Of a stretch of DNA of 41,804 bases, positions 1-41,804 are shown in pieces; the stretch's first letter is position 1, and the number at the start of each line of letters is the position of its first letter. The position numbers were made by a program, and so were the translations under genes. The DNA is from a virus, in the IMG/VR virus record IMGVR_UViG_3300045999_009121, positions 1-41,804 of that record. One strand, written 5' to 3'. Under the pieces are notes generated by a model. That model ran no database searches. It saw only the letters and a list, made by a program, of their open reading frames with translations, and was not told the origin of the DNA.

Positions 1-16
1 AGTACACAAGCCTATC

Positions 17-30
17 ATACGGAAACGTAT
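17..30. other. GAAA-tetraloop hairpin
   Basis: ATACG and CGTAT form a 5-bp stem around a GAAA (GNRA-type) loop, followed by an A-rich stretch. No gene was found in bases 1-277. That stretch otherwise holds a run of seven T near 85-91 and a TATAAT at 198-203. Its role is unknown. Confidence 0.4.
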
Positions 31-197
31 AAACAAGTGTGATGAGATACAGCGCGTGAAACGTAAGACCACCCACACACACCCTTTTTTTGTTCTGCGG
101 ATTAGGACGCGGTGGGGTGATGTATCACAACTAAGGAAAATAGAAGTTGAAGTACCATCAAATGGAATTTAGTACGAACTCCCTGTGTCAGAAAGGC

Positions 198-203
198 TAT
201 AAT
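198..203 (+). promoter_or_regulatory. Putative -10 box (TATAAT)
   Basis: A perfect TATAAT lies in an AT-rich stretch about 75 nt before a 17-codon ORF with a good ribosome binding site. No convincing -35 hexamer sits 17 nt upstream, so this is a candidate only. Confidence 0.35.
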
Positions 204-277
204 ATATATTAAATAGAAGTACAAAGCCGTAGGAAAGTCTTCTATCTCAACTACATCATCATCAAAGGAAAAGAATA

Positions 278-331
278 ATGAATAAAACAGAAGTAATTTG
301 GTTCAAGCGAAATGGAACTCGTCCTAAGTAG
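278..331 (+). CDS. Possible 17-aa micropeptide
   Basis: This ORF has an ATG start, 17 codons (MNKTEVIWFKRNGTRPK) and a TAG stop. An AAAGGA Shine-Dalgarno-like stretch lies about 9 nt upstream, and a TATAAT box lies about 75 nt upstream. It may be a leader peptide, or the remnant of a gene whose body has been lost. There is no family recognition. Confidence 0.25.
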   Translation: MNKTEVIWFKRNGTRPK

Positions 332-350
332 AGCATATTCCGCAAAATCT

Positions 351-368
351 CATAGCGTAAGACGCGCT
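351..368. repeat. Left-end 18-nt repeat, copy 1
   Basis: CATAGCGTAAGACGCGCT differs at one position from the copy at 791-808. It contains GCGT-AAG-ACGC, a small hairpin. On the minus strand it reads TACGCTATGAG, so it looks like a divergent relative of the CGCTACGCTA element found before minus-strand genes. Confidence 0.5.
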
Positions 369-525
369 GATAATGGATTCTATCCAATAGATTTGCCTAT
401 CCACGAACTCTTGCATCTGCGATGCGCTGATAGCCCCCAATTTCCAGAGTATTTTAGGTATTAAGGGGCGCTGTGCTAGGATAATGGCGCTGTATCCTAA
501 GATATTTACCTCTTTCGTGGCGCTG
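364..525 (+). repeat. Cluster of five GCGCTG repeats
   Basis: GCGCTG occurs at 364, 424, 468, 487 and 520, often as GCGCTGT or GCGCTGAT. The interval 332-575 shows no coding sequence. Five copies in about 160 nt suggests a protein-binding array or an eroded repeat block. No function is claimed. Confidence 0.4.
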
Positions 526-554
526 TGTGGTAGTATCTTGATGTAACGTTATCA

Positions 555-586
555 CCTGTACGGGGTCGTACAGGGGTGTCCCCTGT
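555..586 (+). promoter_or_regulatory. Two mutually exclusive hairpins (attenuator-like)
   Basis: CCTGTACG (555-562) pairs with CGTACAGG (567-574) around a GGGT loop. ACAGGGG (570-576) pairs with CCCCTGT (580-586) around TGT. The two stems share bases 570-574, so only one can form at a time. They sit directly before the small basic gene starting at 576 or 606, so they could act as a transcription or translation switch. Confidence 0.45.
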
Positions 587-605
587 AAATAGAGAGAGAA
601 TTAAA

Positions 606-785
606 GTGTCGGGGAGAATAGCAAAACAAAAGAGAATGGCGAGAAGAAAAATAGAAGCACTAGAGTCTTATCTAAGTGGAGATAGTACTGTAGTGCCTCT
701 ACTTGAGGGTATGGGGATGCGTGAGGTTAACTCAACTATTGCTAAGATTAAGTTAGCTCAGTTGAGTCAGAGAGTCCAACCCTAA
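606..785 (+). CDS. Small basic hypothetical protein
   Basis: A GTG at 606 gives 59 aa; an in-frame GTG at 576 would add ten residues but lies inside a hairpin. The purine-rich GAGAGAGA before 606 favours the later start. The N-terminal third is strongly basic (GRIAKQKRMARRKIEALESY), which suggests nucleic-acid binding. The family is not recognised. Its stop lies 6 nt before the second 18-nt left-end repeat. Confidence 0.5.
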   Translation: MSGRIAKQKRMARRKIEALESYLSGDSTVVPLLEGMGMREVNSTIAKIKLAQLSQRVQP

Positions 786-790
786 ATACT

Positions 791-808
791 CATAACGTAA
801 GACGCGCT
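791..808. repeat. Left-end 18-nt repeat, copy 2
   Basis: CATAACGTAAGACGCGCT matches the copy at 351-368 with one substitution. It lies between two convergent genes, the small basic protein (+) and the 259-aa protein (-). Confidence 0.5.
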
Positions 809-1588
809 CTATCTCTCCTTAAAGTATGGATTGTATGTTGGGGGCATAGAGGGGATAGTGGCAGAATAATCTTGCCTAATGTATTCTTCAGTAGCTTGTC
901 CAAAGTATTGTTGTTGAGGGACTGCTTGCTGTGGTGGCACTCTGCTTATTACCGTAGATGGGTACTCTTGTGCAGTAGGCTCATGATGTTGGGGCTGAGG
1001 TTGAACCATAGAGCCTAGAGCAGAACACAATTGAGCTAGAGTTACCATAGAGTTGTTCTTGCCTTGCATGGAGGACATGACAAGAGATTGCAGTTCAGGT
1101 GAGCCAATACGCTTGAGCAGTTCGTAGTAAAAAGGCATGAGGTCATTCTCCCGTTCGACTAACTCATTAATGAGGTATTGGTCGTCCCATTCGTGGAGGG
1201 AGCGATGTTTGTGGTTTGGTTCTGAGGACATAGATGCTGCTGTGTTGATGATGGTAGAAATGTTGTCAACTTTAGTATGGAGGTACATGACAGCATTAGT
1301 GATTTCGCCGAGCTTGTAGTCAATGCTGTCAAGTGCCAATTTAGAAGGATTAGATTTAGGGTAGTAATCTTCTTCTACTTGTACTTGTTGACGATAGCTA
1401 GAACTAAAAGCAACTGCTCTAGGGTCGTACTCAGGTGGTTTTAGCGTTACAACATAAGGTGGGTAATCAGGGTCTGGCTCATCAAGGCTAGGGTCTGCAA
1501 TGGAGTCTAGGTTTTCGAGGTGTAGCTCCTCACCTTTAGGAGCGTTTGCTGCTGCGTTGGCAAGTGCTAATTCTAGTGCGTCTGGCAT
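809..1588 (-). CDS. Hypothetical protein with Gln/Pro-rich C-terminus
   Basis: This 259-aa protein has an acidic, proline-containing N-terminal part, a central helical region (about 85-190) and a low-complexity Q/P/Y tail (about 200-259). It is the longest of the minus-strand genes embedded in the plus-strand late region. A CGCTACGCTA element lies 39 nt upstream of its ATG, as for the smaller antisense genes. No domain was recognised; the disordered tail would fit a scaffold-like or virion-associated role, but that is speculation. Confidence 0.7.
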   Translation of the reverse strand: MPDALELALANAAANAPKGEELHLENLDSIADPSLDEPDPDYPPYVVTLKPPEYDPRAVAFSSSYRQQVQVEEDYYPKSNPSKLALDSIDYKLGEITNAVMYLHTKVDNISTIINTAASMSSEPNHKHRSLHEWDDQYLINELVERENDLMPFYYELLKRIGSPELQSLVMSSMQGKNNSMVTLAQLCSALGSMVQPQPQHHEPTAQEYPSTVISRVPPQQAVPQQQYFGQATEEYIRQDYSATIPSMPPTYNPYFKER

Positions 1589-1627
1589 ATTGGGGATATA
1601 CTTAGGTTAGTTAATTGTTTTATCCTA

Positions 1628-1637
1628 TAGCGTAGCG
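1628..1637 (-). promoter_or_regulatory. CGCTACGCTA element, copy 1
   Basis: On the minus strand this reads CGCTACGCTATAGGATAAA, 39 nt upstream of the 259-aa minus-strand gene. It is one of 19 same-orientation copies. Confidence 0.6.
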
Positions 1638-1660
1638 TCTCTTGACTTTTGCCAGCAACT

Positions 1661-2863
1661 ATGAACAGTACTAATCGAAGGGCTTCAATACTAGATGACC
1701 TCATAGAAGGATTTAAGCAGGACTTTAATGTAGCTCGTAGAGAACAAAAGGCTGCCTTCGAAAATATAGGTGGTACTCAAGGTAGGACCACTGCACAGAA
1801 CATAGGTGGTTTTGTAGGTAGAGTAGCCTCTGACATTGTAGGGGATGACACTAGAAGCCTGTACTGGAAATACAATCACCCATTAGGCATCTCTAGCTTC
1901 AGTGGCAGTAATGCACTTAAGGTGACAGGGATGCCAGTAGGTTATCAAGCTTTGGGTGGTGCTGCTCTAGCTTTGGGGGTTATGCCTATAGCATCGGGCA
2001 ACTTTGATATAGGTAATTTAGGAGAGTTTGGAAGACCTAAAGGATACAGTGCCTTGTTCGCTGACCCAACTGACCCTACTAAGACAACTAATCCCTTAGG
2101 TGAATTTGCAGGGCGATACTTCATTGGTAGGAAAGGTAATCTACTGCCCTATGACCAGCTAGTTAAGGAAAGACCCGATGTTACGCCTGAGATGTACGCT
2201 GAAGCTAAGGGTTCTAGTGGGTACATGGCTAAGGACTTCTTTGGATTGCAAGATGACCCTACTAAGTCAATTGCTATTGGTACTGGTCTAGGCGCTGCAC
2301 TTGGAGCTTATCAAAGGAGAGGTAGGTATAGTCGTGGTGAAGATGGACGTATTAAGGTAGAGCCTAGAGTTGTGACTGCGCCTGAGAACATACCTATATC
2401 TAAATGGACTGACGAGAAAAGACCTGTAGCTGCTGATATTGAGTCCATAGGTAGGTTCTGGGTTGACTCACCTAAGAGAGTTGAGATGGGCAGACCTGAG
2501 AACTTGATAGCTGGCGCTCTCAAAGGTGGTGCTATAGGTGGACTTGTGGGTGCTGTAGTCCCTAGCCTAGCTGAGTTAGGTGCTATTAAGACACAGAAGT
2601 CTTTGAGTGGCGAAGATTCGATAAGTCTCTTAGGGTATGAAGTACCTATGAGTGCGGCACTACTTACTGCTGGTGCTGGTGTTGGACTTAACTACTGGGC
2701 TAGAAAACACTTTAGACCTAATGACTTTAATACTGAGAACGTTGAAGCTGCTATTGACCAGTTTCAATCTAAGAGGCATGACACTCAAGACTCAGTTAAA
2801 GGGCTTAATGTTAGGTATAACCCTAGTACTAAAGAGTGGGTTTATATACCCTCTGTACTTTAG
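1661..2863 (+). CDS. Glycine-rich virion-type protein (putative internal protein)
   Basis: Starting at ATG 1661 this gives 400 aa; an in-frame TTG at 1649 is less likely. Several glycine/alanine-rich hydrophobic stretches (for example about 65-85, about 185-200, about 280-305 and about 325-345) alternate with polar, basic segments, giving predicted membrane-inserting helices of glycine-zipper type. No enzyme motif was seen. It heads the tightly packed plus-strand operon that runs to 9.4 kb and resembles its glycine-rich neighbours in style. I infer a virion internal or DNA-ejection protein, not proven. Confidence 0.65.
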   Translation: MNSTNRRASILDDLIEGFKQDFNVARREQKAAFENIGGTQGRTTAQNIGGFVGRVASDIVGDDTRSLYWKYNHPLGISSFSGSNALKVTGMPVGYQALGGAALALGVMPIASGNFDIGNLGEFGRPKGYSALFADPTDPTKTTNPLGEFAGRYFIGRKGNLLPYDQLVKERPDVTPEMYAEAKGSSGYMAKDFFGLQDDPTKSIAIGTGLGAALGAYQRRGRYSRGEDGRIKVEPRVVTAPENIPISKWTDEKRPVAADIESIGRFWVDSPKRVEMGRPENLIAGALKGGAIGGLVGAVVPSLAELGAIKTQKSLSGEDSISLLGYEVPMSAALLTAGAGVGLNYWARKHFRPNDFNTENVEAAIDQFQSKRHDTQDSVKGLNVRYNPSTKEWVYIPSVL

Positions 2864-2867
2864 TAGT

Positions 2868-2880
2868 TGTGCGGTATGAT
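2868..2880 (+). promoter_or_regulatory. Possible late promoter (GGTATGATT)
   Basis: GCGGTATGATTAG precedes the 129-aa gene by about 30 nt. Similar GGTATnATt strings occur before plus-strand genes at 18779 and 32282, suggesting a shared -10-like element. No clear -35 was seen. Confidence 0.3.
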
Positions 2881-2905
2881 TAGAGCAAAGATAAGGTATT
2901 AACTT

Positions 2906-3295
2906 ATGATTCAAGATGCAATGGCTAAGTATGGGAGCTTAAACCCATACCTAAAGTATGGCATTCCTGCGGCAGGGCTAGGTGCTATTGGGTTAGGTGC
3001 TATGGCTTTAGGCGGTGGTAATCCACAACAACCAGCTATTCAAGCAGCACAAGCAACGGGTCAACCTAATGCTAATGAGATGTCGATGGTTGGGGATAAT
3101 GTCAACCTGGCACTACGCCGTCAAGTGTATGGAGACCCTTTGAGTGACATGGAAGCTTTACAACAAGCAGCCAAGTTAAGTGGCAAGCTCTACGACTTCC
3201 CTGAAAAGAAGGAAAAGGCAATCCGTGATGCTGAGATTGAAGGGCAACTGATGGCACTTCAAGCCGAAGCCTTGAGACAACAATACTTGAACTAG
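2906..3295 (+). CDS. Small glycine-rich membrane-type protein
   Basis: This 129-aa protein has an N-terminal hydrophobic Gly/Ala segment (about residues 14-38, YLKYGIPAAGLGAIGLGAMA) that is a likely membrane helix of glycine-zipper type. A polar, Gln/Glu-rich helical C-terminal half follows. It sits 7 nt before the first of four tandem paralogs with similar Gly-rich helices, so it may belong to the same complex. The function is unknown. Confidence 0.65.
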   Translation: MIQDAMAKYGSLNPYLKYGIPAAGLGAIGLGAMALGGGNPQQPAIQAAQATGQPNANEMSMVGDNVNLALRRQVYGDPLSDMEALQQAAKLSGKLYDFPEKKEKAIRDAEIEGQLMALQAEALRQQYLN

Positions 3296-3302
3296 GTGAG
3301 AG

Positions 3303-3770
3303 ATGATTAGAATCGACCCTACTGGATTAAAGAATCGTATCCCTCAGTTTATTGACAATCCTTACACTCAGTTAGGACTCAACTATGGGATAGGCGCTGG
3401 TATTGGTGCGTTAGGTCAAGTCGGCTACAATGCTGTAACTGGTACTAACAACGCTAACCCTTTAATTACGGGACTACAACTAGCTCCTCTCCTTGGAGGA
3501 CAAGGTGTATCTCGTATTATCAACACTGACGCTCTTAATCAGCTAAGAGCTAAGAATGAATATATTAAGATGCTAGAGAGTGGTAGTGAAGCATCCCTCT
3601 ATGGTGGAGTTATTGCTAACGTGGGTAACGCTATCACTGGCGGTAGAGACATAGACACAAATATGGTAGGTGCTGTGGGATACTACGGTCAAGCCATGCC
3701 ACTAGCTAAAAAGATATGGGGTAATGTATTTCCTGTAACCGCCAAATTGGAGGGAGTTAATGTTACCTAA
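3303..3770 (+). CDS. Glycine-rich tandem paralog 1
   Basis: This 155-aa protein is built from two similar halves of about 50-60 aa. Each has the pattern NPYxQ...YG, a Gly/Ala-rich hydrophobic helix, a short polar turn with GxD or NxNP, and a second hydrophobic stretch ending near a Pro. The first half carries NANPLITG, matching DPNPLISG in the next two genes. Its stop overlaps the ATG of the next gene. The paralogy is visible by eye; a membrane-active role during DNA ejection is inference. Confidence 0.7.
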   Translation: MIRIDPTGLKNRIPQFIDNPYTQLGLNYGIGAGIGALGQVGYNAVTGTNNANPLITGLQLAPLLGGQGVSRIINTDALNQLRAKNEYIKMLESGSEASLYGGVIANVGNAITGGRDIDTNMVGAVGYYGQAMPLAKKIWGNVFPVTAKLEGVNVT

Positions 3771-4284
3771 AAGCGTACTACAACAACTAGCTCAAGACTT
3801 TACTAGCCCAGTTACAGGGTTAAGTGATTACGCTGTAGGCTACGGGCTTGGAGCTTTAGGTCAGCAAGGCATGAACTGGGCTACAGAAGGCTCTGACCCT
3901 AACCCATTGATATCAGGTCTATTGGGCGCTCCTATCAATAGAACTCTTAACCAAGTCCAACGAGGGAATATCTTAGGCGCTGCTGCGGCTCAAGGTATGT
4001 CTAGAACTCCTTTCTCTCAAGCTATTGGTAATGCTTTCCCTAAGTTTTATCAAGATAATGGCAGTATTATGGCTAGTGAGTACTTGATGAAAAACTCACC
4101 TGTAGAGCTAGGTCTAGGCACTGCTGCAATGTTAGGCGCTGTACCTGTAGGTGCTGCTACATCCATATATAATGTGGCTACTGATGGTACTGACTACGAC
4201 AACAACCTAACATCAGCTATTGGCGGTCTAGTTGCTCTTGCCCCTATTACTTACTCAATCATGACTCGTAGAGGAAATAAATGA
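3760..4284 (+). CDS. Glycine-rich tandem paralog 2
   Basis: This 174-aa protein shares the two-unit design of its neighbours: SPVTGLSDYAVGYGLGALGQ with GSDPNPLISG in the first half, and a second Gly/Ala helix (LGTAAMLGAVPVGAATS) with a DGTDYDNN turn. It overlaps the previous gene by 11 nt and the next by 4 nt, so translation is coupled. A 26-nt stretch (3892-3917) is identical to 4407-4432 in the next gene, pointing to fairly recent duplication or gene conversion. Confidence 0.7.
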   Translation: MLPKSVLQQLAQDFTSPVTGLSDYAVGYGLGALGQQGMNWATEGSDPNPLISGLLGAPINRTLNQVQRGNILGAAAAQGMSRTPFSQAIGNAFPKFYQDNGSIMASEYLMKNSPVELGLGTAAMLGAVPVGAATSIYNVATDGTDYDNNLTSAIGGLVALAPITYSIMTRRGNK

Positions 4285-5189
4285 ACTCACTTAGAAGATT
4301 ACTAGCTGGCACTGCTGACCCACTGACGCAACAAATAGCTGACTATGGGGCTGCTACTGCATTAGGTATTGGTGGTCAGCAAATAGCTAATATGGTAACT
4401 GGCGGATCTGACCCTAACCCATTGATATCAGGCGCTTTGATGGCTCCATCTCTAGCTTTAGGGCTTAGAGGTGGTAGAGCAGTAATGGCTGATACTCCTT
4501 ATGGACGCAAGGTAAACAAAACCTTAATGGCAGAACAGCTTAACAACCCTTACTCTCAAGCGGCACTATATGGCTCTGCTGCTTCAATGGTAGGAGGTGG
4601 AGCTACTAACCTACTAAATACTATCTCAAGTGGCGATGACATTGACCCTAACAATGTTGCTATCGGACTAGGCTTATTAGGTGGGACATTCCCTATTGCC
4701 GCGTCAATGATGTCAGCTAACCGGCCTAGAGTAGATACTTCATTTCAACCACCAAATAGGGCCGTGGGACTAGGCGCTACCTCTAGTGGTACTTATGCTT
4801 ATGACAGTGTAGATGCACCTTACTCTAAGTACACTGGTAGACCCGCATGGTCAGGTGAAACTGGTAACGCTAAGAATCAATCAGCTCCGCAACGACCAGT
4901 GACTATCGACCTAGACGCTCCTTGGGGTGACTATGTTGAGCAAGTTAAGAGAGCGTCTAGCTCACAACCATCAAGTAGTCCTTCCATCGCAAGCAACTTA
5001 CCTCAAGGTCGTAGAGGCGGTGACCTAGCTGTAGTGCCTCGTAATTCAGTCGTGACAGTGCCTCCATTAGCCCCTTGGGATATAGCATCATTAGAATATG
5101 ATGTTAGGAAAAGAGGATTTTCCACTCCAATGACTCAAAACAAATATCCTTACGAGTCAGGACTTTACAAAACGTATGATGCACTATGA
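4281..5189 (+). CDS. Glycine-rich tandem paralog 3 with disordered tail
   Basis: This 302-aa protein has the two-unit Gly-rich membrane-type module in residues 1-150 (GSDPNPLISG and GDDIDPNN turns). A Pro/Ser-rich, probably disordered C-terminal half is absent from paralogs 1 and 2. It overlaps both neighbours by 4 nt (ATGA). The extension suggests that the module is anchored while the tail reaches another partner. The function is unknown. Confidence 0.7.
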   Translation: MNSLRRLLAGTADPLTQQIADYGAATALGIGGQQIANMVTGGSDPNPLISGALMAPSLALGLRGGRAVMADTPYGRKVNKTLMAEQLNNPYSQAALYGSAASMVGGGATNLLNTISSGDDIDPNNVAIGLGLLGGTFPIAASMMSANRPRVDTSFQPPNRAVGLGATSSGTYAYDSVDAPYSKYTGRPAWSGETGNAKNQSAPQRPVTIDLDAPWGDYVEQVKRASSSQPSSSPSIASNLPQGRRGGDLAVVPRNSVVTVPPLAPWDIASLEYDVRKRGFSTPMTQNKYPYESGLYKTYDAL

Positions 5190-6508
5190 CCTACTCCTAC
5201 CTCAAACCACGTCTAGCCCAACTCATCCCAGAGTTGGCTAATAATGAGACAGCACTTAGACTGGCTCTACCAGCCGTTATTGGTGGAGCTACTGGTCTAG
5301 GCGCACTTGCCTACAATGCTGTAGCACCCTTAGATGTTGACCCCGTAGGCTTAGCTGTCGGTACTGGTCTAGCACTAGGTACACAAGGACGTACTCCTTA
5401 TAACTATGCTGGTTTAACTGCACTAGGGCTAGAGGGCGCTAGATATCTTAACAATGCCTTCACCAACACTAGAGACACCGAAGCATTACCACTTATAGCT
5501 ATGGGTATAGGTGCTGGCGCTTTGGGTTTGAGAGAAGCCTTGAGGAGAGGTACGCTTAGATATGAAGATGTAGGATTCCCCACTACAGGACGCATGGCTC
5601 AAGACTTGGGAAAGCCTGACGCTACTACACCTATCACTGTTGATGATGTAGTAGCTGCTCCTCCCAAGCCCCCAACTAAACCTACTAAACCTACTCCTAA
5701 GCCTAGAACTGCCGCTGACTCAACCATAGCTCCTGTTGACCCTAACACTGGAGATGTATCAGTAGTAGTGCCATCTAATCCTAACTTATATCTAGCTCGT
5801 AACTTAGGCGTAATGGCTCCTAGGCTAACCAAGCAAGGCATAGAAAACTTAGGGGACTATGCTAGTGAAAGTTTGCAAAGGAAAGCTCAACTATCCTATG
5901 ACAGCCCCATTGATTACTTTGATAACCTAGTTGACCCTGAAGACCTATTTAAAGAGTACGGACTTAACACTGTGGTAGTTAATCCTAGTAGGATGCTAGT
6001 TGATAGGAGATTACTTGAGAATAGGACCGACTTACTTAATCAACCAGTAGTTCAGATAATACCCTCAACCTTAGACAAAGAACACTCTGAGCTAGTTAAG
6101 AGAGGTTTAGCCAAGGCTGGGCAACCACATCCTAATGTTAGAGCCTATGGAGTTGAGACAATAAATGAGTTAGGACGTGGGACTGATACTACCCCTAGCC
6201 CGTCTAACCCATTTGGTTATTACAACAAAGCTAAGGAATGGGAATGGGATAGTAACGTTGACCCTAGAGTAGCAAAGGCTGTTATAGATGCTAATGGTGG
6301 TAGAATTGCTGTTAACTTAAACAATATGAAACCATTGGATACTGTAGAGCAGAATGACCTATACCTAGATGCTTTGGGGTTAACAGGCATAGGTGCTTAT
6401 ACTCCAACAGCACCATCTATACCCAAGCAGACTTATTATCCTCAATACAACAAAGACTATAGCGTGAGCAAAAGACCCATGAGAATAGCTAAACAAGGAG
6501 ACAACTAA
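5186..6508 (+). CDS. Glycine-rich tandem paralog 4, long form
   Basis: This 440-aa protein has a diverged two-unit Gly/Ala-rich module in about residues 20-125 (LALPAVIGGATGLGALAYN, LIAMGIGAGALGLREA). A proline/lysine linker (PKPPTKPTKPTPKP) and a mixed-charge domain of about 260 aa follow. Its stop overlaps the next start in TAATG. It is the longest of the four tandem paralogs; the C-terminal domain was not recognised. Confidence 0.7.
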   Translation: MTYSYLKPRLAQLIPELANNETALRLALPAVIGGATGLGALAYNAVAPLDVDPVGLAVGTGLALGTQGRTPYNYAGLTALGLEGARYLNNAFTNTRDTEALPLIAMGIGAGALGLREALRRGTLRYEDVGFPTTGRMAQDLGKPDATTPITVDDVVAAPPKPPTKPTKPTPKPRTAADSTIAPVDPNTGDVSVVVPSNPNLYLARNLGVMAPRLTKQGIENLGDYASESLQRKAQLSYDSPIDYFDNLVDPEDLFKEYGLNTVVVNPSRMLVDRRLLENRTDLLNQPVVQIIPSTLDKEHSELVKRGLAKAGQPHPNVRAYGVETINELGRGTDTTPSPSNPFGYYNKAKEWEWDSNVDPRVAKAVIDANGGRIAVNLNNMKPLDTVEQNDLYLDALGLTGIGAYTPTAPSIPKQTYYPQYNKDYSVSKRPMRIAKQGDN

Positions 6509-7140
6509 TGGCAGGATTTTTAGCAGCATTACCCTTAGTAGGCAAACTCCTCAAGGGTGGGAGCTTACTCAGGTCAGCCTATGGCGGTGGTATGGGTTTA
6601 GTTAACTTAGGCATGGACGTGATTCCCCTAGCAATGGACATAGCAAACAACGATGTTGGCTTAAAGTCCTTCAGTTCCTTTGGTGGGACTCTCCTAGGGA
6701 CTAAGTTTGGTGGTAGAGAGTTGAATCGGGCTGGCGAAGACTTGCTTAAAAGAAAGGAAAGACTAGCTACTGCTGAATACACAGCTAGAGCTATGAACAA
6801 CAATAGAACGCCTCAGCAGCTAGGTCTACCTAGTGGTAGAAGTCCTGTCAATGCTCGTAAACCTCAGTATGGAGAGACAGGTACTTTTCTTGAGCGCAAC
6901 CCCGATGCCAACAAGTTTGTTGACGACAGGGTATCTATGCTTAGGGAAGGATATCTAAATGACCCTCAATACTCCCGTCAAGGATACAATATGCCGATAG
7001 GGTTTGCTGCTGATGCTGGTTTGTATTCACTAACTGCTGGCATGAATAAACCTAAGCCTACTGATTTTGAAACTTTGATGATGCAAGGTCAATCAGTTAG
7101 CCCAGTTACTAGATATATGCAAATGACAGGAGGATTGTAA
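6508..7140 (+). CDS. Hypothetical virion-type protein
   Basis: This 210-aa protein begins with a Gly/Leu-rich hydrophobic stretch (about residues 3-50, AALPLVGKLLKGGSLL). A basic helical segment (LLKRKERLATAEYTARA) and a polar C-terminus follow. It is coupled to both neighbours by TAATG overlaps. It lacks the two-unit turn motifs of the preceding paralogs, but it lies in the same operon and has the same general character. No family was recognised. Confidence 0.65.
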   Translation: MAGFLAALPLVGKLLKGGSLLRSAYGGGMGLVNLGMDVIPLAMDIANNDVGLKSFSSFGGTLLGTKFGGRELNRAGEDLLKRKERLATAEYTARAMNNNRTPQQLGLPSGRSPVNARKPQYGETGTFLERNPDANKFVDDRVSMLREGYLNDPQYSRQGYNMPIGFAADAGLYSLTAGMNKPKPTDFETLMMQGQSVSPVTRYMQMTGGL

Positions 7141-7739
7141 TGAGTTACCCACCAAACTACGGCGGCCCCCAACCCTATCAAAACGAGGAGTTTACTAAGG
7201 CTCTTGAACTAGACAAGGGAGGCTATCTTAGAAATAGGGTAAGCGAGCAAGCTCCTGGGGCATCGTTTCTTTTTGGAATGCATTTTGGGGGTGTTAATAA
7301 TAGCAACCAACCTAACTTATTCTCTAGCGCCAAGCCTTTAACCCCTGAAGAAGAAAGGTCTGCTCGGATATTAGGTTATAACCTTGAGGAGATTAAGAAC
7401 CCTGCTTGGTTCACTCCTTCATTTGGTTTAGCATCAGCGTTTGAGAGGAGTAAAGTACTTAATGACCCTCAAATTGACAAGAACAGGAAAGAAATGATTC
7501 TTGCCCAAAGCGCTGCCAAAACAAATCAAGCTAAAGAATCTAGACAGTTTGCTTTCCAAGAAAGGGACAGGGAGGATACTCAAAAGTTCAATCTCAACCT
7601 CAACACTCAAAACCTTGATGCTAGAGCTAAGGAAGTCCAAGAACAAGGTAAACTTAATATGAGGCAGTCAATGATTGACTCTGTTAACGCTAGAGCCTTA
7701 GCTATTACAAGTACCCCATTTAGAAGGTTGACGCAATGA
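7140..7739 (+). CDS. Helical hypothetical virion-type protein
   Basis: This 199-aa protein has a polar, Pro/Asn-containing N-terminal half. Residues about 115-185 form a long, highly charged helix (RQFAFQERDREDTQKFNLN) rich in Q, E, R and K, typical of coiled coils. It overlaps the next gene by 4 nt. The operon position and helical nature suggest an internal virion or tail component. Confidence 0.6.
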   Translation: MSYPPNYGGPQPYQNEEFTKALELDKGGYLRNRVSEQAPGASFLFGMHFGGVNNSNQPNLFSSAKPLTPEEERSARILGYNLEEIKNPAWFTPSFGLASAFERSKVLNDPQIDKNRKEMILAQSAAKTNQAKESRQFAFQERDREDTQKFNLNLNTQNLDARAKEVQEQGKLNMRQSMIDSVNARALAITSTPFRRLTQ

Positions 7740-8182
7740 GTTCTATAATTGAAGTTGGCAAAAGCTCCATACGTAAAGCTAATGCCTCTATGGTTGAATC
7801 TCGCATAGGCAAAGTAAATCCTGCTACTGGCAGGAATTGGTTTGAAGTGCCTAGTGCAGAATATCAATCATGGGAAAACAAAAAGGCTGATAGAGCTTTA
7901 GCTGATAGGCAGTCGATTGGCAACCAAGACATTAACCAAGAGCGCAGAGTGCTAACTGAACTACAGCCTTTAGCTAATAATGAAGCTAATCGTGCTTATG
8001 GCATGAAGTTAGACAATGATAACCGTGCTTTTGGTGTTCAACTTGCTACTCAGTTCCCATACAAGAAATATGAAACTGAAACAACTGCTGCTAGAGAAAG
8101 TATGAGTGATACGTTAAGGACTATGCCATCATTCCTTAATCGAAACACAGCCGTCAAACCACAACAATATGTGAGCTTCTAA
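7736..8182 (+). CDS. Helical hypothetical protein
   Basis: This 148-aa, mostly polar and helix-prone protein (ERRVLTELQPLANNEANRAY) contains no recognisable domain. It is coupled to the upstream gene by ATGA and is followed 2 nt later by the hendecad-repeat protein. It is probably part of the same helical assembly as its two neighbours. Confidence 0.6.
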   Translation: MSSIIEVGKSSIRKANASMVESRIGKVNPATGRNWFEVPSAEYQSWENKKADRALADRQSIGNQDINQERRVLTELQPLANNEANRAYGMKLDNDNRAFGVQLATQFPYKKYETETTAARESMSDTLRTMPSFLNRNTAVKPQQYVSF

Positions 8183-8184
8183 CT

Positions 8185-8898
8185 ATGGCTTTAACTATAA
8201 ACGATGCTGTTAAACAGCTAGAATCTAAATATGGAGTCGGGGCAAGTAATGGTAACAACCTTGCTGCCCGCACAGCTAACTCTAATGCAACTCAAGCTCG
8301 TATGGGATTAGGAGATACGTCTAACACCCCTGGACGTAATGACTTTAGTGCATCACAAGCGCAGTCAACTAACGCTAATAACAATGCTGTTAGTTCAAGC
8401 CCTTACTTCCAAAGGAGTGTAGCTGAAGACAATAGGAATTTTGCTGAAGATACCCGTAGGTTTGATGCAACATTAGGAGCTAAATCATCAGCCATAGCTA
8501 ACGAGCAATCAACCCTACGCTATCAATCAGACAATCAACTATCAGGGACTAAGTACAACGCCGATGCTGGTGTTAAGTCAACACAAATAGGTGCTGATGC
8601 TCAAGTAGCGTCAACTAGATTACAAGCTGACGCATCACGCTATGGTGCGGATAAGTCTGCAGAAGCTTCTATGTATGGCGCTGACAAAGGATATCAAGCA
8701 TCTATCTATGGTGCTGACCGCAACTTAGAAGGCAATAGATATGTAGCTGACTCTAACGTAAGGTCATCTCAAATAGGAGCTAATGCACAAGTTGATTCTG
8801 CTCGTATTGGTGCGGATGCTTCTAGATTCAATACCTTACTAAGCACTGGAGTTGGCTTCTTTAATTCATCTCAATACCGTCCAACATTTAATAGGTAA
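8185..8898 (+). CDS. Hendecad-repeat coiled-coil protein
   Basis: This 237-aa protein has a low-complexity Asn/Ala/Ser N-terminus (to about 75). Residues about 125-213 then hold consecutive 11-residue repeats starting GAD or a near variant (GADKSAEASMY, GADKGYQASIY, GADRNLEGNRY, VADSNVRSSQI, GANAQVDSARI). An 11-residue period with Ala at fixed positions is the mark of a right-handed (hendecad) coiled coil. I infer a fibrous virion or internal head protein; no homolog is named. Confidence 0.7.
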   Translation: MALTINDAVKQLESKYGVGASNGNNLAARTANSNATQARMGLGDTSNTPGRNDFSASQAQSTNANNNAVSSSPYFQRSVAEDNRNFAEDTRRFDATLGAKSSAIANEQSTLRYQSDNQLSGTKYNADAGVKSTQIGADAQVASTRLQADASRYGADKSAEASMYGADKGYQASIYGADRNLEGNRYVADSNVRSSQIGANAQVDSARIGADASRFNTLLSTGVGFFNSSQYRPTFNR

Positions 8899-8903
8899 AG
8901 ATT

Positions 8904-9443
8904 ATGACATACCCAACAGTTGGCACTGCTGTAATAAGAAGTCACCAAATGCGTCAGCAAATGGAGCCTAGTACAAGGGCATTCCTTCCCCCAACGAATT
9001 ATGCTATTGGTGGCTATCAAACTACTATTGACCAAAGAGGTTCATCTTCATCATCGGCATCTTCTGGCACTGGCTTATCAACATCTAGTTCCAGCTCATC
9101 TAGTTTAGGCTCTAGCTCAATAGGGGACTTAAAGAATGTCTTTACTGAGCTAGGCAATATCTCTGAGACTAAGGCACAAAATGACCAACGCCGCTTTAGA
9201 GAAGACCTACCCTTTCAATCACGTATCTACCAAGACTTTGATACTGAAGCTGCTAAACGCACAGAGGGTATTGACACTAGGGCTAGGGAACAAAACTCCA
9301 ACCTAACTAAAGACCGTATGAGATTACAGTCAACCCTAAGCAAAGATGAAGAAGTTAACAAAGGTAAGGTTCAAGTCAGCACCACTGGTCAAACTAGAGA
9401 CGCTGACTTAAAGAGAGCTTTGAGTGTGTTGCCTAGGAAGTAA
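8904..9443 (+). CDS. Ser-rich linker and coiled-coil protein
   Basis: This 179-aa protein carries a serine-rich linker (residues about 47-72) between a polar N-terminus and a long charged helix (about 75-170). It is the last gene of the coupled 1.6-9.4 kb plus-strand operon. It overlaps by 11 nt the 3' end of a convergent minus-strand gene. No enzyme motif was seen; a structural role is likely. Confidence 0.6.
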   Translation: MTYPTVGTAVIRSHQMRQQMEPSTRAFLPPTNYAIGGYQTTIDQRGSSSSSASSGTGLSTSSSSSSSLGSSSIGDLKNVFTELGNISETKAQNDQRRFREDLPFQSRIYQDFDTEAAKRTEGIDTRAREQNSNLTKDRMRLQSTLSKDEEVNKGKVQVSTTGQTRDADLKRALSVLPRK

Positions 9444-9651
9444 CTTCAATGCCAAAAAACTTGTTATTCTTAACCCCCTGAGTGTAGCCTTCTATTGTTT
9501 TGTAATAAATGTTTTGCTTAATATCAGCATTGATTGCTGTAGTCCAATATTGAACTCCGCAGTCATAAGGGATAAAGATACAGACATCTAAGTTCCCTCC
9601 TCCATTTTTATCTAATTCTTGTAACTGAGTTAACAAGTCGCTAACAGTCAT
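9433..9651 (-). CDS. Small MTV-family antisense protein A
   Basis: This 72-aa protein starts MTVSDLLTQLQELDKNGGGN and is clearly paralogous to the 69-aa protein at 10326-10535 (MTVNELIAQLQTLSAQGHGE, then LDV and WTT-I-AD). Small phage proteins of this general form are common; their function is unknown. It lies antisense between two plus-strand late genes, with a CGCTACGCTA element 26 nt upstream. Confidence 0.75.
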   Translation of the reverse strand: MTVSDLLTQLQELDKNGGGNLDVCIFIPYDCGVQYWTTAINADIKQNIYYKTIEGYTQGVKNNKFFGIEVTS

Positions 9652-9677
9652 ATATTTAACCTTATAACATCACACCC

Positions 9678-9687
9678 TAGCGTAGCG
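9678..9687 (-). promoter_or_regulatory. CGCTACGCTA element, copy 2
   Basis: On the minus strand this reads CGCTACGCTAGGGTGTGATG, 26 nt upstream of the 72-aa minus-strand gene. It ends 3 nt before the plus-strand ATG at 9691, which therefore has no Shine-Dalgarno sequence. Confidence 0.6.
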
Positions 9688-9690
9688 CTT

Positions 9691-10329
9691 ATGGCAACAT
9701 CAGGAATGCGTAATCCATCTCATAGACCCAAACAATATCCTGATGCTGTACCAGCACATCAGGTAATACAGTCGTTCTTCACTCAACAACCAGACTTCTC
9801 CTTGGAGGCTGAGTTTACTTTGCTATGCAAACGTAACCCTAAAGAGTATGGTCAACACTTAGCTTGGTTAGTTAAGAATGGCTGTGTGTGTTCGATACCT
9901 CAAATCAAAGCATGGCTAAAGGTCAAAGGCATTAAAGCTGGCACTGAAGCTGAACAAATGAACTCTAAGCTAGAAGAGTACGCTGGAGTTGACTTTGTGG
10001 GGGGACTTGAGTCTATAGCCGTAAGAACAGCTACCCTAACCTTTAACTATGCAGAGATAATTCAACAAAAGCTAGATGGCGGGGATTTAACTGAACCACA
10101 GATACAAAGCATTATTGCCCAGTATCCTGCGGTGGTAGGTCAAACTAAACAGATACTTCAAGCCTTAGCACAAGTCAAAGAGCGTACAGGTGAACGTGAG
10201 CTACTACTAGCTGGTGCTGATAGGATGAGGTCTTTGGTACTCAATATGCTTGAGAAGAACTCACCCTTTAGACCAGCACTAGAACAGTATTGCCAAGCTG
10301 CTATTCAAAGGATTGCGGAAGAGGTTTAA
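9691..10329 (+). CDS. Probable small terminase subunit
   Basis: This 212-aa protein lies directly upstream of the large terminase gene, separated only by antisense cassettes. Its N-terminal region is helical with a possible DNA-binding helix-turn-helix (about 45-80, LLCKRNPKEYGQHLAWLVKN and IPQIKAWLKVKG), and a long helical C-terminal region could support oligomerisation. Small terminases bind the packaging site and recruit the large subunit. The assignment rests on position, size and helical make-up; sequence similarity could not be tested. Confidence 0.55.
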   Translation: MATSGMRNPSHRPKQYPDAVPAHQVIQSFFTQQPDFSLEAEFTLLCKRNPKEYGQHLAWLVKNGCVCSIPQIKAWLKVKGIKAGTEAEQMNSKLEEYAGVDFVGGLESIAVRTATLTFNYAEIIQQKLDGGDLTEPQIQSIIAQYPAVVGQTKQILQALAQVKERTGERELLLAGADRMRSLVLNMLEKNSPFRPALEQYCQAAIQRIAEEV

Positions 10330-10535
10330 GGTTCATGGGTGACATAAATATGTGGCAAACCCATTTGTATGCCTTTCTTTTTGTAGCCTAAATCAGAGGA
10401 GTCTGGGCTGAAGTAATCTGCTTTTATGTCAGTAGTCCAGTCATCTAGTCCTTCTTCATATACAACTACATCCAACTCACCATGCCCTTGAGCGCTCAGA
10501 GTTTGTAGTTGTGCAATCAATTCATTAACTGTCAT
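10326..10535 (-). CDS. Small MTV-family antisense protein B
   Basis: This 69-aa protein is a paralog of the 72-aa protein at 9433-9651. They share MTVxxLxxQLQxL, a G-rich turn, LDV and W-TT-I-AD. It overlaps the convergent small terminase gene by 4 nt and forms a three-gene minus-strand cassette with the next two genes. The function is unknown. Confidence 0.75.
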   Translation of the reverse strand: MTVNELIAQLQTLSAQGHGELDVVVYEEGLDDWTTDIKADYFSPDSSDLGYKKKGIQMGLPHIYVTHEP

Positions 10536-10538
10536 AAA

Positions 10539-10757
10539 TCACCAATCCAATATAGTTTGTGTACTTACGGTCTTAACAGCCCTGTAGTTGTTGTAGTGAA
10601 AGGTATCACGACACCACTTTAAACGCCCAACAGCTTCGGCTTCGCTTAGGTCTTTGTCGTAAGGATGGATTCTCCAATCACCTACTTGATGTGTACTGTG
10701 CTTGCTATTAGCTTTAGGTGAGTATTCAATGTGACAAGTTACTGTACTATCAGCCAT
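10539..10757 (-). CDS. Small antisense hypothetical protein
   Basis: Starting at ATG 10757 (MADSTVT) this gives 72 aa. The start overlaps the stop of the upstream minus-strand gene, so translation is coupled. The residues are polar and aromatic-rich (HYNNYRAVKTVSTQT near the C-terminus). It is the middle gene of a three-gene antisense cassette. The family is not recognised. Confidence 0.65.
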   Translation of the reverse strand: MADSTVTCHIEYSPKANSKHSTHQVGDWRIHPYDKDLSEAEAVGRLKWCRDTFHYNNYRAVKTVSTQTILDW

Positions 10758-10941
10758 TTGGATTACCACTCATAGCAACTAATTCCTTAATCACCTTATA
10801 CATCCTAAACTTATAGTTAGGTTGCTTTTCTTGCCAATAATGCCACATCTCAATAGCTGTAGTCTCATCACAACCAAGGTCGGCGTAATGCTCCCAGTTA
10901 TCATCATTGGTAATACAGCGCTCTAATACAAAACTAGTCAT
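10750..10941 (-). CDS. Small D-W/R-VK family antisense protein
   Basis: This 63-aa protein has the pattern FVLERCITNDDNWEH...YKFRMYKVIKE. Minus-strand proteins at 18540-18740 and 20812-21003 share its layout: a beta-like start, T-x-D-x-W, a helix, then R-x-VK. Its RBS (AGGAG, 4 nt before the ATG) and the CGCTACGCTA element 28 nt upstream mark it as the promoter-proximal gene of the cassette. Confidence 0.65.
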   Translation of the reverse strand: MTSFVLERCITNDDNWEHYADLGCDETTAIEMWHYWQEKQPNYKFRMYKVIKELVAMSGNPNG

Positions 10942-10969
10942 CTTTACTCCTATACTTTAAACTATCTCC

Positions 10970-10979
10970 TAGCGTAGCG
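10970..10979 (-). promoter_or_regulatory. CGCTACGCTA element, copy 3
   Basis: On the minus strand this reads CGCTACGCTAGGAGATAG, 28 nt upstream of the three-gene antisense cassette and 6 nt before the large terminase ATG on the other strand. Confidence 0.6.
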
Positions 10980-10985
10980 CCCCCT

Positions 10986-12650
10986 ATGGCAAGATTCAGA
11001 CCATCCACATCCCTTGGACTTCAGATACAAGCTGATGTTATTTACCATACTAAAGCTGCAACACAAGCAACTCAACCCTTAGTCCTTAAAGCTAGACAAA
11101 ATACCAAGGAGGGATTCATAGCCTTTAGAGAGTATGTATGCTTCCCTCAAATAAGTGCCAACGAAGAAGGTGTTGAGGATATCAATGACCTAGCGGCACA
11201 TAAGTATGCTAGACCACGACATCATAGTGAATGGATGGACGAGCTATTCACTGGCAAAGATTCACGTTGCCTTAAAGGAATCGGGGGCGATAACACTTTA
11301 ATCTTAGCCCCACGACTAAGTGCTAAGTCTAGGTTCATGACTGAGTGGATTGCACATCAGATAGGCGTACAAACTGAAGCTGGTATTCCCATCAAAGTGT
11401 TAGTTATCTCCTACTCAATTACCATCAGTACCCAAAAGTCCATAGAAATAAAACAAATCATTGAGTCAGATAGATTTCAACAAGTATTCCCTAACGTCTC
11501 TAAGGGCAAGAGATGGTCTGATGAAGTGTGGGAGATAGATAAACGTAAGGCAGGACTACAAGCATTAGGTGAGCCATATACCCTAGCTTGTGCTGGCATT
11601 GTGGGTAGCGTTACTTCAAGACGGGCGCACATCATCCTTTTTGATGACCTTATCAAATCACCTGCGGAAATTGAAAACCCAACGGTCAGAGAAAAGATGG
11701 CTAGTACCTACCACAACGCTATCAAACCCACTATGTTCCCTGGGGGTAGGCAAATATGTATTGGTACACGAATGTCTGCTGACGACCTCTATGCAACTGA
11801 GTTCAACACAGAGAAACGTTGGAAAGTAATTGAGCAGCAAGCCATAGTTGAAAGCGATGATGGTAAGGAGATTAGCTACTGGGAAGAGTTCATCCCACTT
11901 AAACACCTACTCACCCTACGCGACCCCGATAAAGGTGGTGACCCTATATCCTTTAGCTTCCAGTACCAAAACAAGATTGTCTCTATTGGCGGTCTAGCAA
12001 TACCCCCTGAATGGATTCACTACGACTACCCAGAGAAGGTAAGTGCCTATTCTAGATTTGCTGTAGGTACTGACTTAGCTGACTCAGTTAAGAAGAAGGC
12101 TGACTTTACTGTATTCACGCTAATGGGACGTGTAGGCAATACTCATAGTGGACGTATTGATGTACTTGGTAGCGCTAGGTTCAAAGCCTCTGGGAATATA
12201 GCTAAGCTAAATCAACTACTGATGCTCCTCTATGACCATGACTTACTAGATATAGATGAGGATGGTTGGACTAATCCAGATGACCCTATAGCGCAACAAT
12301 TCCCTATTAAGTATTGCAGTCGCCCTAACATCTATATCGACATCTACTTAGAAGATGTAAGCCAACAGTTGTCTATCATGGCTGACTTTAATGCACTCAT
12401 CAAAGTAGCTATGGGTATTCATTCTATACACCCTAGACCGCTCAAGCTCAAAGGAGACAAGAGAGAAAGACTTATGGCTGTTAGTGGCGCATTGCAAGTT
12501 GGCAATATTACCTTTAATAAGTTTAAGTACTCTCCCTCTCAATCAACTATCAAAGAGCTATTATTCTTTGGTTCAACGCTGCATGATGACTTTGTTGATT
12601 CTTTAACGTGTGGAGTTATTGGGTTAGGCTATCGTCTGCCCCTATCTTAG
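10986..12650 (+). CDS. terL: Terminase large subunit
   Basis: This 554-aa protein is the packaging motor ATPase plus nuclease. A Walker A-like motif lies at about 108-115 (APRLSAKS) and a Walker B at about 216-221 (IILFDD, with the DD catalytic pair). The C-terminal nuclease-type region has GTDLAD around residue 365 and a conserved DDFVDSLT near the end. The length fits the family. The gene is followed downstream by portal, scaffold and capsid genes in canonical order. The ATG has no clear Shine-Dalgarno sequence because the antisense promoter-like element ends 6 nt before it. Confidence 0.93.
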   Translation: MARFRPSTSLGLQIQADVIYHTKAATQATQPLVLKARQNTKEGFIAFREYVCFPQISANEEGVEDINDLAAHKYARPRHHSEWMDELFTGKDSRCLKGIGGDNTLILAPRLSAKSRFMTEWIAHQIGVQTEAGIPIKVLVISYSITISTQKSIEIKQIIESDRFQQVFPNVSKGKRWSDEVWEIDKRKAGLQALGEPYTLACAGIVGSVTSRRAHIILFDDLIKSPAEIENPTVREKMASTYHNAIKPTMFPGGRQICIGTRMSADDLYATEFNTEKRWKVIEQQAIVESDDGKEISYWEEFIPLKHLLTLRDPDKGGDPISFSFQYQNKIVSIGGLAIPPEWIHYDYPEKVSAYSRFAVGTDLADSVKKKADFTVFTLMGRVGNTHSGRIDVLGSARFKASGNIAKLNQLLMLLYDHDLLDIDEDGWTNPDDPIAQQFPIKYCSRPNIYIDIYLEDVSQQLSIMADFNALIKVAMGIHSIHPRPLKLKGDKRERLMAVSGALQVGNITFNKFKYSPSQSTIKELLFFGSTLHDDFVDSLTCGVIGLGYRLPLS

Positions 12651-12804
12651 GTTCAGTACCTCTATGCATTGATTTAATCTTTGCTGCTATTGATAGATAG
12701 TTAACTCCCATATGCTCATTGCATAAGCACACTGGGCTATAGGATGTTTCCACTACCCAATGTGCTGTGCGGGTGCATTTAATATAATCACACTTAGTTC
12801 TCAT
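12616..12804 (-). CDS. Small Cys-rich antisense protein
   Basis: This 62-aa protein has the cysteine pattern CDYIKC...CLCNEH, which could bind zinc as a small knuckle. It overlaps the 3' end of the terminase gene by 35 nt on the opposite strand and overlaps its minus-strand neighbour by 11 nt. The function is unknown. Confidence 0.65.
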   Translation of the reverse strand: MRTKCDYIKCTRTAHWVVETSYSPVCLCNEHMGVNYLSIAAKIKSMHRGTEPKIGADDSLTQ

Positions 12805-12997
12805 TGACCTTGACCTGCTCTATTAACTTAGCCACAAACTCACCTAAATCATCGTAGGCTTCATCCTCTGTTTTAACGGAATTACCTATGTAGATGTTTT
12901 TAAGAGTCCCTTCGCCAATTAACTGCAACACCCAGTAGTAATATTCAGGTCTTCCATACCTAGAAACAGTAACAATATCAATTGTGTGCTTACTCAT
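12794..12997 (-). CDS. Small antisense hypothetical protein
   Basis: This 67-aa protein appears to be beta-rich with a helical C-terminus (DDLGEFVAKLIEQVKVNEN). It has an AGAGGT ribosome binding site just before its ATG and a CGCTACGCTA element 24 nt upstream. Its ending resembles that of the 94-aa minus-strand protein at 21642-21926 (ERVKVNED), a possible distant relative. Confidence 0.65.
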   Translation of the reverse strand: MSKHTIDIVTVSRYGRPEYYYWVLQLIGEGTLKNIYIGNSVKTEDEAYDDLGEFVAKLIEQVKVNEN

Positions 12998-13021
12998 ACA
13001 TACCTCTAATTCTTCCCCCCA

Positions 13022-13031
13022 TAGCGTAGCG
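13022..13031 (-). promoter_or_regulatory. CGCTACGCTA element, copy 4
   Basis: On the minus strand this reads GACGCTACGCTATGGGGGG, 24 nt upstream of the 67-aa antisense gene. It is a clear example of the G-run that follows the core. Confidence 0.65.
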
Positions 13032-13079
13032 TCTTGAGGGTAATGTACACTGTAGGTAATTAATAACTAGAAGACACAC

Positions 13080-15164
13080 ATGGAAACAGGACAAGTCGTA
13101 CAAAGCTTTATCGACAGAAGAAACTCTGGTAGTGAGTCAATGGTTGTACCTAACCATATTAAGCAGATAGTCTTGTTCATGACTAGGCAAGGGTTAGAGT
13201 TCCTTGTAGACCAAGACACTCCTGACGAGAAGAGACGTAAGTTCATAGATAAGACTATCAAGCAAAATAAGCTAGATATGTATTACCAAGGTATAGCATC
13301 ACTGTTCATAGCAACTGGTGGTGTTCTATGGCTAATGCAACCTACCTTAGACGGCTACTCAATCTATTGGTTTCATAGTGGCAAGGAGAACAACTCAATA
13401 GATGATGTCAAATCTCAGTACATGGTGTTCTACTCTCCCAATGGTAGAGAGATGCAAGAGGTAGTTATTAGATATAAGTACTATGACCGTAGTGCTAACT
13501 CCCTCTATCTAAGCCAAAGCACCAATGGGCAAGAAAGATGGGTACGACTTCGAGTAAAGACTGACACTGTTACTCAAGAGTTCTTTGCTGCTGAACCACC
13601 CCTAGACGTACACTCTATGTCTAGCAACTATGCACCCCCACTCCAAGTTAATTCATTCATCAACACACTAGGCTATATCCCTTGTGTTGAGTCACCTAAC
13701 TTACCCTATTTCCCTGGGGATGCTGGGCGCTCTGACTTTGCTATGGTTAGTGACCAGATTGAAGCTGAAGATACAGTGCGTGGTGCAATCATGCAAAATA
13801 TCTTTACCTTTGGCAACCCTACCCTAATCACTACGCGCTCTAGAGAGGAGGTGATGCAAAAGACTACTGAGATAGGTACTCAGAGTTGGGCCGCATCACA
13901 AGGCTTTAAGGACATTAACTCTGTTCGTATTGGCGGTAGGCGTAATGATGGTGGTTGGGCCGCACGGCAACATGAGAAGATAGTCCCCGTTATTGGTAAC
14001 GTAGGTGCTGATGAAAGGTTTGGCTATGTACTACCTGACCCCGTTAGCCCTGACCAATCTAGGTTTGCTGATACTTATCGCACTGCATTACACGGAGCTT
14101 TAGGTGGTATAGACCCTAATGACCAGTCGTTCTCTACCTTTGGTGAAGTGAAGTCTCTCTATGGGAAAGTAGCTGCCACTGCTAACATGAAGTCCCTAAC
14201 CCTTTGGAAGAACGGGCTATGTAGAATCCTTGAGCTATGTGTAATGCATGAAGAAAAGCTATACATGGAGCAATTCAAACAATGGCTCTTAACTCAAGAC
14301 CCCAAGATTGACATCACTCAAGTAACTCAACAGCAAATTGAGCAGTTAATTTGGCAAGATGGTATTGAAGCGCCTATCAATGTGGGACTACAACCCTTTG
14401 GTGATGTAGGTGTTTCTTATCGTTATAACGGTGATGTGTTTGAGGACTCACCTGATGACAAACTCAAGAGAACTATCTACACTCGGAACCTCCAAGAACT
14501 AGGTGTAGGTAGTCTTGAAGCTCTTGATGCTGTATTCCCTGACCTATCCCTCAAGGAAAAGAAAGCTAAGTTATCGGGTATTCCTTTCAGGGTCGGCAAT
14601 GAGTATTTAGGTATCATGAATAATCTAATGCAAATGCACATTCAACTAACTCAGGTAGAAGACCCATATAATGCTGGCAAAGCGCTAAGTATGCGCTATG
14701 ATATGACTAACCTAATGGACTCAGTTTACACGGTACTTAAACGTGAGTTCTCCTACGGCGCATCTTATGATGAAGCTGACAATAAGGATAATCCTTTAAC
14801 CAATGGTACAAGCACTCCAAGCCTACTCTCCCCAAGTACAAGTAGCCCCATCACCACAGGTAGTAGCTCCACAGGGCAGCCCACAGTGGCAGTCTCAACC
14901 TCAACTGGTGAACCCTTACCTTTCGACTGGGCTAACCCCCCAGTACTCCCATCCTCAGCAATACGCACCAACACCTCAGGGTTGGATGCAAGCTACAACT
15001 CAGCAAGTAGTAGCGCCGCAGTACCAGCCCAATCCAGTTCAGGATTACTTAGCTCTGAACTCGGTTCCTTCCCATTATTCACAAAACCTAACTTCTCAAC
15101 AACCACAGTTATCCCCCCAGTACAGCCCGAAGCTAGACCTAAACGCTCCAAGCGGAAGGGATAG
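13080..15164 (+). CDS. Portal protein
   Basis: This 694-aa protein directly follows the large terminase and precedes the scaffold and capsid genes, as expected for the portal (head-tail connector) ring. The middle region shows the mixed alpha/beta, charged layout usual for podovirus-like portals, with a long helix-rich C-terminal third. The last 120 or so residues (about 570-694) are Ser/Thr/Pro-rich and probably disordered; 14803-15164 is also read in the +1 frame as the start of the next gene. The assignment is by size and position. Confidence 0.8.
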   Translation: METGQVVQSFIDRRNSGSESMVVPNHIKQIVLFMTRQGLEFLVDQDTPDEKRRKFIDKTIKQNKLDMYYQGIASLFIATGGVLWLMQPTLDGYSIYWFHSGKENNSIDDVKSQYMVFYSPNGREMQEVVIRYKYYDRSANSLYLSQSTNGQERWVRLRVKTDTVTQEFFAAEPPLDVHSMSSNYAPPLQVNSFINTLGYIPCVESPNLPYFPGDAGRSDFAMVSDQIEAEDTVRGAIMQNIFTFGNPTLITTRSREEVMQKTTEIGTQSWAASQGFKDINSVRIGGRRNDGGWAARQHEKIVPVIGNVGADERFGYVLPDPVSPDQSRFADTYRTALHGALGGIDPNDQSFSTFGEVKSLYGKVAATANMKSLTLWKNGLCRILELCVMHEEKLYMEQFKQWLLTQDPKIDITQVTQQQIEQLIWQDGIEAPINVGLQPFGDVGVSYRYNGDVFEDSPDDKLKRTIYTRNLQELGVGSLEALDAVFPDLSLKEKKAKLSGIPFRVGNEYLGIMNNLMQMHIQLTQVEDPYNAGKALSMRYDMTNLMDSVYTVLKREFSYGASYDEADNKDNPLTNGTSTPSLLSPSTSSPITTGSSSTGQPTVAVSTSTGEPLPFDWANPPVLPSSAIRTNTSGLDASYNSASSSAAVPAQSSSGLLSSELGSFPLFTKPNFSTTTVIPPVQPEARPKRSKRKG

Positions 15165-15666
15165 CCAAGGTAATCCACTAGCATCAGTAATTGAACTAAT
15201 CAATAGTTTTGGTGGTGGTAGTCCTGAATTAGCTATTGCTCGTATTCACCAACAGTTGATTCATCGTGAAGACCAGTTGGGTGAAGTAGTTGCCTATACT
15301 CAAGCCCTAGAGAAAGAAGCTATCCAAATGGGTAACATTCTCTCTACACCTGAGAACACTGGCTATTGGCTTCAATACCAAGAGTTCCACCTAGCACAAC
15401 TCCCAGAGGTGATTAACTTCCGCAATGCTTATCCCCAAGCTACCTTTGAGCAGTACTACGACTACTTGGTCAAATCCAATCAACCTCAACTCCAACCACA
15501 ACCTCAATACCAAGGTGAGCCATCAGTACAACCCACATTCAATCAAATGGACATGGGTGTAGGTAATGGTGCTGCTCCTCAAGGTGGTGGTCGTGGTCGT
15601 ATGGTTGACGTACTGAGATACCTTGACACAAACCACTTTGGTCAAGCTATCTCTCAATTGGCTTAG
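14803..15666 (+). CDS. Probable capsid scaffold protein, overlapping the portal
   Basis: This 287-aa protein lies in the +1 frame relative to portal. A TAA sits at 14797-14799 in this frame, so initiation at ATG 14803 (or an in-frame ATG near 14986) must lie inside the portal gene. Residues 1-120 are Gln/Pro-rich and disordered; 120-215 form charged helices (ASVIELINSF, IHQQLIHREDQ), with another Q/P stretch and a helical C-terminus. Elongated, helical, Q/P-rich proteins between portal and capsid are usually scaffolds. The 362-nt overlap is unusual. Confidence 0.7.
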   Translation: MVQALQAYSPQVQVAPSPQVVAPQGSPQWQSQPQLVNPYLSTGLTPQYSHPQQYAPTPQGWMQATTQQVVAPQYQPNPVQDYLALNSVPSHYSQNLTSQQPQLSPQYSPKLDLNAPSGRDSQGNPLASVIELINSFGGGSPELAIARIHQQLIHREDQLGEVVAYTQALEKEAIQMGNILSTPENTGYWLQYQEFHLAQLPEVINFRNAYPQATFEQYYDYLVKSNQPQLQPQPQYQGEPSVQPTFNQMDMGVGNGAAPQGGGRGRMVDVLRYLDTNHFGQAISQLA

Positions 15667-15934
15667 AGACTAGAGAGGCTAAGTCAACAAGGCTAGAGAC
15701 TGCGCTGACTATCTCATGGGTATCATTACCAGTCTGCAAGTCAGCAATGAGCTTAATCTGACTTTGGATTAGCCCATGAATGCCTTGCAGTTCTTCAGTG
15801 GTTAGTCCTGTAACTAAGACAGATTTAGATAGAGCTTCAACCTTGTCCCTCAAAGACAAATTATCATTGCTCAACCTATCTATCTCGGCTTTCTGCCTTT
15901 CAATAATCATTGCTGTTTCAGTCTGATTAAACAT
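15647..15934 (-). CDS. Coiled-coil antisense protein A
   Basis: This 95-aa, strongly helical protein (ERQKAEIDRLSNDNLSLRDK) has the C-terminal pattern EELQGIHGLIQSQIKLIADLQ. That pattern parallels KQLDDIRDLVSNQITILNELQ in the antisense protein at 17268-17468, so the two are likely paralogs. It overlaps the scaffold gene end by 20 nt and is preceded by a variant of the repeated element at 15957-15970. Confidence 0.7.
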   Translation of the reverse strand: MFNQTETAMIIERQKAEIDRLSNDNLSLRDKVEALSKSVLVTGLTTEELQGIHGLIQSQIKLIADLQTGNDTHEIVSAVSSLVDLASLVSKPIER

Positions 15935-15956
15935 AGCTCATTTCTCATAACATCAT

Positions 15957-15970
15957 CCCCTCCCGTAGGG
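15957..15970 (-). promoter_or_regulatory. Variant of the CGCTACGCTA element
   Basis: On the minus strand CCCTACGGGAGGGGATGATG aligns with CGCTACGCTAGGG-TGTGATG of copy 2. It lies 22 nt upstream of the 95-aa antisense gene. The TCCC-GTA-GGGA core can form a small hairpin. Confidence 0.45.
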
Positions 15971-16001
15971 ACTCCGCTTACACCTTACCCAGTCCTAAGA
16001 A

Positions 16002-17225
16002 ATGACATTTAGTTCTCAGTTAGAAGTTATCTTGGGTGTGGAGCTATACCGCCCACGCCCGCAGTACATTGCACGTTACGTCATTCAACCCCAAATCGTT
16101 CACGATTGGTCAATGCAACCTGGTTCGACTGCTCGTATGAAGCGCTTTGGTTACTGGAATGACCCTGGTTCTTATACCCTCTCTGCTCGTCAACGCGATA
16201 AATCACAAGTTATCGGTACTGGTGGTGGTCGTGGATTACCAGAAGAAAGCGTAACTATTACTCTCCAAGAGTTTACTGGCCCTGCTACTGGTAATAGCGC
16301 CAACCCTAATGAACCAGGTGTACTCAAGATTAATATGTATGACCTCATGACCATGCAGAGAAATCTGTATGACATGAGTCGCGCAGACCAGTTTCATCAA
16401 TCCATTGGCTCTGAAACCCTCTTTGAAGACTACCGCCGTTGGAAAGACTCTATCTACATTGGTCTAGCCCTATCCGCTAACCCAGCTACCTCTACTACTG
16501 GTCAAATGGCTAACGATTCTGTAGGTGGGTACTACAACCCTGCTGGTGTTGCCAATGGTGGTACTTACAACGCATCTACAGGCGCACCACGATTAGACTT
16601 TACTAGAGACGTACTCAAGGTTGTCTCTGATATGCGTACTCGTTTAGTGCCTCCTTTCCAAAGCAACTTTGGTGATGTCTATCATGGTTTGGCTGGCCCT
16701 GGGTTTATGCTTCAACTGCAACAAGACTCGCGCTTCCTCCAAGTAACTAGATACCCTGGCATTCCAGTGTCTATGTTGCCTACGAGCGCACAGTCAGCCA
16801 CACTACCACAAATGATGCCCTTGCAAGATTGGACAATGAGTCCTAATGAGCTAGTCAAGACTGGTGGCTTCTATGGTCAAACTGGCTTCATGCACTCTAT
16901 GGTCATGCCCCTAGGCTTTATCATGGGCGGTGTGCGTTGGTTTGAAACTACTAACCTACCTAAAATCCCAGTTACCCTAACTACTTCTGGTCTAGCATCA
17001 CAAGGTTATGCTGATGGTAGTGCAGTAGTACGTCAAGCTGAGTGTGCAATCATCATTGGCAGTAACGCTATTGGTGAAGCTATTTGGGGTGAAGGGCCAA
17101 GAGTCAAGCTAAACAACAACACTGACTATGACCGCTTCCTAATGGCTATTTGGCAAGAGTACGGTGGATACACTCTACTCAACTCCAACAACATCACCGT
17201 GATGCGTACCTTCCAACCATTCTAG
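16002..17225 (+). CDS. Major capsid protein
   Basis: This 407-aa protein follows the scaffold, with size and beta/alpha composition expected of an HK97-fold shell protein (LTFSSQ-type N-terminus, many NP, GG and aromatic residues, E-loop-like MQPGSTARMKRFGYWNDPGS). Its codon choice is noticeably biased (many GCC/ACC/CGT codons), consistent with high expression. A strong 12-bp hairpin lies just after the stop. The assignment comes from gene order, length and composition. Confidence 0.82.
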   Translation: MTFSSQLEVILGVELYRPRPQYIARYVIQPQIVHDWSMQPGSTARMKRFGYWNDPGSYTLSARQRDKSQVIGTGGGRGLPEESVTITLQEFTGPATGNSANPNEPGVLKINMYDLMTMQRNLYDMSRADQFHQSIGSETLFEDYRRWKDSIYIGLALSANPATSTTGQMANDSVGGYYNPAGVANGGTYNASTGAPRLDFTRDVLKVVSDMRTRLVPPFQSNFGDVYHGLAGPGFMLQLQQDSRFLQVTRYPGIPVSMLPTSAQSATLPQMMPLQDWTMSPNELVKTGGFYGQTGFMHSMVMPLGFIMGGVRWFETTNLPKIPVTLTTSGLASQGYADGSAVVRQAECAIIIGSNAIGEAIWGEGPRVKLNNNTDYDRFLMAIWQEYGGYTLLNSNNITVMRTFQPF

Positions 17226-17232
17226 AGCGCCA

Positions 17233-17264
17233 CTAAGGATGTGAGTATTAATTCACATCCTTAG
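17233..17264. terminator. Strong hairpin after the capsid gene
   Basis: CTAAGGATGTGA and TCACATCCTTAG form a perfect 12-bp stem with an 8-nt loop, starting 8 nt after the capsid stop codon. There is no U-tract, so it may act in both directions as a terminator, or stabilise the capsid mRNA. The next intergenic region (18239) begins with the related string TCTAGAGCGC. Confidence 0.6.
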
Positions 17265-17267
17265 GAG

Positions 17268-17468
17268 CTAGTTAGAAGGCTTAAGCAAGTCCATTAGCAT
17301 TCTTAGACCAGCAATAGCCCTGATTATTAAATCAAGTTCGTATTGCTCCATTGCATGAGGCTTCTTCATTTCGTAATCGCATCTCAACTGTAATTCATTG
17401 AGAATTGTGATTTGATTGGACACCAAATCTCTAATATCGTCTAGTTGTTTTTGGTCTAATTCACTCAT
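17268..17468 (-). CDS. Coiled-coil antisense protein B
   Basis: Starting at ATG 17468 (MSELDQKQ) this gives 66 aa. It is helical throughout. The segment KQLDDIRDLVSNQITILNEL matches the layout of the 95-aa protein at 15647-15934, suggesting duplication on either side of the capsid gene. A CGCTACGCTA element lies 25 nt upstream. The function is unknown. Confidence 0.7.
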   Translation of the reverse strand: MSELDQKQLDDIRDLVSNQITILNELQLRCDYEMKKPHAMEQYELDLIIRAIAGLRMLMDLLKPSN

Positions 17469-17493
17469 ACTTAATTCCCATAACATTAATCCC

Positions 17494-17503
17494 TAGCGTA
17501 GCG
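17494..17503 (-). promoter_or_regulatory. CGCTACGCTA element, copy 5
   Basis: On the minus strand this reads GCGCTACGCTAGGGATTAATG, 25 nt upstream of the 66-aa antisense gene. Confidence 0.6.
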
Positions 17504-17534
17504 CCCCTTATCCCTTACCTTTACCCATAGAACT

Positions 17535-18239
17535 ATGTCAGCAACATTCGGTAACTACATTGGCTCTGAGAACGCTGGTCGTCTCATTAACACACCTATC
17601 TCTGGTTCCCTAGGAGCTATTAGTGGTGTGTTTCGAGTAACTACCACACCTCAAACCGTCATCACTGCGCGCGTACCCTCTAACCCACTAGGCACTGATT
17701 CCCTAGCTGGTAGCGAACTCCTCACCATCTCTCCTAACCTAATCATCCCTGATGGTGCTTACGTTACTGAGGTTACTTGGATGCTCCCTGCAAGTTCCTT
17801 TAACCCTGCATCTCAAGCCTATCAATACAACGTATTAACTGGCACTTCTACCAATACACTCAAGGTTGCAACTGCTGACCAAGGTGTAGCTGGTACTGTA
17901 GCTAACTCTCTTGGTGGTCTATCAGCACAAATTCAATCTACTGGCAACTTCTTAGCTGCTGACCATTTCACTGTCCTTGGCAAGGTAATTAACCCCTTTG
18001 CTAATGAAGCTAGTGCGGTAACAGGTCTAGGTGCGTACTCATCTCTTACTGATGCACAACGCACTGTTAACCTGTACTCAACTGTTACTGCTGGCACTAG
18101 CGCTGGTAGTGGTATCTATGTAGCTAATATCCCTACGGGGTTTGGTTATCCTCAATATGTGGATGTCCCTATCCAAATCAAGTATTGGCTACCTCCTACT
18201 GTTGATGCACTCTCCTTCATCTATGGTCAGATTATCTAG
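17535..18239 (+). CDS. Structural protein downstream of capsid (head decoration candidate)
   Basis: This 234-aa protein is rich in Thr, Ser, Gly and Ala with alternating hydrophobic residues, so largely beta. It follows the major capsid gene and shares its expression-type codon bias. A decoration or auxiliary head protein is the natural candidate, but no signature motif was seen. A terminator-like hairpin follows. Confidence 0.6.
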   Translation: MSATFGNYIGSENAGRLINTPISGSLGAISGVFRVTTTPQTVITARVPSNPLGTDSLAGSELLTISPNLIIPDGAYVTEVTWMLPASSFNPASQAYQYNVLTGTSTNTLKVATADQGVAGTVANSLGGLSAQIQSTGNFLAADHFTVLGKVINPFANEASAVTGLGAYSSLTDAQRTVNLYSTVTAGTSAGSGIYVANIPTGFGYPQYVDVPIQIKYWLPPTVDALSFIYGQII

Positions 18240-18267
18240 AGCGCACCAATAGATGTGAATATCTTAG

Positions 18268-18298
18268 AAAGCCCTTTCCTACTATGGATGGGGCTTTT
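18268..18298. terminator. Terminator-like hairpin
   Basis: AAAGCCC (18268-18274) pairs with GGGCTTT (18291-18297) across a 16-nt loop, and CTTTTCT follows on the plus strand. It sits between convergent genes, ending 7 nt before the minus-strand stop at 18305. It is a plausible intrinsic terminator for the capsid/decoration transcript. Confidence 0.55.
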
Positions 18299-18304
18299 CT
18301 GTGC

Positions 18305-18547
18305 CTAATGCTCTCTATAGACTTTAAAGGTGTAAGTATCTACACCCTTCCTTCTAAAGCAAGCAACTATGTACTTGTACTTAATGCTAGGGTCACTAGG
18401 CTTAAACGTTGATGCGTAACAATATTGCTCTGTATCTACATTGCCTGTACCAGATATCTTGCCGCTAGCTATCACTTTATTAACCATACTTACAGCTTCG
18501 TAATCACTTAGTCCATCGGCATTGTTGTGGATAATAATCTTACTCAT
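18305..18547 (-). CDS. Small antisense hypothetical protein
   Basis: Starting at ATG 18547 (MSKIIIHNN) this gives 80 aa. The start overlaps the stop of the upstream minus-strand gene. It is beta-rich and ends in a run of aromatic and basic residues (RRKGVDTYTFKVYREH). The family is not recognised. It is the second gene of a two-gene antisense cassette. Confidence 0.65.
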   Translation of the reverse strand: MSKIIIHNNADGLSDYEAVSMVNKVIASGKISGTGNVDTEQYCYASTFKPSDPSIKYKYIVACFRRKGVDTYTFKVYREH

Positions 18548-18740
18548 CAACAACCTCTGTAGTTGTGAAAATCGTTTGCTTAACTAATCTGTGTTGTCTT
18601 GGTCTTCTGGCTCTATAAGCTGCCAATAATCGTAAAGCGAAAGGAAGATTATCATCTATGTCAGAATTTGCACTTGCTTGAGTCCATTCGTCTGTAGAGG
18701 TTAAATGTTCAATGACATATTTAACTTTAATTGTTTCCAT
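18540..18740 (-). CDS. Small D-W/R-VK family antisense protein
   Basis: This 66-aa protein has the pattern YVIEHLTSTDEWTQ...HRLVKQTIFTTTEVVDE. It shares T-x-D-x-W, a central helix and R-x-VK-x-T with the minus-strand proteins at 10750-10941 and 20812-21003. A CGCTACGCTA element lies 27 nt upstream. Proteins with such endings are common small phage proteins of unknown role. Confidence 0.7.
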   Translation of the reverse strand: METIKVKYVIEHLTSTDEWTQASANSDIDDNLPFALRLLAAYRARRPRQHRLVKQTIFTTTEVVDE

Positions 18741-18767
18741 ATATACTTTTAGTCTTTAATTCCCCCA

Positions 18768-18777
18768 TAGCGTAGCG
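18768..18777 (-). promoter_or_regulatory. CGCTACGCTA element, copy 6
   Basis: On the minus strand this reads CGCTACGCTATGGGGGAATT, 27 nt upstream of the two-gene antisense cassette. Confidence 0.6.
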
Positions 18778-18778
18778 T

Positions 18779-18790
18779 AGGGTATCATTG
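18779..18790 (+). promoter_or_regulatory. Possible late promoter (GGTATCATTG)
   Basis: GGTATCATTGAAC lies 25-36 nt before the plus-strand ATG at 18815. It resembles GGTATAATGTGG at 32282 and GGTATGATTAG at 2870, also before plus-strand genes. It is weak evidence for a common late -10. Confidence 0.3.
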
Positions 18791-18814
18791 AACTAACACT
18801 ATTATTGACCTGAT

Positions 18815-19123
18815 ATGGCTAACCGCATTGCATCGCAAAACCCATTTATCCTACTCCCTCGCTATGGTGAGAAGTATGAGGGCATGGCTAGGCAAATTAA
18901 GGATGTTATAGGTGTTGCTAGACAACAAGCAAGAAGTCCTGAAGACTTAGCCTTTGCGGAGTATGTAGCTTCTAACACGGTAGGGGCTAGAATGGGTCGT
19001 GCTATCAATAGGAGACAAGTAGCTATGCGCCCTGATATTAAGGGGCAATTATTAAATGACCAGTATTTCGGGGCAGGAACAACTATTGACCCCATTCTTT
19101 CTACCCTACAAGGCAGGATTTGA
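18815..19123 (+). CDS. Hypothetical protein upstream of the ADP-ribosyltransferase
   Basis: This 102-aa, basic, helical protein (ARQQARSPEDLAFAEYVASN) has a TGA stop 7 nt before the ATG of the ADP-ribosyltransferase-like gene, which is in another frame. The two could be a cotranscribed pair, or a once-continuous gene split by a frameshift. The N-terminal part might guide the enzyme into the virion. No family was recognised. Confidence 0.6.
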   Translation: MANRIASQNPFILLPRYGEKYEGMARQIKDVIGVARQQARSPEDLAFAEYVASNTVGARMGRAINRRQVAMRPDIKGQLLNDQYFGAGTTIDPILSTLQGRI

Positions 19124-19130
19124 CAGGACA

Positions 19131-19901
19131 ATGAATGACTTCCTTTCAAGCAGGATAATCCCGTACAAGGGGGATATGGTAGAAAAAGTAGCAGGGATTG
19201 ACTACCAAGACAGGTTAGCATCTATAGCTCACATACCTAAGATGATGGAAAGATGGGAGAATCTACCCAAAGTAGAAAAGACTGTGCATAGGGGTATTGC
19301 TGATGATAGATTCTTCTGGACTAAAGACAAAGAACCTCAAGCTAGGTTTACTAGTGCATCTCAAGATTTAGGTATTGCCCAAAGATTCGCTCAGGCTGGC
19401 AGACCAGAAGGGGGACAAGTAGTTACTATTGCATCTAACACAGGCAGGAGACTGGCAGTAAAAGATGGCGAAGAAGAAGTATTGTTTGCTCCTATGACAA
19501 GCTTTGTTAAGTTGACCCATCCTGACTTACATATTGTTCAAAACAAAGCTTTGAAAGGAGAAACTTTGACCGAGAAAGAGTCAAGAATTTTGAACAGGAC
19601 TGTTTATATGGATAAACAAGTGTCTAAGCTCCCTGCAATTCCAAGCTACGAAGAACTTAAGGTACTGTCTAAACAATATGGCAGGAAAGCAAAACACAAT
19701 GAAATACTTAAAGGTATTGATTACGCTAAAGCTAAATGGAGTTGGACTGAAGCCCCTCAAGAAGCAATACAAGAAAGTCTCTCAAATCTAGAAGCATTAG
19801 CAAATAAGGTAAAAGGAGATTATGATTACAGAGAGGTTAAGCAAGCCCTATCAAAACAGTATGATTTTATAGACAGCTTCGTAGATGAAATACCCTTTTA
19901 A
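19131..19901 (+). CDS. Probable ADP-ribosyltransferase (R-S-E type)
   Basis: Starting at ATG 19131 this gives 256 aa; an ATG at 19056 in the same frame would overlap the previous gene by 68 nt. Three ART signatures appear in order: VHRG with Arg54, FTSASQDLGIAQRFA (Ser75/Ser77, the STS-type strand) and GEEEVLFAP with E114-x-E116 (the ExE motif). This is the layout of arginine-type mono-ADP-ribosyltransferases such as T4 Alt/ModA. Placement among structural genes suggests that it may be packaged and injected to modify host proteins. The target is unknown. Confidence 0.75.
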   Translation: MNDFLSSRIIPYKGDMVEKVAGIDYQDRLASIAHIPKMMERWENLPKVEKTVHRGIADDRFFWTKDKEPQARFTSASQDLGIAQRFAQAGRPEGGQVVTIASNTGRRLAVKDGEEEVLFAPMTSFVKLTHPDLHIVQNKALKGETLTEKESRILNRTVYMDKQVSKLPAIPSYEELKVLSKQYGRKAKHNEILKGIDYAKAKWSWTEAPQEAIQESLSNLEALANKVKGDYDYREVKQALSKQYDFIDSFVDEIPF

Positions 19902-19913
19902 ACTCTCAACCAC

Positions 19914-20351
19914 ATGGAAAAAGTAATACACAAAACTAAAGGGCTATGTACTATCTGGTCAGAGTTCAATGACTACTATGTACTCATAGACTCTAATGGC
20001 AAGAAGTTCCAGTCCCAATCACATGAGTTCACTAGACCTATCGATGTCAACTCAACTGAAGTACCAGCACACCTATCTTTCCTAGAGCAATGCTTCAAAG
20101 CTGATGTTGATAGACACCCCATAGATATCAATGACAACTCACTCCTCACGGATGACGTAGTTAAAGCTTTGGGGCTAGATGAAGATATAGCAAGGGTAAT
20201 CGTAATAAATCGCCCTACTAGGGGATACCTTGATTACCCTCACCTATTAGACATCCTAACCGTTAACAACGTAACCCTAGACCATAAGACCATAGAACAC
20301 TTCAAGTCTAAGTGTCTCATCATCTTTGGTGGTGTTGAGGAGTTGTATTAA
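19914..20351 (+). CDS. HhH-like structural paralog 1
   Basis: This 145-aa protein has residues 1-40 that look like a small beta domain (KTKGLCTIWSEF...YVLIDSNGKKFQS). Residues about 80-140 hold a helix-hairpin-helix-like segment (LDEDIARVIVINRPTRGYLD, then HLLDIL). It is paralogous to the next gene along its whole length. HhH modules bind DNA backbone, so a head-tail or DNA-end-binding role is possible; this is inference. Confidence 0.7.
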   Translation: MEKVIHKTKGLCTIWSEFNDYYVLIDSNGKKFQSQSHEFTRPIDVNSTEVPAHLSFLEQCFKADVDRHPIDINDNSLLTDDVVKALGLDEDIARVIVINRPTRGYLDYPHLLDILTVNNVTLDHKTIEHFKSKCLIIFGGVEELY

Positions 20352-20383
20352 AGTAGAATTAAACAAGTAATAGAGTGACATTA

Positions 20384-20815
20384 ATGAACGCACCACAAGT
20401 ACAACATCGCACCAAAGGGCTATGCACCGTCCTCAATGAGTTCAGCACATACCTTTATCTTCAAGCTTCTGATGGTAGTAGGTTTGAATCGGGCCTAAAC
20501 GATATTATCCAAACCTTTACTGCCACAACCCCAGTCATTGTCACACCTACTCCCACCATAGCTAATAGCCCTGCACAAGTACAGGTCAACATCAATGATG
20601 AGTCCTTAACTGCCACTGACTTAGCTGAGTTAGTAAGAGGTATAGGTCGTGTTATTGCTAAGGGTATCATCACTAACCGCCCTAGTGGTGGCTATACATC
20701 TTTGGAACACTTAGTTGAAGTACTAACTGAAGCTAAGGTCAACTTTAACCAAACTACTATTGACGCTATCAAAGCCGATAACTCACTTGTGTTTGGGAAT
20801 GTTGTGTCAAGTTAA
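20384..20815 (+). CDS. HhH-like structural paralog 2
   Basis: Starting at ATG 20384 this gives 143 aa. It shares TKGLCT--EF-Y--L---G--F-S, the IND-SLT segment and the NRP-GGY--LEHLVEVL helix-hairpin-helix-like part with the preceding gene. A Thr/Pro-rich linker separates the two parts. RGIGRVIAKGIITNRPSGGY resembles the GIG--A--I---R---G core of ComEA-like HhH domains. Tandem duplication is clear; the function is inferred only. Confidence 0.7.
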   Translation: MNAPQVQHRTKGLCTVLNEFSTYLYLQASDGSRFESGLNDIIQTFTATTPVIVTPTPTIANSPAQVQVNINDESLTATDLAELVRGIGRVIAKGIITNRPSGGYTSLEHLVEVLTEAKVNFNQTTIDAIKADNSLVFGNVVSS

Positions 20816-21003
20816 TCTATTACTATTTCAGATACAGTAGTAGTTCTTTTGACGACTCTATACTTTATCCCATCTAAGTCTTTAGATTGGATAGCAAAGT
20901 ACACCTCGTCCAGTGTAAGGTGCTTAATATCGGTATCAACCCACATATCTTCTGTGATGAAGTATTGGACTAAATAAATAGTTGTTTCTTTTTCTACCCA
21001 CAT
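20812..21003 (-). CDS. Small D-W/R-VK family antisense protein
   Basis: This 63-aa protein has the pattern YLVQYFITEDMWVD...KYRVVKRTTTVSEIVID, in the same family as those at 10750-10941 and 18540-18740. Unlike most antisense genes here, it has no CGCTACGCTA element: only 10 nt separate its ATG from the divergent plus-strand ATG at 21014. Its expression must therefore be driven differently. Confidence 0.7.
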   Translation of the reverse strand: MWVEKETTIYLVQYFITEDMWVDTDIKHLTLDEVYFAIQSKDLDGIKYRVVKRTTTVSEIVID

Positions 21004-21013
21004 GGCTTAAATA

Positions 21014-21478
21014 ATGGAACTTTCTGAACGTGATAAATCAAGGGTGCGCTTCCACTTAGGATACGCTGACTATGCTGGGATACAAGCGGGAGAGGTTGAG
21101 CAACTAGAGTTTGCTATGTCTACTGTTAGAGATGAGACTGTCCTCACCTATATCCGTAGTTACTTAGACACCCTAGATGCTATCTTTGACCTCTCAGACC
21201 CTACTAATCCAGATAGCTATACTCAAATACAACTCTTTGCAGGGGACATTAACCGTACCCGCACAGATAAGTCTCCCATTCAAACAATGAAGCTATGGGG
21301 GACTATCTATGATGCGTACTGTGATAAGTTAGCCAACACTTTATATGTCACCAACTTTAGGAATAAAGACTATGCCTATAGGTTTGCTAGAGGTAGTTCA
21401 GCCTATATCAATGCAGTGCCAGGAATGGCAGTTCCTAACGTTGGTAGTCGCATCTTTATGCATTCGTATTTAGCTTAA
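21014..21478 (+). CDS. Head-completion/neck protein candidate
   Basis: This 154-aa helical protein starts MELSERDKSRVRFHLGY, a style common to small head-tail connector or adaptor proteins that follow the capsid genes (helix, turn, LE-A, repeated helices). Its position between capsid and tail genes supports a neck role. No decisive motif was seen. Confidence 0.5.
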   Translation: MELSERDKSRVRFHLGYADYAGIQAGEVEQLEFAMSTVRDETVLTYIRSYLDTLDAIFDLSDPTNPDSYTQIQLFAGDINRTRTDKSPIQTMKLWGTIYDAYCDKLANTLYVTNFRNKDYAYRFARGSSAYINAVPGMAVPNVGSRIFMHSYLA

Positions 21479-21511
21479 TAGCTATAGACATAGTGGGAGT
21501 CTCTATTGTGT

Positions 21512-21589
21512 ATGCCCCAAAACACCTACATTTTTCAACTCGCCATTCCCAAGCCCAACACCAAGCAGGAAAGAATGAAAGCCAAATAG
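21512..21589 (+). CDS. Doubtful 25-aa ORF in an intergenic stretch
   Basis: This ORF has an ATG start and 25 codons, with CCC/ACC/AAG-rich codon choice unlike the neighbours and no close ribosome binding site. The 163-nt gap 21479-21641 otherwise holds a 12-bp palindrome, ATCTATATAGAT, near 21615. I list it only so the gap is described. Confidence 0.12.
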   Translation: MPQNTYIFQLAIPKPNTKQERMKAK

Positions 21590-21641
21590 CTATATTGCCT
21601 AACTCTATAATGATTAATCTATATAGATGCTAGGTCTAAAC

Positions 21642-21926
21642 TTAATCTTCGTTTACTTTAACCCTCTCTTTAAGGAACTCAAGGCAACTATCAAGTAAAG
21701 CTTTGAGGTTAGGACTCCATAGAACATAAGTCTCTTGCTCCCAAGATAGCCTAATCTTCCAACCATTTCCTTTAGCGTGACCATCAACACTAACGCCACA
21801 GTCATCTAGCTCTGACTTATATCTAATGCCACTGTAGTAGCATAGGTCTGGGTCTAGCTTAGATAGGAATGTGTGTAGGTCATGATGGAGAGCTACGTTT
21901 ATGTCGTTAACAAATGTCTCAGTCAT
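21642..21926 (-). CDS. Antisense hypothetical protein
   Basis: Starting at ATG 21926 (MTETFVND) this gives 94 aa, with GGGAGA about 10 nt upstream. Its start overlaps the stop of a 30-aa membrane peptide. A mixed beta region (GNGWKIRLSWEQETYVLWSP) is followed by a C-terminal helix ending ERVKVNED. The family is not recognised. Confidence 0.65.
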   Translation of the reverse strand: MTETFVNDINVALHHDLHTFLSKLDPDLCYYSGIRYKSELDDCGVSVDGHAKGNGWKIRLSWEQETYVLWSPNLKALLDSCLEFLKERVKVNED

Positions 21927-22011
21927 CTTTGTGTGTCTCCCAGTACAAGGCTTTAGCAATCCATATAAGGATTATTAGTATTAGTCGTGCATCCATAAAG
22001 TAAAGTATCAT
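21919..22011 (-). CDS. 30-aa single-span membrane peptide
   Basis: An ATG gives MILYFMDARLILIILIWIAK plus a polar tail, ending in TGA that overlaps the next minus-strand gene. One hydrophobic helix is obvious. A CGCTACGCTA element lies only 15 nt upstream, so it is the promoter-proximal gene of this cassette. It is probably an inner-membrane peptide; the function is unknown. Confidence 0.55.
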   Translation of the reverse strand: MILYFMDARLILIILIWIAKALYWETHKDD

Positions 22012-22026
22012 AAGTGTATCAACCAA

Positions 22027-22036
22027 TAGCGTAGCG
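22027..22036 (-). promoter_or_regulatory. CGCTACGCTA element, copy 7
   Basis: On the minus strand this reads AAGACGCTACGCTATTGG, 15 nt upstream of the 30-aa membrane peptide. That gap is the shortest of the set. Confidence 0.6.
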
Positions 22037-22124
22037 TCTTTACGCAGTAGCTCCCATTAGTTGACCGTGTAATAGGGTAAACTATTGTCTTGTAACAGTC
22101 CTTTAGTATGAGAACTACTTCGTA

Positions 22125-22589
22125 ATGGCATCCCCCAACACTGAACCTATCTTTAAAAAGATACCATTTAAAGCAATAGTATCTTTAAGTGATCAAGTCA
22201 TCCCTCGTAATGGTGGAGACACTACTAGCTCTGCACTACTCCTTGTCCAAGCTGGACAAAATGGGTTAATCATAGAATGTATCCAAGCAATACCTGTAGC
22301 AACTAGTGGTACTGTACCTACTACGGTGCTACGTCTCCTAAAGAAAGGAGCTAATAGTAATAGACTCACCCTATGCTTGCCAGAGGTACAGCTAGTATCT
22401 ATTGACTCCGCATCAGTTAATGATGCTACAGCCTTAGTAACTATTAATGTACCTCTGCCTGATTCAATACAAGGTGTGTTAGGAACTAAAGCGTTACTAC
22501 TAGGCCCTAACGAATCCCTATACGCTGCTCTCTCCCAAAGTGTTAGTCCCAATGGGTATAACATCACTGCCCAAGGTGGGTTCTATTAG
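22125..22589 (+). CDS. Structural protein, beta-rich
   Basis: This 154-aa protein is dominated by beta-type alternation and Thr/Ser/Val (ALLLVQAGQNGLIIECIQAI), typical of small tail or head-fibre domains. It lies within the plus-strand tail module. Its stop overlaps that of a convergent 27-aa membrane peptide. No precise family is claimed. Confidence 0.6.
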   Translation: MASPNTEPIFKKIPFKAIVSLSDQVIPRNGGDTTSSALLLVQAGQNGLIIECIQAIPVATSGTVPTTVLRLLKKGANSNRLTLCLPEVQLVSIDSASVNDATALVTINVPLPDSIQGVLGTKALLLGPNESLYAALSQSVSPNGYNITAQGGFY

Positions 22590-22669
22590 AGCTTACCAAT
22601 GATTAGTTGACCTAGTAACCCAACAAGTACCCCTATCAGCGCACAGTAAATAACGTAATCCAAACTCAT
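22586..22669 (-). CDS. 27-aa membrane peptide, divergent with the next gene by one base
   Basis: An ATG gives 27 aa (MSLDYVIYCALIGVLVGLLG then QLIIGKL) with one clear hydrophobic helix. Its ATG ends 1 nt before the ATG of the plus-strand gene at 22671, so each gene's 5' region lies in the other's coding sequence. No repeated element precedes it. It resembles the other minus-strand membrane peptides here in size and placement. Confidence 0.5.
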   Translation of the reverse strand: MSLDYVIYCALIGVLVGLLGQLIIGKL

Positions 22670-22670
22670 T

Positions 22671-23123
22671 ATGGCATCCTACCGTTTCAATCGATTTGCT
22701 AATGACATTGCTCGCGTCAATGTCAACCTTACTTCTGACTCTTTCTACATTGCACTTGTAACCGCACTACCATCTACATCAGTATCAACTAGGGCTGACC
22801 TGACAAACGAAGTAGCTGGTGGTTCTTATGTGCGTAAAAATTTAGTTAAGACCACTGGCACTAATCCTGCGGTGTACCTATCTAACTCCTCTGCATTACG
22901 CTTTGACAACACAATATGGACAGCACTATGGGCTGCCACTGCTGCTCCTATTGTTGGTGGTGTAATCTTTAAGGGAACAGTAGCAGGTTCGGCTAGTACC
23001 GACATTGCACTAGGCTTTGTTGAATTAGTACCAGCCTACACACCTCCAACATCGCCTAGCCCAAGCCCTGCTACATTTACCTTTGTATGGAATACGGCAG
23101 GGGCTATATTCTTAGGGCAGTAG
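22671..23123 (+). CDS. Tail/structural protein (MASYRFN type)
   Basis: This 150-aa protein starts MASYRFNRFANDIARVNVNL and continues DSFYIALVTALPS. That opening is familiar from small phage structural proteins found with tail genes. A Pro/Ser-rich loop near residue 125 precedes a final beta segment. Its stop abuts the stop of the convergent minus-strand gene. Confidence 0.6.
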   Translation: MASYRFNRFANDIARVNVNLTSDSFYIALVTALPSTSVSTRADLTNEVAGGSYVRKNLVKTTGTNPAVYLSNSSALRFDNTIWTALWAATAAPIVGGVIFKGTVAGSASTDIALGFVELVPAYTPPTSPSPSPATFTFVWNTAGAIFLGQ

Positions 23124-23432
23124 TTAAGGGACGATAATTAGCCCTTTGTTTTCTATTAATGGCTTAGGATTGATAGTATCTACCTCGACCACATCATCAA
23201 CATCGCCCCTAACAAAGCTCTTGACCACAGGCATATCCCATAGCTCTTTAGGGATAGGGATGTTCTGAGCTAGGCAAATGCTGATAGTTCCATATATCTC
23301 ACCTAGGACAAAGATGGAGTAGTAATGTCCAAGAATCACTTGCCTTTTTTCATCGCTAATATCTTCAGGCAGTTTGATATGTGGGAGTAAATTCTCATCA
23401 AACACTTCTTGCGGGTCTTTAACTTGTAGCAT
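23124..23432 (-). CDS. Antisense hypothetical protein
   Basis: This 102-aa protein has an acidic N-terminus, then a hydrophobic helix (YYSIFVLGEIYGTISICLAQ) and a polar C-terminus. A CGCTACGCTA element lies 35 nt upstream. It is directly convergent with the preceding plus-strand gene, with no spacer. The function is unknown. Confidence 0.65.
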   Translation of the reverse strand: MLQVKDPQEVFDENLLPHIKLPEDISDEKRQVILGHYYSIFVLGEIYGTISICLAQNIPIPKELWDMPVVKSFVRGDVDDVVEVDTINPKPLIENKGLIIVP

Positions 23433-23467
23433 TTAGTTCTCTAGTATTATTAAATAAATCTCTCCCC

Positions 23468-23477
23468 TAGCGTAGCG
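23468..23477 (-). promoter_or_regulatory. CGCTACGCTA element, copy 8
   Basis: On the minus strand this reads AAGACGCTACGCTAGGGGAG, 35 nt upstream of the 102-aa antisense gene and 4 nt from the plus-strand ATG at 23482. Confidence 0.6.
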
Positions 23478-23481
23478 TCTT

Positions 23482-24327
23482 ATGTCCATCATTCCTTGCC
23501 GACAACTCCTAACCTCTTCACTAACGCTCTACGTCAGTTGGTGGGGGCAAGACACTAATGATGGATTAGCGCCCTCAACAGCTTTCCAGACTATACAAGC
23601 TGCCATACTAGCCTTTAGCACTAAGTATGATACTGGAGGTTATAACCATTTCATTTCACTAGCTGATGGGTACTACAATGGCGCTACCTTAACCGAAGTA
23701 ACTGGTGGTGGTAGTATTACAATCACAGGGCAAGGGGCTACCACATTTCTTAAAGGTAATATCCAAGTCAACCAACGTAGGACTAAGTACATCCTTAAGA
23801 ACTTAACCTTTGTTCCTGAGAACACTTTTGCTGTATCAGCACTCAATGGATATATAGAACTAGCTGAAGGCATTACCTATAACATCACACAAGCAACTAA
23901 CCCCGCACTCTTAGTATCAGAGCTAGATGGTGTGATACGGGTGACTAACGACTTCGCCTTAACCTATACCACTGGCGTATTACCTACACTAGGGTTCACT
24001 CGTAGCAAGGGACAGATAAGACTAAAGGATATCCAAGTAACTGCTACTGGTGCATTGAATTGGTTAACTGCTTGCCTATGGTCTCAAAGTGGGGGACTCA
24101 TAGATGCTCGTAATTTCAGGCATACAGGTAGTGACCCTACCACAGGGCTTAGATGGATACAAGAGAGTGGGGGTACTATTATTGGTGATAGCGGTACTGA
24201 CATCTTGGGAGATACTGACGGCTCTGTAGCTCTAGTAACTCAAACAGAGCCTATCGTAATACCACAAGCACAGTTAGGGTTTAACTTACCTATCAGTTTC
24301 AGCACTGCTACTTATACCCTCTCGTAG
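23482..24327 (+). CDS. Beta-helical tail spike/fibre protein
   Basis: This 281-aa protein opens with TLYVSWWGQDTNDGLAPSTA followed by FQTIQAAI, the classic beginning of pectate-lyase-like right-handed beta-helix domains (VS--G-D-NDG---T-F-TIQ-AI). Repeated short strands with Gly/Asn turns follow to the end. Such domains form trimeric spikes that bind or cut host surface polysaccharide. No catalytic residues can be assigned. Confidence 0.75.
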   Translation: MSIIPCRQLLTSSLTLYVSWWGQDTNDGLAPSTAFQTIQAAILAFSTKYDTGGYNHFISLADGYYNGATLTEVTGGGSITITGQGATTFLKGNIQVNQRRTKYILKNLTFVPENTFAVSALNGYIELAEGITYNITQATNPALLVSELDGVIRVTNDFALTYTTGVLPTLGFTRSKGQIRLKDIQVTATGALNWLTACLWSQSGGLIDARNFRHTGSDPTTGLRWIQESGGTIIGDSGTDILGDTDGSVALVTQTEPIVIPQAQLGFNLPISFSTATYTLS

Positions 24328-24338
24328 TCTGACACAAC

Positions 24339-24551
24339 CTAGCTCTCCTCATTAAATACTTTAATAGCATCCTTAAACCCTTGTGTAGTAGCAGGGAATA
24401 TGGCAGATACTTGACCATGTTGAACTACCACATACTCATTTGAAGATGGATGCAGTGGGTATATGTTAATTGAAATAGAATAGTCTTCATTAGATACAAT
24501 TTCTAATGTGTAGCATTCGCCCTTAAATTGGGCTTGAGTTAGTTTAGTCAT
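24339..24551 (-). CDS. Small antisense hypothetical protein
   Basis: Starting at ATG 24551 (MTKLTQAQF) this gives 70 aa, with an AAGAGAAG ribosome binding site. Longer in-frame starts would run through the repeated element and are rejected. It is beta-rich (YTLEIVSNEDYSISINIYPL) with a C-terminal helix. A CGCTACGCTA element lies 23 nt upstream. Confidence 0.65.
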   Translation of the reverse strand: MTKLTQAQFKGECYTLEIVSNEDYSISINIYPLHPSSNEYVVVQHGQVSAIFPATTQGFKDAIKVFNEES

Positions 24552-24574
24552 AGCTTCTCTTAATCTTTCCCCCA

Positions 24575-24584
24575 TAGCGTAGCG
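24575..24584 (-). promoter_or_regulatory. CGCTACGCTA element, copy 9
   Basis: On the minus strand this reads GGACGCTACGCTATGGGGGA, 23 nt upstream of the 70-aa antisense gene. Confidence 0.6.
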
Positions 24585-24616
24585 TCCTTTAGCATAAGAA
24601 CTGGAAGTATAGCCAC

Positions 24617-26260
24617 ATGAGTACAATCACTCCACAACAACAACAATACTTTAAGGAATTGGTAACACCATTTCAGCCAATGGGTAGGTTACTCGTAGGC
24701 ACTGACCTTAGAGGTACGCAATGTAATAGGTTTGGTAATGGCGAACTTAGACTAGTGGGATACGGTGACTCTAGTGGTGGGTACGCCTTTAGTCCATCTA
24801 ACCAAGATGCTGCTATAGCCCCCTCATTCAATAGTGCTAACCTCTCCAACATAGCTAACTCGCTACCACGACTTACCGAAGTACAAGATAATGCGGGTAA
24901 GTGGATTGATAGCATCACACTTCATGCTCTTGATGAGTTCATAGAACAAACTGAACCACAGTCATTTATCGGTAATACCCTACGCATTTTCAGTAGTGGA
25001 CAAAAGGACTTTAGAGGCGATGGTACTGGCAACCGCAATGTGCGTAATACATATATCCTTGTCGCAGAGATACCTATACCAGCACTCACTAGAGCTGATA
25101 TACCTAGAAGCTTTACTGTAAGAGTGGGGGCTTATATCCCACCGTCAGAGAACATCTACCTAGGGTTAGCAATGCCACAACCCTACACAGTGTCCTTTGA
25201 GCTATGGGACTTGCAAGCTAATACTAGTATAGGTAGTGGCTTTTCTAGCTCTATAGGAGGGTCAAGCACAGTAGGTAATGGTAATGACCTAAGTGACTCC
25301 CTATCAGATACACCTGTAGATACACAGTTTGTATTACCCCTAACTTTTGCTAGTGCTACATGGGTGGTAGGGGCTGGTGCTACGGGGACTCAAGGGGGCT
25401 TTGGTGGTAGCAGTGGTTCTCCTAACGTACCACCGCCTACTCCTACCCCACCGCCTACTTCAGGCAATGCTCTTAATGTTAGAAGTTCTCCTAGCAGAGA
25501 TAGTGACCCTAGTCAACCACCCCCTAGCACAACTACTAGCCCTAGTTCAAATAATAAGTCCACACCTCAAAACCCACCGCCATCGGCAGGGTGTACTCCT
25601 ATTCAAGATTGTCAATGGCGTAAAGTATCAGTGCCATCTAATGTAGGCAAGGCTCAAGTCAACACTGGTGACTATACTGGCTTATGTCCTAAAGGTACTG
25701 TATCTAGAGGCATCATTGAATTTGAGACTGCTGGCACTTTTGTCCTTTGTTGCGGTGCTGCTACGTTCCCACCTAATAATCTAGGATGCACTTCACTAAT
25801 GAAATGGTCTTGTGTTAGTGGTGGTACTTGTATTGAGAATGTGCTAGGTACTTATAATTCACTAGCAGAATGTCAAGCTGCTTTAGTCCCTGCCAACTTT
25901 ACTGGTGGTCAATGTGAAGGGATTTTATACAATGTCGAAGTTAGAGGCAGGGTAGTAAGAAGGTCGGCGGAAGAACCAAACGGTCTGACCTTTAATCAAG
26001 TAATATTTTCTGGGCAACCGCCTAATGACAATCCTTATATCTTTGCCTCTCTTGCGGGTAAGATTACATCCGTTACAGCAACTGTTACAAATGGTTCTTG
26101 CAGTGTCTTTGTTTTATACAATAATGGGGCGCAACAAGCAGAGTGGTTCTTAGGCAACTTTGGGTATCCAGATGCAAGATTCTTAGATTTCAGAGTAGCA
26201 ATTGTTCGTGTTGACGGTAATCCTGATAACTGTGGTAATCCCCCACCACGATGCCCTTAA
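24617..26260 (+). CDS. Modular tail protein with Pro-rich linker and Cys-rich domain
   Basis: This 547-aa protein has an N-terminal mixed domain (to about 235) and a Gly/Ser region. A Pro/Ser/Thr linker spans about 268-327 (VPPPTPTPPPTSG). A Cys-rich part (about 328-445) has about ten cysteines including CSCVSGGTC-like and SLAECQAAL motifs, and a final beta domain follows. Small Cys modules of the form C-x-x-G-x-C-...-Y-SL-EC are seen in phage tail and collar proteins. It may be a tail fibre or collar protein stabilised by disulfides outside the cell. Confidence 0.65.
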   Translation: MSTITPQQQQYFKELVTPFQPMGRLLVGTDLRGTQCNRFGNGELRLVGYGDSSGGYAFSPSNQDAAIAPSFNSANLSNIANSLPRLTEVQDNAGKWIDSITLHALDEFIEQTEPQSFIGNTLRIFSSGQKDFRGDGTGNRNVRNTYILVAEIPIPALTRADIPRSFTVRVGAYIPPSENIYLGLAMPQPYTVSFELWDLQANTSIGSGFSSSIGGSSTVGNGNDLSDSLSDTPVDTQFVLPLTFASATWVVGAGATGTQGGFGGSSGSPNVPPPTPTPPPTSGNALNVRSSPSRDSDPSQPPPSTTTSPSSNNKSTPQNPPPSAGCTPIQDCQWRKVSVPSNVGKAQVNTGDYTGLCPKGTVSRGIIEFETAGTFVLCCGAATFPPNNLGCTSLMKWSCVSGGTCIENVLGTYNSLAECQAALVPANFTGGQCEGILYNVEVRGRVVRRSAEEPNGLTFNQVIFSGQPPNDNPYIFASLAGKITSVTATVTNGSCSVFVLYNNGAQQAEWFLGNFGYPDARFLDFRVAIVRVDGNPDNCGNPPPRCP

Positions 26261-26263
26261 TCT

Positions 26264-27046
26264 ATGTACAAAACAAACGACTACTCAGTTGGTTCTAAGG
26301 TTGTTCTTAGCCCTGACCAACAACAGACAATCAATAACCAATACAAGCGCTATATGAAAGCGCTTGAGTACACTAGTGACTCTGTAAGGTTTGAGACACC
26401 ATCAATTGAGTCTGGTCTAATCTTAGATGCTAGGTTCCTTCGGAAGGATGAAGATAAGTTTATAGCTAAGAAAGAATCATTTGACTACAGAGTAACAGCG
26501 CGTGTCATCAATAACTCAACTGTAGCTCTACAATCTACTACCTATGTTGTAGAAGTAGAGGGCGTACCAGTTAGGTCATTAGGACGCTACTTCTATACAG
26601 TGCCTAACAATCAACCTCTTAGCCCAGAACAACTACTTATAGCTCAAGGCAAGGGGATAGATGGTCAATACACTGTACTTAATGAGCAAGGGCAATCCAT
26701 AGCTCTAGTAACCACAGTGGGAGAGATTGTACCTATAGGCACGCCAGAGACAGTTATTTCCTCTATAGCTACAGGACAAGCCCTAGGGTATAGATGCACT
26801 TGCCCTGACTACTTAGGTCAACAAGCTGGCCTTATCCCTACCCTCCTAGGCGAACAACAAAAGGTGTTTGGTGTCCTAGGCTCTAGAGGGATATGTAAGC
26901 ACGTGATGGCGGTACGAATTGTTAGGGGAGACGTTGTTACAGTCCCTCAGTCTCCTCCTATAATCGAACCTGACACTAACAAGAAAGTTAGGTGGGATGG
27001 TGTAAAAGAATTTGGCAACAAACGCTCTAAAGTGAAATGGTATTAA
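26264..27046 (+). CDS. SWIM zinc-finger protein
   Basis: This 260-aa protein has a C-terminal SWIM-type zinc-binding motif: YRCTCPDYL with C178 and C180, then GICKHVMAV with C211 and H213 (CxC...CxH). SWIM domains mediate DNA or protein binding. Residues 1-165 show beta-type features of unknown fold, and the C-terminus is basic. It lies 3 nt downstream of the Cys-rich tail gene, so it may be a late protein. The CRISPR-like repeats begin at its stop codon. Confidence 0.75.
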   Translation: MYKTNDYSVGSKVVLSPDQQQTINNQYKRYMKALEYTSDSVRFETPSIESGLILDARFLRKDEDKFIAKKESFDYRVTARVINNSTVALQSTTYVVEVEGVPVRSLGRYFYTVPNNQPLSPEQLLIAQGKGIDGQYTVLNEQGQSIALVTTVGEIVPIGTPETVISSIATGQALGYRCTCPDYLGQQAGLIPTLLGEQQKVFGVLGSRGICKHVMAVRIVRGDVVTVPQSPPIIEPDTNKKVRWDGVKEFGNKRSKVKWY

Positions 27047-27134
27047 GCTATCCCTAAAAGGGATTAAATAAAACACGGTCTATAGTTGGCGGTGCATGTG
27101 GTACTGAGTTTCAATCCCTGAAAGGGATTATAAG
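27045..27134 (-). CRISPR. Degenerate repeat-spacer-repeat resembling a cyanobacterial CRISPR
   Basis: On the minus strand, 27134-27108 reads ...ATAATCCCTTTCAGGGATTG then AAAC, a 7-bp stem with the 3' handle ATTGAAAC. A 33-nt interval (27107-27075) follows. A second unit from 27074 begins GTTTTATTTAATCCCTTTTA then GGGAT, with a degenerate 3' end. The cores share 15 of 16 bases. No cas genes are present. The geometry fits one repeat, one spacer and one decayed repeat. It lies downstream of two minus-strand membrane genes and is in the crRNA sense for their transcription. Confidence 0.55.
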
Positions 27135-27247
27135 CCAAGACCCTGTAGTTATATTAAACCATAGAGCGCGAGTCCAATCGGAAGGTCAACTGGTCAAGCG
27201 TTAAGGAGGTATCTAATTGTGGAAGCAAGGGGTAGAGTTAAGTGGGT
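27135..27247. other. Non-coding stretch between CRISPR-like unit and membrane genes
   Basis: No ORF with a credible start was found. It contains TAGAGCGC (also present after the capsid and decoration genes) and tRNA-like fragments (AACTGGTCAAGC and GGGTTTAATCC), but no acceptor stem closes around them. It would form the 3' part of the minus-strand transcript leading into the repeats. Confidence 0.4.
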
Positions 27248-27370
27248 TTAATCCTCCCAGTGTTCATACTTACTCTCATCAATAGCATTCATTACATCCC
27301 AGATACCTCTGAGATACCAACCCGCAGCAATGAAGCTACCAGCTATAACAATCCAAGCGAATAAAGTCAT
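27248..27370 (-). CDS. 40-aa membrane peptide
   Basis: An ATG gives MTLFAWIVIAGSFIAAGWYL followed by an acidic, aromatic C-terminal tail (40 aa). There is one clear transmembrane helix near the N-terminus. Its ATG overlaps the stop of the upstream 34-aa membrane peptide, indicating coupled translation of a membrane pair. It could be part of a lysis, superinfection-exclusion or toxin-like pair; no evidence chooses between these. Confidence 0.55.
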   Translation of the reverse strand: MTLFAWIVIAGSFIAAGWYLRGIWDVMNAIDESKYEHWED

Positions 27371-27471
27371 AGTCCACCTAACGCAATAAGAACAAACATA
27401 CCCATGCAGATAAGAAAGCCTAGTGCTGTGTATCCCACAATTACTAGTTTTAGGATTAAATCGATGTCCAT
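27367..27471 (-). CDS. 34-aa membrane peptide
   Basis: An ATG gives 34 aa (MDIDLILKLVIVGYTALGFL then ICMGMFVLIALGGL), almost entirely hydrophobic. It has a GAGGATAAC ribosome binding site and a CGCTACGCTA element 24 nt upstream. It is first of a two-gene cassette. Size and topology are compatible with a very small holin or an accessory membrane protein. Confidence 0.55.
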   Translation of the reverse strand: MDIDLILKLVIVGYTALGFLICMGMFVLIALGGL

Positions 27472-27495
27472 GTTATCCTCAATATATTTACCTCA

Positions 27496-27505
27496 TAGCG
27501 TAGCG
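27496..27505 (-). promoter_or_regulatory. CGCTACGCTA element, copy 10
   Basis: On the minus strand this reads CACGCTACGCTATGAGGTAA, 24 nt upstream of the membrane-peptide pair. If it is a promoter, its transcript would continue into the CRISPR-like units. Confidence 0.6.
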
Positions 27506-27543
27506 TGATAGTATATGGACAACACTTATTACCCTCTAACCCC

Positions 27544-27876
27544 ATGTCTTTCACTAGCTCCTTTCGCGCACTTGCCAATAGTACCGATGTATCTGGCAAC
27601 CAACGTTCCGTCATCCTTGGCACTGCTATCCTAACTACTCCAACACTTACCTATACTTCTATCGCTTCTACAGCAGCGCAAGACCAAACTACCACAGTAT
27701 CAGGAGCGTCCCTTAGGGATATTGTACTTGTGGGAGCGCCTGCACTTGTAGCTGGTTTAACTCTAACAGCCTTTGTCAGTGCTGCCAACACTGTAACTGT
27801 ACGTTTACACAATGCTACTGGTGGTGCTGTTGTCCCTGGGGCTTTAGTGTTTAACGTACTTGTACTCAAGCCATAG
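27544..27876 (+). CDS. Small beta-domain structural protein
   Basis: Starting at ATG 27544 this gives 110 aa. The alternating hydrophobic/Thr pattern TVTVRLHNATGGAVVPGALV and the segment VSGASLRDIVLVGAPALVAG match a recurrent small beta domain seen in phage capsid- or fibre-associated proteins. It lies at the start of the fibre gene cluster. The precise role is unknown. Confidence 0.6.
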   Translation: MSFTSSFRALANSTDVSGNQRSVILGTAILTTPTLTYTSIASTAAQDQTTTVSGASLRDIVLVGAPALVAGLTLTAFVSAANTVTVRLHNATGGAVVPGALVFNVLVLKP

Positions 27877-27904
27877 GAAAGGTAGGCATCAACCTAATAA
27901 AACT

Positions 27905-28633
27905 ATGATTAATGGCTCTAACATACGACTACCCAATGGGCAATTCTCCACACTAGTCACGCCTGTCAATAAGGATGGTGTTACTCAGCTTATAACGCCT
28001 GTAGATGCTAATGGTAATGTGATTACTGGTGGAGGTTCATCTGACCCTAGCCAAATCACAAGCGAAACAGCGCCGACTACTCGTGTAAATCCTAGCACTG
28101 GGCTTCCTTCTGGGGGTGATCCTTTGCAGATAGGCGATAGGTGGTACAAGCCAAGTATGGGACAAGAAGGTTTTTGGAATGGTACTTTATGGCTAACTAT
28201 AAATCAATTCAACCTTTCTGGTGCTGTATCGACTGCGGCGGCATCAGGAGGCTCTAATAATTACAATGTATCTCAGCAAAGTCTTGGCGGCGGCGAAATA
28301 TTTGGCGGGATGTTTGTTCGCAATTTGCGGATTAAATATCGGGCTGTGGGGACTATTACCTTGCAGAATAGCTCTAATCATAGAAGAATCGCTTTTACTA
28401 TTAGAGGGTCATCAAATGCGATACGGACTTTCAACTTTAATGCAAGCTATTTGCTAGATGGCGTTCAATATCCATTTGCAACGAACGATTATCAATTTAT
28501 AGAAATTCCTATAAATGCGGTTGTTCCTGAAAATGATTTGGCACCAATAGTAGCATTGTCGGGTATTGTTGGCAGTCCGAATTTTACTATGGATTCGGCG
28601 TTTTCTTTTGATATTAGAGGGATAATGGTATGA
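27905..28633 (+). CDS. Tail fibre protein
   Basis: Starting at ATG 27905 this gives 242 aa. Residues 75-110 (DPLQIGDRWYKPSMGQEGFW then NGTLWL) form the D-W-xx--G--W-NG--W motif frequent in phage fibres, and the C-terminal 120 residues are beta-rich and receptor-binding-like. It overlaps the next gene by 4 nt. The second half uses many codons rare in neighbouring genes (GCGGCG, GGCGGCGGC), suggesting recent exchange of the fibre tip. Confidence 0.7.
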   Translation: MINGSNIRLPNGQFSTLVTPVNKDGVTQLITPVDANGNVITGGGSSDPSQITSETAPTTRVNPSTGLPSGGDPLQIGDRWYKPSMGQEGFWNGTLWLTINQFNLSGAVSTAAASGGSNNYNVSQQSLGGGEIFGGMFVRNLRIKYRAVGTITLQNSSNHRRIAFTIRGSSNAIRTFNFNASYLLDGVQYPFATNDYQFIEIPINAVVPENDLAPIVALSGIVGSPNFTMDSAFSFDIRGIMV

Positions 28634-29088
28634 AACGTAGCTCAACTACTTTATTTCTGGAATGTCCTAATACTGTGCTGCCTGTGCCTTGGTCGGGCAT
28701 TGAGAATGTGGTCTCCAATATTCAATCTGCTTACCAATCGCCCACAAGAGAAGTGGCGATTGCATCATGGGATGCTTTTGTAGCCAGTGGCGATGAGTTA
28801 GAGGTAATTGCCGATCCAGAGCCAGCGCCGCCACAACCTGATTGGGATGGATTCATGGCTGATTGTGATGATGTGTTTGCGGCAGGATTGCAAGCTAACT
28901 ACCTTGTATTCACACAGATATTTAATATGCTCCTTGCTCTTAAAGGGAAGGGCGCATTAGATGAGTCTAGCCCAGAGTGGAGATGCTTTGCCTTTAATTA
29001 TCAGATAGGCAAAGCATCTCTCACCCCAGAGCAGATTGCACAAGTAGAGTTGTCAATGGCTAACAACAATATTCCTGTGCTGTCCTAA
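28630..29088 (+). CDS. Fibre-associated protein
   Basis: This 152-aa acidic protein (EVIADPEPAPPQPDWDGFMA) has a helical C-terminal part. It overlaps the fibre gene by ATGA. Such small genes behind fibres are often assembly factors or cotransferred structural genes. Codon use resembles the end of the fibre gene rather than the rest of the window. A perfect 14-bp inverted repeat lies in its 3' part, and it overlaps the convergent primase gene by 36 nt. Confidence 0.55.
   Translation: MKRSSTTLFLECPNTVLPVPWSGIENVVSNIQSAYQSPTREVAIASWDAFVASGDELEVIADPEPAPPQPDWDGFMADCDDVFAAGLQANYLVFTQIFNMLLALKGKGALDESSPEWRCFAFNYQIGKASLTPEQIAQVELSMANNNIPVLS
28980..29020. terminator. Perfect 14-bp inverted repeat inside a coding region
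   Basis: GAGATGCTTTGCCT (28980-28993) and AGGCAAAGCATCTC (29007-29020) pair perfectly around a 13-nt loop. It lies 33 nt past the primase stop on the minus strand, so it could end early minus-strand transcription, although it is also read as protein on the plus strand. There is no U-tract. Confidence 0.6.
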
Positions 29089-29964
29089 AGCTTCATCTAC
29101 TAACCTATAAACTTCTCTAAGGAAATAGGTAGTGTGTAACATTAGTAACTCATAGCTATCCCAACCCTCTTGCCAATAGACTAACTCTCTAAAGTCAAGT
29201 GCCATAGACCACAACCCAACTTCACGACAAGCCTCTACCCACTTATCTCTTTTCCTTTGACCTGCAAGGTCAACATCGGGGATAAGTAAAGGATAGAGGC
29301 TTTTGTCTTTGAATTGTTGTGCATATCTCTTAAGGTCACTACTAGTCCAGCAACTACCTTGAGGGCAAGTAGCAGCTATACCATGTAACCACCATGCTTG
29401 TACTGACTTCTCACCCTCTGGTACTACTACTAAGTTGCCCGCGCCCATGGGTATCTTATCAATTAAGTACATATCCCAAGGTTCATCGCCTTTGCCTAAT
29501 CGTCCATTAGAGTATTGCCTAAAGGTTTTGTCCCTAACTAACTCTCCATCCTCTGTGGTAGTCATCCTCTCTATACGTTCTGTGTATTGAGTAGAGCTAT
29601 AATTATATCTCTGTATTCGCTTATCACCATCCCACCTATAGCTAGGCGCTCTAGGTTCTACATGAATAAGTTCTAAGTGCTGTGGTGGTACTATAGATGG
29701 ATAGACTTTAGGCTTAGATGCTTTCCACTTGTTAAGAGATACGGTGTTAGAGTCATAGGACTTAACACCCATAGCCTCTCTTATCTCGTGGCACTGACAA
29801 CCAGCCCAGCATTGATAAGCTCCTGCGGTGAAGGTAGGGCTAGTATGTTTCTTAACAGTCAAGGTATCGTTATCACAGACAGGGCATAGATAACGATACT
29901 CACTTGGGGACTCCTTAACTAAACGATGGGTAAGGAGGTCTATGTGGTCAAGCATATTAAACAT
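29053..29964 (-). CDS. DNA primase (zinc finger and TOPRIM)
   Basis: This 303-aa protein has an N-terminal zinc-binding region with C27-x2-C30 and C52/C56/C58. A TOPRIM core follows, with LVVVPEGEKSVQAW (the Glu motif) and LLIPDVDLAGQRKRDKW (the DxD motif). This layout is that of phage primases that start lagging strands. No helicase domain is attached, so a separate helicase is needed and is not in the window. The start codon overlaps the upstream Xre-type regulator stop. Confidence 0.85.
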   Translation of the reverse strand: MFNMLDHIDLLTHRLVKESPSEYRYLCPVCDNDTLTVKKHTSPTFTAGAYQCWAGCQCHEIREAMGVKSYDSNTVSLNKWKASKPKVYPSIVPPQHLELIHVEPRAPSYRWDGDKRIQRYNYSSTQYTERIERMTTTEDGELVRDKTFRQYSNGRLGKGDEPWDMYLIDKIPMGAGNLVVVPEGEKSVQAWWLHGIAATCPQGSCWTSSDLKRYAQQFKDKSLYPLLIPDVDLAGQRKRDKWVEACREVGLWSMALDFRELVYWQEGWDSYELLMLHTTYFLREVYRLVDEALGQHRNIVVSH

Positions 29965-30202
29965 TAATAGACCTCACAATATTCTTCCCATTCCTAGAAG
30001 ACGTAATTGTTATAGAGATACTGACATCTAAAGCCTTAGCAAAAGATTCAATTGCTTCAAGTGGAATACTTCTCTGGTCGGTTTCCATAAATGAAATCGC
30101 TGCTTCAGAATAGCTGACCTTGGAAGCTAAAACTTCCTGTGTCAACCCAGCTTCTTTCCTTAGCGCTCTCAATGTTTTTGCTACTTGTGTTCTTAAGTTC
30201 AT
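29957..30202 (-). CDS. Xre-type helix-turn-helix regulator
   Basis: Starting at ATG 30202 (MNLRTQVAK) this gives 81 aa. Residues about 8-65 form a classic Cro/CI-like HTH: LRKEAGLTQEVLASKVSYSE then AAISFMETDQRSIPLEAIESFAKAL. It is first of an operon with the primase. A perfect 14-bp palindromic site overlaps its own start codon, strongly suggesting autoregulation, and a second site of the same geometry lies before the wHTH gene at 38166. Confidence 0.88.
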   Translation of the reverse strand: MNLRTQVAKTLRALRKEAGLTQEVLASKVSYSEAAISFMETDQRSIPLEAIESFAKALDVSISITITSSRNGKNIVRSINV

Positions 30203-30239
30203 ACGCAATTAGATAATATAAGGACTATCTAATTGCGTA
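30202..30239. promoter_or_regulatory. Operator 1: 14-bp inverted repeat at the Xre gene start
   Basis: TACGCAATTAGATA (30202-30215) and TATCTAATTGCGTA (30226-30239) are perfect inverted repeats separated by 10 nt. The left arm overlaps the regulator's start codon, so bound protein would block its own expression. The half-site core ATTAGATA recurs with the same 10-nt spacing at 38174-38205. Confidence 0.75.
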
Positions 30240-30246
30240 GCACTAC

Positions 30247-30462
30247 TTATATTGCTTTGAGAGCTTTAAGAACTAGTCTTGGAGCATGATGAACATTACC
30301 CCAATTTAGTTTCTTTTGCAGCCACTCATCAGCATTAACTAAGACACCATCATGAGTACACATCAAGCCAGTATCAGGGAAGTACCATAGCTTATTGTTT
30401 CTTTCATGCAGCACTTTAATGAAGTATTGAATATCACCCTTCTTGATGTGAATTAGTGCCAT
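30247..30462 (-). CDS. Hypothetical early protein
   Basis: Starting at ATG 30462 (MALIHIKKGD) this gives 71 aa. It overlaps the upstream gene by 29 nt in another frame. Beta-rich N-terminus (IQYFIKVLHERNNKLWYFPD), helical basic C-terminus. The family is not recognised. Confidence 0.65.
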   Translation of the reverse strand: MALIHIKKGDIQYFIKVLHERNNKLWYFPDTGLMCTHDGVLVNADEWLQKKLNWGNVHHAPRLVLKALKAI

Positions 30463-30706
30463 CTTCAACCTCAAACAGTGGGAGTTCTTCTATCTCAGTC
30501 TGCTCAACACCAAACGCATCTTCTATAGCCTCATTAACCACAGCACACCATACCCTATAAGGATGATTGATACGCTGTCCAAAAGGATAGACTTTATTCA
30601 ACTCCCTCCTAAGTTTAGAGCGTGTCATTAATCCATCCCTACAAGATTGTCTGTGTTGGACTAGGACTGGATTGATTGCCTTTAAAGCTTTATCTTTCCA
30701 AGTCAT
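30434..30706 (-). CDS. Hypothetical early protein
   Basis: This 90-aa protein has a basic, helical N-terminal half (TRSKLRRELNKVYPFGQRIN) and an acidic C-terminal tail. The HPYRVWCAVVNEAIEDAFG segment is typical of small phage proteins of unknown role. It lies just downstream of the DUF932-like gene on the minus strand. Confidence 0.65.
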   Translation of the reverse strand: MTWKDKALKAINPVLVQHRQSCRDGLMTRSKLRRELNKVYPFGQRINHPYRVWCAVVNEAIEDAFGVEQTEIEELPLFEVEDGTNSHQEG

Positions 30707-30762
30707 TCTATTCTCAGTCCTCTATATACTATCCATCCCCATAGGAGATAGATAGTTGTAGG

Positions 30763-31494
30763 TTAAAGTCCTAACGCCCTAGCAACACCATCATAGGCTT
30801 TGATTTGATAATCAGCGCCCTTGTGGAGCTTGAATACTTCTGTGCAAGCCATGAGGAACTGATAAGACCTACCCATATCTAAGAACTCAGAATGCTTAGG
30901 AGCAATAAACTCTTCCCAGATAAGCTTAATATCTGTAGGAGCAATGATATTAGATAGGGTTAAATCAACTAGGATTTCTTTAACCACGCTATCATCCAAG
31001 TATTTGCTACTCATGTTTTCAAACCTGTCAAAGAAGCTGTCAGGTTTAGTAGTTGCATGAGTAGATAAAAGCTCAGAGAACTCCCTACTCAACTCATCTA
31101 TATTCTCAGCACTGGTGTGTTTCCTAGACACAACACCACCATTCTCATAAGACGCAAGCACCTTATTAGAACAGACCATAATCTTAGTTCCTACGCACAA
31201 CCCAGCACTCATGGACTTATCATAAGAGTTACGTCCACCGATACAAAGTGGCATATCATTGACTTGAGCATCAGTCTCTAACCACATGAACATCCTATCT
31301 CTCTTAGGAGTAAGCCCAAAGGAAGTAGTGACAATACCAATGCCAATATCACTAAGGACTTGGTAGGCATTGCGGTAGAGGTCAATGTGAGGTAGTGGAT
31401 AGTAGGTTGATGTACGTGCTACTTGTGGTAGAAACTCGTCATCATTTAATCGTGATGCATCTAATACATCACATCCTTTAAATATCTTTGGCAT
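30763..31494 (-). CDS. DUF932-like early protein
   Basis: This 243-aa protein has the central pattern GGRNSYDKSMSAGLCVGTKI then MVCSNKVLAS and SRKHT, which matches the NS-D-S-----G--LVCSN-L--...-HT layout I know from DUF932 proteins of plasmids and phages. Their biochemical role is unsettled; they often lie among replication and recombination genes, as here. The length is on the short side of that family. Confidence 0.65.
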   Translation of the reverse strand: MPKIFKGCDVLDASRLNDDEFLPQVARTSTYYPLPHIDLYRNAYQVLSDIGIGIVTTSFGLTPKRDRMFMWLETDAQVNDMPLCIGGRNSYDKSMSAGLCVGTKIMVCSNKVLASYENGGVVSRKHTSAENIDELSREFSELLSTHATTKPDSFFDRFENMSSKYLDDSVVKEILVDLTLSNIIAPTDIKLIWEEFIAPKHSEFLDMGRSYQFLMACTEVFKLHKGADYQIKAYDGVARALGL

Positions 31495-31503
31495 TGTTAT
31501 TCC

Positions 31504-31860
31504 TTACTTGTTTAATCTTCTTGTCTTAGGTAATGAAGGGTTAGGCTTGTCTTTCCAATGGTTAAACAAACCCAAATCTTTTTCATGTCTAGCCATAGCC
31601 TTAAGGATACAAACCCCACCAGCTAATGAATAGAAATCACCACGCTTCTCTAAAGCTTTGCGAAAACATCGCTCACTATACAAAGCTAGTCTGTCCCACT
31701 GCCCTAGCGTAGTTAGCTGATTAAAGTTATTGTCAGTATCTCTTAGGCAATACCAAGTGATGTCACTATTAACTAAGCTAATCCCACACTCTTGAGCAAT
31801 AGGAAGATAGTACTCTTGATGAGTACATTCCTTATTCATGTATTGTTGTCTTGTCCACAT
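31504..31860 (-). CDS. RQxYxNK-family early protein A
   Basis: Starting at ATG 31860 (MWTRQQYMNKECTHQEYYLP) this gives 118 aa. It is paralogous to the next minus-strand gene: RQ-Y-NK--T---YY--IA at the N-terminus and FRKA...G-VC-LK--AR near the C-terminus. Small phage proteins of this form, where a -TH-EYY- motif is followed by a late CI-KE-AR motif, are common and uncharacterised. The repeated element lies 25 nt upstream. Confidence 0.7.
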   Translation of the reverse strand: MWTRQQYMNKECTHQEYYLPIAQECGISLVNSDITWYCLRDTDNNFNQLTTLGQWDRLALYSERCFRKALEKRGDFYSLAGGVCILKAMARHEKDLGLFNHWKDKPNPSLPKTRRLNK

Positions 31861-31885
31861 CGCCTTACTCAATAGTTTTACCTAT

Positions 31886-31895
31886 CAGCGTAGCG
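31886..31895 (-). promoter_or_regulatory. CGCTACGCTA element, copy 11 (CGCTACGCTG)
   Basis: On the minus strand this reads GGACGCTACGCTGATAGG, the only copy with a changed tenth base. It lies 25 nt upstream of the 118-aa gene. Confidence 0.55.
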
Positions 31896-31898
31896 TCC

Positions 31899-32219
31899 TT
31901 ACTTAGCTATAGAACGAGCCACTTCCTTAAGCACACACACCACTTCACCCCTAGCCATGACACCACCAGCTTTACGGAAAGCTGTACTCATCCTTTGTGC
32001 ATTGACCATAGAAACTAGGTCAACCCAACCACTAATGTTATTGAGTAAGCTATCCTCTTTTACCGCCTTTCTTAGCTCATACTTAACGTATAAAAGCTTA
32101 GTGGCTAACCATTCACTTACTAACTGCTCAAGTTCTTCATAGTTGTAATAGTGAGCTATGCGTGAGTAGTAGTCTTTGTATGTAATGGTCTTGTTTAAAT
32201 AATCTTGTCTATCGGTCAT
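31899..32219 (-). CDS. RQxYxNK-family early protein B
   Basis: This 106-aa protein is a paralog of the preceding entry (MTDRQDYLNKTITYKDYYSR, then FRKAGGVMARGEVVCVLKEV). Helical throughout. A CGCTACGCTA element lies 26 nt upstream, so the two paralogs each have their own copy rather than sharing one promoter-like site. Confidence 0.7.
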   Translation of the reverse strand: MTDRQDYLNKTITYKDYYSRIAHYYNYEELEQLVSEWLATKLLYVKYELRKAVKEDSLLNNISGWVDLVSMVNAQRMSTAFRKAGGVMARGEVVCVLKEVARSIAK

Positions 32220-32245
32220 TATTAATCTCTGTAACTATTACCCAC

Positions 32246-32255
32246 TAGCGTAGCG
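32246..32255 (-). promoter_or_regulatory. CGCTACGCTA element, copy 12
   Basis: On the minus strand this reads AAGACGCTACGCTAGTGGG, 26 nt upstream of the 106-aa gene. A plus-strand promoter candidate begins 3 nt to its right, so this is a divergent control region. Confidence 0.6.
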
Positions 32256-32257
32256 TC

Positions 32258-32288
32258 TTGAGAATGAGGTATAGGTGTGAGGTATAAT
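32258..32288 (+). promoter_or_regulatory. Plus-strand promoter candidate (TTGAGA-19-TATAAT)
   Basis: TTGAGA at 32258-32263 and TATAAT at 32283-32288 are 19 nt apart, about 27 nt before the ATG of the 297-aa plus-strand gene at 32315. This is the best sigma70-like plus-strand promoter in the window. Confidence 0.55.
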
Positions 32289-32314
32289 GTGGCTAACTAT
32301 TAACTGCTCTTTCT

Positions 32315-33208
32315 ATGGATGTACTACAGCCAATTATCTCAACTTTAGGTGACTTTGTTTCTCCAGCAGACGCAGATTTAATTAGTAATCTAAGACAGGC
32401 TACTCAATCAAGTAACTTGCTTAATGAAACACTGCTCAATAGACGCATACCTAGCCGTCAAAGAATAGCTAAGTCTGCGGGGCGTATGGCAAAAGATCTA
32501 TTGCGTAACCCTATAAGCACGGTTAAACAAGGGTTACAAAGAGATTATGCTGCAAACCAACTAGCGGTTAGACTTGGTAGTAGCAGGTCTAAGATAACTA
32601 AATCAGTCATCAATTCATTTAAAGACCCTATCAAAGATTTAGCTGTAAACATAGGTGGCTTTGCTGGTTCCGTAGCTCTAGGCTCTATGGGGCTACCAGC
32701 ACAATTAGCAGGGGACTTTGGTGGGGCGTTCATTACCCGTAGAGCTATAGATGACATCCAAACAACTAGAGAAGTGTTCAAAGAACTTAAAGGTATGGAT
32801 TCATGGAGAAAACAAAACCTGTTAGGCAAAACTACGTCTCTAGTTAATACAACTGGTCAGCGCATTATAGATAAGTACAATCAAACCCCTATGCCACTAC
32901 TAGATGACACTGTAGGTTGGGCTGTAGGTAATTCGGTTGCAGAAACATTACCATTGCCAATACCATTCAAAGGTGCTGGCGTAGCATTAGTCTATGCTCC
33001 TACATTAACTGATGGAGTAAGAGAACTGATGTCAGGCACTCCACTTGGTCAAGTAGTCTCTAATACTAAAAAAGCATTAGGCGAAAGAACTAAAGAAGTA
33101 TTTAAACAAGGCTCAATGAGAGAGCTTGCTGCTAGACAGAAATTCAATAGTCAACTAGAGCAAGCCCTATCTCCTATGAATCTGACCAGAAGATTAGCAA
33201 GGATGTAG
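32315..33208 (+). CDS. Hypothetical protein with Gly-rich membrane-type segment
   Basis: This 297-aa protein is basic overall. A central Gly/Ala stretch (about 110-140, NIGGFAGSVALGSMGLPAQL) recalls the Gly-rich proteins of the 1.6-6.5 kb operon. A second hydrophobic segment lies near 215-235. It is a plus-strand gene isolated among minus-strand early genes and driven by its own promoter candidate. It may be a late virion protein. No family was recognised. Confidence 0.6.
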   Translation: MDVLQPIISTLGDFVSPADADLISNLRQATQSSNLLNETLLNRRIPSRQRIAKSAGRMAKDLLRNPISTVKQGLQRDYAANQLAVRLGSSRSKITKSVINSFKDPIKDLAVNIGGFAGSVALGSMGLPAQLAGDFGGAFITRRAIDDIQTTREVFKELKGMDSWRKQNLLGKTTSLVNTTGQRIIDKYNQTPMPLLDDTVGWAVGNSVAETLPLPIPFKGAGVALVYAPTLTDGVRELMSGTPLGQVVSNTKKALGERTKEVFKQGSMRELAARQKFNSQLEQALSPMNLTRRLARM

Positions 33209-33273
33209 CTACTATAAGAACAGCTAAATATATCCAATAACTTTCCATAACATTCTCTATAATTAATCATTCT

Positions 33274-33555
33274 TTAGCGTAGCGCCCTTGAGGATGGAGT
33301 ATAGGAGTTGAGCAATAGGTCAGAGATATCCAACACAACACCCAAGGCTATATCCCATATCACATACTTCCAGTGGGGTTCTCTATGTTCATCAAGGATA
33401 TCCCACTCCATACCAATGACTTGTACTAAGTCACCATCATCATCCTTAAGTAAGTCACCCACACCAAACTTAGGCTTACTCATTACTAAAGGTGCTGCGT
33501 CATCTCTACGATAACTAGCTTCAAGTGCATCATATTTAACTATTGACTCTGACAT
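33274..33555 (-). CDS. MSExIV-family antisense protein A
   Basis: This 93-aa protein is paralogous to the 97-aa protein at 34839-35132: MSE-IV--D--EASY-RD-AAPLV, then VIG-EW-I-D---EPHW-YVIWD. Its last residues (SRALR) are encoded by another copy of the repeated element (33275-33284), which seems to have replaced the original C-terminus. A CGCTACGCTA element lies 29 nt upstream of its start. The function is unknown. Confidence 0.72.
   Translation of the reverse strand: MSESIVKYDALEASYRRDDAAPLVMSKPKFGVGDLLKDDDGDLVQVIGMEWDILDEHREPHWKYVIWDIALGVVLDISDLLLNSYTPSSRALR
33275..33284 (-). promoter_or_regulatory. CGCTACGCTA element, copy 13 (inside a gene end)
   Basis: This copy encodes the last codons of the 93-aa minus-strand gene. 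No minus-strand gene of note lies just downstream: a 39-codon ORF from 33270 runs antisense to the 297-aa gene but has no support. Confidence 0.45.
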
Positions 33556-33584
33556 AATATATACTTGTCTTAATTGTTATCCCA

Positions 33585-33594
33585 TAGCGTAGCG
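33585..33594 (-). promoter_or_regulatory. CGCTACGCTA element, copy 14
   Basis: On the minus strand this reads TACGCTACGCTATGGGATAA, 29 nt upstream of the 93-aa gene. It is part of a 34-nt block (33577-33610) repeated exactly at 35153-35186. Confidence 0.65.
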
Positions 33595-33595
33595 T

Positions 33596-34327
33596 ATGTC
33601 TGGTCGTATTGCATTGATGGTTAAAGGGCTGCCATCTATTCCTATAGATGAAGCTGTAGAAAGGTTTGGAAAGTACTATCCTAGCAGCAGGACTGAAGTG
33701 TTTCACAAAAGCCCTTCATTTCTTGGGAAAGTTACAGGCAATAGTGTTTCTTTTACTAATGCAAGCACAGGGACATATGAGGGAGGGCAAGGGATTAACA
33801 AGCAAACTATGGGGGACTTAAGAAAACTTCAGGAAGACTTCAATAGATACATAACAGAAAACCCAGGGATATACATTAATGATCCTACTAGCGCTTCAAG
33901 AGCAAGGCTTTATAAACGAGTAGGATTTAATAGCAATTCATTAACAGGGACTCAAGCTTTAGATGCCCGAAGGATAGCTGACGAAGACCTACCTTATGTT
34001 AAAGCTTTAGATTCAGCAATTCATCAAGGAGCTACTAAAAATGCTCTTAATATAAATGCAACTCCAGCTTTTCTTAAAAGCGGAGATAAGGTCTCGTCTA
34101 TGTCAAGAATTAATCCAGATTTAATCTTGTCAGCGCTTAGAGGCGGGAATGTTAATAATATATTGACTGAAGCAGTAGACTATGCTTTAAGTTCTAAGCC
34201 TACATTTAAACTAAGAAATCAAATTAAAAGACGCTCTGCTCGACCACCTCTCCCCCCTATGCCTGAAAACCTTCTCAGCTTTGTTACCAGTATAGACTCC
34301 GACCCACTCTACTCCGACCCATTCTAA
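33596..34327 (+). CDS. Hypothetical protein
   Basis: This 243-aa protein starts MSGRIALMVKG immediately after the repeated element, with no Shine-Dalgarno sequence. Basic residues and short helices alternate; a Pro-rich stretch (RPPLPPMPENLL) lies near the C-terminus. One segment (ASRARLYKRVGF) looks superficially like the C-terminal motif of GNAT acetyltransferases, but the rest does not fit. The first five codons are duplicated at 35172. Confidence 0.6.
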   Translation: MSGRIALMVKGLPSIPIDEAVERFGKYYPSSRTEVFHKSPSFLGKVTGNSVSFTNASTGTYEGGQGINKQTMGDLRKLQEDFNRYITENPGIYINDPTSASRARLYKRVGFNSNSLTGTQALDARRIADEDLPYVKALDSAIHQGATKNALNINATPAFLKSGDKVSSMSRINPDLILSALRGGNVNNILTEAVDYALSSKPTFKLRNQIKRRSARPPLPPMPENLLSFVTSIDSDPLYSDPF

Positions 34328-34331
34328 ACTT

Positions 34332-34829
34332 ATGCCAGCCCTAACCCTAGCACAACAACTATCAACCCTCCTAGCCAACACCTTTGTTTTTAGCCAACAA
34401 CTACACAGCTTTCACTGGACATATGCTGGTCAAGGTTTCATATATCTACACCCATTCTTAGGCGATGACTACTCCAATACCTATGAGTCAGTCGATACCT
34501 ATGCAGAGGAAATACTAACCCTCAACTACGAACCACCAACTAGACTATCAGAGTACCTGGCCCTATCTACCTCCATCAAAGAACTACCCAAGATAGATGA
34601 CCCTGAGAAGATACTCCACATAGCCTACAGTGGACATAATATCCTTGGTGAACTAATCAAAGGTGTATTCAAGACAGCAGAAGAATGTGGAGCTAATGAC
34701 ATTGCTAACTACCTAGCTGAACGTCAGAACTACCACTACAAACAAGCATTCTTCTATCGTGCTGAGTTAGGCATCAAAGTCCCTTCAGTGTTTGAAGCAT
34801 CTAAGCCCAAGCTTCAGACTAACGCATGA
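34332..34829 (+). CDS. Dps-like ferritin-fold protein
   Basis: This 165-aa protein has the Dps ferroxidase signature: FHW with H28, LH with H40 exactly 12 residues later, then VDTYAEE with D55 and E59. The spacing is identical to that of E. coli Dps (H51, H63, D78, E82). The fifth ligand (Dps D67) is Gly44 here, with Asp45/Asp46 adjacent. Dps proteins oxidise iron with peroxide and may coat DNA. The length matches. It starts 4 nt after the previous stop, so it is cotranscribed. Confidence 0.8.
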   Translation: MPALTLAQQLSTLLANTFVFSQQLHSFHWTYAGQGFIYLHPFLGDDYSNTYESVDTYAEEILTLNYEPPTRLSEYLALSTSIKELPKIDDPEKILHIAYSGHNILGELIKGVFKTAEECGANDIANYLAERQNYHYKQAFFYRAELGIKVPSVFEASKPKLQTNA

Positions 34830-34838
34830 TTTGGCTAA

Positions 34839-35132
34839 CTACTCTTTATAGGTAATGCCCATTCTCTTTGGGAGATAGCCAGAGATAATACGGTTGTGAT
34901 GTAACTCAAGAACACAGCCTAACTCTACATCCCATATTACATAATGCCAATGTGGTTCATTGTCTACATCAGTAATGCGCCATTCAATACCAATGATTTG
35001 AATTACTTCACGCTTTCTGTTCTGAAGCAGTTGACCTAAACTAAAGCAACATTTAGGTAAAACTAAAGGCGCTGCGTTATCCCTGTGGTAACTGGCTTCA
35101 ATTGAATCATGCTCAACTATTTGTTCTGACAT
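34839..35132 (-). CDS. MSExIV-family antisense protein B
   Basis: This 97-aa protein is a diverged paralog of the 93-aa protein at 33274-33555 (SEQIVEHDSIEASYHRDNAA, EPHWHYVIWDVELGC). It retains a normal C-terminus (YLPKRMGITYKE), unlike its paralog. A CGCTACGCTA element lies 28 nt upstream. Confidence 0.72.
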   Translation of the reverse strand: MSEQIVEHDSIEASYHRDNAAPLVLPKCCFSLGQLLQNRKREVIQIIGIEWRITDVDNEPHWHYVIWDVELGCVLELHHNRIISGYLPKRMGITYKE

Positions 35133-35152
35133 AATATACTTAATCTAATTGT

Positions 35153-35186
35153 TTATCCCATAGCGTAGCGTATGTCTGGTCGTATT
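35153..35186. repeat. 34-nt exact duplication of 33577-33610
   Basis: The block spans the repeated element and the first five codons of the 243-aa plus-strand gene. It is identical at both sites, while the adjacent minus-strand paralogs have diverged strongly. Confidence 0.85.
35161..35170 (-). promoter_or_regulatory. CGCTACGCTA element, copy 15
   Basis: On the minus strand this reads TACGCTACGCTATGGGATAA, 28 nt upstream of the 97-aa gene. It is identical in context to copy 14. Confidence 0.65.
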
Positions 35187-35189
35187 TAG
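35172..35189 (+). pseudogene. Five-codon relic of the MSGRI gene start
   Basis: ATG TCT GGT CGT ATT TAG repeats the first five codons of the plus-strand gene at 33596 and then stops. It is best read as the left-over 5' end of a lost gene copy, or as a copied cassette boundary. It overlaps the end of the 127-aa minus-strand gene by 4 nt. Confidence 0.7.
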
Positions 35190-35569
35190 CCCCCAATTCT
35201 AGCAGTGCTATAACCAAGCAAATCAGTAGGTCTATTCTCATCAAGGAGTATCCACTTAAAGATAATCCATTGTTCATTAACCCCATTAACACGACACTTA
35301 TAGATAGGGTACTTAGATGACTCATCCTTTCGTGGTGGTGGGGTATTCCAATCCCTAGTCACGGGGTTAGACTCACTGCCATAAGGAAAAGGTATAGGCT
35401 CACTTAAGTTACCCCATATCTCATCACTCCCATCCCACACCTCTAGTACTTCTAGTAATGTGTTCTGGATAAAAGGATGGGGCAACACTTCACCTATATA
35501 TCTAGGATAAGTAGTTATGCCTGACTGTATTGTTGTGTTAGGTATGTATTGAACTGATGTTTGACCCAT
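35186..35569 (-). CDS. Hypothetical early protein
   Basis: Starting at ATG 35569 this gives 127 aa; the start overlaps the upstream stop in TGATG. Pro- and aromatic-rich (PIPFPYGSESNPVTRDWNTP), predicted mostly beta. Its 3' end runs into the MSGRI relic. The family is not recognised. Confidence 0.65.
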   Translation of the reverse strand: MGQTSVQYIPNTTIQSGITTYPRYIGEVLPHPFIQNTLLEVLEVWDGSDEIWGNLSEPIPFPYGSESNPVTRDWNTPPPRKDESSKYPIYKCRVNGVNEQWIIFKWILLDENRPTDLLGYSTARIGG

Positions 35570-35835
35570 CACTCTTTGCCTACAGATAATAGATGACCTA
35601 TTAAGTCTAACTTATCAGCGTACATCCCAAGGTCAATATCGACACACTGCCAATGCTCACTGCATGGGGCTACATGAATACCACCATCCATCAATCGATA
35701 AAGGTAAGCCCAATAACCTATGACTTGATACACAACACAAGGCGAATCGTACTGCTTAACCATACGGGCTAAGTTATCATTGCTCTTTTGAGCAACCTTA
35801 GATAGTTTAAATAGTACGATATCACCCTTAGTCAT
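35569..35835 (-). CDS. Hypothetical early protein
   Basis: This 88-aa protein starts MTKGDIVLFKLSKVAQ and looks like a small SH3-like beta barrel (DIVLF, CVVYQVIGYWAYLYRL) with a helical tail. It lies 17 nt downstream of the nuclease gene and is coupled to the next gene. The function is unknown. Confidence 0.65.
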   Translation of the reverse strand: MTKGDIVLFKLSKVAQKSNDNLARMVKQYDSPCVVYQVIGYWAYLYRLMDGGIHVAPCSEHWQCVDIDLGMYADKLDLIGHLLSVGKE

Positions 35836-35852
35836 TGCAAGGAACTCACATC

Positions 35853-36779
35853 TTACGATGCGCTCAACTCAGGATACATCTCATAAAACTTCTCGACCTT
35901 CTCAAGCCACATTCTATTAAACCAATCCTTTTCCATACCATTGATAGATAAAGTTTGGATACCTTTAGCCGTGACTACCAACACAATGTACTGCTCTACA
36001 TAGATACCTAGTGATTCCTGAAGTGCAAGGTCATAGGCGCTTTCTTGCATCCCCGCTCTACGAAACTTCATGTTAGCTCCATAGTTTTCCCTCCATCCTT
36101 CAGGTGGTGCGAACTCAATACCTTGCGCTCTACACTCAGCCAACCTAGCATTGAACGCTTTCCAATCAGGGCTAACCTTAGAGTAGTTCTTGTCAGAGGT
36201 CTTGAGAGAGATAAGCGATAGTTTAGTCTCACCTTTAGCATTAGTGTAGTTACCCACAAAGTCAGGCACACCAGCATAGCGATGAGTCTTAGAGCTAATG
36301 AACTCCTGCTCCTTAGCAATCTTAATATCTGGATGATAGAACTGCCTTTCACTCCTAGGGATATCAACACAATCTAGTAAGCCCTGACTCCATATAACAT
36401 CAGTAATCTGAGCAAGGATGGATTTACCTGTAGCCTTGATTGGCTTGAGTATTGCATCCATGAATGGCTTTACATCCTCTGGTAAACCCCATGATGTAGG
36501 TAGTACACGACTCTCAGGGTCTAAGGCAAAGTACTTAGAAAGACGGTCATCAATGAGAGAACCCCTATCCTTTGGCTCTGTCTTACCTTCGTTCTCTGGG
36601 TCAGCTTTCCACTTCTCAGACCAGTTCTCTAGTCTAGTTTGTGCTGCTCTAGATTCAGTACCACTAAGGATAGTTGTAACGCTAGGAGCGTCAAATCCCC
36701 ACTTGGTAGGGTAGAACCTAGCACTGCTTGTAAGCTTAGATTTAGTCTCAGCTTTCTTCTTAGGCTTAGTTGTAGCCAT
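35853..36779 (-). CDS. PD-(D/E)XK family nuclease (RecB/Cas4-like)
   Basis: This 308-aa protein has core nuclease motifs in order: a helix with the Arg/Asp-rich RGSLIDDRLSKYF segment (about 75), GVPDFVG with the catalytic Asp (about 170), and LISLKTSDK with the Lys motif (about 190). This is the arrangement of phage-encoded RecB-like exonucleases used in recombination or host DNA breakdown. The basic N-terminus (TKPKKKAETKSK) is a flexible tail. An extended -10 promoter and an inverted-repeat leader precede it. Confidence 0.75.
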   Translation of the reverse strand: MATTKPKKKAETKSKLTSSARFYPTKWGFDAPSVTTILSGTESRAAQTRLENWSEKWKADPENEGKTEPKDRGSLIDDRLSKYFALDPESRVLPTSWGLPEDVKPFMDAILKPIKATGKSILAQITDVIWSQGLLDCVDIPRSERQFYHPDIKIAKEQEFISSKTHRYAGVPDFVGNYTNAKGETKLSLISLKTSDKNYSKVSPDWKAFNARLAECRAQGIEFAPPEGWRENYGANMKFRRAGMQESAYDLALQESLGIYVEQYIVLVVTAKGIQTLSINGMEKDWFNRMWLEKVEKFYEMYPELSAS

Positions 36780-36830
36780 AATCTATTCAGTTCCCTTTAC
36801 TCCAATGGAGTTATTAGTAATGAATAGATT
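36780..36830 (-). promoter_or_regulatory. Nuclease leader with nested inverted repeats
   Basis: AATCTATTC (36780-36788) pairs with GAATAGATT (36822-36830). Inside them ACTCC-AAT-GGAGT makes a smaller hairpin. The outer arm covers the start codon region, so the structure could gate translation of the nuclease. Confidence 0.5.
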
Positions 36831-36834
36831 ATAG
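36826..36834 (-). promoter_or_regulatory. Extended -10 promoter for the nuclease
   Basis: The minus strand reads TGCTATAAT, a textbook extended -10, about 47 nt before the nuclease ATG. No matching -35 was found, as is common with extended -10 promoters. It overlaps the leader palindrome. Confidence 0.6.
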
Positions 36835-36838
36835 CATG

Positions 36839-36901
36839 TTACGGCACTGGTGGGTATGGACAAGGCGGTAATGATGGGATAGTATCATCATCTTCTTCCA
36901 T
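36839..36901 (-). CDS. 20-aa proline-rich micropeptide
   Basis: This ORF encodes MEEDDDTIPSLPPCPYPPVP. Its ATG overlaps the stop of the 44-aa gene upstream (TAATG), which suggests coupled translation and so that it is real. It is acidic then proline-rich. The function is unknown. Confidence 0.4.
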   Translation of the reverse strand: MEEDDDTIPSLPPCPYPPVP

Positions 36902-37035
36902 TACTTTGAACCTCTTAAATTAACAGCTTGTTCTTTTGTTAGACAGATAACTCCATAGGGAGTAAGGACTGTCACTTGGTTGGCTCTACACTCAGATGTA
37001 TTGAGTAGTAGAGCTAGTATGATGTTTTCTAGCAT
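36901..37035 (-). CDS. 44-aa probable secreted peptide
   Basis: An ATG with GAGGT 8 nt upstream gives 44 aa. The N-terminus MLENIILALLLNTSECRANQ looks like a short signal peptide, possibly cut after Ala18, leaving a small peptide VTVLTPYGVICLTKEQAVNL plus RGSK with one Cys. It lies between tRNA-Tyr and the nuclease. The family is not recognised. Confidence 0.5.
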   Translation of the reverse strand: MLENIILALLLNTSECRANQVTVLTPYGVICLTKEQAVNLRGSK

Positions 37036-37069
37036 TTGTGTTTACCTCGTAGGTTATGTTTATTGTAAA

Positions 37070-37156
37070 TGGGAATAGCTAGAATTGAACTAGCGGCGGT
37101 TCAATGTTCTGGTTTTACAGACCAGCGTGACACTTACCAACAGTCACCATATTCCC
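37070..37156 (-). tRNA. tRNA-Tyr (GUA)
   Basis: The acceptor stem is GGGAATA/TATTCCC, the anticodon stem-loop is CTGGT-CTGTAAA-ACCAG with anticodon GTA, and the T-arm is GCTAG-TTCAATT-CTAGC. A 14-nt variable region fits a bacterial class II tRNA-Tyr. CCA is not encoded. All helices close without mismatch. A phage tRNA-Tyr may supplement host decoding during late expression. Confidence 0.9.
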
Positions 37157-37160
37157 TGAC

Positions 37161-37238
37161 AGGTAAGGTAGGACTTGAACCTACGACTTGACAACAGTAT
37201 TAACCGTCCTCCCCTCTAACCATCTGAGGTACTTACCA
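37161..37238 (-). tRNA. Irregular tRNA-like gene
   Basis: The acceptor has 6 paired bases (GGTAAG/CTTACC) plus a U-U at the end; the D-arm is CCTC-AGATGGTTA-GAGG and the T-arm GTAGG-TTCAAGT-CCTAC. The anticodon region is about 5 nt too long: only a GU-rich stem GACGG/TTGTC with a 9-nt loop can form, so no anticodon can be assigned. It is either a decayed tRNA or a tRNA mimic, separated from tRNA-Tyr by 4 nt. Confidence 0.55.
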
Positions 37239-37449
37239 ACCGCTAATGTACTTTTCGGCCCATAGCTGCCGTAGTTGTCTTTTTGAGTGTTCAACATCAC
37301 TCACATTAGTTTTTTATTTAAAGACCTAACCCTTGTAGTAAAAGTCTCCATACCTTCCTGTTTCAAGACTGTTCGGGTGCATGGTTCGATAGTCTATAAC
37401 CGCTAGTTAAAGTGTAGTAGGTTATCTTCACTTGTGTTTAAAGTTATCT
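37239..37449. other. Non-coding stretch between tRNA-like gene and CRISPR-like unit
   Basis: No ORF was found. TGAGTG-TTCAACAT-CACTCA (near 37285-37305) forms a 6-bp hairpin with a T-run a few bases later on the plus strand. AGACT and AGTCT bracket a GGTTCGAT T-loop-like string near 37384, but no full tRNA closes. It probably belongs to a minus-strand non-coding transcript starting near 37549. Confidence 0.4.
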
Positions 37450-37472
37450 GTTTCAATCCCTAAGAAGGGTTA
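37450..37472 (-). CRISPR. Lone CRISPR-repeat-like unit
   Basis: On the minus strand it reads TAACCCTTCTTAGGGATTGA then AAC: an imperfect hairpin followed by the ATTGAAAC handle typical of cyanobacterial repeats. The final 12 bases (AGGGATTGAAAC) are identical to those of the unit ending at 27108. No second repeat lies nearby. It lies about 100 nt downstream of a CGCTACGCTA element, in the crRNA sense. Confidence 0.5.
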
Positions 37473-37490
37473 GCCAGCATCTAACACTAT

Positions 37491-37505
37491 CCCCTAGCGT
37501 AGGGG
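37491..37505. repeat. Palindromic variant of the repeated element
   Basis: CCCCTAGCGTAGGGG is a perfect 6-bp hairpin with a GCG loop. On the minus strand CCCCTACGCTAGGGG resembles CGCTACGCTAGGGG. It lies 44 nt from copy 16, so this region has two tandem related elements. Confidence 0.5.
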
Positions 37506-37549
37506 CTAAGAGATAGTAGTCAGGACAATGTGCCGCATCGTCTATCCAG

Positions 37550-37559
37550 TAGCGTAGCG
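37550..37559 (-). promoter_or_regulatory. CGCTACGCTA element, copy 16 (before the RNA-gene region)
   Basis: On the minus strand this reads GGACGCTACGCTACTGGATA. The next features downstream are the CRISPR-like unit, tRNA-like gene, tRNA-Tyr and the 44-aa gene, with no CDS in the first 500 nt. If it is a promoter, it drives RNA genes. Confidence 0.55.
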
Positions 37560-37602
37560 TCCTTGAGGATAGGAGCTTAATGGTTAGTCATTGAGGATAA
37601 AG

Positions 37603-38166
37603 CTATACTTCACCCTTAGTGTCTTTGCCATTAAGGATATCAATAGCGCCCAACACTTCGCCCAAAGCTTTAGACAGTTTGACCTGGGCTTTGTGTTCCT
37701 TGGAGTTAGGTCTGCCTGACAACATCTCAATCTGTGCTTTGCGAAGGATATCAACGCAAGCGCTGACCATTTCTGCAATGTCGTATCTACTATCTCTCTG
37801 CAAGTTAGCAGGGGTGAATAGAGATAGCTGAGATGCAATGGTACTCACGGGCATACGGTACTCCTCAAACGCGGTAATCTCTGCTGGTGGGTTTTCCATG
37901 GTTGCTAATGCACTGGTAATATCAAAAGTTTGAGCGCGGTCTAACTGATCTGGATTAGTCATCATGTAACTAGAGCCTTCTCCTTTGCCGCCAGCAATAG
38001 TTTGAATTTCCCAGCCAGCTTTCTTCAGCTTGTGGATACAATCTGATGGGCGGTTAATCTTTGCATAGTCCTTTAAATCATTCTCATGGTGTTGACCACC
38101 AGTAGCAAGGAGAGAAAGGACTAACAATTGACTAGGCGCTGTAGGGGCTTCAAGAAATGCAGTCAT
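37603..38166 (-). CDS. Winged-HTH early protein
   Basis: This 187-aa protein has residues about 10-55 in a winged helix-turn-helix layout (LLVLSLLATGGQHHENDLKD then YAKINRPSDCIHKLKKAGWE and a wing IQTIAGGKGEGSSY). The C-terminal half is helical. It may be a regulator or a replication-associated DNA-binding protein. A palindromic operator with the same core and spacing as at the Xre gene lies 7 nt before its ATG, so it is probably under Xre control. Confidence 0.65.
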   Translation of the reverse strand: MTAFLEAPTAPSQLLVLSLLATGGQHHENDLKDYAKINRPSDCIHKLKKAGWEIQTIAGGKGEGSSYMMTNPDQLDRAQTFDITSALATMENPPAEITAFEEYRMPVSTIASQLSLFTPANLQRDSRYDIAEMVSACVDILRKAQIEMLSGRPNSKEHKAQVKLSKALGEVLGAIDILNGKDTKGEV

Positions 38167-38173
38167 ACGTTTA

Positions 38174-38205
38174 GCTATTAGATAGTGTTAGTTCTATCTA
38201 ATAGC
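38174..38205. promoter_or_regulatory. Operator 2: 12-bp inverted repeat before the wHTH gene
   Basis: GCTATTAGATAG (38174-38185) and CTATCTAATAGC (38194-38205) pair perfectly around 8 nt. The inner cores ATTAGATA and TATCTAAT are 10 nt apart, exactly as at 30202-30239. Its right arm runs directly into the repeated element at 38202-38211. Confidence 0.75.
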
Positions 38206-38211
38206 GTAGCG
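38202..38211 (-). promoter_or_regulatory. CGCTACGCTA element, copy 17 (fused to operator 2)
   Basis: On the minus strand this reads AACGCTACGCTATTAGATAG. The last four bases of the core are shared with the operator arm. It lies 35 nt upstream of the wHTH gene. Confidence 0.6.
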
Positions 38212-38215
38212 TTAC

Positions 38216-38821
38216 CTACTCTTCGTCTAAAGACGTATCATTGGCTGAATCATAGTCATCATCATCTTCATCATCAGCATCTTCAATATCATCTAGCTCC
38301 TCTTGAGTCAACTCATAAGTAGCATCATTGAAAGCAATAGGCGCTGTGACTTCAGGCTGACGTTGAGCTAACTCAATATCAAGACCAGCCACTTCTACAG
38401 TATCTTGGCAATTACCACACTCACCACCACAAGGAGAGAGTGCTGTGACTTGAGTAAATGCACCACGGGCTACATCCTTAATTAAGGACAGTTGTTGTGT
38501 TGTGAGAGCGTTGAAGTCAATAGATAAGACTTCATTTACTAGGAATAGCTTAGTCTCGGCATCTTGAACCATAGCTTTAGTTGTGGCTGTGTAAGGGTAT
38601 AAATAACCTTGATTCCCGCGAGTAACTTCTTCTCCTGTGGCAGGATTAAAACGCTTGCCATTGTCTAAGATAAAAGACTTCTCGTTAGACACCATTACTT
38701 TTGCAACCTGTAATCCGTGAAGATATTGATTGCTATAAGTATGAGCATCAGCATAGTAGATTACAGAGCCAGCGTGAAGTTCAGAAGGATGTACGGGGTC
38801 AGTTTCAAATAGGTTTGTCAT
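38216..38821 (-). CDS. Early protein with Cys cluster and acidic tail
   Basis: This 201-aa protein has a Cys cluster SPCGGECGNCQDT (about 128-140) that could bind a metal. The last 40 residues are strongly acidic (DDIEDADDEDDDDYDSAND), reminiscent of the acidic tails of ssDNA-binding and replication-accessory proteins. Its start is coupled (TAATG) to the lipoprotein gene upstream. The N-terminal domain was not recognised. Confidence 0.65.
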   Translation of the reverse strand: MTNLFETDPVHPSELHAGSVIYYADAHTYSNQYLHGLQVAKVMVSNEKSFILDNGKRFNPATGEEVTRGNQGYLYPYTATTKAMVQDAETKLFLVNEVLSIDFNALTTQQLSLIKDVARGAFTQVTALSPCGGECGNCQDTVEVAGLDIELAQRQPEVTAPIAFNDATYELTQEELDDIEDADDEDDDDYDSANDTSLDEE

Positions 38822-38952
38822 TATTGTTTAGATTCAGGTTGAGGTTGTGGTTCAGTTGGACAATCTGGATAACCAGGAGCGCAATCAACACCCCTTGATT
38901 CACAGCCAGCTAACAGCACAACTAGAACGCAAAAGATGTTGATTATTCTCAT
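38821..38952 (-). CDS. 43-aa lipoprotein
   Basis: This 43-aa protein (MRIINIFCVLVVLLAGCESR then GVDC...) has a signal peptide with lipobox LAGC; cleavage would leave Cys17 lipidated. The mature part is about 27 aa with two further Cys and a Pro/Gln-rich tail (PTEPQPQPESKQ). Small Pro-rich lipoproteins occur as outer-membrane spanins (Rz1-like) and as superinfection-exclusion proteins; no partner i-spanin was seen next to it. Confidence 0.65.
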   Translation of the reverse strand: MRIINIFCVLVVLLAGCESRGVDCAPGYPDCPTEPQPQPESKQ

Positions 38953-39077
38953 GGTTTTGGTTAAGTATTGAATGAGGTAAGATGTGTCACGCAACTACAA
39001 GTACGCAATATCTTTTTACAGGTTCCGTTTAGCTGTCAAGAATCCTCGTCCAGTTACGTCTTCCAAACCTCATTATC
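38953..39077. other. Leader between lipoprotein and next minus-strand gene
   Basis: This is 125 nt without an ORF. AATGAGGT near 38970 and ACCTCATT near 39068 are 8-bp inverted repeats that could close a long-range loop. No promoter was recognised. Confidence 0.3.
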
Positions 39078-39809
39078 TTATACGTCTACAGTTGTATCAA
39101 AGTCAGCGCCGTCATCTACAGCAGCACTTAGCATCACAGGCACATTACCCTTGAGAGCATGGTACTGAGCAATAGCAACAGCATCAATAGTTGCATTGCC
39201 AGTAATAGGGACAAGATTGCCATCGTAGGCTTGTTCTCCAATCTTAGACACAATCTCACGACCTTCACCCTCAATCCATGCAGCTACTTTCTTCAAGTAT
39301 TCCTTGGTAGTCTTGTCAACCTTAGCATCGTCAACAACTGCAAACTCTAGAGTATCAATACCCTTACGGTTCTTGGTTTCATACTTGGATGGTTTGAATG
39401 TGGTAACAACTTCGTAGAGAGCTTTACCACTGTTCTGCACTACCGCCATGTGCTTTTCAAAGTTCTGTTGAGCTTTGGTCACAAGGTACGTTGCAATCAA
39501 TGAACCAACTGGAAGGAACTCATGCTTGTTCTTAGGGCTAGGCAATACAATCCAATAGAGAACCCAAATCTTTTCAGTGATAGGAGTCACTTCTTTGGTT
39601 TGCTCATCTTCACGGGTGCGGAGTTCACCATAGAAGTGTGATAGACCTACAATAGCTGCATCGGGATAAATGGGGTTGTCATTCTCATCACGAATAAATC
39701 CATCTGCCTGAAAAGCAAAACATCTTTCCTTATTGTTGTAACGCAAGGGAAATGGCGGTACTGATACTTTAATGTCACCAGTGGAAGGTTTTTCAAATAC
39801 AATGGTCAT
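39078..39809 (-). CDS. Conserved-looking early protein (replication/recombination candidate)
   Basis: This 243-aa protein is beta-rich at the N-terminus (KVSVPPFPLRYNNKERCFAF), with a helical C-terminal part and a short acidic end (DDGADFDTTVDV). Its position among early DNA-metabolism genes and its acidic tail could fit an ssDNA-binding or annealing protein, but no OB-fold or RecT motif can be shown. It has an exceptionally long, structured leader of about 300 nt. Confidence 0.6.
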   Translation of the reverse strand: MTIVFEKPSTGDIKVSVPPFPLRYNNKERCFAFQADGFIRDENDNPIYPDAAIVGLSHFYGELRTREDEQTKEVTPITEKIWVLYWIVLPSPKNKHEFLPVGSLIATYLVTKAQQNFEKHMAVVQNSGKALYEVVTTFKPSKYETKNRKGIDTLEFAVVDDAKVDKTTKEYLKKVAAWIEGEGREIVSKIGEQAYDGNLVPITGNATIDAVAIAQYHALKGNVPVMLSAAVDDGADFDTTVDV

Positions 39810-40103
39810 GCTGTTACTGTTACTGTTTAGCTAATTGAACTGGGGAGTAAGGGCGTACAGTTAGACTAATTGACGTTGCTAAAGATACGCCCTTACATGG
39901 GTTTAAACCATCCCCTACTGTAAGACAGCAGGAGATAGCATAAGGGTTGTCCTTTGGTTAGCTTGCAAGACACCTATGGATATACCCCATCCCCTAACGT
40001 AGTCATTGCTGGCAAGCCACGCTATACGTTAAGAGATGAGGTTCTGGTGTGAGACAAAAAAGAATCAAGGAGTTGAGTAAGGCAATCCTATCCTCTCCCC
40101 TAG
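39810..40103 (-). ncRNA. Structured ~300-nt leader or non-coding RNA region
   Basis: Several inverted repeats are nested here. GTAAGGGCGTA (39847-39857) pairs perfectly with TACGCCCTTAC (39886-39896). GGTTTAAACC is a palindrome (39900-39909). CTACTGT and ACAGCAG flank 3 nt. TAACGTA and TACGTTA bracket about 23 nt near 40000-40030. No ORF was found. It may be a regulatory leader, a small RNA or an origin. A CGCTACGCTA element sits at its upstream (right) end. Confidence 0.45.
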
Positions 40104-40113
40104 TAGCGTAGCG
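40104..40113 (-). promoter_or_regulatory. CGCTACGCTA element, copy 18
   Basis: On the minus strand this reads GGACGCTACGCTACTAGGGG. The next minus-strand start is 294 nt away, across the structured leader. Confidence 0.55.
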
Positions 40114-40138
40114 TCCTTGAAGATAAAGAACTGGATGT

Positions 40139-40735
40139 TTAGCCCTTGGGTAAAGACTTTGGAGTTTGTGACCTACGAACTCTAATGTGCTTGCCTTGTG
40201 TTACATCAAAATAGCGTTCTAACGCTTGATGAGCGTCATCAAAGTTGGCTTTGACATACGCACTGTTGTAAGAGTAAGTAGTAGTAACTGTTTTTGTAAA
40301 GACTTGTGGATGTTCTTTACACAGCTTTTCCATAAGCTCTGAGTCTTCTAGGTCTATACAACATTCAATTTTAATAGGGTTGTTCTGAATACATATAGCT
40401 TCAGCACTACCTTCTAGTCGATTACCTAACTCATCGCTCAAAGCAATGATGGATTCATCAACAAAAGACTTAGCCCTCTCCATAGATTGAGCGTACTCCT
40501 TGATAGCCTTAGCCCGTTCCTTATAGAACTCAGCATTAGACTCAAGACGTTTCCTTAGTTCAATGAGTAAGTCAACACCAGCTTCCTGTGTTTCAAGGAT
40601 GGACTGTAGTTGAGATAGGAGTTGTGAGTTATCAGTATTCTCATCGCCTAGTAAGTCCACAAGTTCATCTGCTTGATGTGCAGTAGCTCTTACTAGGGCC
40701 AATTCATTAGGAATGTATTGTGTCATTGCCGTCAT
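40139..40735 (-). CDS. Gp157-like coiled-coil protein
   Basis: This 198-aa protein has residues 10-110 forming long charged helices (FYKERAKAIKEYAQSMERAK). A compact beta segment follows (ICIQNNPIKIECCIDLEDSE), and the end is basic (GKHIRVRRSQTPKSL). This helix-then-(I)x-NP-x-I-beta layout is that of the siphovirus Gp157 family found next to recombination genes. The biochemical role of the family is unclear. It starts at the first of two nearby ATGs. Confidence 0.65.
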   Translation of the reverse strand: MTAMTQYIPNELALVRATAHQADELVDLLGDENTDNSQLLSQLQSILETQEAGVDLLIELRKRLESNAEFYKERAKAIKEYAQSMERAKSFVDESIIALSDELGNRLEGSAEAICIQNNPIKIECCIDLEDSELMEKLCKEHPQVFTKTVTTTYSYNSAYVKANFDDAHQALERYFDVTQGKHIRVRRSQTPKSLPKG

Positions 40736-40742
40736 TAATTAA

Positions 40743-40769
40743 ATTACCCCACCACATAGGTGAGGTATT
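40743..40769. terminator. Hairpin between minus-strand genes
   Basis: TACCCCACC and GGTGAGGTA form a 9-bp stem with one mismatch around a 5-nt loop, just upstream of the Gp157-like gene. A related sequence (ATTACCCCAC...GGGTAA) occurs at 41051-41077 before the 85-aa gene. It could be an RNA-processing or termination site. Confidence 0.4.
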
Positions 40770-40775
40770 CATGGA

Positions 40776-41033
40776 CTAGCCAACACTAGAGAGCATGGCT
40801 TCAACTGGAATAGCTGGCAACTCTACGGTAGGCTTAGCAATAGCACTGAACTGAGCGCTTAGGTCTTGTGCTGGTAGCTCTGACTCAATGAGTGGTAGCT
40901 TAAACACAGGATGTCTATTATCTGCATAGGCAATAGCCAACTCGGCTGCTAAACCTAAGTTATAGGGATGATAGAATACTCTGCGCCCATATTCATCATG
41001 GTCAACAAAATAGCAATACTTTTCTTCAGGCAT
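40776..41033 (-). CDS. Hypothetical early protein
   Basis: This 85-aa protein has an aromatic-rich N-terminus (KYCYFVDHDEYGRRVFYHPY) followed by an Ala-rich helix and a Pro-containing C-terminus (LPAIPVEAMLSSVG). It lies between the Gp157-like and MazG-like genes. The family is not recognised. Confidence 0.65.
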   Translation of the reverse strand: MPEEKYCYFVDHDEYGRRVFYHPYNLGLAAELAIAYADNRHPVFKLPLIESELPAQDLSAQFSAIAKPTVELPAIPVEAMLSSVG

Positions 41034-41117
41034 AGTTTTAGTTCATAAATGATTACCCCACTCCGTAGAGCAGGGTAAAGGATTATTTGCAGGTCATATG
41101 TTTGTACCAAAGGGGAC

Positions 41118-41157
41118 GACTACGTTTAGTCAACTCAGACTACGTTTAGTCAACTCA
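41118..41157. repeat. Tandem 20-nt repeat with internal palindromes
   Basis: GACTACGTTTAGTCAACTCA occurs twice with no spacer. Each copy contains the inverted repeat GACT-ACGTTT-AGTC, and on the minus strand each offers TTGACT, a -35-like hexamer. Two palindromes spaced exactly 20 bp apart (about two helical turns) look like a cooperative operator pair upstream of the 85-aa gene. Confidence 0.6.
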
Positions 41158-41175
41158 TATTAATATTCTACCCCC

Positions 41176-41185
41176 TAGCGTAGCG
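41176..41185 (-). promoter_or_regulatory. CGCTACGCTA element, copy 19
   Basis: On the minus strand this reads AAGCGCTACGCTAGGGGGTA, 18 nt upstream of the tandem repeats and 142 nt from the start of the 85-aa gene. Confidence 0.55.
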
Positions 41186-41207
41186 CTTGAGGATAGATAC
41201 TTGAAAG

Positions 41208-41792
41208 TTAGGCAAGGTCGTAGCTAATTAACTCTACTTTGTCAGGGTAAATTTCAGCGCCTAATGTAACGCTATCTAATACTTGTCTAGCCGCATCCTC
41301 TCTGGACAATGCTTGAACTGTGTGATTAGACTCTACACCATCAATTTCTACTACCACATTGTAGTATGGTGCTGTGGCAAGGGCAGCTTTACGCTCTTGA
41401 GCTTCAGCATTAACAGCTTTAAGATTAATGGTATCGACTGCCAATGCAATAGCACGATGGTAGGCAGGTTCTAAATAGAACTTACCCTCAATAAGACCTT
41501 GCTTGAGGTAGCAGATAGAATCTACCATCTCCTCAATAGCATCAGTCTCGCAATCACGACCGTTGTGCGCTTGTAATGGTGTACCGTATTCTGCTAGTCC
41601 AATAGCTTTGCGATTCCATACTTCCATGCAGAGTAGATTAGTACCTGAATGAAGTCCAGTCAGGTCAAGAATAACTAGGTCATGAATAGAAGCGGTAGTT
41701 TTCTTGATTGGCGCTGGCTGTGTTGATTTAACAAGACAATACAGTTGAGCAAATTCCTTAAGCTTAGAATTATCAGCCTGGACTTCTGACAC
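41208..41792 (-). CDS. MazG-like nucleotide pyrophosphohydrolase-type protein
   Basis: This is 194 aa from GTG 41792. The frame is open to the window edge, so the true start may lie outside. Residues 58-100 carry WNRKAIGLAEYGTPLQAHNG then RDCETDAIEEMVDSICYLKQ. This is the G---YG-PLQ--NGRD---DA-EE--D---YL layout of MazG-like all-alpha NTP pyrophosphohydrolases of phages. The C-terminal 45 residues form a small separate beta/alpha piece (YNVVVEIDGVESNHTVQALS). Its likely role is nucleotide-pool control. Confidence 0.7.
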   Translation of the reverse strand: MSEVQADNSKLKEFAQLYCLVKSTQPAPIKKTTASIHDLVILDLTGLHSGTNLLCMEVWNRKAIGLAEYGTPLQAHNGRDCETDAIEEMVDSICYLKQGLIEGKFYLEPAYHRAIALAVDTINLKAVNAEAQERKAALATAPYYNVVVEIDGVESNHTVQALSREDAARQVLDSVTLGAEIYPDKVELISYDLA

Positions 41793-41804
41793 GTGTTCAA
41801 TCTC

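Follow-up and report, generated by a model that had tools for sequence, protein, structure and literature searches.

Two inverted repeats in the 41,804-nt DNA analysed here (the window), a fragment of the larger genome of an uncultured cyanophage, may each specify an RNA hairpin that hides the start codon of a regulator gene, with the 5' arm of the hairpin doubling as a gene-local, promoter-like element. This reading is held tentatively, at somewhat less than an even chance. Both repeats are on the minus strand, and both are exact and non-random. The first (op1, 30202-30239) is a perfect 14-bp inverted repeat, TACGCAATTAGATA-n10-TATCTAATTGCGTA, whose RNA would have its 5' arm at 30239-30226, its loop at 30225-30216 and its 3' arm at 30215-30202; its final base, 30202, is the A of the ATG of an Xre-type regulator gene (xre). 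The second (op2, 38174-38205) is a perfect 12-bp inverted repeat, GCTATTAGATAG-n8-CTATCTAATAGC, with the 5' arm at 38205-38194, the loop at 38193-38186 and the 3' arm at 38185-38174, and 7 nt separate its end from the ATG (at 38166) of a winged-HTH-like gene. An initial annotation had described these repeats, and their placement over or next to the two start codons, correctly. It had also noted a shared half-site with 10 nt between the cores; within the window this holds, as ATTAGATA-n10-TATCTAAT is common to op1 and op2, and the pattern TTAGATA-n10-TATCTAA has exactly two matches in the whole record, op1 and op2. Across the collection, this pattern gave scattered single matches among those listed, a 14-base palindromic pattern being uninformative.

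Inverted repeats with arms of at least 12 nt and a loop of 3-20 nt number 4 in the record, while a first-order Markov model built from the record's own sequence predicts 0.025. When every ATG on both strands is scanned, no repeats with arms of at least 9 nt other than op1 and op2 abut a start codon. The other two long repeats (17233-17264 and 28980-29020) are present at convergent gene ends, which would suit a reading of op1 and op2 as chance occurrences or as intrinsic terminators of the upstream genes. However, neither op1 nor op2 is followed by a T run, a terminator scan lists neither, and a repeat is found directly before the same two ATGs in all three phages of the comparison set, the window phage (W) and its relatives G5 (~80% DNA identity) and G1. 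Thus, this explanation is largely refuted and is most improbable.

The xre gene (29957-30202, minus strand) encodes an 81-aa protein whose assignment as an Xre-type regulator is borne out by Pfam (HTH_31, 1.2e-12; HTH_3, 6.9e-12). The nearest solved structures are restriction-modification (R-M) controller proteins of the C.Esp1396I type (PDB 4ia8, 1.6e-5). The second gene (37603-38166, minus strand) encodes a 187-aa protein that is kept in G1 (81%) and G5 (66%). Its description as a winged-HTH protein is borne out in part: in a moderate-confidence structure model, residues 11-70 form a helix-helix-helix-strand-strand arrangement, but the sole Pfam basis for the name is a match to HTH_39 that falls below threshold (E 0.008), and the top PDB matches of the model, PadR/MarR/ArsR-type winged helices, are not significant (E >= 0.0076). 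Each gene follows a co-directional reading frame on the minus strand (30247-30474 before xre, 38216-38821 before the winged-HTH-like gene) whose stop codon lies 4 nt before the element described below. Since the upstream stop is this close to the op1 element, a run-through mRNA from the first of these frames would carry the entire hairpin. Such crowding is typical of the repeat sites, 6 of 8 of which have an upstream co-directional stop no more than 4 nt away; at the other elements, a stop within 15 nt is seen in 6 of 44 (Fisher p = 0.001).

The left arms of op1 and op2 each form part of a copy of a repeated element, ACGCTACGCTANGGRTAA, and fall on conserved element positions, in line with the earlier suggestion that the repeats are related to, or merge with, this element. 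The record contains 19 copies of the element octamer (0.3 expected), with a strand bias of 19:0. For 13 of the 19, the ATG of an ORF of at least 50 aa lies 20-60 nt further on, compared with 1.8 for random positions, and the typical distance from element to start codon is 33-49 nt. Minus-strand octamers at 1630-1637, 31888-31895, 32248-32255, 33587-33594 and 35163-35170 lie 49, 35, 36, 39 and 38 nt, respectively, from a start codon. The octamer at 9680-9687 precedes a small gene on the minus strand that is embedded in plus-strand structural genes, and small nested minus-strand genes also lie downstream of those at 10972-10979, 13024-13031, 17496-17503, 18770-18777, 23470-23477 and 24577-24584 (all minus). 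Others on this strand are more isolated: the next ATG of an ORF of at least 50 aa is 110 nt from 22029-22036 and 527 nt from 33277-33284, there is no nearby ORF of this size at 27498-27505, and no near start codon is found for 40106-40113 or, counting ORFs of at least 50 aa, for 41178-41185. The octamer at 37552-37559 (minus) lies upstream of tRNA genes with no start codon near it, as it also does in G1 and G5, which argues that the element is a transcription signal rather than a translation signal. This strand-locked element looks like a compact phage promoter. At op2 the element copy is CGCTACGCTATTAGATAG (38193-38211, minus), of which positions 6-17 are the 5' arm; at op1 the variant TGCTACGCAATTAGATAG (30224-30242, minus) contributes positions 3-16 as the 5' arm. 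The strength of the op1 element as a promoter is doubtful, because it departs from consensus with T at position 0 and A at position 8. A promoter scan gave no support for op1 or op2 as sigma-70 promoters, and the window contains fewer sigma-70-like sites (8) than its shuffles (19.5 +/- 3.8).

If the element indeed acts as a compact phage promoter, transcription would start at about element position 8-18, that is, at or behind the 5' arm. An mRNA begun at the element would then be missing most of the 5' arm and could be translated, while a run-through mRNA from the gene 4 nt upstream would contain both arms, fold, and remain untranslated with its start codon hidden. Folding predictions are consistent with such a difference. 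With the RNA starting at +12, the predicted cost of opening the start region falls by 6.4-12.4 kcal/mol at 6 of 6 xre and winged-HTH sites, whereas the median drop across 51 element leaders is 0.6; the drop at the six sites requires the RNA to start at element position 8 or later. Expression of the two regulators would hinge on use of their own elements, not on operon read-through, and would coincide in time with activity of the phage's own transcription machinery.

The repeats of G5 and G1 bear on whether the conserved feature is base pairing or a protein-binding site. In G5, op1 is GCAATTA-n15-TAATTGC, and in G1 it is CAATTAG-n13-CTAATTG; TATC is absent from the right half in both. G1 op2 is GGTAGATA-n12-TATCTACC; op2 spacing is n12 or n10 depending on the phage, the half-sites in G1 are different, and the half-site and 10-nt spacing of op1 and op2 agree only in W. 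Although loop lengths vary from 8 to 15, pairing is retained, and the arms change in complementary pairs: the column N is A-U, U-A or G-C depending on the site, G1 op2 has AU->GC and UA->GC jointly, and G5 op1 retains one G.U pair. The covariation score is 0.312, compared with 0.117 +/- 0.037 for shuffled alignments (0/500 as high), and 83% of arm cells are paired in register versus 22-40% when the arms are slid. MAFFT left the variable loops unaligned by structure, and the pair count was made with the arms joined by a constant 3-nt spacer. This covariation represents few independent compensatory events in only three phages, and a DNA palindrome can likewise acquire symmetric changes. The same left arm recurs at a third site, which precedes a lipoprotein gene in G5 and G1 and is absent from the window; its hairpin is weak, with little or no predicted gating.

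Covariation and a position adjacent to the ATG would suit any RNA stem-loop, and the hairpins could serve another role, either as an RNA operator bound by protein, as in the autoregulation by T4 gp43, or as a structure at the 5' end for protection or processing of the mRNA. The op2 loop, nearly identical in W and G5, fits such a role. However, the loops are conserved neither among op1, op2 and the lipoprotein site (op3) nor between G1 and the other phages, and such a role does not account for the coincidence of 5' arm and element; we consider this reading unlikely.

Alternatively, the repeats could be DNA operators, with the Xre protein binding op1 to repress or control its own gene and either it or the winged-HTH protein binding op2. 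The HTH_3 fold of the Xre protein is clear, and the solved proteins nearest to it regulate their own genes through a 35-bp double operator; op1 is of similar size (38 bp in W, 35 bp in G1), op2 differs between W and G5 at one base of 48, and both palindromes overlap the promoter-like element. That both genes encode predicted DNA-binding proteins also fits autoregulation. Against this, the Xre recognition helix changes (YSEAAISF in W, CGHSRISL in G5, CGHSKISL in G1) while the left half-site GCAATTAGATA stays the same in W and G5; the half-site GCAATTAG is identical where the protein reads SEAAISF and where it reads GHSRISL or GHSKISL. Similarity of op2 also fails to follow that of the winged-HTH protein: the W protein is nearer to that of G1, but W op2 is nearer to that of G5. 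Finally, symmetric changes combined with altered spacing are unusual in a dimer site. Protein operators are a rather unlikely explanation, though Xre may still repress its own gene from a site there. The specific proposal that a single Xre protein reads twin operators of identical geometry fails on comparison with the relatives, because the match is confined to W, the arms covary with one G·U pair, and an unchanged half-site is paired with a different recognition helix. What survives of the suggested two-gene regulon is a pair of real, related signals at the Xre and winged-HTH-like genes. If the hairpin reading is right, three relatives sufficed to tell base pairing from dimer recognition, and a palindrome beside an Xre gene need not be an Xre operator.

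C.Esp1396I, an Xre-type R-M controller of ~80 aa with operators at its own promoter (PMC4041747), resembles the Xre protein in size and type, and op1 would be a candidate operator at its own promoter. In the window, however, binding is putative, the site spacing varies between relatives, and no R-M genes are seen beside xre, which adjoins a primase-like ORF and other, uncharacterised ORFs; this setting, with no restriction or methylation genes adjoining, does not match that of a C-protein switch.

The layout of the op1 and op2 leaders appears to be that of the T4 e (lysozyme) and I-TevI genes, which, like soc and 49, have leaders combining a hairpin with a late promoter (PMC3014915, PMC2988022). 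In the T4 leaders, as predicted here, long transcripts that begin upstream have their start region masked by a stem; the promoter (putative here) is located within the DNA that specifies the 5' strand, local transcripts lack that strand, and the pairing is kept in related phages. As in leaders of the e/I-TevI type, the stems of op1 and op2 pair over the translation start and show compensatory changes. The systems differ in that the window phage is unrelated to T4, its element is compact (~20 bp) with a sequence other than that of the T4 late promoter, the genes encode regulators rather than a lysozyme or homing endonuclease, there is no clear Shine-Dalgarno sequence, and the transcript starts are inferred. 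The I-TevI leader is also a precedent for both layers acting together, with a protein operator covering the promoter and a hairpin blocking translation (PMC2988022). The predicted DNA-binding activity of both gene products would allow this, but protein binding is putative, and the combination is very unlikely. Somewhat less probably than the hairpin itself, a non-T4 lineage that appears to have an RNA polymerase of its own and a compact family of promoters on one strand may have independently evolved promoter-in-hairpin leaders, such that two DNA-binding regulators can be expressed from their own phage promoters but never by read-through, a temporal gate. If so, the T4 device of placing a promoter within a start-hiding hairpin would be convergent in an unrelated cyanophage lineage, where it would govern the timing of regulators, not of lysis or homing.

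Cluster K mycobacteriophages carry start-associated sequences (SAS/ESAS), copies of a 13-bp GGGATAGGAGCCC situated no more than a few nt from start codons (PMC3203893), which share several traits with the window element: many short, asymmetric copies, nearly all of them in one orientation; an association with gene starts; inverted repeats joined to some of the copies, the spacer being variable; and a putative function. However, the suggested role of SAS is in translation initiation, whereas the window element lies 33-49 nt upstream and also precedes tRNAs, and the ESAS inverted repeat precedes SAS, whereas in the window it overlaps the element and lies downstream of it. Given these differences in start-codon distance, repeat position and sequence (ACGCTACGCTANGGRTAA, not GGGATAGGAGCCC), the window element was not classed as SAS/ESAS.

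To our knowledge, this phage group has no cultured member. CGCTACGCTA is absent from both strands of S-EIV1 and Mwe-JY13, the closest isolates by terminase. A search with GCTACGCNATTAGNTA found most of its matches in contigs lacking the repeated element, and only contigs of this phage group were used. Profile queries of viral contigs and annotated phages found no more distant relatives of op1 and op2, nor did genome contigs yield more distant relatives of the winged-HTH protein; in Rfam, tRNA was the sole match. An apparent site followed by another hairpin (G4 1057 / L221 12213) was discarded, since by eye it resembles coding sequence. A 951-aa protein of the relatives is a candidate phage RNA polymerase on the basis of a DFDGD motif. 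It had no significant match in Pfam, PHROGs, PDB, phage tblastn or genome contigs, and AlphaFold, run from two sequences, gave no usable model (pLDDT 29). Phage polymerases with which the candidate may be compared include the two-barrel RNA polymerases of Thermus phage P23-45, which have their own short promoter motifs (PMC10770324), with SPbeta YonO a further comparison for a DFDGD-motif polymerase (PMC5467207). The likeness, at the level of motifs, is that of a phage-encoded DFDGD protein accompanied by a strand-specific motif upstream of genes; the difference is that the candidate lies outside the window fragment, in relatives G9 and L295. Together with this candidate polymerase, the strand-locked element provides a concrete promoter hypothesis for the phage group.

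Two inverted repeats on the minus strand of the window, op1 (30202-30239, at the start codon of the xre gene) and op2 (38174-38205, before the winged-HTH gene), are exactly as the initial annotation described them. The window contains four inverted repeats with arms of at least 12 and loops of 3-20, vs. 0.025 expected. Two of the four, perfect repeats of 12 bp (17233-17264) and 14 bp (28980-29020), lie at convergent gene ends and are probably bidirectional terminators; the latter is contained in the terminal part of an ORF on the plus strand. Scanning every ATG on both strands of the window for arms of at least 9 that end at, or at most 8 nt before, the start codon yields only op1 and op2. The same scan yields only the xre and winged-HTH starts in G1, a relative; in G5, a second relative, the winged-HTH start is found, and the xre repeat has an arm of 7, among other matches of that size.

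The 5' arms of the repeats coincide with a promoter-like element (positions 3-16 in op1, 6-17 in op2), a family arguably of more interest than the repeats themselves. The window has CGCTACGC at 19 places, always on the minus strand (0.3 expected), and relatives show a similar one-sidedness; the 19 sites of the element, ACGCTACGCTANGGRTAA, lie within 1630-41185 (minus to plus, 19:0). The consensus from 80 distinct sites of the phage group is ACGCTACGCTA, then NGGRTAAA, with a weak A/T pair at +21/22 and little conservation farther upstream. Copies stand ahead of minus-strand early genes. They are also found before small minus-strand genes that lie among, and antisense to, the plus-strand structural genes (9433-24626); most of these small genes have their own copy. 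For 13 of the 19 window copies, an ORF of 50 aa or more has its ATG 20-60 nt downstream, vs. 1.8 for random positions. One copy, with no nearby start codon, is upstream of tRNA genes, as it is in G1 and G5; in the window these are tRNA-Tyr and a second tRNA-like gene (37070-37239, minus strand), to which ARAGORN assigns a two-base anticodon only. Immediately behind another copy are two tandem 20-bp copies of TGAGTTGACTAAACGTAGTC (41117-41156, minus strand), each with an internal GACTA/TAGTC repeat. σ70-like promoter matches in the early region (29900-38500) are fewer than in shuffles (8 vs. 19.5 ± 3.8), and the element is absent from the isolates S-EIV1 and Mwe-JY13. We infer that the element is a compact promoter; the strand-locked copies probably form the set of promoters shared by this group of phages.

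Both genes are found in three distinct phages: the window phage, G1 (= L123) and G5. On the transcript strand, the xre leader is TGCTACGCAATTAGATAGTCCTTATATTATCTAATTGCGTATG in the window, TGCTACGCAATTAGATAACACATTATTTTAATTGCACGCATG in G5 and TGCTACGCAATTAGGTAACACATTATTCTAATTGCGTACATG in G1, and the winged-HTH leader is CGCTACGCTATTAGATAGAACTAAMACTATCTAATAGCTAAACGTATG in both the window and G5 and CGCTACGCTGGTAGATAAAACATTAGAACTATCTACCAGCTATG in G1. A third site, [TA]GCTACGCGATTAG...CTAATCCGAGACCATG, precedes a small lipoprotein-like gene in G1 (L123:333-370) and G5 (41232, minus strand) and is absent from the window; its hairpin is weaker. Among the three phages the complementarity of the arms is kept, but half-site identity and spacing are not. 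Next to GC stands A, T or G, paired with T, A or C on the other arm; in op2 of G1 two neighbouring pairs are altered on both arms, op1 of G5 retains one G.U pair, and the loops differ among sites and phages. The pair count of the aligned arms exceeds both controls in an alignment of only seven rows from three loci and three phages.

These comparisons bear on the initial annotation, in which a single Xre repressor reads op1 and op2 as twin operators of identical geometry. That reading is partly borne out, since the two signals are related and both are linked to the repeated element. Three comparisons speak against a shared operator: the matching half-site and 10-nt spacing coincide only in the window, the half-site is unchanged while the Xre recognition helix has changed, and op2 similarity among phages does not track that of the winged-HTH proteins. 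Xre autoregulation at op1, alone or added to a hairpin as in I-TevI, is less easily set aside; it keeps about a quarter of our confidence because Xre resembles restriction-modification controller proteins, whose own promoters carry a 35-bp double operator to which they bind (PMC4041747).

On balance, a base-paired RNA leader that incorporates the promoter-like element is better supported than a protein operator common to both sites. Between the end of the 3' arm and the ATG lie 0-7 nt, and the op1 and op2 elements each start 4 nt past the stop of a gene running in the same direction; therefore, read-through RNA would carry the whole hairpin, with the start region folded away. RNA begun within the element, at position 8 or later, would have a start region that is easier to open and could be translated. 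Opening -13 to +5 at 25 C is predicted to cost 12-20 kcal/mol in read-through RNA vs. 3-7 in RNA that starts at element position 12 (six of six xre/winged-HTH sites), while the median change over 51 element leaders is 0.6; the change is seen only with starts at position 8 or later. Since this difference follows from the repeat itself, it illustrates the hairpin model and is no independent test. Independent support comes from three other observations: the arms covary, the repeats overlap the element, and upstream stop codons abut the element (6/8 repeat sites vs. 6/44 other elements, p = 0.001). The arrangement proposed here, a promoter in the 5' strand of a start-hiding hairpin, is present in T4 gene e and I-TevI, whose long early transcripts fold and stay silent while transcripts from the internal promoter are translated (PMC3014915; PMC2988022). 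On this model the op1 and op2 leaders would be a variant of that promoter-in-hairpin device.

The window, the entire 41,804-base record, is a tailed-phage fragment with terminase, portal-like and capsid genes on the plus strand and early-type genes on the minus strand from ~29 to 41.8 kb. G5, G3, G4 and G9, near-identical contigs of one relative, extend past both ends of the part matching the window; thus, the complete phage genome is larger. A region of relatives missing from the window encodes a 951-aa protein (L171:2364-5219, minus strand; also L294 and L295); searches of Pfam, PHROGs, PDB, annotated phages and genome contigs detected no relatives. It contains a conserved DFDGD motif, which is the characteristic catalytic motif of two-barrel RNA polymerases, P23-45 gp96 among them; gp64 has the DxDxD form (PMC10770324). 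By this motif alone, the protein is a candidate single-chain two-barrel RNA polymerase. The label "cyanophage" derives from the terminase, which is nearest to that of Synechococcus phage S-EIV1 (36%) and hints weakly at a cyanobacterial host. A ferritin/Dps-like gene (34332-34829; Pfam Ferritin, 1.8e-14) lies on the plus strand within the minus-strand early region and is kept in relatives.
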